A stretch of DNA of 64,000 nt from Cinnamomum chago. Its lineage: Eukaryota > Streptophyta > Magnoliopsida > Laurales > Lauraceae. Positions 1-64,000 of the stretch are shown here, piece by piece. The first letter of the stretch is position 1. Each line of letters begins with the position of its first letter. Location: positions 30,864,501 through 30,928,500 of the forward strand of contig CP142452.1 of NCBI GenBank assembly GCA_038049695.1, given 5' to 3'. The notes beneath the pieces are model-generated. The model saw nothing but the letters and a program-made list of their open reading frames with translations. It did not search any database and was not told the origin of the DNA. Made by a program: the position numbers and the translations under genes.

Positions 1-239
1 TTTCTTAGAGGTATTATGCTATGGGGTCTAGTCCGGAATATTTAACAGCAGGAAGATTAGTTGCAGTGAAAATTGTGTTTTAGCAATAATTCAATGATGT
101 GTCGATAGTATGGAACCATGTCTCTGGATGGTTAGTTTATATCTTGCTTCTTGAATTCCTTTATTCTATATTTACTTAAAGAAAATGCTTGAAACAATAT
201 ATTAATGGTGAATAATGGCACCTGGTGCAGTGGGTCCAG
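1..239. other. Unassigned left flank
   Basis: AT-rich DNA with no coding signal that I can recognise. It is the left side of the target of the Sirevirus multimer and continues at 19790 on the other side. The last bases before the element, CAGGG at 240-244, are the target site duplication. Confidence 0.6.
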
Positions 240-244
240 CAGGG
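240..244. repeat. Target site duplication, left copy (CAGGG)
   Basis: Five bases directly before the TG start of LTR1; the same bases follow LTR4 at 19785-19789. No such duplication separates the internal units, which shows that they are not three independent insertions. Confidence 0.9.
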
Positions 245-761
245 TGTTAGGTCTTTTGTATTTGCAATTTGATGGATGCATTTGCATATTGGCATCATTT
301 GAATTCACACACATGCATTGATTTAAAATATCTTGAAATCTAGTTTTACCCATGCATAGCTTTTAAGATTTGGAAAAGCTTTTGTTTTATGCATGTTTTG
401 GTTTTAAACTTGGATGCATTGGTTTTAGAACCCAAAACTCTTTTGAAAACCTATTTCCTTGTGCACTACATTTGGAAAATCATCTTGTGTATTTAGGTTT
501 AAGTCTTGCATACATTCTTCACAAAAAGAATCATTTTGTATGCAATTTCATTTGAAAAGAGTTGTATTCAAATCAAGCTAGCCTTTGGTTTTAATCTTGT
601 GAATCATTTTAGGCTTTGTGTTTCTCATGTTTTTAAACATCTTAGAATACCTTAAAACATGTTATTTAAGCTTGATTTAGTGGCCAAAAGATCCACCAAA
701 GAAAAACTTTGAAAATGGAAAAAGTTGGAATTTTGGCCCAGGGACTCGCCCGACAATGTCG

Positions 762-936
762 TCGGTCGACCGAGCCCTGTGTCTCGGTCGACCGAGAACA
801 CTGCAGGGCAAATGGACAGTTTTTGAACTGTTTCAGGCCAACGGTCAGAAAAATGACCGTTGTGCTTTCTCGGTCGACCGAGACCTGTGTCTAGGTCGAC
901 CGAGAACTAGCCGTTGGCAACTTTTTGGCTATAAAG
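762..936 (+). promoter_or_regulatory. LTR1 promoter: four GGTCGACC palindromes and TATA box
   Basis: Palindromic motifs sit at 762-773, 784-795, 870-881 and 893-903, each built on CGGTCGACCG or close to it. The two middle ones extend to 16-bp perfect dyads (TCTCGGTCGACCGAGA). Between them, at 840-861, AACGGTCA and TGACCGTT form an inverted repeat with a six-base loop. A TATA box (TATAAAG) follows at 930-936. Known Sireviruses carry palindrome clusters at the same place in the LTR, thought to be transcription-factor sites; function here is inferred. Confidence 0.75.
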
Positions 937-1574
937 TCCATTCTTTTCCAACCTTTTTCAAGGCTTGAAACTTGAACTTTTGAGAGCATTTTGGAGCCAA
1001 AGAAAGGGGAAGAAGTTGGAAAAGCTAGAGGGCTATTTGGAAATCAATCTCATGAGTTTTTAAAAGGTACATCTTCTAAGTTATTTTGATTTCCATTCAA
1101 ATGAAATTCATGCATGTTCAAATCCTTTGTATTTTCATTTATGCATGATTTCAAGCCCTTAAAGAGTTGTTTTGCAAACTCAATATCTTTCTTGGTAAAT
1201 GAGATTAGTTTGCACACACTCTTATCCTAATCACATATGTTCTTAGACTTTAACTTTCACTCAACTTGTTTATCTTAATTCTTCAAAGTTGTTTGAATCT
1301 TTTATGTGATTAGTTTTCTCTTCAATCATCATTTTATAAACCTTGATTTTAAAATGCATCATGCATTCATTTAAAAGCTTCATTGTTAAAATTGATTGAA
1401 GAAACTCATACATACACTTTGTGCACACACTTTAGTTTATTTTAGTGTATGTTTGTAATTGGAATTTCATTTTCCTATTAGCCTATTTAAGAGGCAAATT
1501 CCATTGTGCTTAAATTGTAATCTCTTAGAGTGATCTTTTGTAAAGACACCTTCTTAGAGAAATCCTCATTTGTA

Positions 1575-1810
1575 AAGGTTATTGCTTAGCCTTTGAAAAG
1601 CAACTTGTAAGGTTATTGCTTAGCCTAAGAAAAGCATATTGTAAGGTTATTGCTTAGCCTAAGAAAAGCATATTGTAAAGGTTATTGCTTAGCCTCTAAA
1701 AGCACATTGATAGGTTATTGCTTAGCCTTGAAAAGCATCTTGTAAAGGTTGTTGTTGAGCCTTAGAAAAACAACATTGTTAGGGTTATTGCTTAGCCTTT
1801 GAAAAAGCAT
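1575..1810 (+). repeat. LTR1 array of seven ~33-bp inverted-repeat units
   Basis: Seven units share the core GGTTATTGCTTAGCCT and end in AAAGCA or a variant. Each unit is a short stem around an AGCC loop. Unit 1 pairs TTGCTT (1582-1587) with AAGCAA (1598-1603). Unit 6 has changed both arms: GTTGTT (1751-1756) pairs with AACAAC (1769-1774). The array lies downstream of TATA, so it would be in the transcript. Confidence 0.85.
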
Positions 1811-2074
1811 ACTTAGTGGAAATCCGGTGGGGTGATTGGATCACAAGCCGGTAGTGGATGTAGGCACGTTGGCCGAACCACTATAAACATTGGTGTTGTG
1901 GTGCATGCTATGTGGTGATTGTATTTGTATTAGCTTCCGCATTTTGTTTGTTAATCATCACATGTGACTAGTTTATGCTAAGAATTTAAAATTGGTTTAA
2001 ATTGGTCATAGTTGTAGCACACCCTATTCACCCCCCCCCCCCCTCTAGGGTTAGGATCCTCGTGGACTTTCAAT

Positions 2075-2087
2075 TGGTATCAGAGCC
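2075..2087 (+). other. Primer binding site, initiator methionine tRNA (unit A)
   Basis: TGGTATCAGAGCC, two bases after LTR1, is complementary to the 3' end of plant initiator methionine tRNA and would prime minus-strand DNA synthesis. Confidence 0.9.
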
Positions 2088-2188
2088 AAGTGCTCTATCC
2101 CTTAGGATCAAGTGTTTTGGAACTCTTGATTAGGTGTAAAAACCTAGAGTTAAAACCCTAGAGTTGTGCTTATTTGAAAATCATTAGA

Positions 2189-3733
2189 ATGGACTCCACT
2201 AGGCTAGACTTTGTAGATTCTTCTAGACCCCTCAATCTTCCTTCTTTTGGAGTTTCAAACTCTCAAACTAATGAAAATCAATTTGATCCAAAAGAAGAAG
2301 AAAATGAATATAATGAAGAAGACCTTCAACAAGCTTTTGAAGAATTATATGAAATATCCTTAAAGCTTGAAAAGAAAAACAAAAGTTTAAGGGAAGAATC
2401 TAAAAACCTAAACAAAGAGCTAGCATCTTCAAAAGATGAACTTAGAGAGAAAGAAGAAGTAATAAAATGTCTAGACTCTAAGTTCATGATCTCTTTAAAT
2501 AATCTATCTAACATTCAAGATGAACTAAAAGAATTAAAGATGGATTATGATAATGTCAATAAGGAAAATCTAAAACAAAGAGATCAATTACAAAGGCAAG
2601 ATAAAGACTTTAACAATCTTGAATCTAAATTGACTATCTCTAAGGAAAATTTATCTAATACTCAAAACGAATTAAATGAGATTAAGATAAATTGTGATGA
2701 GCTTACAAATGAAAATTTGAACCTAAGAGATACAATTAAAAAACAAGATAAAGACTTTAACAACTTAGAAGCCAAGTTGATTAAAAGTAAGTTAAAATCA
2801 CAAGAACTTGGATCTAATATTGTTAATGAACTTAAACATGAATTAAAACTTGCCAATGAAGAGCTAAGCAAATATAAGGAAATTGAATATGAACTTTCAA
2901 AAGTTAAAAATGAAAATTCAATCCTTATAACCAAAGTCACTCAACTTGAAAACAATAAACAAAAGTATGAGTGCAAGTTTACCCAAAGTGAAGAGAAACT
3001 TGAAAAATTATTCAAATTGGGTAAATCTCATGGAGATAGGACGGGTATTGGATTTAATAGGAATATATCTTATGACCCTAAATTCACCAACACTTTTGTG
3101 AAAGGTGAGTCCTCATTCTCTAGCACTCACACTTCTTTGCCCATGTCTAAATGTAATTATTGTGGCATTGAAGGACACTTTAGGTTTGAGTGCAAACTAA
3201 GAAAGAGAAGCCATGTGTCTAAACCCATCTTTGAACTCAAAAATGGAAAATCAAACTTGAAGGGTAAGACACTAAAAATCAAGGAAAACTCCAAAAAGAC
3301 TAAACAAGTTAAATCCTTTAAAATGGAGTCTCCTAAAATAGATTCTAAAAAGCTTAAACAAGTTAAATCAAGCTTGAAAGAATCTAAGAACAAAAAGCTT
3401 CTCAATCTATCTCCCTTATATGAACCAATGAAAGAACTTTTGAAGAAAGTTGCTAAGTTAAATCTAAAATTCAAAAGTCAAGTAAAGGGAGAAAGTAAGA
3501 AGAAAAGAAAAGTGAAACAATCCCCAAAGAAACAAACTCGCCAACATCAAAAGACTATTCACCATTCTAAGCCAAATTTAGTAAAATCTAAATATCATGG
3601 TGATAAGTTTAAATTGAAAATTTATCAAGTTAAATCTCCTATAGTTGGTGAGAATTCCAAGATAGATCTCAAAGTTCAACCCTCCCAAGACCTTAGGTGG
3701 ATTCCTAAAGTTATTTACCTAGACAAACCTTAG
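2189..3733 (+). CDS. Gag-like protein, Sirevirus multimer unit A
   Basis: An open frame of 514 residues from the ATG at 2189; the frame is open a few codons further upstream but without an ATG. Residues about 40-285 are heptad-rich, full of Leu, Lys, Glu and Asn, and predict a long coiled coil. A CCHC zinc knuckle (C-x2-C-x4-H-x4-C) lies at 3152-3193, residues 322-335. The last 170 residues are very Lys-rich and probably bind nucleic acid. Coiled coil, knuckle and basic tail in this order fit the C-terminal half of Sirevirus Gag; I do not see the N-terminal UBN2-type Gag domain. It would assemble or bind element RNA in the cytoplasm. No pol frame follows. The same frame occurs in the other two units, so the gene looks whole and young. 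Confidence 0.8.
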   Translation: MDSTRLDFVDSSRPLNLPSFGVSNSQTNENQFDPKEEENEYNEEDLQQAFEELYEISLKLEKKNKSLREESKNLNKELASSKDELREKEEVIKCLDSKFMISLNNLSNIQDELKELKMDYDNVNKENLKQRDQLQRQDKDFNNLESKLTISKENLSNTQNELNEIKINCDELTNENLNLRDTIKKQDKDFNNLEAKLIKSKLKSQELGSNIVNELKHELKLANEELSKYKEIEYELSKVKNENSILITKVTQLENNKQKYECKFTQSEEKLEKLFKLGKSHGDRTGIGFNRNISYDPKFTNTFVKGESSFSSTHTSLPMSKCNYCGIEGHFRFECKLRKRSHVSKPIFELKNGKSNLKGKTLKIKENSKKTKQVKSFKMESPKIDSKKLKQVKSSLKESKNKKLLNLSPLYEPMKELLKKVAKLNLKFKSQVKGESKKKRKVKQSPKKQTRQHQKTIHHSKPNLVKSKYHGDKFKLKIYQVKSPIVGENSKIDLKVQPSQDLRWIPKVIYLDKP

Positions 3734-6148
3734 GGTCTTGAACCTCATTGACCAACCTACTCTTTATTAGTTAAATCACTTTGTTGGTCATGATTGCATT
3801 TGCATTTTGTTTCTTTTAGTTAGATTTCTTAAAATGCATTGCTTCTTTATGATCATTTGATTTTGGTTTCATGCACCATTCTAAGTTACATGTCATGGTT
3901 TTCAAAATCATTTGATTATAATTTCATCATGTTTGATTTGTCTTTTGCACACATATGTCTTGCATTGCATTTCTTTACATGATCAATTGATTGTGATTTC
4001 AAAAGCTTTCATAGCTAGACTCTTCATGATCAATTGTTGAATCATTTGTGTTTATGTCATAGTAAGATTATTTGAACAAATGATTTGAATCAATTCAAGT
4101 TTTCCATGGATTTATAAGTTATACTTTTATATGGAGAACATTGTTTTGAAAAATCAACTTGTATGTGTTTTAATGAAGTTATATCTTTTCAAATACAATG
4201 TTGATAATTGATCTTCAAAATCATTCCTTTATGCTCATTGTTGGATTTTGTTTTTCAAAATGATTTGAAGATTGTTTTGAATGGAAATGCTTTTTAATCT
4301 CATTAGTTATATTCATCTAAGCATGTTCCATTATTCTCATTTCCTTTTTCTTTTGGTTTCATTATCTTTAGAAATGGAAATGTATGTTGTTTGCATCTTT
4401 GCTTATTTAGTTATTCTTTTTATATGCAAATGACTTTTGGTTCCATGTATGGTTGTGAACTTGTAATTTTTGTAGAAACCATACTAGAACCCAAATCCAT
4501 CCTCTATGTCTTCTAGTCATTTCTTTTAATGGATGGTTATGATGTTGATTCATGTATACCTTCTTAATGTTGTCATCTCTATATATGTTTCAACTTCATA
4601 ATAGTGTTCTTGATCATATGAACCTCTTTGAAATCCATTCCTTGTATTTCATAGTTATATCTCTTGTTTGATGGATATCTTAGTGTTGAATTCATATGAT
4701 CTAGACACTTTGGAAATTGCATGCATTACAAAGCTTTATCCTTTTGCATTGCAATTTGCCTTGTTCATCACTATGCTCTTTAGGAATATCATTAAAAGTG
4801 ATGAATATGCATTTATGATGCTTGATGGTAGTTTATCACATCCTTGCTTTTACTCATGTTATCATATTCAATTGGTTTCATTTGGTATAATGTTCCATTG
4901 ATTTCATATCCAATTGATATCTTATCTTGTGTATGTGATAGACCTTGTGTGCTTTGGACTAATCTTCATAGTTATATAATTGTTCCACGTCACACACCAT
5001 TAGCATCATAATGCTCATGATTGCCACCTCTTTTTGCTCTCATAGGTAAATCTCATGACCACCATGTTTATGTGTTAATAATATTGGTTGGTTATTATTT
5101 GAGGTTGGCTTCATGATTGAATTTCATTTCACTCTTTCATGCACTTTAATAGTCATATTTATTGATTGAATGAAATGAGTTCAAAACTTACATAGCATAT
5201 GATTTTCATAAGTAATATTGATTGATGCTATGTTTGAGTAAACCCCATATCATGGATAGCTCTAATTTGGATTTTTCCTAATAAGTAACATTCTTGAATC
5301 CATTTTAGAGTGATTATGTTAATAGTCATATCCTTTAATCTCAATTGATATGTTTGTTTCAATTGATATCCATGATTGCTTCTCTCATTTGTCCTAGCTC
5401 TCTTTTGGCAATTTGATCATATTGAGCTTAATAGTTAAATGAATCTAATCCTTTCCTTGAAGTTGACCCTCAATTGGTTAAACCATCTTCTTCTTGCACC
5501 TAATAGTTAAATCTTTGTCAAAAGTTTGACAAAAGAAGAGAATGGATTGAGGGGGAGTGTAAACCTTCATAGGAAGTATTAGTTTGATCAAATTCACCCT
5601 TGGATTGCCCTTGAGCCCTTAGAGATAACTTCCATACATGATAGCCTGTTATGAATTTCATTTTCGATTTCATTTGTTAACAGGTGCTACTAAAGGTATT
5701 CTTCTTGTCTCATGTGTGTAGGTACCTTTGCAATTTAATGTCAAAGGGGGAGAGAGAGTTCAAGTGTGACTCAAAGATCTCCTACTCATCAAAGGGGGAG
5801 AGATTTCGAGAGTTCAAGTACTCGAAGATCTCCTATCCATCAAAGGGGGAGAAAGCTTTCAAGTTCTCAAGAGGAGAAAGAAGCATGGTCAAAGGGGGAG
5901 AGCAATTAGAAGAAAGAAAGCTTGGAGCTAAAGAAGATGCTTGGCCATAGAGAGGAAGATGAGAAGAAAGCTTGAAGAATGATCAAGCACCAAGCATCAA
6001 GAAGATTGAAGAAAAGAGCCCAAGAGCCCAAGCTAAGAGAAGAAGCATCCAACAAGATTTCAAGACTTGTCAAGCTAAGGGGGAGCTAAAGACTTTGTGT
6101 GAAAATTCTATGATGAGTAAGTTGCCATCAAATTGCAAAGGGGGAGAT
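3734..6148 (+). other. Non-coding part of internal region A, ending in the polypurine cluster
   Basis: About 2.4 kb of AT-rich sequence between gag and LTR2 without protease, integrase, reverse transcriptase or RNase H. Short frames here (for example at 4668 and 5684) have no recognisable domain. Segments such as the one around 5460-5535 match the second Sirevirus at about 42.2-42.3 kb on the other strand, so the stretch is family sequence rather than foreign filler. Confidence 0.7.
5742..6148 (+). repeat. Cluster of polypurine tracts, unit A
   Basis: AAAGGGGGAGA-type tracts recur at about 5743-5754, 5791-5802, 5842-5853 and 5891-5902, with weaker ones near 5548 and 6076. The final tract at 6137-6148 directly abuts LTR2 and is the expected plus-strand primer. 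Repeated tracts upstream of the 3' LTR are a known Sirevirus trait. Confidence 0.75.
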
Positions 6149-6665
6149 TGTTAGGTCTTGTGTATTTGCAATTTGATGGATGCATTTGCATATTGGCATC
6201 ATTTGAATTCACACACATGCATTGATTTAAAATATCTTGAAATCTAGTTTTACCCATGCATAGCTTTTAAGATTTGGAAAAGCTTTTGTTTTATGCATGT
6301 TTTGGTTTTAAACTTGGATGCATTGGTTTTAGAACCCAAAACTCTTTTGAAAACCTATTTCCTTGTGCACTACATTTGGAAAATCATCTTGTGTATTTAG
6401 GTTTAAGTCTTGCATACATTCTTCACAAAAAGAATCATTTTGTATGCAATTTCATTTGAAAAGAGTTGTATTCAAATCAAGCTAGCCTTTGGTTTTAATC
6501 TTGTGAATCATTTTAGGCTTTGTGTTTCTCATGTTTTTAAACATCTTAGAATACCTTAAAACATGTTATTTAAGCTTGATTTAGTGGCCAAAAGATCCAC
6601 CAAAGAAAAACTTTGAAAATGGAAAAAGTTGGAATTTTGGCCCAGGGACTCGCCCGACAATGTCG

Positions 6666-6840
6666 TCGGTCGACCGAGCCCTGTGTCTCGGTCGACCGAG
6701 AACACTGCAGGGCAAATGGACAGTTTTTGAACTGTTTCAGGCCAACGGTCAGAAAAATGACCGTTGTGCTTTCTCGGTCGACCGAGACCTGTGTCTAGGT
6801 CGACCGAGAACTAGCCGTTGGCAACTTTTTGGCTATAAAG
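6666..6840 (+). promoter_or_regulatory. LTR2 palindrome cluster and TATA box
   Basis: Same as the LTR1 cluster, shifted by 5904 bp. It lies in the middle of the array, so it could drive a unit-length transcript starting inside the multimer. Confidence 0.72.
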
Positions 6841-7478
6841 TCCATTCTTTTCCAACCTTTTTCAAGGCTTGAAACTTGAACTTTTGAGAGCATTTTGGAG
6901 CCAAAGAAAGGGGAAGAAGTTGGAAAAGCTAGAGGGCTATTTGGAAATCAATCTCATGAGTTTTTAAAAGGTACATCTTCTAAGTTATTTTGATTTCCAT
7001 TCAAATGAAATTCATGCATGTTCAAATCCTTTGTATTTTCATTTATGCATGATTTCAAGCCCTTAAAGAGTTGTTTTGCAAACTCAATATCTTTCTTGGT
7101 AAATTAGATTAGTTTGCACACACTCTTATCCTAATCACATATGTTCTTAGACTTTAACTTTCACTCAACTTGTTTATCTTAATTCTTCAAAGTTGTTTGA
7201 ATCTTTTATGTGATTAGTTTTCTCTTCAATCATCATTTTATAAACCTTGATTTTAAAATGCATCATGCATTCATTTAAAAGCTTCATTGTTAAAATTGAT
7301 TGAAGAAACTCATACATACACTTTGTGCACACACTTTAGTTTATTTTAGTGTATGTTTGTAATTGGAATTTCATTTTCCTATTAGCCTATTTAAGAGGCA
7401 AATTCCATTGTGCTTAAATTGTAATCTCTTAGAGTGATCTTTTGTAAAGACACCTTCTTAGAGAAATCCTCATTTGTA

Positions 7479-7714
7479 AAGGTTATTGCTTAGCCTTTGA
7501 AAAGCAACTTGTAAGGTTATTGCTTAGCCTAAGAAAAGCATATTGTAAGGTTATTGCTTAGCCTAAGAAAAGCATATTGTAAAGGTTATTGCTTAGCCTC
7601 TAAAAGCACATTGATAGGTTATTGCTTAGCCTTGAAAAGCATCTTGTAAAGGTTGTTGTTGAGCCTTAGAAAAACAACATTGTTAGGGTTATTGCTTAGC
7701 CTTTGAAAAAGCAT
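7479..7714 (+). repeat. LTR2 inverted-repeat unit array
   Basis: Seven units, no differences from the LTR1 array seen by eye. Confidence 0.85.
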
Positions 7715-7980
7715 ACTTAGTGGAAATCCGGTGGGGTGATTGGATCACAAGCCGGTAGTGGATGTAGGCACGTTGGCCGAACCACTATAAACATTGGTGT
7801 TGTGGTGCATGCTATGTGGTGATTGTATTTGTATTAGCTTCCGCATTTTGTTTGTTAATCATCACATGTGACTAGTTTATGCTAAGAATTTAAAATTGGT
7901 TTAAATTGGTCATAGTTGTAGCACACCCTATTCACCCCCCCCCCCCCCCTCTAGGGTTAGGATCCTCGTGGACTTTCAAT

Positions 7981-7993
7981 TGGTATCAGAGCC
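7981..7993 (+). other. Primer binding site (unit B)
   Basis: Same 13 bases, two bases after LTR2. Confidence 0.9.
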
Positions 7994-8094
7994 AAGTGCT
8001 CTATCCCTTAGGATCAAGTGTTTTGGAACTCTTGATTAGGTGTAAAAACCTAGAGTTAAAACCCTAGAGTTGTGCTTATTTGAAAATCATTAGA

Positions 8095-9639
8095 ATGGAC
8101 TCCACTAGGCTAGACTTTGTAGATTCTTCTAGACCCCTCAATCTTCCTTCTTTTGGAGTTTCAAACTCTCAAACTAATGAAAATCAATTTGATCCAAAAG
8201 AAGAAGAAAATGAATATAATGAAGAAGACCTTCAACAAGCTTTTGAAGAATTATATGAAATATCCTTAAAGCTTGAAAAGAAAAACAAAAGTTTAAGGGA
8301 AGAATCTAAAAACCTAAACAAAGAGCTAGCATCTTCAAAAGATGAACTTAGAGAGAAAGAAGAAGTAATAAAATGTCTAGACTCTAAGTTCATGATCTCT
8401 TTAAATAATCTATCTAACATTCAAGATGAACTAAAAGAATTAAAGATGGATTATGATAATGTCAATAAGGAAAATCTAAAACAAAGAGATCAATTACAAA
8501 GGCAAGATAAAGACTTTAACAATCTTGAATCTAAATTGACTATCTCTAAGGAAAATTTATCTAATACTCAAAACGAATTAAATGAGATTAAGATAAATTG
8601 TGATGAGCTTACAAATGAAAATTTGAACCTAAGAGATACAATTAAAAAACAAGATAAAGACTTTAACAACTTAGAAGCCAAGTTGATTAAAAGTAAGTTA
8701 AAATCACAAGAACTTGGATCTAATATTGTTAATGAACTTAAACATGAATTAAAACTTGCCAATGAAGAGCTAAGCAAATATAAGGAAATTGAATATGAAC
8801 TTTCAAAAGTTAAAAATGAAAATTCAATCCTTATAACCAAAGTCACTCAACTTGAAAACAATAAACAAAAGTATGAGTGCAAGTTTACCCAAAGTGAAGA
8901 GAAACTTGAAAAATTATTCAAATTGGGTAAATCTCATGGAGATAGGACGGGTATTGGATTTAATAGGAATATATCTTATGACCCTAAATTCACCAACACT
9001 TTTGTGAAAGGTGAGTCCTCATTCTCTAGCACTCACACTTCTTTGCCCATGTCTAAATGTAATTATTGTGGCATTGAAGGACACTTTAGGTTTGAGTGCA
9101 AACTAAGAAAGAGAAGCCATGTGTCTAAACCCATCTTTGAACTCAAAAATGGAAAATCAAACTTGAAGGGTAAGACACTAAAAATCAAGGAAAACTCCAA
9201 AAAGACTAAACAAGTTAAATCCTTTAAAATGGAGTCTCCTAAAATAGATTCTAAAAAGCTTAAACAAGTTAAATCAAGCTTGAAAGAATCTAAGAACAAA
9301 AAGCTTCTCAATCTATCTCCCTTATATGAACCAATGAAAGAACTTTTGAAGAAAGTTGCTAAGTTAAATCTAAAATTCAAAAGTCAAGTAAAGGGAGAAA
9401 GTAAGAAGAAAAGAAAAGTGAAACAATCCCCAAAGAAACAAACTCGCCAACATCAAAAGACTATTCACCATTCTAAGCCAAATTTAGTAAAATCTAAATA
9501 TCATGGTGATAAGTTTAAATTGAAAATTTATCAAGTTAAATCTCCTATAGTTGGTGAGAATTCCAAGATAGATCTCAAAGTTCAACCCTCCCAAGACCTT
9601 AGGTGGATTCCTAAAGTTATTTACCTAGACAAACCTTAG
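8095..9639 (+). CDS. Gag-like protein, unit B
   Basis: The 514-residue protein is the same as that of unit A, residue for residue. ATG at 8095, zinc knuckle at 9058-9099. Confidence 0.8.
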   Translation: MDSTRLDFVDSSRPLNLPSFGVSNSQTNENQFDPKEEENEYNEEDLQQAFEELYEISLKLEKKNKSLREESKNLNKELASSKDELREKEEVIKCLDSKFMISLNNLSNIQDELKELKMDYDNVNKENLKQRDQLQRQDKDFNNLESKLTISKENLSNTQNELNEIKINCDELTNENLNLRDTIKKQDKDFNNLEAKLIKSKLKSQELGSNIVNELKHELKLANEELSKYKEIEYELSKVKNENSILITKVTQLENNKQKYECKFTQSEEKLEKLFKLGKSHGDRTGIGFNRNISYDPKFTNTFVKGESSFSSTHTSLPMSKCNYCGIEGHFRFECKLRKRSHVSKPIFELKNGKSNLKGKTLKIKENSKKTKQVKSFKMESPKIDSKKLKQVKSSLKESKNKKLLNLSPLYEPMKELLKKVAKLNLKFKSQVKGESKKKRKVKQSPKKQTRQHQKTIHHSKPNLVKSKYHGDKFKLKIYQVKSPIVGENSKIDLKVQPSQDLRWIPKVIYLDKP

Positions 9640-12054
9640 GGTCTTGAACCTCATTGACCAACCTACTCTTTATTAGTTAAATCACTTTGTTGGTCATGAT
9701 TGCATTTGCATTTTGTTTCTTTTAGTTAGATTTCTTAAAATGCATTGCTTCTTTATGATCATTTGATTTTGGTTTCATGCACCATTCTAAGTTACATGTC
9801 ATGGTTTTCAAAATCATTTGATTATAATTTCATCATGTTTGATTTGTCTTTTGCACACATATGTCTTGCATTGCATTTCTTTACATGATCAATTGATTGT
9901 GATTTCAAAAGCTTTCATAGCTAGACTCTTCATGATCAATTGTTGAATCATTTGTGTTTATGTCATAGTAAGATTATTTGAACAAATGATTTGAATCAAT
10001 TCAAGTTTTCCATGGATTTATAAGTTATACTTTTATATGGAGAACATTGTTTTGAAAAATCAACTTGTATGTGTTTTAATGAAGTTATATCTTTTCAAAT
10101 ACAATGTTGATAATTGATCTTCAAAATCATTCCTTTATGCTCATTGTTGGATTTTGTTTTTCAAAATGATTTGAAGATTGTTTTGAATGGAAATGCTTTT
10201 TAATCTCATTAGTTATATTCATCTAAGCATGTTCCATTATTCTCATTTCCTTTTTCTTTTGGTTTCATTATCTTTAGAAATGGAAATGTATGTTGTTTGC
10301 ATCTTTGCTTATTTAGTTATTCTTTTTATATGCAAATGACTTTTGGTTCCATGTATGGTTGTGAACTTGTAATTTTTGTAGAAACCATACTAGAACCCAA
10401 ATCCATCCTCTATGTCTTCTAGTCATTTCTTTTAATGGATGGTTATGATGTTGATTCATGTATACCTTCTTAATGTTGTCATCTCTATATATGTTTCAAC
10501 TTCATAATAGTGTTCTTGATCATATGAACCTCTTTGAAATCCATTCCTTGTATTTCATAGTTATATCTCTTGTTTGATGGATATCTTAGTGTTGAATTCA
10601 TATGATCTAGACACTTTGGAAATTGCATGCATTACAAAGCTTTATCCTTTTGCATTGCAATTTGCCTTGTTCATCACTATGCTCTTTAGGAATATCATTA
10701 AAAGTGATGAATATGCATTTATGATGCTTGATGGTAGTTTATCACATCCTTGCTTTTACTCATGTTATCATATTCAATTGGTTTCATTTGGTATAATGTT
10801 CCATTGATTTCATATCCAATTGATATCTTATCTTGTGTATGTGATAGACCTTGTGTGCTTTGGACTAATCTTCATAGTTATATAATTGTTCCACGTCACA
10901 CACCATTAGCATCATAATGCTCATGATTGCCACCTCTTTTTGCTCTCATAGGTAAATCTCATGACCACCATGTTTATGTGTTAATAATATTGGTTGGTTA
11001 TTATTTGAGGTTGGCTTCATGATTGAATTTCATTTCACTCTTTCATGCACTTTAATAGTCATATTTATTGATTGAATGAAATGAGTTCAAAACTTACATA
11101 GCATATGATTTTCATAAGTAATATTGATTGATGCTATGTTTGAGTAAACCCCATATCATGGATAGCTCTAATTTGGATTTTTCCTAATAAGTAACATTCT
11201 TGAATCCATTTTAGAGTGATTATGTTAATAGTCATATCCTTTAATCTCAATTGATATGTTTGTTTCAATTGATATCCATGATTGCTTCTCTCATTTGTCC
11301 TAGCTCTCTTTTGGCAATTTGATCATATTGAGCTTAATAGTTAAATGAATCTAATCCTTTCCTTGAAGTTGACCCTCAATTGGTTAAACCATCTTCTTCT
11401 TGCACCTAATAGTTAAATCTTTGTCAAAAGTTTGACAAAAGAAGAGAATGGATTGAGGGGGAGTGTAAACCTTCATAGGAAGTATTAGTTTGATCAAATT
11501 CACCCTTGGATTGCCCTTGAGCCCTTAGAGATAACTTCCATACATGATAGCCTGTTATGAATTTCATTTTCGATTTCATTTGTTAACAGGTGCTACTAAA
11601 GGTATTCTTCTTGTCTCATGTGTGTAGGTACCTTTGCAATTTAATGTCAAAGGGGGAGAGAGAGTTCAAGTGTGACTCAAAGATCTCCTACTCATCAAAG
11701 GGGGAGAGATTTCGAGAGTTCAAGTACTCGAAGATCTCCTATCCATCAAAGGGGGAGAAAGCTTTCAAGTTCTCAAGAGGAGAAAGAAGCATGGTCAAAG
11801 GGGGAGAGCAATTAGAAGAAAGAAAGCTTGGAGCTAAAGAAGATGCTTGGCCATAGAGAGGAAGATGAGAAGAAAGCTTGAAGAATGATCAAGCACCAAG
11901 CATCAAGAAGATTGAAGAAAAGAGCCCAAGAGCCCAAGCTAAGAGAAGAAGCATCCAACAAGATTTCAAGACTTGTCAAGCTAAGGGGGAGCTAAAGACT
12001 TTGTGTGAAAATTCTATGATGAGTAAGTTGCCATCAAATTGCAAAGGGGGAGAT
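9640..12054 (+). other. Non-coding part of internal region B with polypurine cluster
   Basis: Same as the matching part of unit A. Its polypurine tracts lie at about 11648-11808 and 12043-12054. Confidence 0.7.
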
Positions 12055-12571
12055 TGTTAGGTCTTGTGTATTTGCAATTTGATGGATGCATTTGCATATT
12101 GGCATCATTTGAATTCACACACATGCATTGATTTAAAATATCTTGAAATCTAGTTTTACCCATGCATAGCTTTTAAGATTTGGAAAAGCTTTTGTTTTAT
12201 GCATGTTTTGGTTTTAAACTTGGATGCATTGGTTTTAGAACCCAAAACTCTTTTGAAAACCTATTTCCTTGTGCACTACATTTGGAAAATCATCTTGTGT
12301 ATTTAGGTTTAAGTCTTGCATACATTCTTCACAAAAAGAATCATTTTGTATGCAATTTCATTTGAAAAGAGTTGTATTCAAATCAAGCTAGCCTTTGGTT
12401 TTAATCTTGTGAATCATTTTAGGCTTTGTGTTTCTCATGTTTTTAAACATCTTAGAATACCTTAAAACATGTTATTTAAGCTTGATTTAGTGGCCAAAAG
12501 ATCCACCAAAGAAAAACTTTGAAAATGGAAAAAGTTGGAATTTTGGCCCAGGGACTCGCCCGACAATGTCG

Positions 12572-12746
12572 TCGGTCGACCGAGCCCTGTGTCTCGGTCG
12601 ACCGAGAACACTGCAGGGCAAATGGACAGTTTTTGAACTGTTTCAGGCCAACGGTCAGAAAAATGACCGTTGTGCTTTCTCGGTCGACCGAGACCTGTGT
12701 CTAGGTCGACCGAGAACTAGCCGTTGGCAACTTTTTGGCTATAAAG
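12572..12746 (+). promoter_or_regulatory. LTR3 palindrome cluster and TATA box
   Basis: Unchanged copy of the LTR2 cluster; position and spacing are kept. Confidence 0.72.
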
Positions 12747-13384
12747 TCCATTCTTTTCCAACCTTTTTCAAGGCTTGAAACTTGAACTTTTGAGAGCATT
12801 TTGGAGCCAAAGAAAGGGGAAGAAGTTGGAAAAGCTAGAGGGCTATTTGGAAATCAATCTCATGAGTTTTTAAAAGGTACATCTTCTAAGTTATTTTGAT
12901 TTCCATTCAAATGAAATTCATGCATGTTCAAATCCTTTGTATTTTCATTTATGCATGATTTCAAGCCCTTAAAGAGTTGTTTTGCAAACTCAATATCTTT
13001 CTTGGTAAATTAGATTAGTTTGCACACACTCTTATCCTAATCACATATGTTCTTAGACTTTAACTTTCACTCAACTTGTTTATCTTAATTCTTCAAAGTT
13101 GTTTGAATCTTTTATGTGATTAGTTTTCTCTTCAATCATCATTTTATAAACCTTGATTTTAAAATGCATCATGCATTCATTTAAAAGCTTCATTGTTAAA
13201 ATTGATTGAAGAAACTCATACATACACTTTGTGCACACACTTTAGTTTATTTTAGTGTATGTTTGTAATTGGAATTTCATTTTCCTATTAGCCTATTTAA
13301 GAGGCAAATTCCATTGTGCTTAAATTGTAATCTCTTAGAGTGATCTTTTGTAAAGACACCTTCTTAGAGAAATCCTCATTTGTA

Positions 13385-13620
13385 AAGGTTATTGCTTAGC
13401 CTTTGAAAAGCAACTTGTAAGGTTATTGCTTAGCCTAAGAAAAGCATATTGTAAGGTTATTGCTTAGCCTAAGAAAAGCATATTGTAAAGGTTATTGCTT
13501 AGCCTCTAAAAGCACATTGATAGGTTATTGCTTAGCCTTGAAAAGCATCTTGTAAAGGTTGTTGTTGAGCCTTAGAAAAACAACATTGTTAGGGTTATTG
13601 CTTAGCCTTTGAAAAAGCAT
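13385..13620 (+). repeat. LTR3 inverted-repeat unit array
   Basis: Seven units, same as in LTR2. Confidence 0.85.
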
Positions 13621-13886
13621 ACTTAGTGGAAATCCGGTGGGGTGATTGGATCACAAGCCGGTAGTGGATGTAGGCACGTTGGCCGAACCACTATAAACAT
13701 TGGTGTTGTGGTGCATGCTATGTGGTGATTGTATTTGTATTAGCTTCCGCATTTTGTTTGTTAATCATCACATGTGACTAGTTTATGCTAAGAATTTAAA
13801 ATTGGTTTAAATTGGTCATAGTTGTAGCACACCCTATTCACCCCCCCCCCCCCCCTCTAGGGTTAGGATCCTCGTGGACTTTCAAT

Positions 13887-13899
13887 TGGTATCAGAGCC
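13887..13899 (+). other. Primer binding site (unit C)
   Basis: Same 13 bases, two bases after LTR3. Confidence 0.9.
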
Positions 13900-14000
13900 A
13901 AGTGCTCTATCCCTTAGGATCAAGTGTTTTGGAACTCTTGATTAGGTGTAAAAACCTAGAGTTAAAACCCTAGAGTTGTGCTTATTTGAAAATCATTAGA

Positions 14001-15545
14001 ATGGACTCCACTAGGCTAGACTTTGTAGATTCTTCTAGACCCCTCAATCTTCCTTCTTTTGGAGTTTCAAACTCTCAAACTAATGAAAATCAATTTGATC
14101 CAAAAGAAGAAGAAAATGAATATAATGAAGAAGACCTTCAACAAGCTTTTGAAGAATTATATGAAATATCCTTAAAGCTTGAAAAGAAAAACAAAAGTTT
14201 AAGGGAAGAATCTAAAAACCTAAACAAAGAGCTAGCATCTTCAAAAGATGAACTTAGAGAGAAAGAAGAAGTAATAAAATGTCTAGACTCTAAGTTCATG
14301 ATCTCTTTAAATAATCTATCTAACATTCAAGATGAACTAAAAGAATTAAAGATGGATTATGATAATGTCAATAAGGAAAATCTAAAACAAAGAGATCAAT
14401 TACAAAGGCAAGATAAAGACTTTAACAATCTTGAATCTAAATTGACTATCTCTAAGGAAAATTTATCTAATACTCAAAACGAATTAAATGAGATTAAGAT
14501 AAATTGTGATGAGCTTACAAATGAAAATTTGAACCTAAGAGATACAATTAAAAAACAAGATAAAGACTTTAACAACTTAGAAGCCAAGTTGATTAAAAGT
14601 AAGTTAAAATCACAAGAACTTGGATCTAATATTGTTAATGAACTTAAACATGAATTAAAACTTGCCAATGAAGAGCTAAGCAAATATAAGGAAATTGAAT
14701 ATGAACTTTCAAAAGTTAAAAATGAAAATTCAATCCTTATAACCAAAGTCACTCAACTTGAAAACAATAAACAAAAGTATGAGTGCAAGTTTACCCAAAG
14801 TGAAGAGAAACTTGAAAAATTATTCAAATTGGGTAAATCTCATGGAGATAGGACGGGTATTGGATTTAATAGGAATATATCTTATGACCCTAAATTCACC
14901 AACACTTTTGTGAAAGGTGAGTCCTCATTCTCTAGCACTCACACTTCTTTGCCCATGTCTAAATGTAATTATTGTGGCATTGAAGGACACTTTAGGTTTG
15001 AGTGCAAACTAAGAAAGAGAAGCCATGTGTCTAAACCCATCTTTGAACTCAAAAATGGAAAATCAAACTTGAAGGGTAAGACACTAAAAATCAAGGAAAA
15101 CTCCAAAAAGACTAAACAAGTTAAATCCTTTAAAATGGAGTCTCCTAAAATAGATTCTAAAAAGCTTAAACAAGTTAAATCAAGCTTGAAAGAATCTAAG
15201 AACAAAAAGCTTCTCAATCTATCTCCCTTATATGAACCAATGAAAGAACTTTTGAAGAAAGTTGCTAAGTTAAATCTAAAATTCAAAAGTCAAGTAAAGG
15301 GAGAAAGTAAGAAGAAAAGAAAAGTGAAACAATCCCCAAAGAAACAAACTCGCCAACATCAAAAGACTATTCACCATTCTAAGCCAAATTTAGTAAAATC
15401 TAAATATCATGGTGATAAGTTTAAATTGAAAATTTATCAAGTTAAATCTCCTATAGTTGGTGAGAATTCCAAGATAGATCTCAAAGTTCAACCCTCCCAA
15501 GACCTTAGGTGGATTCCTAAAGTTATTTACCTAGACAAACCTTAG
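14001..15545 (+). CDS. Gag-like protein, unit C
   Basis: The 514-residue protein is the same as that of units A and B. ATG at 14001, zinc knuckle at 14964-15005. Confidence 0.8.
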   Translation: MDSTRLDFVDSSRPLNLPSFGVSNSQTNENQFDPKEEENEYNEEDLQQAFEELYEISLKLEKKNKSLREESKNLNKELASSKDELREKEEVIKCLDSKFMISLNNLSNIQDELKELKMDYDNVNKENLKQRDQLQRQDKDFNNLESKLTISKENLSNTQNELNEIKINCDELTNENLNLRDTIKKQDKDFNNLEAKLIKSKLKSQELGSNIVNELKHELKLANEELSKYKEIEYELSKVKNENSILITKVTQLENNKQKYECKFTQSEEKLEKLFKLGKSHGDRTGIGFNRNISYDPKFTNTFVKGESSFSSTHTSLPMSKCNYCGIEGHFRFECKLRKRSHVSKPIFELKNGKSNLKGKTLKIKENSKKTKQVKSFKMESPKIDSKKLKQVKSSLKESKNKKLLNLSPLYEPMKELLKKVAKLNLKFKSQVKGESKKKRKVKQSPKKQTRQHQKTIHHSKPNLVKSKYHGDKFKLKIYQVKSPIVGENSKIDLKVQPSQDLRWIPKVIYLDKP

Positions 15546-17960
15546 GGTCTTGAACCTCATTGACCAACCTACTCTTTATTAGTTAAATCACTTTGTTGGT
15601 CATGATTGCATTTGCATTTTGTTTCTTTTAGTTAGATTTCTTAAAATGCATTGCTTCTTTATGATCATTTGATTTTGGTTTCATGCACCATTCTAAGTTA
15701 CATGTCATGGTTTTCAAAATCATTTGATTATAATTTCATCATGTTTGATTTGTCTTTTGCACACATATGTCTTGCATTGCATTTCTTTACATGATCAATT
15801 GATTGTGATTTCAAAAGCTTTCATAGCTAGACTCTTCATGATCAATTGTTGAATCATTTGTGTTTATGTCATAGTAAGATTATTTGAACAAATGATTTGA
15901 ATCAATTCAAGTTTTCCATGGATTTATAAGTTATACTTTTATATGGAGAACATTGTTTTGAAAAATCAACTTGTATGTGTTTTAATGAAGTTATATCTTT
16001 TCAAATACAATGTTGATAATTGATCTTCAAAATCATTCCTTTATGCTCATTGTTGGATTTTGTTTTTCAAAATGATTTGAAGATTGTTTTGAATGGAAAT
16101 GCTTTTTAATCTCATTAGTTATATTCATCTAAGCATGTTCCATTATTCTCATTTCCTTTTTCTTTTGGTTTCATTATCTTTAGAAATGGAAATGTATGTT
16201 GTTTGCATCTTTGCTTATTTAGTTATTCTTTTTATATGCAAATGACTTTTGGTTCCATGTATGGTTGTGAACTTGTAATTTTTGTAGAAACCATACTAGA
16301 ACCCAAATCCATCCTCTATGTCTTCTAGTCATTTCTTTTAATGGATGGTTATGATGTTGATTCATGTATACCTTCTTAATGTTGTCATCTCTATATATGT
16401 TTCAACTTCATAATAGTGTTCTTGATCATATGAACCTCTTTGAAATCCATTCCTTGTATTTCATAGTTATATCTCTTGTTTGATGGATATCTTAGTGTTG
16501 AATTCATATGATCTAGACACTTTGGAAATTGCATGCATTACAAAGCTTTATCCTTTTGCATTGCAATTTGCCTTGTTCATCACTATGCTCTTTAGGAATA
16601 TCATTAAAAGTGATGAATATGCATTTATGATGCTTGATGGTAGTTTATCACATCCTTGCTTTTACTCATGTTATCATATTCAATTGGTTTCATTTGGTAT
16701 AATGTTCCATTGATTTCATATCCAATTGATATCTTATCTTGTGTATGTGATAGACCTTGTGTGCTTTGGACTAATCTTCATAGTTATATAATTGTTCCAC
16801 GTCACACACCATTAGCATCATAATGCTCATGATTGCCACCTCTTTTTGCTCTCATAGGTAAATCTCATGACCACCATGTTTATGTGTTAATAATATTGGT
16901 TGGTTATTATTTGAGGTTGGCTTCATGATTGAATTTCATTTCACTCTTTCATGCACTTTAATAGTCATATTTATTGATTGAATGAAATGAGTTCAAAACT
17001 TACATAGCATATGATTTTCATAAGTAATATTGATTGATGCTATGTTTGAGTAAACCCCATATCATGGATAGCTCTAATTTGGATTTTTCCTAATAAGTAA
17101 CATTCTTGAATCCATTTTAGAGTGATTATGTTAATAGTCATATCCTTTAATCTCAATTGATATGTTTGTTTCAATTGATATCCATGATTGCTTCTCTCAT
17201 TTGTCCTAGCTCTCTTTTGGCAATTTGATCATATTGAGCTTAATAGTTAAATGAATCTAATCCTTTCCTTGAAGTTGACCCTCAATTGGTTAAACCATCT
17301 TCTTCTTGCACCTAATAGTTAAATCTTTGTCAAAAGTTTGACAAAAGAAGAGAATGGATTGAGGGGGAGTGTAAACCTTCATAGGAAGTATTAGTTTGAT
17401 CAAATTCACCCTTGGATTGCCCTTGAGCCCTTAGAGATAACTTCCATACATGATAGCCTGTTATGAATTTCATTTTCGATTTCATTTGTTAACAGGTGCT
17501 ACTAAAGGTATTCTTCTTGTCTCATGTGTGTAGGTACCTTTGCAATTTAATGTCAAAGGGGGAGAGAGAGTTCAAGTGTGACTCAAAGATCTCCTACTCA
17601 TCAAAGGGGGAGAGATTTCGAGAGTTCAAGTACTCGAAGATCTCCTATCCATCAAAGGGGGAGAAAGCTTTCAAGTTCTCAAGAGGAGAAAGAAGCATGG
17701 TCAAAGGGGGAGAGCAATTAGAAGAAAGAAAGCTTGGAGCTAAAGAAGATGCTTGGCCATAGAGAGGAAGATGAGAAGAAAGCTTGAAGAATGATCAAGC
17801 ACCAAGCATCAAGAAGATTGAAGAAAAGAGCCCAAGAGCCCAAGCTAAGAGAAGAAGCATCCAACAAGATTTCAAGACTTGTCAAGCTAAGGGGGAGCTA
17901 AAGACTTTGTGTGAAAATTCTATGATGAGTAAGTTGCCATCAAATTGCAAAGGGGGAGAT
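15546..17960 (+). other. Non-coding part of internal region C with polypurine cluster
   Basis: Same as unit A. Polypurine tracts lie at about 17554-17714 and 17949-17960, the last directly before LTR4. Confidence 0.7.
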
Positions 17961-18477
17961 TGTTAGGTCTTGTGTATTTGCAATTTGATGGATGCATTTG
18001 CATATTGGCATCATTTGAATTCACACACATGCATTGATTTAAAATATCTTGAAATCTAGTTTTACCCATGCATAGCTTTTAAGATTTGGAAAAGCTTTTG
18101 TTTTATGCATGTTTTGGTTTTAAACTTGGATGCATTGGTTTTAGAACCCAAAACTCTTTTGAAAACCTATTTCCTTGTGCACTACATTTGGAAAATCATC
18201 TTGTGTATTTAGGTTTAAGTCTTGCATACATTCTTCACAAAAAGAATCATTTTGTATGCAATTTCATTTGAAAAGAGTTGTATTCAAATCAAGCTAGCCT
18301 TTGGTTTTAATCTTGTGAATCATTTTAGGCTTTGTGTTTCTCATGTTTTTAAACATCTTAGAATACCTTAAAACATGTTATTTAAGCTTGATTTAGTGGC
18401 CAAAAGATCCACCAAAGAAAAACTTTGAAAATGGAAAAAGTTGGAATTTTGGCCCAGGGACTCGCCCGACAATGTCG

Positions 18478-18652
18478 TCGGTCGACCGAGCCCTGTGTCT
18501 CGGTCGACCGAGAACACTGCAGGGCAAATGGACAGTTTTTGAACTGTTTCAGGCCAACGGTCAGAAAAATGACCGTTGTGCTTTCTCGGTCGACCGAGAC
18601 CTGTGTCTAGGTCGACCGAGAACTAGCCGTTGGCAACTTTTTGGCTATAAAG
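18478..18652 (+). promoter_or_regulatory. LTR4 palindrome cluster and TATA box
   Basis: Unchanged copy. As the terminal LTR it would, if active, read outward into the flank at 19.8 kb. Confidence 0.7.
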
Positions 18653-19290
18653 TCCATTCTTTTCCAACCTTTTTCAAGGCTTGAAACTTGAACTTTTGAG
18701 AGCATTTTGGAGCCAAAGAAAGGGGAAGAAGTTGGAAAAGCTAGAGGGCTATTTGGAAATCAATCTCATGAGTTTTTAAAAGGTACATCTTCTAAGTTAT
18801 TTTGATTTCCATTCAAATGAAATTCATGCATGTTCAAATCCTTTGTATTTTCATTTATGCATGATTTCAAGCCCTTAAAGAGTTGTTTTGCAAACTCAAT
18901 ATCTTTCTTGGTAAATTAGATTAGTTTGCACACACTCTTATCCTAATCACATATGTTCTTAGACTTTAACTTTCACTCAACTTGTTTATCTTAATTCTTC
19001 AAAGTTGTTTGAATCTTTTATGTGATTAGTTTTCTCTTCAATCATCATTTTATAAACCTTGATTTTAAAATGCATCATGCATTCATTTAAAAGCTTCATT
19101 GTTAAAATTGATTGAAGAAACTCATACATACACTTTGTGCACACACTTTAGTTTATTTTAGTGTATGTTTGTAATTGGAATTTCATTTTCCTATTAGCCT
19201 ATTTAAGAGGCAAATTCCATTGTGCTTAAATTGTAATCTCTTAGAGTGATCTTTTGTAAAGACACCTTCTTAGAGAAATCCTCATTTGTA

Positions 19291-19526
19291 AAGGTTATTG
19301 CTTAGCCTTTGAAAAGCAACTTGTAAGGTTATTGCTTAGCCTAAGAAAAGCATATTGTAAGGTTATTGCTTAGCCTAAGAAAAGCATATTGTAAAGGTTA
19401 TTGCTTAGCCTCTAAAAGCACATTGATAGGTTATTGCTTAGCCTTGAAAAGCATCTTGTAAAGGTTGTTGTTGAGCCTTAGAAAAACAACATTGTTAGGG
19501 TTATTGCTTAGCCTTTGAAAAAGCAT
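19291..19526 (+). repeat. LTR4 inverted-repeat unit array
   Basis: Seven units, same as in LTR2. Confidence 0.85.
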
Positions 19527-19784
19527 ACTTAGTGGAAATCCGGTGGGGTGATTGGATCACAAGCCGGTAGTGGATGTAGGCACGTTGGCCGAACCACTAT
19601 AAACATTGGTGTTGTGGTGCATGCTATGTGGTGATTGTATTTGTATTAGCTTCCGCATTTTGTTTGTTAATCATCACATGTGACTAGTTTATGCTAAGAA
19701 TTTAAAATTGGTTTAAATTGGTCATAGTTGTAGCACACCCTATTCACCCCCCCCCTCTAGGGTTAGGATCCTCGTGGACTTTCA

Positions 19785-19789
19785 CAGGG
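19785..19789. repeat. Target site duplication, right copy (CAGGG)
   Basis: Matches 240-244 exactly and closes the multimer. Confidence 0.9.
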
Positions 19790-20069
19790 ATGCAGGGTAT
19801 TGAAAGGGGGCCACATGGATTGGACTTAATTTTCTTTCCATTCAATTATCATTATAGTTTTAATAAAAAGTTAAGGTCCTTTATGAGTATACCAAGGAAA
19901 AAGAGAGCAGCCATGGTAGAAGGTGGAAGCTTCACGGCGGTAGATTATGGATGTGTTTTTAAAACCGAGGTCCTATGGAAGTTTGTCCGGGTTATAATGT
20001 TTTCATTATTGTGGTTGTTTTGATACATTAACCATGATATGGGAATTGCTTATCTTTTCTCTCCAGCCA

Positions 20070-20371
20070 TATTCTTCTTGCTTTGATTTTCTCATTGCCC
20101 ACTTTTCCAATCTTTTGGTGCAACAGTCGTAGGGAAAAAGACATGATTTTTCCTTTTGCCTTATTTTTTATGGGGAGTTCTGAAAGCAAGATTTCTAAAA
20201 TGCAAAAGTGGAAGTAGTATGCTTCTTGCTTTGATTTTCTCATTGCCCACTTTTCCATCTTTTGGTGCAACAGTCGTGGGGAAAAAGACAGAAATGATTT
20301 TTCCTTTTGCCTTATTTTTTATGGGGAGTTCCTAAAGCAAGATTTCTCAAATTAAAAATGGAAGTAGTATG
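20070..20371. repeat. Tandem duplication, two units of about 150 bp
   Basis: The stretch from about 20072 to 20220 is repeated from about 20223 to 20371. Both copies run from a TTCTTGCTTTGATTTTC start to a GGAAGTAGTAT end. They differ by scattered substitutions and small indels, so the duplication is not brand new. Confidence 0.8.
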
Positions 20372-20729
20372 ATGTTTTATGAATCTGTATCCTTATGAGC
20401 TTTTCGCTTGTCCTATTAAAGTACATTTGATTGATTTATTATATAGTTTTCTGCAAACTCGACCAGCTACCCAAACTTGAGCAAATGACCTTTGAATTTG
20501 TGATTTGGTTAGGTCTAGCTTTCTACCGGTCAAGAGTTTTTACGGTGTCGCGTTTGTTGTTTTTGGAAGACTCGCATTTAAACTATATGTTGCAGTAGCT
20601 AGAGCCTCGAACTAATAAATGGTTCTTTAAGGGGTTGTTTTCCATTTACACATGATAGAAAAATTAGTTTTACATATGCAAAACAGTACTTGTAAAATTT
20701 TCATTTGCAAATGTTATACATGTGAAATA

Positions 20730-21043
20730 TATGGTGCTCCGGAACACGTGGTGGGGCCCACCGTTTGATAATAGTCAACTATAAAACAGAGATCTCTAAT
20801 AATCATGGGTCCTGGCGTTTGGCACCCATCCGAATGAACTGGACCGTTGGATTAATTATGCACTCATTATGGACGGTAAATATTTGTTGGCTGTGGACTA
20901 AGTGGGTCCAGTGATGATCAGAGCCTCCGTCATTGTACACGGGCTGTGTTGGGGGGTTCTTTCGATTCCCCAGGTCCCATGCCCAGGTGGGGCTGAAGGT
21001 GGGCCCCACAAGCACTAGCGCTCACCATAAGATAAGCACCATA
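20730..21043. mobile_element. Candidate foldback or MITE-like element, ~314 bp
   Basis: TATGGTGCT at 20730-20738 is mirrored by AGCACCATA at 21035-21043. A second inverted pair lies inside (GTGGGGCCCACC near 20750 and GGTGGGCCCCAC near 21000). The block is more GC-rich than its surroundings. If the outer TA is a target duplication it would fit a TA-targeting DNA element, but the family is not recognised and the ends may be chance. Confidence 0.35.
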
Positions 21044-21699
21044 GCTTAGCAGAGGGGATTCTGTAAAACACATTACTATGTTTGTCAAAATCAACAATTT
21101 CACGAGTAAATGAGTACATCCAACTATTTTTACAAATTTCTTAAAATTGATAAAGAATTAAGATATAAAACTAAACATCCGGACATTTATCATTAATAAA
21201 AGAATATTGAACAGTTCTAATTATCAATTAGGGTCCTATGGAAGTGTGAAAACCTAGATCTACAAGTTAGGATCTTTTAGATTTCTTCATTTTCTTGGTG
21301 CTTTGCCTTGTTAGAGAAGAAGACTAGCATGAATTCATGGAAGAGAACCCTGGCAAAGGGGTTTTCATTTTTTTAAGTGGACTCTACTCAAAGAGTCTAA
21401 TAAAACTCTACTTGAATAAATTTTGTATGTATGATGCAAGGAGAATAATAAATAAAACTACCAGCCCCAAAGAAAAGGGGATAGGATAATCTACTTCCTT
21501 TTATATTTCTCAAAGAAAGGAAAAGAAAAGAAAAACCTTATCATTTACTAAATTCTCTCTTATTTGAAAGAGCAAAAGAACATTTGAGGAGGGGCAAAAA
21601 TGCATAAAATTAAATTGCCCAGCAGAATCCTTAAAACTTCTCTTCTTTGTACAAAAGTAGAGAAAAAAAAATTGAGGAGGGCCAATCCTCCCTCAGCCA

Positions 21700-22700
21700 C
21701 TACCCTCTTGTGTACTATAAATAGGGGAGGTTGTACGCAATTGGAGCAACCAGGTATTGTATTAAAGAGCCTCTTCAACAAAGGTTCTCTACAAAAATCT
21801 TTTCCAAAAGCCTCTTCTCTTATGTCCCATCTTCTATACTTGAAATTTTATTTTACTCCATTTCACCTTTGCGCTTTCAAAAGCCACTATAAATTTGGTA
21901 TCAGAGCCACATTAGGTTTCATAATCCTTGTAGCTTACACAGTTCTTTTCATGGCAATAAATTCTAGCTACTCTATCTTTTGCCTACTTTCAAGTTCCTA
22001 TCTTTGATGGGGAACAATATGATTATTGGCATGTGTAAAATGAAGACATTCTTCATCTCGCAAAATTTGTGGGAATTGATTGAAGATATGAAGAGCCAGA
22101 GAATGCAACAATTTTGACATCGTGGACTCAAACAAAACAAAAGGAGTATAGGGAGAACAATTAGAGTGATGCAGAGGCATTATTCTACATATAAAAAGAG
22201 GTAAGTAAATCAATTTCTCCTATAATCATGGCTTCTTCAAAATCAAAAGATGCAAGGGAGATTCTAAAAGAAGAAATTTCAAGGATCCGAAAAGGTAATC
22301 TTGATTAAGCTCCAATCTTTATTGAGAAATTTGATAATCTAACCATGAGAATTTCGAAAAAGAAGAAGGGAGATGGAGAAAAAAAGAAAATCAAAGAAGT
22401 AGACCAACACAATTAAAGATGCTAAGAAGTGATTGAGGTGGGCAGTTTACGTTAAAAGAATATTGGCACTTCTATAAACAAATAGGAGTCAAAATGTACA
22501 AAGTTCATAGTTCAATATACTCTACAACAAAATGGTATGTTCGAATCTAATAACCACACAATTGTGGAGAGATGGCTAGAAGCATGTTGAAAGATAAAAA
22601 CCTTCCTTAGAATTTTTAGCTTAAAGTTCTTAAATCGTCGTTTACATTCTTAAAAAATCACTAATAAAAGCTGTTATGAATAAAGGCTTGGCATATGCAA
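21700..22700 (+). mobile_element. Highly decayed Ty1/copia retrotransposon remnant
   Basis: A TATA box (TATAAATA, 21716-21723) in what looks like the end of an LTR is followed by a methionine-tRNA primer site at 21896-21908. Next comes a gag-like stretch at about 21950-22400 resembling DUF4219/UBN2 Gag: a motif near 22000-22070 reads like FDGE..DYW and later LW.L. A short stretch with integrase-core character lies at about 22430-22620. Most of pol is missing and many breaks are present. The left LTR edge could not be found. An old copy, far more decayed than the other LTR elements here. Confidence 0.65.
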
Positions 22701-24319
22701 AATCTATAAGTACGTTTTTTCAAATTTCTTGAACATTGCTTATGGGCACATTCCTTCACAAAATAGAGAGAACTTTGATGAAACATGGTGGAAATGTAAA
22801 ATGCTTGTTTCCAAGCTTGAGAGACAACATGTCTCTCAATCCCTATTTATAGAGACTATGGACTTAAAACCATTTGAAATCCATGGTCTTCAACTCATTT
22901 AAAATTCACATAGTACATATTCTTATCTAGAAAATATCCTTATCTATAAGAATATTGCATGTATTCTATATGTTTGCATTTGAGTAATCAGTCTTCATTG
23001 CATTTGATGTTTGAGAGTGGTTTTTTAGAGCAATTGAAAGTGAATTATATATCTTTCCTTTTTGGATGGGGTTAATTTACATTCAACTTTGAAAAGACTT
23101 CAACCCTTTCTATCAGACTTCTTTTGAAAACAGTACTTGAGATATTGAATTTGTCAAATGGTTACCTTCCTACTGAAAGCAAGGAGACTTTGTCAGTGTT
23201 GGTGCTTGACGACTTATTGAGAGATTCATTTGGAATGGTTTGATTGAGTGGCTTCATTAAAAGAAGTTTTGCTGCAAAGGACTTTGAGTTGTGCTGGTTA
23301 CTTCATTAATGTCATTTGTAAGAACTGATTGCTTGATTATGTTTGTGGATTTGTGTGTGCGTGTTTGTCGGTTGCAGGTTGTTTCGTTTCTGCTACGCCA
23401 CTTCCCCAACAAAAAGGAGGGAAAGACAAAGACACGAGTGGTGATATCGCTGCCCAACTAATCATCCTTCATTCAAAAAGGCTATTGTTGCTCATTCAAA
23501 CATGAAAAAGAAATTAAAATTGGTTAGAGGGCCTTTATTAGTAAAGCTATATAGAAAAAGGGGTTGCTGTAAAAAATAAATAGAACAATAATACCCAGTT
23601 TGAGAACTCTAGAACTTGTTGGCGGAAATCGACAAGCAGCAATGACAACAGCTATGTGGCCGAGGCACATCTTATGATGCTTTCTTTAGGACGAGTTCCA
23701 CCCCTTGGGATGAAAGCCAAATACAAAGGTTCTCACCAGAAATGCCTGCAGGATACAACGACCTTCTCTACGCTCAATCTTGATTGCACTCCCAATCTAA
23801 ACTTCAGACTCCAATTTAGAATGCTCAAGCAAAGAGGCTAAAATAAAAACAGAGAACATAGAGTAGAGAAGAACAGAGGCGGTAGCATTAGAGAAGTTAT
23901 TTATTTTCAATAAAAGACCGTTTCTAATATAATGGATTTAGATTCCGTTTGGCAATTAATCGACAATGTTAAAAATACACTAATCCCAAAATGTAACCCC
24001 CCGAAACCTGGAGCTCTTCAGATTCTGGATCATTACTTAAAGTATTTCAAGATCACCACATAAATCAAATTTGTGTGGAAAATTGAACACTACCTCTAAT
24101 TTATTTAAAATGTCATTTAAAACAGATGATAAAAAGATAACATGACAAATAAATCCTAATCATAAGAGAAATAAAGTTCAATATTATGGAAAGGAGAAAT
24201 CCAACTCTAAATTCTAATTTTTTTTCTAATACGATTGTGGAACTCTCTCATCAGCCACGCAGATTGAAATCCAACCGCATTGTTGCCATGTTCCCCCAAG
24301 TAACCTGTACTTGAAGTGG
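22701..24319. other. Unassigned AT-rich stretch
   Basis: No gene recognised. A TATA-like CTCTATAAATAG on the minus strand near 22846-22857 could belong to another old LTR, but no ends or primer site support it. Short frames at 23257-23457 and 23656-23841 have no visible domain. Confidence 0.4.
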
Positions 24320-24460
24320 GGCAAACCTAAGCAGGAAAATCTGGGCCGTGCCGGCACTCAAAACCGGGCTCAGTCATGCCAGGGCCGGGCCGGCATGGCC
24401 CATGATTAATATGTGGGCCATGCCGTGCCTGGCCCAACCCTTTGGGGTTAGCCCAGCACG
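24320..24460 (-). mobile_element. hAT element, left piece (3' subterminal region)
   Basis: A GC-rich stretch full of GGGCCGTGCC- and GGCCCA-type words that can fold on itself, unlike its AT-rich surroundings. Such subterminal regions are common in plant hAT elements. It ends with ACG at 24458-24460, the CACTA target duplication, and continues at 57420, where related GC-rich words lead into a hAT transposase remnant on the minus strand. I could not fix the terminal inverted repeat or an 8-bp duplication. Confidence 0.45.
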
Positions 24461-24615
24461 CACTACAAGAAAGTTGGCTTTTAGTGGCAACTACTTTAGC
24501 TGCGGTCTAATTTTTGCCACTAAAAATAAAAAATTTGATGTCGCCATTGAAGGTATTATAATGCCCACATTTAGTGGCAACTTATATGTCGCAGCTAACT
24601 TTTTAGCCCCTTAAT
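24461..24615 (+). repeat. CACTA left terminal and subterminal repeats
   Basis: Terminal CACTACAAGAAA, then TTTAGTGGCAAC repeated (near 24480 and 24560) and TAGCTGCGG and GTCGCAGCTAA words. Confidence 0.8.
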
Positions 24616-25345
24616 AGTTATTTTCCATCATTGCCAAAAAGCATGTATCAGTATGAGCTGTAGCTTTTTGCTTCTCCTCTAATTAGATATCATGAAGCAT
24701 AAAAGTAAAACTCTTCTATGGAACTGATAACCTTTTGTTTTTTCTGTTTGATTTGATATTCTACCATTTCAACCCAATGTTATAAAAAACCCTAGAACTT
24801 TTATCTCTTAGTCATCCAACATAACATTACTAATCCTCAGAAATCCATGATTATTTATCTAATGTTATGAACATTACACTAAGTTTTCAAAAGTGGAACT
24901 ATGCACAAGATGCATACCGTTTAGCACCAGCAGTATGATAGTCCTCCCCACTAATAAAAAAATGATTCAATTACAAGCACATCATCACTATTTACTACTG
25001 GTCATAATCTCTTTCTAATAATGTTATTTGCTCCACACCGGTTTGCATTGTTACAACACATTTACTTGACCTGTGCTTGTTTTTCAATGCTTGTTTGGAC
25101 TATCATTTCTCTTCTTTTGTTTTACATGATCTCTTCTTTTGTTGATCTTGAGACAGGGGACAAGCATTCTCAAACTAAATTGTGGTTCACTACCTGGTAT
25201 ATAGCAAGAAAAAGAAGTTTGGGTGGATTCGACTTCATAAAAAGTCTATATAACTTATTGTTCCCTTCTCTATTTTCTTATCAATCTTCTTATATTATAC
25301 ATAATAATAAATTGATAAATAATAATAATTGGTTTTTGAATGTAG

Positions 25346-25704
25346 GAGGAGCTTAAGCGATTAGAGTCTCAGCCACCAGAGGAGGGCACTCATCCCATGA
25401 CCGAGGACCAAAGATTTGAGGCAGTGTTCTGATCAGGATATATACGTGGTCGTGGGGCTGGACCAAAGCCCAAGACCTCTACAATTGGGCAGCAAATCCA
25501 TGCATAGCTAGAGAGAGAATGAGGAGTTTAGGAGGCAAGCTGAGGCGGATACAAGGCACTTGGAGTTGTTGGAAAAGGAGAATAGTGAGATGGCTTCGCG
25601 AACGGAGTCCTTAGAGTCCTAATTAGCCTTGCAGCAGACACAAGTGCAAGCTCAGGTGTAGGCAGTGCTCCAGTCCCAGGCATAATCGCAACAGACATAG
25701 GTGA
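25346..25704 (+). pseudogene. Transposase_24-type CACTA accessory gene, first piece
   Basis: After a likely intron 3' end (TTTTTGAATGTAG, ending at about 25345) the sequence reads as EELKRLESQPPEEG and then a MTEDQ.FE motif. A G-rich GYIRGRG..PKP motif and Gln-rich sequence follow. This is the conserved pattern of the plant Transposase_24 (Ptta/En/Spm) family. The reading frame carries internal stops (for instance after MTEDQRFEAVF) and needs a frame change to follow the later motifs, so it is a decayed host-transposon gene. Copia-1 begins right after it at 25705; the Gln-rich part resumes at 37992. Confidence 0.65.
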
Positions 25705-27272
25705 TGTTGGAATATGGGTAGGCCTTCCAGACAGGTTTCAAAAACTTTTGACCCACTTGATATAGGGATCAATAATTTAGAAAGCATTAAACCCAATTCA
25801 GAATGCTATCCCTCAATCTCATAAACCATGTACAGCAACATAACCTATCTAGAAGATAGAAAATAGCACATAAACATGTAACCACAAAATCTACAGCATA
25901 CAAGGATGTAGATATACCTTTGGAGCTTTGTTGTGCTCTAATAGAGAATTTGAGTTATTTACTTTGATGATAAACACCTTCACTATCCAATTCAGAATCT
26001 CCAACACCTTTTGATCTTCCACGCTATGACCCGTATTAGATCTCTTTTCTCAAGAAGATGGTGGAATCTTCAAGAGAAAACCCAACTAGTAACTCTAAGG
26101 AACTAAAGGTGAAAGAGAGGAGGGGAACTTAGAGAGGAAGAGAACTTGTGCAACTCTTGCACAAAAGGGCTGGACTTGCACTATGTATTATTCACGACCA
26201 AGAGGGGTTGATTCCCCTTTATATAGCCCTCCAATCTTCCTCTTTTCCTATTTGAAATAGAAGTTTAACTCCCATTACAAATTAGTAAACATCTCCCTTG
26301 CTAGTTGCCATAGAAGTCTCACTTCCACAACAATTAGAAGCTTTCTCCTTTCTAATAAAAATAGAAGTCCTACTTCCATTAATAATTAGTAGCTTACCAT
26401 TACCACTATTAGAAGTCTCACTTCAAATAGAAATAGTAACCTTCCTTTTATAGTTCAAGTAGAATTAGTATGTTTCTAATAACTTGGGCTAGCGTGGGGA
26501 CCACTAGGGATTCCTTAGAAAGCTGGCTCCAACTGGGACACGCGACCCCACATCTCATGTGCAATCCGGGCCCACAGTTAATTGCAAATAACTCCACTAT
26601 ATAAATGCAATTGCACTCCAGTCTTAGGAATATATTACAATGAAGACCCTAAACTTCCACAGTACTACAAGAAGGCCCCTCCATCTATATCCATGGATCA
26701 AATGGACCTATCCACCAAATTAGATCCATATCTTATTATCCTTGAGCCCCAATTAATTATAATGATCATTTGGTACCGATCCAATTAACTCTTAATTGGA
26801 ATGGGTGCGCACTTACTAATGATAAATCCATTAATTGGCACAAGGGGATATTAAAGATAGATTTCATCTTGACCATTAAATGTTCCCACAGCTCTACTAC
26901 CACGAACCCAAATCACCGAGGTATTGACCTACAATTGGCCTCACTCATTGGTGACTCAAAGCAAATGAATAGATAGAAACTTGAGTTCATTAATGTCTCA
27001 GGATCATGAGCCTATTGTTAGGGAATTATGAGAGCAAACCTTATAGTAAAGATAGTGTATATAAGGTGCTTCTCATGGTCCTTCAATACATCTAGTATAC
27101 TTGTGGACTTCGGTTCATCTCATGAACCATTATGTCATTTGTATTGGTTATGTGCAAGTATATGAAACACCATTCATCTCATAAAAGGAAAAGCATGAAT
27201 TGTATTGATAAATAAAGAAATTAATCAATTTATTACATCATATACTTTTTATTAAGACCATCAAAACTAACA
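25705..27272 (-). repeat. Copia-1 3' LTR, 1568 bp
   Basis: Followed on the minus-strand upstream side by the polypurine tract. About 200 bp shorter than the other LTR. The stretch 26034-27094 is indistinguishable from 36556-37616, while both ends differ clearly. Confidence 0.88.
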
Positions 27273-27290
27273 ATCTCCCACTTGGGCTCA
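27273..27290 (-). other. Copia-1 polypurine tract
   Basis: Minus strand AAGTGGGAGAT directly before the 3' LTR; expected plus-strand primer. Confidence 0.7.
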
Positions 27291-28620
27291 ATGCCAATCA
27301 GGATTGCATCTCATGCCCATCCCGTCTACATGCTGTTCAAAGACTTTGGTGGTCAAAGGCTTAGTAAATGGATCTGCCAGATTGTCCGCAGAGGCTATCT
27401 TGGTGATAGCAATATCACCTCTCTGCACAATCTCTCTGACCAAGTGATACTTCATCTGTACGTGCTTTTGGCTTTTATGGCTCCTGGGTTCCTTGGACTG
27501 AGCGACTGCCCCGCTATTGTCACAGTAAACTATGAGCGGCTGTCGTGCCAAAGGTACCACTCCAAGTTCCAAAAGGAATCTTTTGAGCCACACTGCTTCC
27601 TTAGCTGCTTCACAAGCCGCTACATATTCAGCCTCAGAAGTGGAGTCAGCGGTATATTCCTGTTTAATACTCATCCAGTTGATAGCTCCTCCGCCAAGCA
27701 TAAACACATAACCAGAAGTAGATTTCCTGGAATCCTTATCTGACATGAAGTCAGAGTCTGTGTATCCGACTGGAATCAGCTCATCACTGCCGTAAATCAA
27801 CATGTAATCTCTAGTTCTTCTCAAGTACTTGAGGATAATTTTACAGCAGTCCAATGGTCAGGACCTGGGTTAGACTGATATCTGCTGACTAAGCCTACTG
27901 CATGACAGATATCCGGTTTAGTACATAGCATAGCGTCCATGAGGCTACCAACAGCCAAAGTGTATGGAATTGCTCTCATTTGCTCCTTTTCCTCTGGGGT
28001 CTTGGGACCCTGATCCTTAGAAAGGTGCACTCCATGCCTGAAAGGTGTGATACCCTTCTTGGAGTCTTGCATAGCAAACTGTACCAGTACCTTATCTATG
28101 TATGCAGCTTGAGATAAGCCAATCATCGTATTTTTCCGGTCTCGATGGAGTTTGATCCCTAGGATGTAACTAGCTTCTCCCAAGTCCTTCATATCAAAAG
28201 TCTTTGCTAACCAAACTTTTACCATTGACAACATTCCTATATCTTTCCCAAGGAGAAGGATGTCGTAGACATATAAAACCAGAAAAACTACCATGTCACC
28301 TTCATTTTTCATGTACACACATGACTCATCCGGATTTTGACTAAAATCAAATGATTTTTTTGCCCGGTCGAAACAGATGTTCCAGCTTCGGGATGCCTGC
28401 TTTAGTCCATAAATGGACATCTGCAGCTTGCAAACTCTTTGCTTTTGGTTACTTGCTATAAAACCGTCTGGCTGCATCACATAGATGTCTTCTTCAAGAT
28501 GACCGCTAAGAAACGCCGTCTTGACATCCATTTGCCAAATCTCGTAATCGAGATGAGCCGCAATGGATAAGAGTATCCGGATGGACTTGAGCATGGCTAC
28601 CGGCGAGAAGGTTTCCTCAT
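27288..28620 (-). pseudogene. Copia-1 reverse transcriptase and RNase H region
   Basis: Reverse transcriptase motifs include [23 protein letters not shown] and a YVYDILLLG active-site region near 28250. RNase H follows with GYTDSDF, SKSTSGYVF-like and CDNSGAV motifs, ending about 27290 close to the polypurine tract. Together these are the catalytic core that copies element RNA into DNA. A fossil; broken. Confidence 0.88.
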
Positions 28621-28636
28621 AATCGATACCCTCTTT

Positions 28637-29398
28637 CTAAGTATACCCTTTCGCAACAAGCCTGGCCTTAAAGGTCTCAACTCTTCCATCTGGTCCTTTC
28701 TTTCTCTTGTAGACCCACTTGTACCCAATAGGTTTGATATTGGCAGGTAAGTCCACAAGTGTCCAGACCTGATTAGAGTACATAGACTCCATCTCAGCTT
28801 TCATAGCATCTTGCCAATGTCCCGAATCTACGTCATTAATTGCTTCATCATAGTTACAGGGATCCTGTTCTGGTTCCTCCGGGATTGCCTCATAAGACTC
28901 TCCCAAGAATGAGAACCTATCAGGGGGCCTGATTATTCTCCCACTACGACGAGGCATTGGTGTAACTACTGGGTTTGGTAAGGGCGGTTCTTCCTCAAGT
29001 TCGGTCATAGTTGGATTTGGAATTGATTGTTCTTGAATTTCTTCCAAGATCACCTTTTCTAAAGATTTCCGGTCCATCATATAATCTTCCTCCAGAAAAA
29101 CCGCATTAGTGCTTACCAACACTTTCTGCTCTCTGGGATTATAGAATAACCAACCTTTAGTTCCTTTAGGATATCCTACAAACGTGCATACTTCCGACTT
29201 CGTTTCCAACTTATCCGTCTTAACCTTTAGCACATGTGCTGGACAACCCCAAATGTGTAAATGTTGTAGACTAGGCTTTCGCCCAGACCACAACTCCCGG
29301 GGAGTCTTAGGTACAGACTTAGATGGTACGAGGTTTAGTATGTACATTGCAGTATCCAAGGCATATCCCCAAAAGGGTATAGATAATCCTGAGAAACT
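28637..29398 (-). pseudogene. Copia-1 integrase C-terminal part and start of reverse transcriptase region
   Basis: Contains integrase sequence (FWGYALDTAMYILNLVPSKS), the linker with the Copia-typical PRRSGRIIRPPDRF motif, and the beginning of the reverse transcriptase domain (WTLVDLP, then GYKWVYKRKKGPDG). The integrase continues beyond the inserted solo LTR, at 32651 and up. Confidence 0.85.
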
Positions 29399-32300
29399 TG
29401 TAAGACCCCGACCCGAGTGAACCGGATTAGTGCTAATTAAGTTGCGTATTAGTGCTAAGCTTGATTAGTGTTTTTGGTTAAGTTGGGTTTAGAATAACCT
29501 TGATTCTAGTTTTGGGCTACTTTGTGTGTTTTGGATAGCCAGTGGGGCCCTTTGGGGGTTCCCTTTACGGCTTTGCATTTTCTTGAGAAATTTTCCCGAT
29601 TTGTTGTGAATTGTGTTTTTGGCCCGTTGCATTCATCTTATGGATTCATACAACTTTCATGTTGATCCCGTTTTCATTTGAGATCCTAAAACCCAAATTC
29701 TTGGCCTTGAGGGCAAAACAGTCTTTACACACCAAATCTGTACCCAAAACTTATTATTCTCGAAACCTGCAAAACATGTACTTTTTGGAAACTAGATATT
29801 TCGACGATCATTTCTTCCTTCTTCGTCGAATCCATCCGAGGTCCCGAAAGAGATGATTTCAGCTAATATAGTACCTTAAGTTGTGGGACCCAAGCTTCAC
29901 TTGTTAACGAAAGAGAACCCATCTCTTCCTTCTCATTCACTCTCCATTCTTGTTCCAGCACACAACTGAGCCTAGGGTTTGTTCTTGTGTCTTTTCTTCT
30001 CCTTCTTCTTGCTTCTCCATCTCCAAGCCACACCTAGAGCTCATCAATCAAGCATTGGAGGTCACCAATCACTCCCTCATCTCACAAGCTTTCCATTGGT
30101 ACCATTTGTGGAGAGAACCATACATCACAAGGCTTCCTTTGAGCTTACCATTACCATTAGAGGACCTAGCAAGTAAGTAATCCTTCCCATCTCCTAGATT
30201 AGTGTTCCTCTAGCCTTGAGAAGCTACATTTGCATTATTGTTGGTTTATTCTTTGTCATCCTTTGTGTAACCCATTTTAGGGTTGTTTTGGGGATTTTTG
30301 TTTATAGCTTGGCTTTGAGCAATAGAAGTGATTAAAGGCTTGTTTTCAACTAGCTTGGACTAGAGGCAAGTGAATGTTTGGATGTTTTTAAGTTTGAAAT
30401 GGTTTGGTGAAGTATTTATGGATTTTCTATACTTTCATTAATGTGTTTTGATTGAAATAAATGCTCATAATGTCTTTTGATAGCCTCATTCAATGTTTTA
30501 TAAACATGTTGGTGTAGCATTTATTGTCCTTGTGATAGCCTAAGTAAATGTTGTGAAATGGTTTCTTTCCCTTTTTCTTTACATTGGACTTGGCATGGAA
30601 AGTAGTGATGGAGAGAACTCAAAATGGGGATTTGGAGAAGTATAAAGAGATGCATTGGAGGAGCTATTAGCTCAATGTTATTGTAAGGATCTTGTGGATG
30701 AGAGGAAGATGGTTTTGAGGAGGAAAATGACTCAAAATTGAACACGGTGAGCATTCCCGCACCTGGCGGTCAGCTCGCTGGCTAACCGCCAATCCCATCG
30801 GCGGTTAACCGCTAGCTAACCGCACATTGCGGTGACTTTTCCAGAGAGCATCATTTTCCCCTTAAAATACGGTCAGCCTCACAGTTAGCCGGCGGCTAAC
30901 CGCCGAACACATATGCGGCTAACCGCCAGCCAACCGCCCACTCACGGTTACCTTTCCAGAGAGCAGAAGATATCCCACTTGAAAACTCGGTCAACTCCAC
31001 GGTTACCCAGTGGCTAACCGCCAAATGCATCGGCGGCTAACCGCCAGGTAACCGCATTTGGCGGTCAGCTTTCCAGTAAGCTGCATTTCCTACAGCACAG
31101 CCGCGGTCAGTTGGGCGATCAGCCAGCGGCTAGCCGCCTGCCCCAGCGACGGCTAACCGCCAGGTGATCGAAATTCCCCAGTTCTCGGAGAGCTCCTCGC
31201 TCGAACGAACTCTCCGGTTCGTTCGAGCGCTGGGCTTTGCCGGTTAAGGAGATTCACTAGGCGTTGTACGAGGCCATCCGAGAAAGAAACCATATCACGA
31301 AGATGTCATTCGAAATTTTGGAAAAAAAATCGTAAAAGTGCATAAGGAGCCCGGAATGTCTTCAAACTCAAGAAGTACCAAGTAATGACTATAATCGACA
31401 TACGGGACTCCTATTCACTTAAATAGATCTTTAAATTAATATTTTACCAGAGGTTTGTTATAGTTCATCATATTTCTCTATTTCCAAGATTTACATGTCA
31501 TGAGTTATTTTCCCGAAAGCATGATAGTAGCATTGACTTGTCTCGAAATGTATTGCCCGACATGAAATGACAGTGTGCCCTTGAGCACCCCCATTTTACC
31601 CGTTATTTACGGTACTTGATTTACTTGCATATGTCTCGATTGGTTTTGACCTATGAGTCGGCATCACTAAGCTTGGATACCTTGTCGGTTTGATCCACCG
31701 ACTTGGAGATCCCTCTCCCGTCCCACCAGCTGCAGTTTGGATCCCGATGCCCGGTTTATTACCGTGGTCCCGTCCCGATACCCGGTTCGCTACCGTGGTC
31801 CCGTTCCCGTATAGTTATATTGTATATATGTACACGTTGTTTCTCCTCACCTTGTGTGACTGAGATCAACGTCCCGTGATACTGTTGTCACTTTAGTGAC
31901 AGAGGACTTAGCTTTATGTGATTGCCACCTTGTTATTCCCGATTCCTTGGTTACCTCATATGTTTCATCTTGTTTACTTGTTTTATAGCAAATGATTTAT
32001 CTATTTTATGAGAATTCTTGCTTAAACAGATTTCTATGCTTTTCAAGGTATTTCATCTATTGTATGCTGTGGTATCTTTTCATTCTCTTGCCAGACCGTC
32101 GTGTCTGACCCATTTGCTTTGGTACTTAGGTCCCGTTGCCGGTTTCCTTGAGGAGGAGCCAGAGGAGGCGGTAGGTGAGCCGCAACCTCTAGTCGAGTGG
32201 CGTGCTGACGATGTCATGTAGACATCAGATTGCTTTGAGAAGCGCAACATTTTGAGGGGAACTATTTAACCATTCTTTTGGGTTATTATTTTGTTTATAT

Positions 32301-32645
32301 TGGCCTTTGTTGGCCTCTATTTTTGGGGATGTAATTAAAGGATATTTTGTCTAACTTTAACAACATTTGGGAATCTTGTTATATATCATTGCTCATTCTG
32401 ATACAGTATCTCATGCTTATGCTATTGTTCATGACTAGAAATAGTCTAACTATTTGATTTGCTACACGCTTCCGCACTTAAAAGAAATATTCATGCAAGG
32501 TTGTGATATCCTCACCGCAGACACCTGTGGGAAATTAAATAAGTATATATGTGGTTAATCATCATCCATCATTGTTCTTATTATTACTTGTCCCGATCCC
32601 GGATTCGTCGGTTTCCTTCGGGATCCCCGGTCCGGGGTCGCGACA
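29399..32645 (+). mobile_element. Solo LTR (~3.25 kb) inserted in Copia-1 integrase
   Basis: Starts TGTAAGACCCC, ends CGCGACA, and is flanked by AAACT at 29394-29398 and 32646-32650. No primer site, polypurine tract or pol domain is inside, so it is a single LTR left by recombination of a full element. Size and start suggest a gypsy chromovirus with long LTRs (Tekay/Del type), but this is not proven. Strand is by TG..CA only and could be either. It contains an array of GC-rich inverted repeats at 30760-31170. Confidence 0.85.
30760..31170. repeat. GCGGCTAACCGC inverted-repeat array in the solo LTR
   Basis: Four degenerate units of about 110-117 bp, starting near 30763, 30870, 30987 and 31104 with CGGTCAG or CGGTCAA. 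Each contains paired GGCGG and CCGCC arms around CTAA or TTAA; the first three are followed by a TTTCCAG word. The GC content is far above the rest of the LTR. Confidence 0.75.
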
Positions 32646-32650
32646 AAACT

Positions 32651-33651
32651 CATCATAGACCTGATGATATCTAAAAGAGTCCGGTTCCTTCTTTCCGCTA
32701 CTCCATTTTGTTGAGGCATACCAGGAGCAGACAACTGGGATAGAATCCCATTTTCTGATAAGTGTGCCGTAAAGTCACCAGAGAGATATTCTCCTCCTCG
32801 ATTTGATCGAAGAGTCTTGATACTCTTACCTAATTGGTTTTCCGCTTCCGCTCGAAACTCTTTGAACTTTTCAAAAGCCTCGGACTTGCGGTGCATAAGG
32901 TATATGCATCCATATCTTGAATAATCATCTGTGAAAGTGATGAAGTATTCATATCCTCCTCTGGCCCTGACATTAATGGACCCACACACATCAGTATGCA
33001 CTAATTCCAATAAGTCTTTGGCCCTATTGCCCGGGATGAAAAGGGTCTTTTGGTCATTTTGCCTTATAGACAGGACTGTCAGACAAGCATTGGTTCTATA
33101 ACCAATGAAGGCAAGATATCATCTTTCACTAGCCTGTCAATCCTATTTAGGTTTATATGACCTAGTCTCAAGTGCCAATGTTTTGTTGGATTAGATGAAG
33201 GTGACCTTCTCTTTAATGATGGTCTATTTATTAGGTCGGTATCATGTATCTCATACATTGTAGGAGTTAATAGATAAAGCCTATTGGTTACCTTGCCAGA
33301 ACATATAAAAGTACCATTTCTATTTATGACAACTTCAGTACCAAAAGTAATAGAATAACTTTTATTCACCAAACTAGAAACTGAAATTAAATTCCGTCTT
33401 AAAGACGGTACATATAGAGTGTCTGACAAAACCAACTTATTAGCTTGAAAATATAAACCAACTCTTACTGAGACCGCATCTACCTTAGCATCAGATCCTA
33501 GGTTGACAATGATTTCGCCGTCACTGAGTCTCCTGGTTTCCCGGAACCCCTGCAATGAATTACATATGTGATTAGTTGCCCCGGAGTCCACACACCAAGA
33601 TTTTAAAGTACCAGTTGCAAAACTAACTTCAGTAACAAGTGACTTAAACAT
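32651..33651 (-). pseudogene. Copia-1 protease and integrase N-terminal and core part
   Basis: Protease active-site motif VDSGATNHICN near 33560-33590. Then the integrase zinc-binding region (HWHLRLGHI..NR) and core with HTDVCG, FTDDYSRYG and PQQNGVAERRNRTL. These define a Ty1/copia pol, in which integrase precedes reverse transcriptase. Confidence 0.88.
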
Positions 33652-33696
33652 ACCTGAGGTCTTCTTCTTAGACAGATAATCTGGACAATTCCTTTT

Positions 33697-34489
33697 CTAA
33701 TGTCCTATCATACCACAATGGAAACACTTTCCTTTTGTCCCCGACCCCTTAGCCTTGCCAACACCACCATTAGGACCATTCTCCGCCTTAGGACCATTCG
33801 GAACTGATTTCTTCTTGCCTTTCCGCCCTTTGCCTTTCGGTTTAGACTTGGCAAATGACTTTTCTGTCATCAGGGCAGTTGGCTTTTTCTTCATAATCCC
33901 TTCAGTCACCACCAGCTAGCTAGACAGCTCAGCTAGAGTCAGATTCATTTTATTCATGTTGTTATTGACCTTGAAATTGTTGAATGACTCTGGTAGTGAC
34001 TCAAGGATTATGTCAATCTGCGATTCTGCATCAATCGCAGCCCCCAGTACATCTAACTCATTCAATGAGTTCATCATTTTCAACATATGGTCCTGTACTA
34101 GTGTGCCTTCAGTCATTTTGGTGCTTATAAGCACCCTCATAGCAGCCTGTCTGGCAGGCCTGCCCTGTTCCGCAAACATCTCCTTTAAGTTTGATATAAT
34201 ATCATATGCAGTCTTAAATGATTGATGTTGGTGCTGTAAAACACTAGACATAGATGCTTGTATATAATATCTGGTCATCTCATCGTCTTTGGCCCACTTG
34301 GTGTGAAGTTCCTTTTCTTCCTGTGATGCTTCCGGCAATGGCTCATCAAGGGGGGGTTTGGTAAGGACATTTATATCCTGAAGCTGTCAGGACAATATCC
34401 AGGTTCCGTTTCCGATCTACGTAATTGGATCCCACCAACTTATTCTGGTTGAGGATGGTCGCAAGTGGATTGAAAATGTTTGAATTCAT
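33697..34489 (-). pseudogene. Copia-1 gag region
   Basis: Begins near the ATG at 34489 (NPLATILNQNKL type start) and holds a UBN2-like domain with ARQAAMRVL, MLKMMNSLNE and LESLPESF motifs. A Lys/Gly-rich linker and a CFHCGMIGH zinc knuckle follow. Very similar in layout to the Gag of Copia-2 at 62.1 kb. Structural capsid and RNA-binding protein of the element; fossil. Confidence 0.85.
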
Positions 34490-36226
34490 GCTTGAAATAC
34501 TGTAGCACATAACCATACATTCAATTAATGAATTTAAATGACATTAGGGTTTAGTATTCTACTAAATTTATATGGAATCCTGATAACTATTAAATTCAGA
34601 ATACATCGGAATCCCAATCCCTGGAGTATGCCTCCTTGGGGAGTGCGAATACCTCCTAGATTGGTGCGGATCAAAGTTGGTCAAAATTTGGATTAAGACT
34701 AACTTTCCATGATCCCCTTCATTCATTATTATCTAGGTATCTCATACCAAATAATGTATGACTCCCAATTTGCTTTGGTTTCTAAAATAAATGAGGCAAA
34801 TCCTTGGGGATACTACATCATTATTTTAGTTATGTGTGACCCACCAACTAGCATTGCATGACAACCGTTGCGAGCCCCGTCTCACCAACACTATCCATAG
34901 GAGATCCATATCTAGTAACCAGACAAGTAAAAGCCCTCCATGGGGAGCGGCCATTCTCAAGATGGCGCGAGGCTAATACTTTCCTTACAATGGACCTATG
35001 GTGGAAAACCATGGGGATTTCTAAATTTAAATGCCCCGCTCCCACTTAATATTTTAGAATTGAGGATTTCTTTGTAAGGTATTAGGGCCCACATGTGTAC
35101 ATATGAATATCAAATCATCTCATGATATGATCTAAGATTGGTTCCAAGTCAAGTTATTTTTAGGAAAGTCTGGTTTCTAAATTAGTGTTACCAATGTATC
35201 CATCTCATGGGTCATCAACACTAATTAGAACTCTTTCCAAAAATTAATTTAATTTGACCAATTTTAGTAACTTGCTATGTTTGGATCAGATTTGGAAATA
35301 TTCTAATTTAAACATGCATCCATAAATAGAAAGTGCTAAAAATAGAAACTAGTCTTCTCCTCCACATGGCCCAAGCGGAATAGACTTCTTGGACTTCTAG
35401 ACTTTCTAAAACTTTGGAATCCCTCAAACTCATTGGGAAACTCCAGAAATCCTTTGGTAATCTTCAAACTGCTTGATTTGGAGTCCAACATCACTTTCCT
35501 TCTTCGTCTCGGACATCGCCAGAATTTACAAATTTAGAAAAATTACATAAATTCCTATGCCTCAATTATGAGACTTACATGGTAATCTAAAACTAGAAAT
35601 AAAAGGGCTATAGGGAAATTCATCATGCCTTGCCATTTCACGGGAAACCAAGGAAACCATGACGCCTTTTAATTTAGCCTTAAATAAACCAATCACCATT
35701 TATAGAAAGCAAAAGACTTGTGGGTCATATGGAGAGGACATGATCATCTGCAAGTTAGTATCTCATACAACCATACAAATCACAAAAATAGGTTGCCAAA
35801 AAATGCTGGAAAAATAGGAAGTAAAAGTAGACCCGAAACTTGAAAAATCAGTTTCTGCAGCATTCTGCACAGAAGGCACGGTTGACCTGCCAGGGGGCCC
35901 GGTCGACCTGCCTACAAGTCAGCCGGTCGACCGGGGACGGGGCCAGGTCGACCGGATTGATGAATTTCTGCAACTTGGGTTTTCTGTTTCGTGTCCATTC
36001 TTTCCCAAATCACTTCCAAAGTGTTCCAATGGCTTCCTATGATCCTTCCATCATTATTAAACCCTTTTGTGACTATCCAAACATGAATCTACTATCAAAT
36101 CAAGTAAATTCATCAAAACTGATCCTTACATAGCCCTTGCTTCATCTTCTTCACATCTCATGCAAAGATTGAAGCAAGCTTGCTAGTCTAACATGATTAG
36201 AGATGAGGTATGACTCTGATACCAAT
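34490..36226 (-). other. Copia-1 leader between 5' LTR and gag
   Basis: About 1.7 kb without coding signal. The primer site is at 36212-36224 (TGGTATCAGAGTC on the minus strand). It holds a small GC-rich cluster of GGTCGACC motifs at 35879-35955. Confidence 0.7.
35879..35955. promoter_or_regulatory. GGTCGACC palindrome cluster in the Copia-1 leader
   Basis: Motifs at 35879-35887 (CGGTTGACC), 35901-35908 (GGTCGACC), 35923-35934 (CCGGTCGACCGG, perfect dyad) and 35946-35955 (GGTCGACCGG). Same core and similar spacing as in the Sirevirus LTRs, but in a different Copia lineage and outside the LTR. Regulatory function is a guess. Confidence 0.5.
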
Positions 36227-37991
36227 TGTTGGAATATAGGTGGGCCTTCCAGACATGTTTCAAAAACTTTTGACCCACTTGATGTAGGGATCAATTGTCT
36301 AGAATGCAATAAACCCAATCCAGGATGCAATTCCTCAAAACACATAGTCATGTACAGCAACATATACTATCTAAAAGATAGAAATAAGCACATAAACATG
36401 CAACTACGAAATCTACAGCATACAAGGATGTAGATATACCTTTGGAGCTTTGTTGTGCTCTAATAGAGGATTTGAGTTCTTTACTTTGATGATAAACAAC
36501 TTCACAATCCAATTAAGAATCTCCAACTCCTTTTGATCTTCCACGCTATGACCCATATTAGATCTCTTTTCTCAAGAAGATGGTGGAATCTTCAAGAGAA
36601 AACCCAACTAGTAACTCTAAGGAACTAAAGGTGAAAGAGAGGAGGGGAACTTAGAGAGGAAGAGAACTTGTGCAACTCTTGCACAAAAGGGCTGGACTTG
36701 CACTATGTATTATTCACGACCAAGAGGGGTTGATTCCCCTTTATATAGCCCTCCAATCTTCCTCTTTTCCTATTTGAAATAGAAGTTTAACTCCCATTAC
36801 AAATTAGTAAACATCTCCCTTGCTAGTTGCCATAGAAGTCTCACTTCCACAACAATTAGAAGCTTTCTCCTTTCTAATAAAAATAGAAGTCCTACTTCCA
36901 TTAATAATTAGTAGCTTACCATTACCACTATTAGAAGTCTCACTTCAAATAGAAATAGTAACCTTCCTTTTATAGTTCAAGTAGAATTAGTATGTTTCTA
37001 ATAACTTGGGCTAGCGTGGGGACCACTAGGGATTCCTTAGAAAGCTGGCTCCAACTGGGACACGCGACCCCACATCTCATGTGCAATCCGGGCCCACAGT
37101 TAATTGCAAATAACTCCACTATATAAATGCAATTGCACTCCAGTCTTAGGAATATATTACAATGAAGACCCTAAACTTCCACAGTACTACAAGAAGGCCC
37201 CTCCATCTATATCCATGGATCAAATGGACCTATCCACCAAATTAGATCCATATCTTATTATCCTTGAGCCCCAATTAATTATAATGATCATTTGGTACCG
37301 ATCCAATTAACTCTTAATTGGAATGGGTGCGCACTTACTAATGATAAATCCATTAATTGGCACAAGGGGATATTAAAGATAGATTTCATCTTGACCATTA
37401 AATGTTCCCACAGCTCTACTACCACGAACCCAAATCACCGAGGTATTGACCTACAATTGGCCTCACTCATTGGTGACTCAAAGCAAATGAATAGATAGAA
37501 ACTTGAGTTCATTAATGTCTCAGGATCATGAGCCTATTGTTAGGGAATTATGAGAGCAAACCTTATAGTAAAGATAGTGTATATAAGGTGCTTCTCATGG
37601 TCCTTCAATACATCTAATGTACCAGCGCCATGATCCAAAATCTTACATTCCGATGATCGAGACAAATCACACTATCTCATAGTGATCAAAGTGCTGCAAC
37701 CTTGTCAGATGAGATGCCCAATCTCATCACTGGTTGTGAAGATGTTTAAGTATAAGTTTTGCAATACATGTCTCCTGTATGTGGATCTCATCTATACACA
37801 TGTATTACATCTAGTATACTTGTAGACTCTGGTTCATCTCATGAACCATTATGTCATTTGTATTGGTTATATGCAAGTATATGAAACACCATTCATCTCA
37901 TGAAAGGAAAAGCATGAATTGTATTGATAAATAAAGAAATTAATCAATTTATTACATCATATACCCTTGGTATTGAGACCATAAACTAACA
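36227..37991 (-). repeat. Copia-1 5' LTR, 1765 bp
   Basis: Ends at the primer site and is bounded outside by GGTGC. It carries about 200 bp (from about 37617) that the other LTR lacks. Confidence 0.88.
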
Positions 37992-38038
37992 GGTGCATGG
38001 TCAAGTGCAAGTTGCGTTACAGTCCCAGCTTAACATTC
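37992..38038 (+). pseudogene. Transposase_24-type gene, second piece
   Basis: A short Gln-rich piece (QVQVALQSQ) between the right end of Copia-1 and the left end of the interrupted Sirevirus LTR. It resembles the Gln-rich sequence just before 25705. Confidence 0.5.
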
Positions 38039-38094
38039 TGTTAGGGTTTTCATTAGTTTGTTATTAAATTGGATACATTCATTTTCATAAGCTT

Positions 38095-38551
38095 GATCTC
38101 TTTAACCTACGGAACGGAAGCAGTCCTTCCACTCAAGGTCCTTCACCCGTCACTGCGCGTCCAGCTAAATGAAGATATAACAGAAGATCAGAGGAGAGAA
38201 GCACTACTACTTCAGCTTGACCTACTCGATGAGAAAAGAATGAAGGCAGCAGAGCATGCACAAGTGTATCGGAAGGGGATTGCTAGAGCCTACAACAAGC
38301 ATGTCAAAGAACGAAGATTCAAAGTCGGTGATTTTGTGCTAAAGCGCATCACTCCATCCCAGCTTCCGCATCCCAGAGGTAAGTTACGACCCAATTGGGA
38401 AGGCCCTTATGTAATTAAAGAAGTATATTCTGGAAACGCATACAGACTAAGGGGAAGAGCTCCCCGATCCATGGAATGCTATGTACCTAAAAAGGTACAC
38501 AATTTGACCATTCCCTACTTCTTACGGAATATGACCCTCCTTGCCCTTTAG
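38095..38551 (+). pseudogene. Tat-type integrase C-terminal fragment
   Basis: About 150 residues starting at LTYGTEAVLPLKV. Then follow RRE, an EKRMKAAEHAQ helix, ARAYNKHVKERRFKVGDFVL, and the gypsy GPY/F-type module PNWEGPYVIKEV near 38390-38420. This C-terminal pattern is typical of Tat-lineage gypsy integrases and would bind DNA in the integration complex. A fossil fragment. Confidence 0.85.
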
Positions 38552-39476
38552 CGTAGTTGAATAAATCCCGTAGGAGGACCGAAGAGATGCACTCTGATCA
38601 AACTTGGAACTCAAACACACACCAGCACCTAAAAACACACAAAATGGTGAGTCAATCCCACACAAATTTCGCACTGCTAAAGCCACCCAAAGTAAAGGTT
38701 TGAAGGTGGGATCACTCGTGTCATGAAAGCTTTTTGATTCAAAAAAAAAAATTGTGACTAGTTTGGATTTTGAGCCTTTTTAACCCAAGCCAGTAAGCCC
38801 GTAGAGGTATTTATATACCCAGTGCCCTAAAGCCACCTGGTTTGGGAGTCATTGGCTGAATGCTCGTTACATGGGTTAATTAGAAAGCTTAAGAGACCTA
38901 GACATTGCACAGTCACATGCAAAAAAAAAAAAAAAAAAAAAGAGAGAGAAAATATTTAGTTAGAAGTCTTGAAAAGAATAAAAGTCTTTTGACTAGTCTG
39001 GGTTCGTAGCCTTTTTAACTCAAGCTAGTAAGCCCGTAGGGGTATTTACATGCCTAGTGCCCTAAAGCCACTTGGTTTAGGAGTCATTGGCCGAATGCTC
39101 GTTACATGGGTTGATTAGAAAGCTTAAAGGACCCAGGCATTGCACGGTCACATGTCAAAAAAAACAAAAAAACAAAAAAAAAACAAAAACCAAAAAAAAA
39201 AAAAAAAGAAAAGAAAAAAATCTATTAGGATTAGGCCTGCTGAAATGACATGGGTACTCATCGGATAAACTAAGCAGAAGGTGGTCAAAAACCACAACAC
39301 TAAGGTACGTAGCACGGTGACTCAGCACCCCACACACGAACATTTTTTTTCATATATATACGCATACGAATATATGTTTATTTCACACGGCTTCCCAACC
39401 TGGGTCCTCATCGCATACACAATTGCCACGAGCACTCACTAGCCCACACACAGGCACCTCATGCATGCTTTCACTA
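38552..39476 (+). other. Tat 3' non-coding region, left part
   Basis: No gene seen. Contains two related ~175-bp repeats and long A-rich tracts (38919-38940 and 39157-39220). The region stops at the target duplication CTAAT of the inserted Sirevirus. Confidence 0.6.
38755..39165 (+). repeat. Pair of ~175-bp direct repeats, period ~236 bp
   Basis: Units 38755-38928 and 38991-39163 run from GACTAGT through AAGCCCGTAG, GTGCCCTAAAGCCAC and ATGCTCGTTACATGGGTT to a poly-A tract. They differ at perhaps one base in ten. Tandem repeats in this part of Tat elements are usual. Confidence 0.8.
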
Positions 39477-39732
39477 CTAATTGTAAGTCCATGGGGATCC
39501 GAACCCTAGAGGGGGGGTGAATAGGGTGAGCTTCTTTTATGACCAATTTTAACAATTTTAACTTCTTTAAAACAAACTAGTCACAAGTGATGATTATCAA
39601 ACAATATGCGGAAGCTAATATAAGCAATCACCACAAAGCAAGCACCATCACACAAGGATTTATAGTGGTTCGGCCTCAATGCCTACATCCACTACCGGCT
39701 TGTGATCCAACACCCCACCGGATTTCCACTAT

Positions 39733-39866
39733 TTATGCTTTTCAATAGGCTAAGCAATAACCTTTACAATATGCTTTCCAAGGCTAAGCAATAACCTTAC
39801 ATTGATATTTTTCAAGGCTTAACATCAACCTATACACTATGCTTTTATAGGCTAAGCAATAACCTC
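39733..39866 (-). repeat. Hairpin unit array in Sirevirus-2 3' LTR
   Basis: Four units with the TTGCTTAGCC core on the minus strand. One unit has both arms changed: TTGATGTT (39828-39821) pairs with AATATCAA (39809-39802) with one G-T wobble. Confidence 0.82.
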
Positions 39867-40369
39867 TTCAACCACAAGGTTGGTTATCTCACTAAGATAG
39901 TGTCTATAATACACTTGATGGAGATTCATTTAAGCTCATTACAATGCCTCTTAATTAGGCGGATATGGAAGTGAAAATCTAATACACACTCACACTATGA
40001 ATGCAAAGATTAAAGTACATGAAGTGTGTGTGTGTGGTCCTCAATCATTTAGAAAATAAAAGCTCATAAATGTATGCCTAAGGCTTTTGAAAGTTTTAGC
40101 TCATAAAACATTTATGATTGAGGAAGTAATGCAATCACATGTTAAAAGTAACAACTTGTTAATGATATCAAAGTTACACAAGTTGTATGAAATGGATTAG
40201 CTAAACATGTGATGCATAGGGATGTCAATCAAATCATCAATGAAGCTCAAAACATAAAAATAGATTTGATTGAAATTAGGGGACAAATCATATGTAATTA
40301 TAAAGACAACTTGAAAAAGATTTACCAATCAAAGTAAGGCAAGTTGTGAAACATTAAAACAATAATACA

Positions 40370-40935
40370 CATATGATTTGTAATGATGTTGAATCCAAAA
40401 CATAAGATACATTTGAAAGAGATTTTCTTATGATGGAAAACAACAACCAAAGATTCAACAAAGTATATGAATCATGTTACATATTTCATTAACATGATCT
40501 ACTTAGATTTACCAAAGATAAAGTACTACTTTGATGAATCAATGGTGATGTATCCAAAACAATAGATCTATTCAAAATATAACACATGCTAAGGATACAA
40601 CAAATCATAGATTAACATGTTACAAAGATTTGCCAATGATAAAACAAAACATGAAAACATATGATTTGTAAAGAAGTTGAATCCAAAACATAAGTTAGTT
40701 TTGAGAGAGATGTTCTTATGATGGAAAACAACAACCAAAGATTCAACCAAGTATATGGATCATGTTACATATGATTTCAAAGGTTCTTTCATTAACATGA
40801 TCTACTTAGATTTACCAAAGTTAAGTACTACTTGGATTGAATCATATGGTGTTGTATCCAAAACAATAAATCAACTCAAAACATAAAACATGTTAAGGAC
40901 ACAACACAAACATAGTTTAACATGCTAGAAATGAT
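40370..40935 (-). repeat. ~290-bp tandem repeat inside Sirevirus-2 3' LTR
   Basis: The stretch starting ACATATGATTTGTAATGATG near 40373 is repeated from near 40660 with moderate divergence. Both contain GTTGAATCCAAAACATAAG and TTATGATGGAAAACAACAAC. The repeat is present only in the longer LTR. Confidence 0.75.
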
Positions 40936-41132
40936 TTACCAAAAATAAAACAAAGCATGAAAACATATGATTAAGGAAGGAAGAGCCTACTTGGTGGTTT
41001 AACTTCATTAATCCAAGCTTTAGCTTTCCTAATCATCCCCTTCATCCCTTGGTTCTTTTCCCTTTTGATATGCCTCAATACCTCTCAAGGAGGGGCTTAA
41101 AATTCCCAACTTTTGGCAAGGGAAAGAACTCA

Positions 41133-41300
41133 TATTTATAGCAAAAAGTTGCCAACGGCTAGTTCTCGGTCGACCGGCACACAGGCCTCGGTCGACCGGG
41201 ACCACACAACGGTCAAATTTCTGACCGTTGGGGCGCCAGGGCAACTTTCTGCCTTGCAGTGTTCCCGGTCGACCGGGACCTCTGCGCCGGTCGACCGGCG
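41133..41300 (-). promoter_or_regulatory. Sirevirus-2 3' LTR palindromes and TATA box
   Basis: Palindromes CGCCGGTCGACCGGCG (41285-41300) and TCCCGGTCGACCGGGA are perfect 16-bp dyads; two more near 41167 and 41189 have shorter arms. AACGGTCA and TGACCGTT flank a different six-base loop than in the multimer LTR. TATAAATA on the minus strand at 41140-41133. Confidence 0.72.
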
Positions 41301-41679
41301 ACACTGCAGTGGCCCCAAAATCCATTTTTTGCAAATTCAAAGTTTTTTCTTTGGGGGATCTTTTGGCCACTAAATCAAGCTTAAAAAACATGTTTTAAAG
41401 ATTCTAATGGTTTTTAAAACATGAACATAAAAAGCCTAAAAAGTTTATGAAAACTTTAAAACCATAGGCTAGCTTGATTTCTAAAACTTTTTCCAAAAAC
41501 TAATGCATCCAAGTTTTAAAAACAAATCATGCATAAATAGAAACTTTTACTAATCTTAAAACCAATGCATGAATAAATCAAGATTTCAAGTTTATATAAA
41601 ACAATGCATAAGTGTGTAAATCAAATGATGCTTGAATGATTATGCATCCATCAAATTGCAATCTACAAAAACCCTAACA

Positions 41680-44639
41680 ATCTCCCCCTTTGCAATTTGA
41701 TGGCAAACACACTCACCACTGAATAAGCACACTTAGTCTTCAGCTCCCCCTCAGCTGGACAAGGCTTGAAATTTTCTTGGATGCTTCTTCTCATAGCTTG
41801 GGCTCTTGGGCTTCAATCTTCATGATGCTTGGTGCTTGATCATTCTTCAAGCTTTCTCTTCTTTAGCCAAGCATCTTCTTTAGCTTCCAAGCTTTCTTTC
41901 TTCTATTTGCTCTCCCCCTTTGACCATGCCTCTCTCTCCCTTGAATGCTCTCTCCCCCTTTGAAGAGTAGGAGATCTTTGAGTACTTGAACTCTCTCTCC
42001 CCCTTTGACATTAAATTGCAAAGGTACCTACACACATGAAACAAGGAAAATACCTTTAGTAGCACCTGTTAACAAATGAAATCGAAAATGAAATTCATAA
42101 CAGGGTATCATGTATGTAAGTTATCTCTAAGGGCTCAAAGGCAATCCAAGGGTCAATTTGATCAAAACTAATACTTCCTATGAAGGTTTACACTCCCCCT
42201 CAATCCATTCTCTTCTTTTGTCAAACTTTTGACAAGATTTAACTATTAGATGCAAGAAGAAGATGGTTTAACCAAATGAGGGTCAACTTCAAGGAAAGGA
42301 TTAGGTTCATATAACTATAAAGCTCAATATGATCAAATTGCCAAAAGATAGCTAGGTCTAAAGAGAAAAGCAATCATGGATATCAATTGGAAAAACAAAG
42401 AGTACCAATTGAGATTTAAGGATATGACTATTAAATCAATCACTCTAAAATGGATTTAAAAGTATGACTATTGGGAAAAATCCAAATTAGAGCTATCCAT
42501 GATGAAATAGGGTTTATTAATCATAGCATCAAATAATTTAACTAAGAAGAACATATGCTATGAAAGTTTTGAAAATCATTTCATTCAATCATTAAATATG
42601 ACTTATTAAAGTGCAAATTGAGTGAAATGAAAATCAAACATGAAGCCAACCTCAACTAATAACCAACCAATATTATGAACACATAAACATGGTGGTCATG
42701 AGATATACCTATAAGAGCAAAAGAGGTGGCAACATGAACATTATGATGCTAATGGTGTGTGACATGGAACAATCATATTACTTATCAAGTTCAATCCAAT
42801 GCACACAAGGTTTATCACATTCACAAGAAATCAAATCAATCAATCATTATACCAATTGAAACCAATTGAATTTGATAACATGATAAAGAGCAAGAATGTG
42901 ACAAAATTCCATCAAGCATCATAAATGCATATTCATCACTTTTAAAGATATAACTAAAGAGCATAGTGATGAACAAGATAAATTGCAATGCAAAATGATA
43001 TAACTTTGTAAAGCATGCAATTTCCAAAGTGTCAAAAATCATATGAATTCAACATCTAAGATATCCATCAAACATATAGAAATATGAGGAATAGATTTCA
43101 AAGAGTTTCATATGATTAAGAACACTACTATGAAGTTGAAACATGTATAAAGATGATATCACTTAGAGAAAATACATGAATCAACATCATAACCATCCAA
43201 AAAGATATGACTAGAATGGCATAGAGGATGGATTTGAGTTCTAGTATGGTTTCAACAAATAAAACGAATAACACAACCATACATAGAACGATTTGACATT
43301 TGCATAGAGAGGATTAATCAACATTCAAGATCTAACTCATACCAATCATCCAAAAAGGAATATAATTATTTAAGCACAAGAAGGTATGAAGTTAAAGGAA
43401 TCAATCTATCATGTAACATCTCCACTCTTAGCAAATGTACTAATGCTTACAATGCAATGAAAAAGATATGAGGTTTAAACCAAATGAACTTAGCACATAA
43501 AATCACATATGTACTTAAAAAGCTCAAAAACAAGATTTTACTATAAAGCACATAAACAATCATCAAAATGCATTAATGAGAATATATACCAAGATAATCA
43601 CAAAAATGCAAATCAATGAAACCATATCCAACCAAGCAATGTAAGACATCAAAATCAATTTGCATAAAGAAATATAACTAAATGAGCAAAGATACAAATT
43701 GTTTGTAAACATTATTTCCTTTCAAATGATAAAATCATATTTAAGCACAAGGAAATAAATTCAAGGAAAATGCTTCTATAAATACAACCAATAAAGCATA
43801 GAACATTTTCCAAAGTTTCTCAAATCACTTCAATATATGAAATTCCAACAAAGAATCATTTATAGAATTAAGAGCAAGTGATTTTGAAAAACAAGAAGTG
43901 TACTATTGTAAAGTTTTCAAATTTTAAAAACAATAGACACTTACAAATTTTCCATATCAAAAAATATAACTTGTAAATCAATGGAAAACTAAAGTTGCTT
44001 CAAATCATTTGATTTCCAAAAAGGATCTAACTATGACAAACATCAAATGATTTTCCAACATCAATTGATCATGAAAAACTAGCTATGAAAGCATTTGTAA
44101 TCACAATCAATTGATCATGACTAGATATGCACAACAAGAGATATTACTAAATGAACAACATGCAAATCCATCATGAAAAAATTGCAATCAAGGATTTTGA
44201 AAACCATGAGATATAACTATAAAAGTTCATGAAGACAAAATCAAATGATCACAAAGAAACATTGCATTTTAAAAGATGTGACTTTAAAGAAACAGAATGC
44301 AAATGTAACATGACCAACAAAAAGATATAACTAAAAAGAATAGGTTGGTCTAGTGGGATCAAGGCCTTAAGGTTACTCAAATAGTCTACCTTTGAAAATT
44401 CACCTAAAGCCTTGAAAAGGTTGTCCATGAGAGAACACTTTGAGGACTCACCAACTCTAGAAGATATAACTTGGAAAAGTCTTAGAGTGGTGCAATGAGG
44501 CTAGGGAAATTTCAATTTCAATCATAGTGGAAATCTTTAAAAAGATATGCAATAAATCACAACACTAGGGTCCAAATCTAGCAAGGATCAACTCCAGGTT
44601 GTTAAGCCCTAAAATGGAGTAACCCGCTCTGATACCACT
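41680..44639 (-). other. Sirevirus-2 internal region, non-coding
   Basis: The primer site is at 44637-44626 (TGGTATCAGAGC on the minus strand), two bases from the 5' LTR. Polypurine tracts AAAGGGGGAGA-type recur between 41680 and about 42010, with more near 41745 and 42192. In between there is AT-rich sequence alignable with the multimer's 3' non-coding part (for example 42220-42310 with 5455-5540 there). I see no protein domain; frames at 41880 and 42836 are short and unsupported. Confidence 0.75.
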
Positions 44640-44890
44640 TGTAAGTCCATGGGGATCCGAACCCTAGAGGGGGGGTGCATAGGGTGAGCTTCTTTTATGA
44701 CCAATTTTAACAATTTTAACTTCTTTAAAACAAACTAGTCACAAGTGATGATTATCAAACAATATGCGGAAGCTAATATAAGCAATCACCACAAAGCAAG
44801 CACCATCACACAAGGATTTATAGTGGTTCGGCCTCAATGCCTACATCCACTACCGGCTTGTGATCCAACACCCCACCGGATTTCCACTAT

Positions 44891-45024
44891 TTATGCTTTT
44901 CAATAGGCTAAGCAATAACCTTTACAATATGCTTTCCAAGGCTAAGCAATAACCTTACATTGATATTTTTCAAGGCTTAACATCAACCTATACACTATGC
45001 TTTTATAGGCTAAGCAATAACCTC
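44891..45024 (-). repeat. Hairpin unit array in Sirevirus-2 5' LTR
   Basis: Four units, same as in the other LTR. Confidence 0.82.
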
Positions 45025-45460
45025 TTCAACCACAAGGTTGGTTATCTCACTAAGATAGTGTCTATAATACACTTGATGGAGATTCATTTAAGCTCATTAC
45101 AATGCCTCTTAATTAGGCGGATATGGAAGTGAAAATCTAATACACACTCACACTATGAATACAAAGATTAAAGTACATGAAGTGTGTGTGTGTGGTCCTC
45201 AATCATTTAGAAAATAAAAGCTCATAAATGTATGCCTAAGGCTTTTGAAAGTTTTAGCTCATAAAACATTTATGATTGAGGAAGTAATGCAATCACATGT
45301 TAAAAGTAACAACTTGTTAATGATATCAAAGTTACACAAGTTGTATGAAATGGATTAGCTAAACATGTGATGCATAGGGATGTCAATCAAATCATCAATG
45401 AAGCTCAAAACATAAAAATAGATTTAAAAATTCCCAACTTTTGGCAAGGGAAAGAACTCA

Positions 45461-45628
45461 TATTTATAGCAAAAAGTTGCCAACGGCTAGTTCTCGGTCG
45501 ACCGGCACACAGGCCTCGGTCGACCGGGACCACACAACGGTCAAATTTCTGACCGTTGGGGCGCCAGGGCAACTTTCTGCCTTGCAGTGTTCCCGGTCGA
45601 CCGGGACCTCTGCGCCGGTCGACCGGCG
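45461..45628 (-). promoter_or_regulatory. Sirevirus-2 5' LTR palindromes and TATA box
   Basis: Unchanged copy of the cluster in the other LTR; would be the promoter of the element. Confidence 0.72.
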
Positions 45629-46012
45629 ACACTGCAGTGGCCCCAAAATCCATTTTTTGCAAATTCAAAGTTTTTTCTTTGGGGGATCTTTTGGCCACTA
45701 AATCAAGCTTAAAAAACATGTTTTAAAGATTCTAATGGTTTTTAAAACATGAACATAAAAAGCCTAAAAAGTTTATGAAAACTTTAAAACCATAGGCTAG
45801 CTTGATTTCTAAAACTTTTTCCAAAAACTAATGCATCCAAGTTTTAAAAACAAATCATGCATAAATAGAAACTTTTACTAATCTTAAAACCAATGCATGA
45901 ATAAATCAAGATTTCAAGTTTATATAAAACAATGCATAAGTGTGTAAATCAAATGATGCTTGAATGATTATGCATCCATCAAATTGCAATCTACAAAAAC
46001 CCTAACACTAAT

Positions 46013-49000
46013 CACTTTTGGTTGGATGCAGGGAAGACATATCCCCTAAGGTATGAATTCAATCTTGTTTTTCTCAAAGCTTGAGTGCCGAAATAGCCCC
46101 CGACATTTTTACCGAGAAAGAAAAATGCTACCTTAGCCAAACTATGCAGGGTGCCTAAAAATATTAAACTAACGAGCTTGTTTTGAGACCTTGCAGGGAA
46201 CCCAACCCCGATCACATCCAAAACATCCCACAAGCTGGGGCATTTTTTATTTTACATGCATTATTTTGCGCACAATTCCTCATAATTTGAAAAGGACAAA
46301 GTGATGATAACCAAACTTGGGTATATAAGTTATGTCTGTTATGATATCCTATGATAAATTTGATCATGGTTGTATGCTATGCACATCCTTTTATGATATC
46401 ACATGTTGTACGATTCCAAAATGCTGTTATCTTGAGCCTCTGCCTTCATATATATAGCTGATATTGTGAATGCCTCGAAACATAGAATTACCTAGGTCAC
46501 AAATGCCACACACTCAGGCACTCCTTGTCGTTTGAGAACTCAATCCTATATTTCTTATCAAGTTTAGACTGATGTGAGATTGTAGTTATTTGGTTTTTAT
46601 CATATAAACCTCGCTTTATTTATCCTGAACTACTAATGCTCCCTTTGTGAGACTCACATGCCTAGGGACGAATTTCGAGATTCTAGAAAAAGTTAGCGCT
46701 CTCTCCCTTATTTTTTTTTAGACCCTAAAAAATCATCGGGCATAAAACCTATCGCCTTGAAAGAAAAAAAAAACACACTTCACATGATCCCTCAGTACCC
46801 CTCAGGGAGTCCATTCCATCATCATCATACACACACAACCAAAGCACTTCTAAGTCAAACTACAAAGCATGCACTCACATTATAAATGCTACATGCACTT
46901 GCATACATCTTATACATCATAATGCATGCAACAAAGTGAAAAAATGAGCCTAAAAATAACATCCCTCTATCATATATACAACACCAATTATCAACAACTA
47001 ATAATCAACATCCAAAGATAACAAACACCAATCATAACCGCAACAACAACAATATAGGCCTCGATCGTCTCTGCACAATTTTCAATAGAATAGGAGGCCT
47101 TGCAAAAGTATAACTCTGAGAGTACGTACCGTTATGGAAAATCCCTCCAATGTCTCATGTAATTCCCCGATGCTCCGAATTCGCGTCTCAATCCTTTAGG
47201 GATCCATCGCGGGTATAACCAGCTCATGGTAGCCTCATCGATTAGGATAGTGTAATGACGATGTAGTTGTCACACAATGCCACAAACGACAAGCCTATCT
47301 GTGATCTTTGGAACATGGAATCATATATTCTTTCAAATAAATAATGTTCTCCTACACTGCAATCAACTCTTCATTCGAGCCATCTTAATCGGGGAGCCAA
47401 GAGACCTGCCATATTAAATTCCACAAAAGAAATCAACTCACTAAATGAAGAACTAAAACCAAACTCAAATTTAAAATTAAAACCAAACTTGAACTTAAAA
47501 GAAGAAAACTAAAAAAAAAAATTAAAATTAAAATTAAACTTAAACGTAAACGTAAATTAAAGACTTAACCCAACAAAGTAGAGAAAAAGGGTGCGTACTT
47601 TGTGGTTCCTCAGCTCCTTCAAGATGAAATGGCAACTCCGTTGCACTCCTCCTTGCCTCTCCATGCCAAAATCAATCGAGGTTGTCGTAGAACACCCTCC
47701 ACCCTCTTTTTGGTTTTCTCTGCAAAGACAACAGATTAACCATCAATAAAATCCACCAACCAACCAATAACAACGAATTTAATTTTTAAAAAAAAATACA
47801 CACTAAAAAAAAAACATAATAAAAACCAACTCACCAATGATAAAAAAAAACCAACTGAAAAAAAAAGCAACGAATAAACAAAACAAAACAAACCAACCAA
47901 GAAAAGTAAATTAAAACTAAACAAAACAAATTTTAAAATTCAATTAATCCACAACCGAGATAAAAGAAAACGTTAAAACACACCTCGTAGCCACAATCAA
48001 CAAGAAATGACAATAAAACACACATTTCCAATGGTTTGCATGCATATATCATTCATAGGAAATAGAACTTTACCACTCCTCCACACATCACTTTATTCCA
48101 TACTCCTTCATGTCTTTACCTCCGCACCTCACTCCATTTCACTTCACCTCATCACACCATGACCACATCTATAATACATCACTCATCCAGCACCACACAT
48201 CACATATAAACACACCAAAAAAAAAAAAAGAATCAAAACTACCCCCTTAAATCCACCAAAAAAAAAAAACCACATAAAATTTCACTTAAAAAAAATCTGA
48301 ATCTAAATTAACTAAAATACTCAACAAACCCAATCACGCCAACTAATTCATTAATTTCCACGAATTGAAGTAAATCCACTTTTTTCCCCAAATTTTCCAA
48401 AATCTTGTTAGGCATTGATCTCCCCATCAACATGTCCATTTTTAATTTAATTAGAGGCTAGGACCTTTCTCCCCAGGCTGAAGCGGACCTGCCCCACCAT
48501 TTCCACGAAGACCTGTCACCTGTATGGCCATCACAGCTAATGGTAGAACCTCATTCCACATCTTAGAACTTTATTTAAGGGAAAGGAAAGGAGATAGAAA
48601 ACTTGGAGGTCTATCCCATAGAATTTGGACAAACCTAATCCATGGTCTACTCCTAAAGTTATCTTTGATCAATAATTATCCTCTTTGCAAAATTAGGACC
48701 GGACCATTTGGGTTCAAGATTTTGGATAAAAATAATGAGAACTGAAAGAAAGGGGACCATGTCCAATTCAAGAACTAAAACACAAAGAGCCTAAAAATCA
48801 CAAACCGATTCAAAACAACACTAAAATGAATAAAAAGCCTAAGGAACTTAAACTTGAACATAAATATGATAAAACCCACCAACACACATGGTAAAACAAC
48901 ATAATTAACACAATTAATCTAAAAACAAACAAACTAATCAAACTTGAACAATTGACTTAGACAAGAAACACCACTCACTCAGATAAAAGATGAGTTGAAA

Positions 49001-50483
49001 GCTCTCACATTCGGAGTTCGGAATTGAAGGAAAATATGCAAAGAAGAGTAAAGGTGCTCTCTGCACACGAAATGTAGAAAAGCAATGCTTTGAAAGTCTG
49101 GGTGCCAACCACGCTCACACCCATTTCTGCCCCGAGAGCCTAAGAAATTGGCAAAAAAAAAAAAAAAATGATGACCAGACCAAAAAAAATATAGAAGCGA
49201 AAAAAAAAAAAAGAAAAAGAAAAGAAAAAAGGAATGTTAAAGAGGCACACACAGAAAAGCATGACACACATTGTCAAACTAAATACTGTCCCATCAAGAG
49301 GGATCCAGTCACGTCCTGTGCACACTAATCCCATCACACATACATCTAGCATTGTGCATTGCATCCTATGTCATCTCCATCAATAGAAATTAAAATTGTT
49401 ATTTCTGCAAATTATAATATTAAGTACTGACAGGCAAGAGAGCAGAATTTTTTAGTATTTGTCCACTGCAGATTTACAACCCAAAAATGCGAACAACAAA
49501 AGTGATTCAAACACACTGATGGGGATGAATGACACAAACTTCTGCAAATGGACAACGAAAGAAAGCGGCAATGAGCCCCATCGTCGGATTTATGAAAAGC
49601 TCTTGAGGTAAGTACACCTAACTATGGATTTTCATGATTTTAGCTCACGTCTGGAAATTGAGTCGCCGTAGGCCTCCCTTAAGCGCTTATAATCGGTACG
49701 GCAACCATAATACCGTGTTATCACGAATTGTGGTGTTTACCGACTCAAATCTTGACGTTGGAGAATGGAATCCGCGTAACTCGAAACTCTCCATGATAAG
49801 CACAAAATGATGATCAAATCTATCCCAGGTTCTCATCCAAGCTTGGGTGAAGACATAGATCCCTAGAGAGTGACGGTTATTCCGGTGGACATTTTCCATT
49901 AATTTAGCTTTTTCAATGCATACCTAAGTTTCAAAATAAAAATCTCTTTTAAAAAAAAATGCACCTCGCACCATTGCTTGAACTATGTTTGTGATTGCCT
50001 TCAAGATCTCCATTATTGTTAGTTAGTTTTACCTATGCCTTAAGCATTCAACTGTGGATGAAAGTCAAAAGACATTATATATGACAAACTGAATAAAACT
50101 CTATTGCAAGAACAAATGAAATTCTAACAGTGACTTAGCTAATCGAAAGATCGACTTCTGATTCAAACCACTGGGGCACAATTCCCACCATCATTTTAAA
50201 TTAAACAACCGGGGCATAGTTCCCAACCCGCCACGTGGCAATACCACGGGCACCGAGGCACAGATCTCGGATTTCCAATCAAATCAGTAGGCACGTAACT
50301 TCTTCTTTTTTCCCTTTTTCCCCCTGAATCATAATTGATCCTAAAAAAGGGAACTTCTCCTTTAGAACAAGTTTGCAATTGCATACATCCGTAGGCGGCC
50401 ACTCCCGCGAGCTCAAAAGCTCCCGTGAGTCATGAGTGGTGTGTCTACTTTCTTTGGAGCACAACTCTCCACGTGTTGCTCTT
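46013..50483 (+). other. Tat 3' non-coding region, right part
   Basis: 4.5 kb without a recognised gene. It has A-rich stretches (47500-47900, 48200-48300, 49150-49230) and ordinary AT-rich sequence. A long non-coding stretch between pol and the 3' LTR is normal in the Tat lineage. Confidence 0.55.
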
Positions 50484-50498
50484 CAAAGAGGGGCATAC
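50484..50498 (+). other. Tat polypurine tract
   Basis: AAAGAGGGGCATAC directly before the TG of the 3' LTR. Confidence 0.7.
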
Positions 50499-53400
50499 TG
50501 TAGACACCTCATTTTGGCCCCCTATGATAGCCTTAAACACTTATCATATATAACGATGCCCCCATTTCACCCAAAATTGAATGGTTACTGGCATAATTCA
50601 GATTAATTAATGACGATGAAGATGCTTGTTGATAATTTTAGACTTAGTTCGACGATTTATAGAGATTCGTGAGAGAAAAGGCTGAATCGCATCGAGATCT
50701 CGAGTCCAACCCATTACTCATACAAGGAATGGACTACAACACTATCCAAGCCCCTTCCACACTACATAGAACACACTCAGTTTGCTCCTGAAGAAATTAC
50801 ACTTAGTTCGTCTAAGTGCGATATGATTAGCATGAATTGGGGGCTAGGATCGTTGATCCAGATATCTCTACCTTTTCCCGACCTCATATCATTATGACAT
50901 ATAGACCAAAAGATTCTACATACCGAGAGCTTTCCGACGATATGTAGCTTACGCACTTCATTTTGGCACCCTATGAGGGGTAATTCAATCCACCCTATTT
51001 AATGGTGTCATGATTAGGTCCCGAATCAAAGGACACCTATCATTTTTGGACCCCCGATCGCCCTGGAAGTTAATTTATCGCGGTCTGCTCGTCAACGGCT
51101 TTCCATCCATATGTAGAACTCTGAGATCCGACGGGCGGATCGAAAAATCATAACAGTGGGTCCCATACTCCAAAGGCGCCCGCCTAAAAAAATCACCTAT
51201 CATTTCTAAACCTCCGATCGCCTTAAAAATTGGTTCATCGTGACCTACACGTCGAGGGCTTTCTGCCGATGCGTAGAACGTCGAAATCCGGCGAGCAGAT
51301 CAAAATCTACAAGGCCTAGGCCCCAGCGATGATAACCTGACCAAACTCCATTAGACCCCACCTTCTGGGCCCGAACCAGTTTCTTTTAAACTCAAATCAG
51401 ACCCACCAAGCCTGGCCCAATGAACCCGACAATCATCCCTTAAACCGACACCCAAATCTATGGGCCTGATCCAAGCTTGGACCTAAACTCTAGCCCAAGC
51501 CAAACCAGTCCCCAACCTGACCCGAGACCTGGCCCAGATTGCTTGACCCGTCACCCTGGATAAGGAAGAAAGAGCCCGGGGATCTGGGGAAGTAGAGTCC
51601 CAGATCCCCTCATCTCTCGTTCCCCCTTAAATCCTCTCCCTCGTCTCTATCTTCTTCTGGAAGCGCAGAACCCATCTTAAAGGATCTCTATCCCTGGCTC
51701 TCCCACCATCACCATCACAGACGCCCATCTTCTTCCAGCGCCAGCCATCTCTCCATCGTCTCCTTCCTGATCATCACCTCGTCCCCACCATCATCTCACT
51801 GCAGCCCATCTCCACCATATCACGCAGCCCACCATCATCCGATCCCCTCTCATTCTCATCACCTCCATCTCACAGCCCCATCACCACATCTCAACCCATC
51901 TCTCGATCCTCTTCCCCTGCGCAGAACAGCCACCCCAGACCTCTCCATCCTCCAACCATCTCCATTTCTCCCATCCATCTCACGCACAGATCGTCCTCTC
52001 CCATCCACCTCCACGCCCATCTCTCCATCCTGCGCAGATCCTCTCTTCTTATCTCGCCCACCTCCCATCTTCGTCTCCCTTACGCAGCAGCCCCTGGGAT
52101 CATCTCTATCTCTAACACTACCATCACCACATCACCATCCCTCTCATCTCCCTGATTGTTTTCTCCTCCCTCACAGCGCAGGATCATCTCCATCTCACCA
52201 CTCCCTCTCACTGCAGCCCATCTCTCCCAGATCTGCTCCATCTTCCTCACCACCCTCTGCTCCATCTCTACAGACTTCCAACCCCTGCACACAGCACCAC
52301 CAGACGCACGCCAGCACGCTTGCAGCACCATCGTTCTCCACCAGACGTAGCACCAGCGCCACCTTCTTCCTCCTCCGGACGCCTCCTCGACCAGGTAGAC
52401 TCTCCCCTTCCTCCCGCACTCTGCACACACAGCACTCCCTTTCCTTTCTTTCCTTCCTCTTCTCCATCGGCGCACCCTTCTCTCCCTCACCACCTTCTTC
52501 CATCTCTCTCTCTTCTCTCTCCTCCCTGCAACCCCCTTTCCTTTCTTTCCTTACTCTTCTCCATCCGCGCACCCTTCTCTCCCTCGCCATCTTCTTCCAT
52601 CTCTCTCTCGGCCCACACTCTCTTCTCTCCTTCTCTCCGCCCTCATCTCTCTTTCTCTCTCTCTTTTTGCCTCTCCTCTCTCTCGGCGCACACTCTCTCT
52701 CCCTCTTCCTCGGCCCGTTCTCTCCCCGCTCTCCACCTCTCTCCTTCCCCTGCTGCAGCACCCTGACTTTGCCCTGCACAGCCACTCTCCCCTTCTCCCC
52801 CTCCCCTTCTTCCTCTCTTCTTCCCCTCTTCTCTCTCCCTCCTCTTCCACACGTCACATAATCTCCCTGCACCCACTTCACAACACTGCACCACCTACAC
52901 TGCCATTCCCTGCGCACAGCACCCCACCTGCACTGGGCACCCTTCTTTCTTTTCTCTTTCTTTCTCTTCCTCCTTCTTCTTCACTACACACCCATTACGC
53001 TCTTACCCACCTGCACGTCTTCATTTTCTTTTCTTTCTTATTTTTTATTTTTCTTTCTTTCTCGTCTTCATCCTCCTGCCACAACCACTGCACTCACCTT
53101 GCTCCACTGCGTCTTCTTCCCCCTACATTGCACCCACCTGTTGCACAACACATATTCTTCTCCACCCTCTCTTCACACTCACAATAGTACACATCTTCAC
53201 CACCTTGCATAGCAACGTTGCTGCTGCACACACACACACCCATCTATCTCCTTGCACACTCCCCACCGAGCCATCTCTGTTTTCTTTCTCTCTCTCTTTT
53301 TTTTTCCTTCTCTTCTTCTTCCCCATCGTCTTCTTTCTCACCAGCACCCCTCTGGACCCATCACCTTATCTTTTCTGCCCTCCATTTTCTTCTCCCTCCT

Positions 53401-55630
53401 CTTCTTCTTATCCTTCCCTGCGCACGCCCCGCAGCACCTCCGCACCACACCTTCATTCCCATTCCCCTTTCATTGCACTGTTGCACACCCATTGGGTTTT
53501 CCTCCATCACTACTGCATCCACTTAACTACACTCGCCTTTCATCATCCCAAGTGCCTGCCTGAAGTCATGCAGCCACTGGAACCCATTCCATCCAACACC
53601 CCTGCTGCCCAGTCTCGACCGAATGCCTTTTAAATCAGGCCCAACCACAACTGTAGCTAAGCTAAGCCCACTTCTCTGCACCCGAACTTGTCTGCATCCC
53701 CGCACACCCACCTGCTGCACCCAAATTCCATTTGCTGCCCCATCTCAGTATACCCACCTGCCTAGCGCATTCATCTAAACTGAACCCATGCATGCCTATT
53801 CTATTTTCTTGCATCGAAACTTAGTTCCATATCTATCTATTGTTTCTTTTTAGAACATTTCATGCATCTTAATATGCCCATGCATTTAAATTAAAATCCT
53901 TGTTTTGCTGTTTGTTTCAATTCTCAATTTGCCCATGCGCCAAGGTTGATCTTTTGATATTCATCCATTCTATCAAGTTTTTCGTGTATTTAACGTGCCC
54001 ATGCATCCAGTAACTTTTTAATTTTATTGTTTAAATTATTCCTAGTTAGTATCAAACATGTCCATGCATTCAACATGCTCATGCATCATATTACTTAGTT
54101 GTATTTTTATTTCTTATTTTACTAGATAGAATTTAATGCTGCATAATTTCCTCAAAAAGAACAAAAAAAAGAACAAAAACAGAAAGAACAAAATCAGAAA
54201 ATAACAAAAAAATAGTATTCTAAGTATTAGATTAACTAAAACCATAAGGTTAGGTTTAAAACTAGTTTCTTTTCCTCCTCCCCTTTCATTAGGATTAGGG
54301 AATTTACTTAGAAAATTCTAAGTTAGTTAGGTTTGATTACAATAAATAAAATTTAATAATTTGTCCTCTTCTCTCCTCCTCCCCTTTCATTAGGTTTAGA
54401 CAAATTAGTTTAGGAAATTTTAGACTCTATAAATAAAACCAAAAACAAAATAACAATAATAAAACCCAAAAAGTCCAAAAACAAAGTAAAAGATATAAAA
54501 AAATCAAAAATATTAATAAACTGGAACTAGAAATTAAATAGTAGTTTAGGTTCACAAGGTCAAACCCCAAACCCAGATCTAGGTCTCCCCCTAGTCAGGT
54601 TAGGCTACTTTTAGTTTCTCTCATTTTAATAAGTTAGGTCCCACTCTCTCTCCGGGCCACGTTAAGGGACCGGTAAAGCTGATGTGGGCGGTTTAGGACC
54701 TTAGATTCGGGTTAATCCGATGATCAGTAATAAAGCATTAATCACGTAAATCCAAGTAAGATCCCTTAGTTAGGTCCTTCTAGCCCAATATCAAAAATCC
54801 ATAAAAACCATAAAACCAACAAAATAAAACCAAAAAGTTTTTTCCTTTATTTCTTCCTCCACCTCAGGTGCCAAATATTCAATTGAACTTAATGATAAAA
54901 GGGAATAAAGAACTGACTTCCAAAAATTGAATAAATGAGAATAATTAGATGAGATGAGTGATTTCACACACTTTGCATATTTTTATTTCGGCCCATCGGC
55001 CACCCTTAAACAAACACCGGCCCATCGGCCACCTTCAATTAATTACAGCCCATCGGCTTTCCACTTTATCACTCGTGTATCGCACACGAAAAACACAGAA
55101 ATCACAAGTCAAAGTCTCATTTGCATCATCATTTTGATTTAAAAAGTCAGCCTTTAAACCATATTTTGCCAAGGGATTAGAAGGGGGTACCCGGGAACGG
55201 GGCCGATCCTCTTCTTAAATATTTGGCACCTCCCCCTTTTCACTTTCTTTATTTTAATTATTTTATTATACTTGGATATACTATGATTTTGCTGTGTGAG
55301 GATTAACCTTATTTGGACTTTTACTCATAATCCTGAATTGACCCAATATTAAAGAGACTCAAAAAGACCCAAATTAATGTGACAGGAAAACCGTCATGTG
55401 TTGCCGGCAGCACATTAGACGAGAGAAGAACCCACCCTTTTATTTTCTCCCATTTTTCTTTGGCTTTTGTCGAAGAACGGTGTTACGGCCGTTACGATAG
55501 CTGGCGATCGTGATCCGTCGATTTTGAGGGTAGTCGGAATCCTCATTTTCGATGTAAAAATTTAAATAGCACATATAGATGAATGGAGATTTCCCTCCCC
55601 TGGGGGATCAAAATTCACATCCGACACAAA
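50499..55630 (+). repeat. Tat 3' LTR, about 5.1 kb
   Basis: Begins TGTAGACACCTCATTTTGG after the polypurine tract. LTRs of this length are known in Ogre/Tat elements. The left third is mixed sequence. 51.6-53.6 kb is strongly C/T-rich on the plus strand. The right part has GGCCCATCGGCCACC repeats (54.99-55.05 kb) and a GGGTACCCGGGAACGGGG word near 55.19 kb. The end is not fixed: a CA near 55617-55626 followed by Sirevirus U5 sequence is the best guess, and there is no second LTR to compare. Confidence 0.6.
51600..53640 (+). repeat. C/T-rich low-complexity tract in the Tat LTR
   Basis: About 2 kb with a strong excess of C and T on the plus strand, densest at 52430-52860. It creates many long overlapping frames on both strands (Ser/Pro/Leu-rich on plus, Arg/Glu/Gly-rich on minus). 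None has a domain, so none is called as a gene. Confidence 0.8.
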
Positions 55631-56129
55631 TCATCATGACAAACCTTTGATTCTTCATTGGGTTTGCTCCTCTTATCTTATTTTATTCATGCTTGCTTTC
55701 AAATCTTTGATTTCTTCAAATGGCATGATTAAAGTATTCAAAGTGTTTAAACATGCTTTGATTTTAAAATATGTTTATCATTTTAACTTCATCATTTGAT
55801 TAGTAATTTCACATGTTTAGACATTTAATGTTTCTTTCAAACTTGTTAGTTTCATTTTAAACTTCCTAAAAACAAGTTTGTTCATTATTTTAAAAGACAT
55901 GTGTAGTTACTCTATCTCTCATTTACATCATTTATGAGCATCGAATTTCAAATGAGATAGAAGTAGTTTTAATGTATATGTATTATTTATTGATCTTTGC
56001 ATTTATCATGCATATGCCTTAGTTTGATTACAACTTTCATATCAGCCTATGTTAAGAGGCATTTAATTGTTTTCACTTGCATCTCATTGTATGTTAGTTT
56101 AGGCATAGTTTTTGAGATTAAAAATCTTG

Positions 56130-56240
56130 TTGTAAAGGTTTATGCTTAGCCTATTGAAAAGTTGTATAGGTTAATGCTTAGCCTTGAGTAAAAAGCATTT
56201 GTGGTTGTAAGGTTGGAGGTTAGCCTAAACCTTAATACTG
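56130..56240 (+). repeat. AGCC hairpin units in the interrupted Sirevirus LTR
   Basis: Three diverged units. ATGCTT (56174-56179) pairs with AAGCAT (56193-56198). In the next unit AGGTT (56217-56221) pairs with AACCT (56228-56232). The loop starts AGCC in both. The third, near 56150, is imperfect. Confidence 0.7.
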
Positions 56241-56532
56241 ATAGTGGAACATCGGTAGAAATACCGGGAGTGGACGTAGGCATGATTGGCCGAACCACTA
56301 TAAATTTCCTTGTTATGGTGATTGTGTGGATGATGCACTTAAGTTTATTCTTTTCTTATCAATGTCAACTTTGATTGTATTCATAGGTTCTTTACTTGGT
56401 TTTAGACATTTCATCAATAATCAAGTTAATGAACTATCAAAACATAATTGATATTGGTTTAAAGAAGAATTGAGCATTGGAATTGAGTGTACCCTATTCA
56501 CCCCCCATCTAGGGTTCGGTTTTGGACTTTCA

Positions 56533-56619
56533 CATCCTCCTCCAGTAGTTCAAGGAGTCAAGCCAAATTCCAATGTGTGCATAACTACTCAAAAGCCGGA
56601 TGATAATGATTTTTTTTAA
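56533..56619 (+). pseudogene. Transposase_24-type gene, C-terminal tail
   Basis: Reads PPPVVQGVKPNSN, then an acidic end KPDDNDFF and a TAA stop at 56617-56619. Position and the acidic tail fit the end of the same gene. Compared with the piece ending at 38038, the frame is one nucleotide off across the insertion, so the gene had decayed or the insertion boundary is not exactly as drawn. Confidence 0.45.
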
Positions 56620-56859
56620 TATTTTTTCTATGTTGATGTAAATTTTACTCTTGCTGCTCAAATACCTTAGAACTTAATGTTTTTAAATTTGAGGTTATTT
56701 TCTAATACTTGATGGTGATGAAGTTTTCATTTTCTCATATTATATAAGCACGTTGATGAAAATTTGAAAAGGGATAAATAAATTAATTTTGTTCTTCCTT
56801 TTAATTAATTTTAACCTTTTAGTCGTGAGAGCAAGTCGTTGGTCGAACTATTATACTTA

Positions 56860-57419
56860 ATACTTTTAGTGATGACTTCTTGTTGTAGCTGAAAGTAAAA
56901 TGTTGAGCTACTATTGCAAGTCGCCGCTAAAACTACCACTAAAGGTGCTATACATAGTACTTGTAGTGATGATTTGCATCGTAGTTAAAATTAAATATTT
57001 AGCCACGATAACAAGTTGCCACTAAAAGTATTATACGCACTACTTTTGGTGGCGATTTATAGTTCATGCTAAATCTAAACTTTTAGCTGCGACTTAAGAT
57101 CGCTCGTAAAACCCTACTTTCATATGTTTGTAATAAATTTTTAGCGGCGATTTTACACTTTTAGTGACAACAATTTTTTAAATATGCGGCGATAAATCTT
57201 GCAGCTAATTATTAGACTTTTAGCTACAATTTTGAAGTTGTGGGTAAAAGTTCAACTTTTAGCCGTGATGTTTTAAAATCGTGGCTAAAACAATTGGTGA
57301 CAACACTTTTAGCAACGACTCAGTGGCGATCAAAATATTTCCGCTAAAACTTTTAGCTGCAACTTGAAGACCTTTAACAGCGAAGAATTTCGCAGCTAAA
57401 TGTCAAGTTTCTTATAGTG
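56860..57419 (-). repeat. CACTA right terminal and subterminal repeats
   Basis: Dense array of short words such as AAGTCGC, TTTAGTGGCGA, TTTTAGCTGCGAC and CGCAGCTAA in both orientations, ending with the CACTATAAGAAA terminus. It agrees with the left terminus at 11 of the first 12 bases. Confidence 0.8.
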
Positions 57420-57767
57420 ACGGCCCAGGGCACGGCTCGACTAGGCCTTAGTCGGGCCTGGACTGTGCAGCCCGTAGGCGGCCCACAGATCCCCCTCCCC
57501 ATTTTTAATTTTTAAATTTTTTTAAATTTTTTAAGTCTTAGAGACTTAGACTCTTGGTCTTGGACCAATTTCGTTAAAATAAAGAAATTAAGAGAAATAA
57601 ATAAGTAGAATAACACTAATGATGTTTTGAAAAAATACATCAAATAAATTATATTTCCTTGAAATTTAAGTTACAAAAGTTCAAAAAAATTACAAGGTTG
57701 AACTTGGATCAATATATTTATATAATGAAATTCAAACCTTCTAACAAATGAAAAAAGAATTACAGCT

Positions 57768-57930
57768 TTAGAAACCTATGATATATTCTAAAAAATAAAT
57801 AACAACTTTGAAAACCTATGATACATTCTAAAAAATAAATTAAAATTTTAAAAACCTATGATACATTCTAAAAAAAATAAATTACAAGTCGAAAGCCTAT
57901 TATACATTCTAAAAAAAAATTATACTGTGA
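57768..57930. repeat. Four ~40-bp tandem repeats
   Basis: Units start near 57768, 57810, 57850 and 57890 with GAAAACCTATGATACATTCT or a variant followed by A-rich sequence. They lie in the 3' part of the hAT remnant. Confidence 0.75.
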
Positions 57931-58215
57931 TATATGTAACGCTGCTAGCTTGTCTTCTATCTCAAACCCATGATCGATGTGTTGTTCCCTATCCTGTGCT
58001 TGATACCAATCCCGTAAGTACATGCCGGTCTCAGTGGTTTCTTCTATAAGCATAGTCCTCCTGGGATCAATAAGGCACCCACTTGAACTAAATGCGTGGC
58101 CTGATGCAACTATAGATGCTGATATTATTAGTATATAACAGGCTATGGTGGAAAGCATATGAAACTTAGTTTTGAATGATTTTCACCATGCCAAAGGACC
58201 AAAAGCATCTTCTTC
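57930..58215 (-). pseudogene. hAT transposase C-terminal dimerisation region (fragment)
   Basis: On the minus strand a frame open from the Copia-2 boundary reads KLSFHMLSTIACYILIIS, then SIVASGHAFSSSG, LIDPRRTML and a YLRDWYQAQ end. This matches the hAT C-terminal pattern: LS.IA.DIL.IP.STVASE.AFS, then a region ending .DW. The Glu usual in VASE-AFS is Gly here and several conserved positions are changed, so the gene is decayed. The tail runs into the AT-rich repeats at 57770-57930 and is not homologous there. Confidence 0.75.
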
Positions 58216-60241
58216 TGTTGGGATTGGTGTATGCCCTAAAGCCCACTGACTGCACTCACATCTCTGTTACTGGATATTTATTGGTTATTTAATAGAATGA
58301 CATCTTTCTCTTATTTCATGTGTATATGTATGGTTGTGCAAGGCCCATTGTTTTCTAGTAAATGACTTGGGTGTGTAGTGACTGCACACAGAAAGGTCTA
58401 AGTCATGGACACTGGAAATAACAAATTAGTTCATAACTGAGAGGTGGAGTTGGGCACTTCATCTTAGTATAAGTTATAGTGAGAAACTCTCATGTGTTCA
58501 GGGTGACTTACCTTAGTCACGGGAGGTCTTTCCCGGATATATCTCATTAGTACATGTGTCATGCATTGAACATGACCATTGAAGGTGTGATCTCTAAAAT
58601 AGTACTATCACAGAGAGAGATCAAGTCACCTCTTGTTACTGAGTGACCAGTGCTCTTAATCTTGAGCACTTGTGGATGAACTGACGAAGTCGAGTTCTTG
58701 TGCTTTAATTCACTATGGGTGAGATTTGTTTCATGGGTCAACAGCTTCGTGTTTGGGTACTCGGGCTTGATTAGTTGGGACATGCAAATGCAATATGGAA
58801 TCTATGCCATCATGTGATGGAATGATCATCCCCTTAGAATTATCCGATTAATCATCAGAATCTAAGATCTTAGTATATGGATGTTCTATATGGATATTGA
58901 ACTTGTGGATCGCTCCCTGGATCAAGAGAATGATATTCGGATGATGATTAAGTCAAGGGTATGAAGTTCTAAGGATGAGATGTAATCAAGAAGGTAGATA
59001 GTACATCGGTTAACCTACTTGATTATGGATGTTACATAGAGGGGCATTGTGGTCATTGTACTTGGTAGGTCAAAGACAATCGTTAGTTTATGATGAGCTT
59101 AATTTGCAATTTAATATTTGTTCATGGAGTGCAACCATAACTCTCTAGTGGAATGAGTTAAGGTTAAAATGATCCTAGTGTTGCTATGGGGTTAGTATGG
59201 ACATTTTGGTCATTTTGGAAGCCAAGGGCAAATATGTCTTTTGGTCCCTTCTCTAGCCACTTTCCTAGATTGGCAAGGTTTCCTAAATTGTTTAATAATG
59301 TGAATAAATAATTTTGAGTGTAAATTCAAATAGGCCCATGATGGCATACATGAATTACCACTCTAGATAAATTATTGACGCATGAGCCATAGTGTGTGTG
59401 GGCTAGCCAATGTGGTCCCTAATGTGTGGGTCCCAAGATTGAGTAGGTCCTATCACTTGGAAGACTGAAATTCTTTTTGTGCAAGTTTTCCTAAAGATTG
59501 AAGTTTCCTAATTATCTTTGGAAACTAAAAAATTAGGAGTGTTGGACGTCCATTGTAGTATTGGTTTATTTTTGGTAAGCTCCTCATGGTTTCCAAATTC
59601 TTTAAGGACACTTCTTCAATAGGAATTCCTTTATATATACATGGTTCTCCCCTCCCTTGGGCATGCAACACATAGAGAGAAAGAAAGAAGGAGAGAAATC
59701 CTGCCTTGGGCGTGCAAGGGTTTGGAAACATTGAGAGGAGCCTCCCATAGAAAACGTCCAGCCCACTTTGGACGTCCTTTGCACAAGAAAAGGATCCTGG
59801 CTGATTGCATCTTCTATTCTTGAAGAAAGACCACATCAGATCTGATCTTTTCATATAAGATCAAAGAAAAACAAGAAGAGAAAAACCTAGTAAGTTCCCA
59901 CCAACACTAGCCAATCAGATTTGGAGAAAGAGGAATAGAGGAGAAGACTAGAAGAGAAACCTGCTGCAGAAATTCCAGCAAGGTGTGCTGAAAGTTGCAG
60001 CCTACAGATCTGGTCTTAAAGTTCAGAAATCAGAGGTTTATCAACCCAAGTACATCAGGTATGTCTTCTCCATTGTATCTTCTTTGATTACGCACAAGTT
60101 GATCATAATTGTATGGTGTTTGTGTGTGATTTCCATGGCTGGTTTACTTTCTATATTTGATCCTAGTTAGAAGTTTTAAAATTCCAGCCACAGAACTCTT
60201 CGTTTAATCAAGAGTTCAGATCTGAATCGCGCATTCTTTCA
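58216..60241 (+). repeat. Copia-2 5' LTR, 2026 bp
   Basis: TG..CA ends, a TATA-like TATATATA near 59631-59638, and the primer site one base after the end. Confidence 0.82.
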
Positions 60242-60854
60242 ATGGTATCAGAGCCACACCATGATTAATCATGATCCCATGTTGTGTGGATACCAATCCT
60301 AGATTAATTAAGGGCATGGTGGCACCCTTTAGGATGTTATTTACTGCATGATAGGTGTGCAGGAATTTTTCCAGGTTGCTGGAACTTTTCCAGAATTCTG
60401 TTTAGTGCATGTTTGGCGTGCAGGAATTTTTTTCCAGATTGCTAGAACAATTTTAGAATGTTGTATAGTGTTGTACAATGCACTATGAATGCACTAATCT
60501 TTTTGGTTGCAACCATATAATTGCATCCTTGATGGTTCGCATGTATGTGTGTGGATTTGGATGTTTTTTTAATTAGTTGGAAAGTGTACGATTACGCGTT
60601 TAGCAATCATAGGAGGTTGTAATTTTTCCTTGTTTTTATTCCAACTAGTCTTGATGTAAGCTTTCTTGAAAAGCATAGGGATCTCCAATGTAATCTTTTG
60701 GTTTTTGCTTTTCATGGGTTTGTTTGTATAAATCTGATTTATTGTAACAAGCAAGAAAAGGAACGCTTCAAGCAAGGTAGGTTGCAACAAACCAGATTCC
60801 ATGGTGATGGAGGCAACGAAGGTGTCCTAGTGCGAAGAGGACTCTTAACCAAGT

Positions 60855-60946
60855 ATCCTAGTTGGATTAGGATTCCTAGTCAGATAAGGTTTCCTAGTTG
60901 GATTAGGATTCCTAGTCGGATAAGGTTTCCTAGTTGGATAAGGATT
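60855..60946 (+). repeat. Minisatellite TCCTAGTTGGATTAGGAT / TCCTAGTCAGATAAGGTT
   Basis: Alternating 18-bp half-units make a period of about 36 bp, repeated two and a half times with few changes. Confidence 0.85.
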
Positions 60947-61497
60947 TGAAGTCCGAACAGCAGGGAGCCATCAAGGATTGCATCTTTTATTTGCTTTTAT
61001 ATATGGAATGCTTTATATAATTGCTTTTATTGCTATGTTTATCACCTAGTAACATGGCCACCACTAGGTTTTTAAAATTGGGTTTTTTCTATATTAGATC
61101 AAATTTGTTTGGCTGATTGTTTTTAAATGGAACTTAGACCAGCACCCTTCTTTGTCTAAGATTTAAAAATTGGATAGGGTTTAGTTTATCTTGGTACCCT
61201 AAGTTTCCAAAAGAGGCCAAACTAAAATCTAATATGTTGTTACCTTAGTGGGCCCATAACCCCCTGGTCCCAAGACCTTTACTCAATATGTTTTAAAGCA
61301 AATGTTATTTATTTTTTGAGATGACTTAAGCAATTGAGTCATGAAAATTGTTAACTAAGTTTGCTAGATTTAAACAAGGTTTGAGTAACGATGCTAAGGT
61401 CAAAAGTGTTTTTCAAAACCCTAGTGTTAAATAATCAAGTGGGAGAGGGGTTTGGAAAGACCCCACGGCCTTCCATTTTCGGTTCATGCTATCTCAA

Positions 61498-61720
61498 TGG
61501 AGTGTTGGTGGGAGCGGCCATCCCTTCGGTGGAGTTCTTTACTAAAGATCGTTTCGATGGGTTAGTGGGTGAACTAATGTGAATATTCGTAATGGGGTGT
61601 TAGTGGGAGCGGCCATCCCTTCGGTGGAGTTCTTTACTAAAGATCACTTCTATAGAATGTCAATGAAGTGTTGGTGGGAGCGGCCATCCCTTCGGTGGAG
61701 CTTTTTACTAAGGTTCACTT
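61498..61720 (+). repeat. Three GGAGCGGCCATCCCTTCGG repeats in the Copia-2 leader
   Basis: A ~50-bp core (GTTAGTGGGAGCGGCCATC and then TTCTTTACTAAAGATC) occurs near 61502, 61599 and 61671. A diverged partial copy follows at about 61951. The core is GC-richer than the surroundings. Confidence 0.8.
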
Positions 61721-62124
61721 CAAGAGTTGATTGAAGTCACTTCCCATCGGAGGACTCAAGTCATAGACATTTTGGGAAATTTCATAAGAGATGGTAATAC
61801 ACTTGACATAAGACGGTAATGACCTCTCCCTAGAAGCTAGAGTTGTTTGTCATATGAGGCCAAACCAATCAGTGATTGGACTATCACTGGATATGCGTAT
61901 CCAGACAGTGATGATCCAACTAAGCAGACCTTAACTCAACGTGACTGTAGACTCGGCCATCCCTTCGATGGAGGGTCTATGAGGAGGTTGAGACACTGAT
62001 ACATTATGATTAGGGTTAAATAATGTAAAAAGTCTTGTGCATGTTTTTCTTTTTATTACAAGCACCATATGCATATTACATATATACTGCCTGTCTAATT
62101 ATAACCTGTTATATATCCAGAGAG

Positions 62125-62814
62125 ATGGGGAAGGATTCTTTTAGCCCCTTGATGAGTATTCTGCGTGAGAACAAATTGACTGGCCCAAATTACGTAGACT
62201 GGAAAAGAAACCTTAACATAGTACTCACCGCTGAGGAGTACAAGTATGTTTTGTCGGAACCCTGTCCTACGATTGATGATCATTCTACAGATGACCAGCA
62301 AGAGGCTGAAAGGAAATGGAAAAAGGCGAATAGCATGGCCAAATGCTACATGCTTGCTTCCATGTCCAACGTGTTGCAAACACAGCATGAGCAAATTGAC
62401 ACAACTTCTGATATCATGTTGTCCTTGTCTGAGATGTTCGCAGACAAAAGCAGGCCAGCTAGGCAAGCTGCTTTAAGGACAATCATGAATTTTAGGATGG
62501 CTGAGGGAACACCTGTCAGAGAGCACATGCTCAAAATGATGGATTGTTTCAATGAAGCTGAGATCCTAGGGGCTGAGATTGATGCAGGGAGTCAGACCGA
62601 TATGATTCTCGAAACTCTGCCGGAGTCTTTCAACCAGTTTAAGCTCAACTTCAACATGAGCAAGATGGACATGACTCTCTCTGAGTTAATGAAAGAACTC
62701 CAGGCGGCAGAGGCCATCATGAAGCCTAAAGGCCAAGCTCACTTTTCCCAGTCTTCCTCTAAACTGAACCCGAAAGGGAAAAAGTTTAAGAAGAAGCAGG
62801 GTAAGGGAAAATGA
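62125..62814 (+). pseudogene. Copia-2 gag region
   Basis: From the ATG at 62125 (MGKDSFSPLMSILRENKL). Holds YVDWKRNLNIVL near the start, then a UBN2-type domain with ARQAALRTIM, MLKMMDCFNEAEI and LETLPESFNQFK, and a Lys-rich end. The Copia-1 Gag has the same motifs at corresponding positions, so the two elements belong to the same or sister lineages. Capsid protein of a fossil element. Confidence 0.85.
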
Positions 62815-62874
62815 CAGAAAAAGGGCAATGCTGGAAAGAAGGACAAAGGTACTGGTGAAAAACCCAAAGGGAAA

Positions 62875-63092
62875 TGCTTCAAGTGCGGCCTCAAAGGTCA
62901 CTGGAAGAAAGATTGTCCCAAGCTCCTAGGCTCAGATAAGAAAGGTATATCTCTTTCCTACTACATTGAAACCTGTCTTGTGGTTGATTCTACTGATTCA
63001 TGGATAGTAGACTCTGGAGCCACTAATCATATCTGCAATTCATTGCAGGGGTTTCAAATAATGAAAAAGCTTGAGAAAGGGGGTTTCAGACA
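62875..63092 (+). pseudogene. Copia-2 zinc knuckle and protease start
   Basis: CCHC knuckle CFKCGLKGHWKKDC at 62875-62916. Protease active-site motif VDSGATNHICN begins at 63007. Homology to Copia pol ends near 63092. Confidence 0.85.
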
Positions 63093-64000
63093 ACATACAA
63101 GGACGTGGATTTATACCTTTGGAGCTTTGTTGTGCTCTAATGGAGAATTTGAATTCTTTCTTTGATGATGAACACCTTCACTAACCAAATCAGAATCTCC
63201 AACACCTTTTGATCTTCCACGCTATGACCCGTATTAGATCTCTTTTCTCAAGAAGATGGTGGAATCTCCAAGGGAAAACCTAACTAATAACTCTAAGAAA
63301 CTAAAGGTGAAAGAGAGGAGAACTTAGAGAGGAAGAGAACTTGTGCAACACTTGCACAAAGGGGCTGGAATGGCTCTATGTATTCACGACCAAGAGGGGT
63401 TTATTCCCTTTTATATAGCCCTCCAATTCACCTCTTTTCCTATTTTAAATAGAAGTTTAACTCCCATTACAAAATAGTAAACTTCTCCCTTGCTAGTTGC
63501 CATAGAGGTCTCACTTCCACAACAATTAGTACCTTTCTCCTTTCTAATTAAAATAGAAGTCCTACTTCCATTAATAATTAGTAGCTTACCATTACCACTA
63601 TTAGAAGTCTCACTTCAAATAGAAATAGTAACCTTCCTTTTAGAATTCAAGTAGAATTAGTATCTTTCTAATATCTTGGGCTAGCGTGGGGACCACAAGG
63701 GATTCCTTAGAAAGCTAGCTCCAACTGGGACACGCGACCCCACATCTCATGTGCAATCCGGGCCCACAGTTAATTACAAATAACTCCACTATATAAATGC
63801 AATTGCACTCCAGTCTTATGAATATATTACAATGAAGATCCTAAACTTAATCAGTACCACAAGTAAGCCCCTCCAACTATATCCACGGATCAATTGGACA
63901 TGTCCACCAAATTAGATCCATATCTTATTATCCTTGAGCTCCAATTAATTATAGTGATCATTTGGTACCGATCCAATTAACTCTTAATTGGAATGAGTGC
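63093..64000 (-). repeat. LTR of the Copia-1 family (third copy), partial, runs off the window
   Basis: Matches 25890-26810 and 36410-37330 over its whole length with a few percent difference. It starts about 190 bp inside the LTR as defined in Copia-1, so the outer part is absent at the junction with Copia-2. Same orientation as the Copia-1 LTRs. Whether an internal region follows lies outside the window. Confidence 0.82.

Follow-up and report, generated by a model that had tools for sequence, protein, structure and literature searches.

Does the tandem series of short inverted repeats in a Sirevirus-type LTR of Cinnamomum chago represent a structure whose pairing is kept by selection, and, if so, what might it do for the element? 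The window, by which we mean the entire 64,000-nucleotide stretch analysed, is C2:30864501-30928500 of a 1.06-Gb genome. The repeat units, their recurrence across LTR families and the coupled changes of their two arms are direct observations. The arms change together in evolution, which suggests that what selection preserves is the fold, and we consider it likely that the pairing is selected. The probable reason is that the element depends on this fold for its own replication. Our best overall explanation, to which we assign an even chance, is a selected tandem stem-loop array that would act in the leader of the genomic RNA, most likely in packaging or dimerisation. Packaging or dimerisation in particular is a tentative prediction. 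LTRs of this layout are very abundant in the genome.

The LTR in question belongs to a tandem LTR-internal multimer (245-19784) of four LTRs and three internal regions with a 5.9-kb period. The additional LTR copies begin near 6149, 12055 and 17961 (self-blastn), and the pieces of the multimer are 99.7-99.9% identical (blastn). The main features of its first LTR and internal region are as follows.

245-2072, plus strand: LTR of the multimeric element, about 1828 bp (self-blastn).
740-905, plus strand: Sirevirus palindromic boxes of known type (CGGTCGACCG), in U3, identified in the sequence and separate from the array.
930-935, plus strand: TATA box (TATAAA), a putative promoter, identified in the sequence.
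1570-1814, plus strand: the array, about seven units of ~34 bp (Tandem Repeats Finder, 7.1 copies), with arms located in the sequence.
2174-3733, plus strand: a 519-aa Gag-like ORF with a weak match to the CCHC zinc knuckle (PF00098, E 0.0021, under the curated cutoff).

The layout of this LTR is Sirevirus-type: palindromic boxes, TATA box, a poly-C tract at the LTR end and, just beyond the LTR, the primer-binding-site-like sequence TGGTATCAGAGC (sequence inspection). The TATA box follows the palindromic boxes, as the available text of Bousios et al. (2010; PMC2829016) describes, and the core of the boxes is the same as that of the Vitis RM in Table 3 of that paper. By eye, the multimer shows candidates for the features listed for Sireviruses, namely RM boxes, a conserved TATA, the poly-C tract with the LTR/internal junction and multiple PPTs. 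The PPT candidates are AAAGGGGGAGA-like tracts at about 5741-5900, also by eye, and the multimer offers no pol ORF for phylogenetic placement. Its ORF content is gag-like only. The apparent absence of pol is deduced from the ORF list, which has no second ORF of at least 120 aa in the first internal region, and from the other five frames of the internal region, none of which stays free of stop codons for more than 106 aa.

The array lies about 640 bp downstream of the TATA box and is followed by the primer-binding site at a distance of about 260 bp, which places it in the RNA leader of a TATA-started transcript. Coding constraint was rejected as its cause, since the gag-like ORF begins only downstream of it. 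The leader (961-2188) contains 17 ATGs ahead of the gag ATG at 2189, and none of them starts within 1450-1857, a span that covers the array.

Tandem Repeats Finder also detects a ~34-bp array in other LTRs of the window. The arrays and units that were compared most closely are listed here.

1581-1603, plus strand: unit 1, with its 5′ arm at 1581-1587, AGCC at 1588-1591 and its 3′ arm at 1598-1603.
1751-1774, plus strand: unit 6, with arms GTTGTT (1751-1756) and AACAAC (1769-1774).
39734-39865, minus strand: array of the Sirevirus-2 LTR, four units, with the second LTR copy at 44892-45023.
56136-56235, plus strand: three-unit array of the 56-kb LTR fragment, of which the first unit is broken.

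A preliminary description had cited five complementary arm pairs, and each of them is present at its place: TTGCTT (1582-1587) with AAGCAA (1598-1603); the arms of unit 6; TTGATGTT (39828-39821) with AATATCAA (39809-39802) on the minus strand in Sirevirus-2; and, in the 56-kb fragment, ATGCTT (56174) with AAGCAT (56193) and AGGTT (56217) with AACCT (56228). Neither arm of the Sirevirus-2 unit carries an insertion: as in the other tabulated units, 7 nt of arm separate GGTT from AGCC. The same description took each unit to be an inverted repeat around an AGCC loop. The inverted-repeat units are real and the loop does open with AGCC, but it is longer than these four letters. Taken as everything enclosed by the longest stem, it has 6-13 nt in 42 of 48 haplotypes and 18-22 nt in the remaining 6. 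A unit reads as a spacer ending in AGGTT, a 7-nt arm, AGCC, a variable loop and a 3′ arm, and 223 of 268 units have UGUA in the 8 nt that precede.GGTT.

The 5′ arms fall into the types ATTGCTT, GTTGTTT/G, GATGTTA/G, TATGCTT, AATGCTT, CATGCTT, GGAGGTT/G and TGAGGTG, plus rarer types. The 3′ arms switch along with them (AAGCA(A/T/C), AAACAAC, AACATC, AAGCATA, AAGCATT, AACCTT). The longest stem has at least 5 bp in 44 of 48 haplotypes. It had also been proposed that pairing is kept in the units that were compared closely. This holds in that the arms are complementary across unit types; the full TTGCTT/AAGCAA stem, however, is found in just one of the six TTGCTT units of the window array. AAGCAA occurs only once there, and the other TTGCTT units pair TGCTT with AAGCA and have an outer mismatch.

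Whole units of the window array match at 81% (Tandem Repeats Finder), and arms differ between units of one array. In the array layouts printed, each unit type holds its own place within the array and its own pairing, and simple tandem duplication was rejected on these grounds. The arrays of the four multimer LTRs have no differences and were therefore counted once. In the 56-kb copy, the first unit (56136-56163) no longer has a 3′ arm, and this is also the case in three sampled LTRs (L092, L093 and L095), one of which (L093) is a duplicated copy of the window's own 56-kb LTR. When the window LTR is compared with the 56-kb copy by blastn, the array gives the best match (E 8e-15), followed by the stretch containing the hairpin H4, described below (5e-11), and the LTR end (6e-4); no further match is better than E 0.09. 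The array is thus one of the few parts of the LTR that are recognisable between these two families.

To keep the hairpin itself out of the selection, we collected LTRs by means of a motif that lies 3′ of the array, GTGGANGTAGGCAN{2,8}GGCCGAACCAC. Exact copies of this motif number 16,262 in the genome (8,272 and 7,990). The sample of 81 LTRs consists of 40 places on contig 1, 27 of the 30 loci of one spacer type, 10 more and four from the window. By spacer and sequence, there are at least four LTR families: TTGA (A), CGTT (B), TGATT (C) and ATTT (D). Three to six units are present in 71 of the 81 LTRs, within a range of one to seven. A strict search yielded 268 units, 140 of them distinct and 48 occurring at two or more loci, where "two or more loci" may include both LTRs of one element or a duplicated segment. 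Because GGTT/C and A[GT]CC were conditions of this search, their invariance is preset; a looser search gave 286 units. Duplicates of other sampled LTRs or of the window were dropped (L079, L080 and L094, which duplicate L043, L047 and the window), and L001-L008 and L049-L078 were left out of the array tests, as were units too short for them. All comparisons are within this one genome; public viral contigs gave no matches for two patterns.

The coupling of the two arms is the central result. When the 3′ arms of 17 arm classes are permuted, none of 20,000 permutations reaches the summed duplex energy of the true partners (-91.6, versus a permuted mean of -46.2). Coarser groupings give 8/5,040 for seven classes, in which one class would fit the partner of another class better, 1/120 for five classes, and 1/24 for four classes, this being the lowest attainable p. 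Watson-Crick pairs average 5.52 as observed and 4.79 after swapping, with a maximum of 5.12 in 2,000 swaps. Against a tree-based null with an equal number of arm changes, 0 of 1,000 simulations match the data, both for the 48 multi-locus haplotypes (z -3.8) and for all 140 haplotypes (z -3.2). The tree for this null was built without the 5′ arm from short sequences (units of at least 28 bases), and the arm changes were placed at random.

These tests bear on the two outcomes that would have counted against the original proposal. The arms covary above both the swap and the tree-based nulls, in our own implementation rather than in R-scape. Gene conversion from a single variant unit is excluded as the explanation, since every main variant type is itself self-complementary and conversion of one variant cannot produce the coupling. 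The compensatory double changes that had been claimed include clear pair replacements, namely C-G/U-A/G-C at pair 5 and U-A/A-U at pairs 2 and 3, but the independent compensated states are few, about five.

Pair by pair, the 48 haplotypes show that pairs 3-6 form the core of the stem and that its ends are less well kept. Pair 3 is Watson-Crick in 47/48 (U-A and A-U) and pair 5 in 46/48 (C-G, U-A and G-C), while pair 4 has 40/48 plus 3 G.U and pair 6 has 45/48 plus 2 G.U. Toward the ends, pair 2 has 29/48 plus 5 G.U, pair 1 has 21/47 and pair 7 has 37/48. Position 1 forms no standard pair in 26/47 haplotypes and position 2 none in 14/48, with T.T at pair 2 in 12/48. The mispaired state A.A at pair 2 has only 13 genome matches for the pattern tested, whereas each of the two paired states is frequent in the sample. 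At pair 5, the genome contains 1,630 matches for C.A and 1,424 for U.G. Among the matches listed, the first arm position is A or T in 24 rows and G in the rest for U.G, and A for C.A (by eye). Many of the listed U.G places also occur, by eye, in pairs about 5-6 kb apart, like the two LTRs of one element, as expected if U.G was present at insertion.

Complementarity across unit types therefore exceeds chance, and arm changes are coupled beyond phylogeny in our own implementation and with few independent states; folding energy, by contrast, does not exceed chance. The array has a z of +0.93 relative to shuffled sequences, 163 of 200 of which fold at least as well, and single units have a mean z of -0.33 (48 haplotypes), so that folding energy does not mark the units as structured RNA. 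The commonest unit on its own folds into a competing hairpin, AGGTTA/TAGCCT, which is incompatible with the covarying stem except as a pseudoknot and whose letters are fixed by the extraction. The direction of the wobble pairs suggests an RNA structure only faintly. With the register set on Watson-Crick pairs alone, G.U outnumbers A.C by 25 to 8 in 140 haplotypes, with a single position accounting for 18 of the 25, and by 6 to 0 in 48, with 5 of the 6 at that position. When the register credits G.U, the counts are 35 versus 9 and 11 versus 0 (pairs 2-6). The strand asymmetry is thus weak by G.U versus A.C, and the genome counts at pair 5 have none. We set aside a comparison of sense and antisense duplex energies as uninformative, since energy rules alone produce a difference. 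A search of window positions 240-2200 against Rfam returned nine matches up to E 5, the lowest at E 0.67 and all far below gathering scores.

Three further hairpins flank the array.

1481-1495, plus strand: H1, a short hairpin GCCT...AGGC, recognised by eye, with a stem that RNAalifold keeps on 64 distinct segments.
1521-1560, plus strand: H2, a larger two-part hairpin from single-sequence folds, with letters that differ per family.
1852-1883, plus strand: H4, a hairpin TAGTGG..GGC..GCC..CCACTA downstream of the array, with pairing read from the sequence; its core is the search motif.

H2 appears in the folds of part of the printed family A-D sequences and is missing from others (e.g., L017, L023, L043, L047, L048 and L116). 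In a post hoc swap test, with halves selected by eye after the folds were seen, its own partners were the best of the 24 orders of four families (1/24), and 32 of 40,320 orders did as well for eight loci. A per-column test similar to R-scape, restricted to the H1-H2 region, gave nothing significant (best E 0.2, not a helix pair); it used 64 distinct segments of 74 extracted from the 81 LTRs, with few deep lineages and a gappy alignment. H1 and H2 are unrecognisable by sequence when the window LTR is compared with the 56-kb copy.

A hairpin like H4, of the form GTGG-ACGTA-stem-loop-stem-GAA-CCAC, is common to other plant Copia LTRs (L049-L078), where the inner stem is GGC/GCC, GGTG/CACC or GGCAA/TTGCC. 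We take its internal loop to resemble the sarcin-ricin motif. In these 30 LTRs, no array occurs in the 200 bp upstream of the H4-like hairpin.

Retroviral leaders contain several short stem-loops between the transcription start and the primer-binding site, and nucleocapsid reads unpaired motifs in them. The array resembles such a leader in having short stem-loops in this interval, although here a single unit is repeated in tandem and the number of its copies varies. Within Sireviruses, the closest known counterpart is the RM box, likewise a repeated dyad motif with many copies per LTR. As far as the available text of PMC2829016 goes, RM boxes lie upstream of TATA, have 10-20 bp and nearly all share a CGG-CCG core (Table 3); their copies within an element are commonly more than 85% identical, although some published RMs are lower, and the published RM of Tnd-1 also lacks the core. 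The array, in contrast, is downstream of TATA (1570-1814 versus 930-935), has no CGG-CCG core in the printed units (by eye), this core being present at 740-905 instead, and has loops mostly of 6-13 nt with variable arms. We therefore rejected its membership in the RM boxes.

Another related system is the palindromes of maize Sireviruses (Bousios et al. 2016, as cited in the available text of PMC10760457), which are also Copia LTR hairpins with a proposed role at the RNA level. They differ in that their motif, CACCGGAC...GTCCGGTG, belongs to a cis-regulatory region. The BARE element shares with our proposal the idea of cis signals in a plant Copia RNA: according to the available text of PMC3735527, its dimerisation and packaging signals are conserved in a parasitic member that is unable to make Gag. 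That text describes no tandem stem-loop array; the comparison with BARE is one of descriptions. The preliminary description knew of no account of the array. This holds for the literature searched, which leaves most subscription papers outside and in which we found neither the array nor leader RNA structures of this kind. For palindromes in other parts of Sirevirus LTRs, however, good descriptions exist in the available text of PMC2829016 and PMC10760457. Among the matches listed in a literature text search for the motif CCGAACCACG, none has a plant retrotransposon in its title.

We propose that the array forms tandem stem-loops in the 5′ leader RNA of the retrotransposon, between TATA and the primer-binding site. 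Each unit would consist of a spacer (UGUA..AGGUU), a variable stem, usually of 5-7 bp, and a loop opening with AGCC. Selection would hold the stem paired while its letters drift, and the unpaired letters would be what is read. The pairing would act in the RNA, the reader might be the element's own Gag, through its putative zinc knuckle, or an RNA partner, and the array may thereby aid packaging or dimerisation of the genomic RNA. The multimer has a gag-like ORF only and yet retains the array, as would be expected of a cis-acting signal that works with proteins provided in trans. This retention, the leader position and the analogy to BARE (PMC3735527, available text) are why we favour packaging or dimerisation. 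The array could also help to explain the spread of members with only a gag-like gene. An extended version is more doubtful: H1, H2, the array and H4 might form one leader domain in which stems are rewritten between families and unpaired UGUA, AGGUU and AGCC are kept, i.e., a packaging or dimerisation signal read by Gag, with modular copy number and support from covariation. A structure that survives changes of its letters points to a functional site, and it defines arm swaps. Several observations stand against our best explanation: the weak folding, the competing hairpin, the lack of a standard pair at positions 1 and 2 in part of the haplotypes, the lineage with a broken first unit, the small number of independent states and the weak strand test.

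Coupled arms could also arise without selection, if template switching or repair turns imperfect inverted repeats into perfect ones and thereby alters the two arms at a single stroke. Template switching is common during reverse transcription, and a process of this kind would yield compensated arms from few independent events. However, mismatched states persist (the T.T at pair 2), single-step intermediates circulate (U.G at pair 5, and GTTGTTT with ACATC) and the array survives across families, and we consider a mutational artefact unlikely. Selection might instead act on DNA, with the units serving as protein-binding dyads or extruded DNA hairpins like other Sirevirus palindromes and RNA being irrelevant. 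The weak strand asymmetry would fit, as would the wealth of palindromic boxes in Sirevirus LTRs (PMC2829016, available text). Since the loop varies in length and the arm letters change, the units are unlike a fixed binding site, and the array is downstream of TATA, so a DNA-level element also seems improbable. That the transcribed hairpins feed small RNAs for host silencing, as has been suggested for the LTR palindromes of maize Sireviruses, is highly improbable. Copia LTR hairpins are linked to small RNAs in the available text of PMC10760457, but the hairpins there are strong and have a different main motif, while those of the array are weak. Silencing would, moreover, select for loss of the hairpins and not for their upkeep.

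Two further alternatives keep the array in the RNA and give it another use. If R reaches past the array, the repeated UGUA spacers would be a far-upstream polyadenylation element, and the hairpins would merely present them. UGUA is a cleavage-factor site, and given its frequency in the unit spacers it could equally serve 3′-end formation. Nevertheless, poly(A)-site mapping from genomic copies, by the motif plus an A-tract, gave no matches, and in the Sire model of PMC3601003 (available text) R has about 10 bp and lies close after the TATA box. With an R this short and next to TATA, the array would be in U5 and absent from the 3′ end. The Sire set of that study is distinct from another Sirevirus clade, so the model may not apply here; we regard a role in 3′-end formation as having a small chance. 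Translation control, in which the stems would steer ribosomes by shunting or blocking in a leader with many upstream ATGs, would agree with the 17 ATGs of the window leader and the ATG-free span over the array. Families B, C and D have an ATG inside the 5′ arm of units, however, so the array is not kept free of ATGs, and the stems are weak, which makes this use quite unlikely. The selected stem-loop array in the genomic-RNA leader thus remains our preferred reading.

We now note other properties of the window. A second copy of both the multimer and the 56-kb LTR lies at C2:30257111-30312192, about 609 kb from the first, with their spacing kept within about 300 bp. The copies are 99.97% (L001/L003) and 100% (L093/L094) identical over the stretches compared. 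Either a segment of at least 55 kb was duplicated recently or the assembly contains it twice. One Sirevirus-2 LTR contains about 830 bp (40268-41098) that are missing from the other LTR and that include an internal repeat (40355-40666 and 40640-40972). Pieces of the Copia pol ORF of another element occur on the minus strand at 27821-33651, with reverse transcriptase, SH3-like, Pol beta-barrel and gag-pre-integrase domains.
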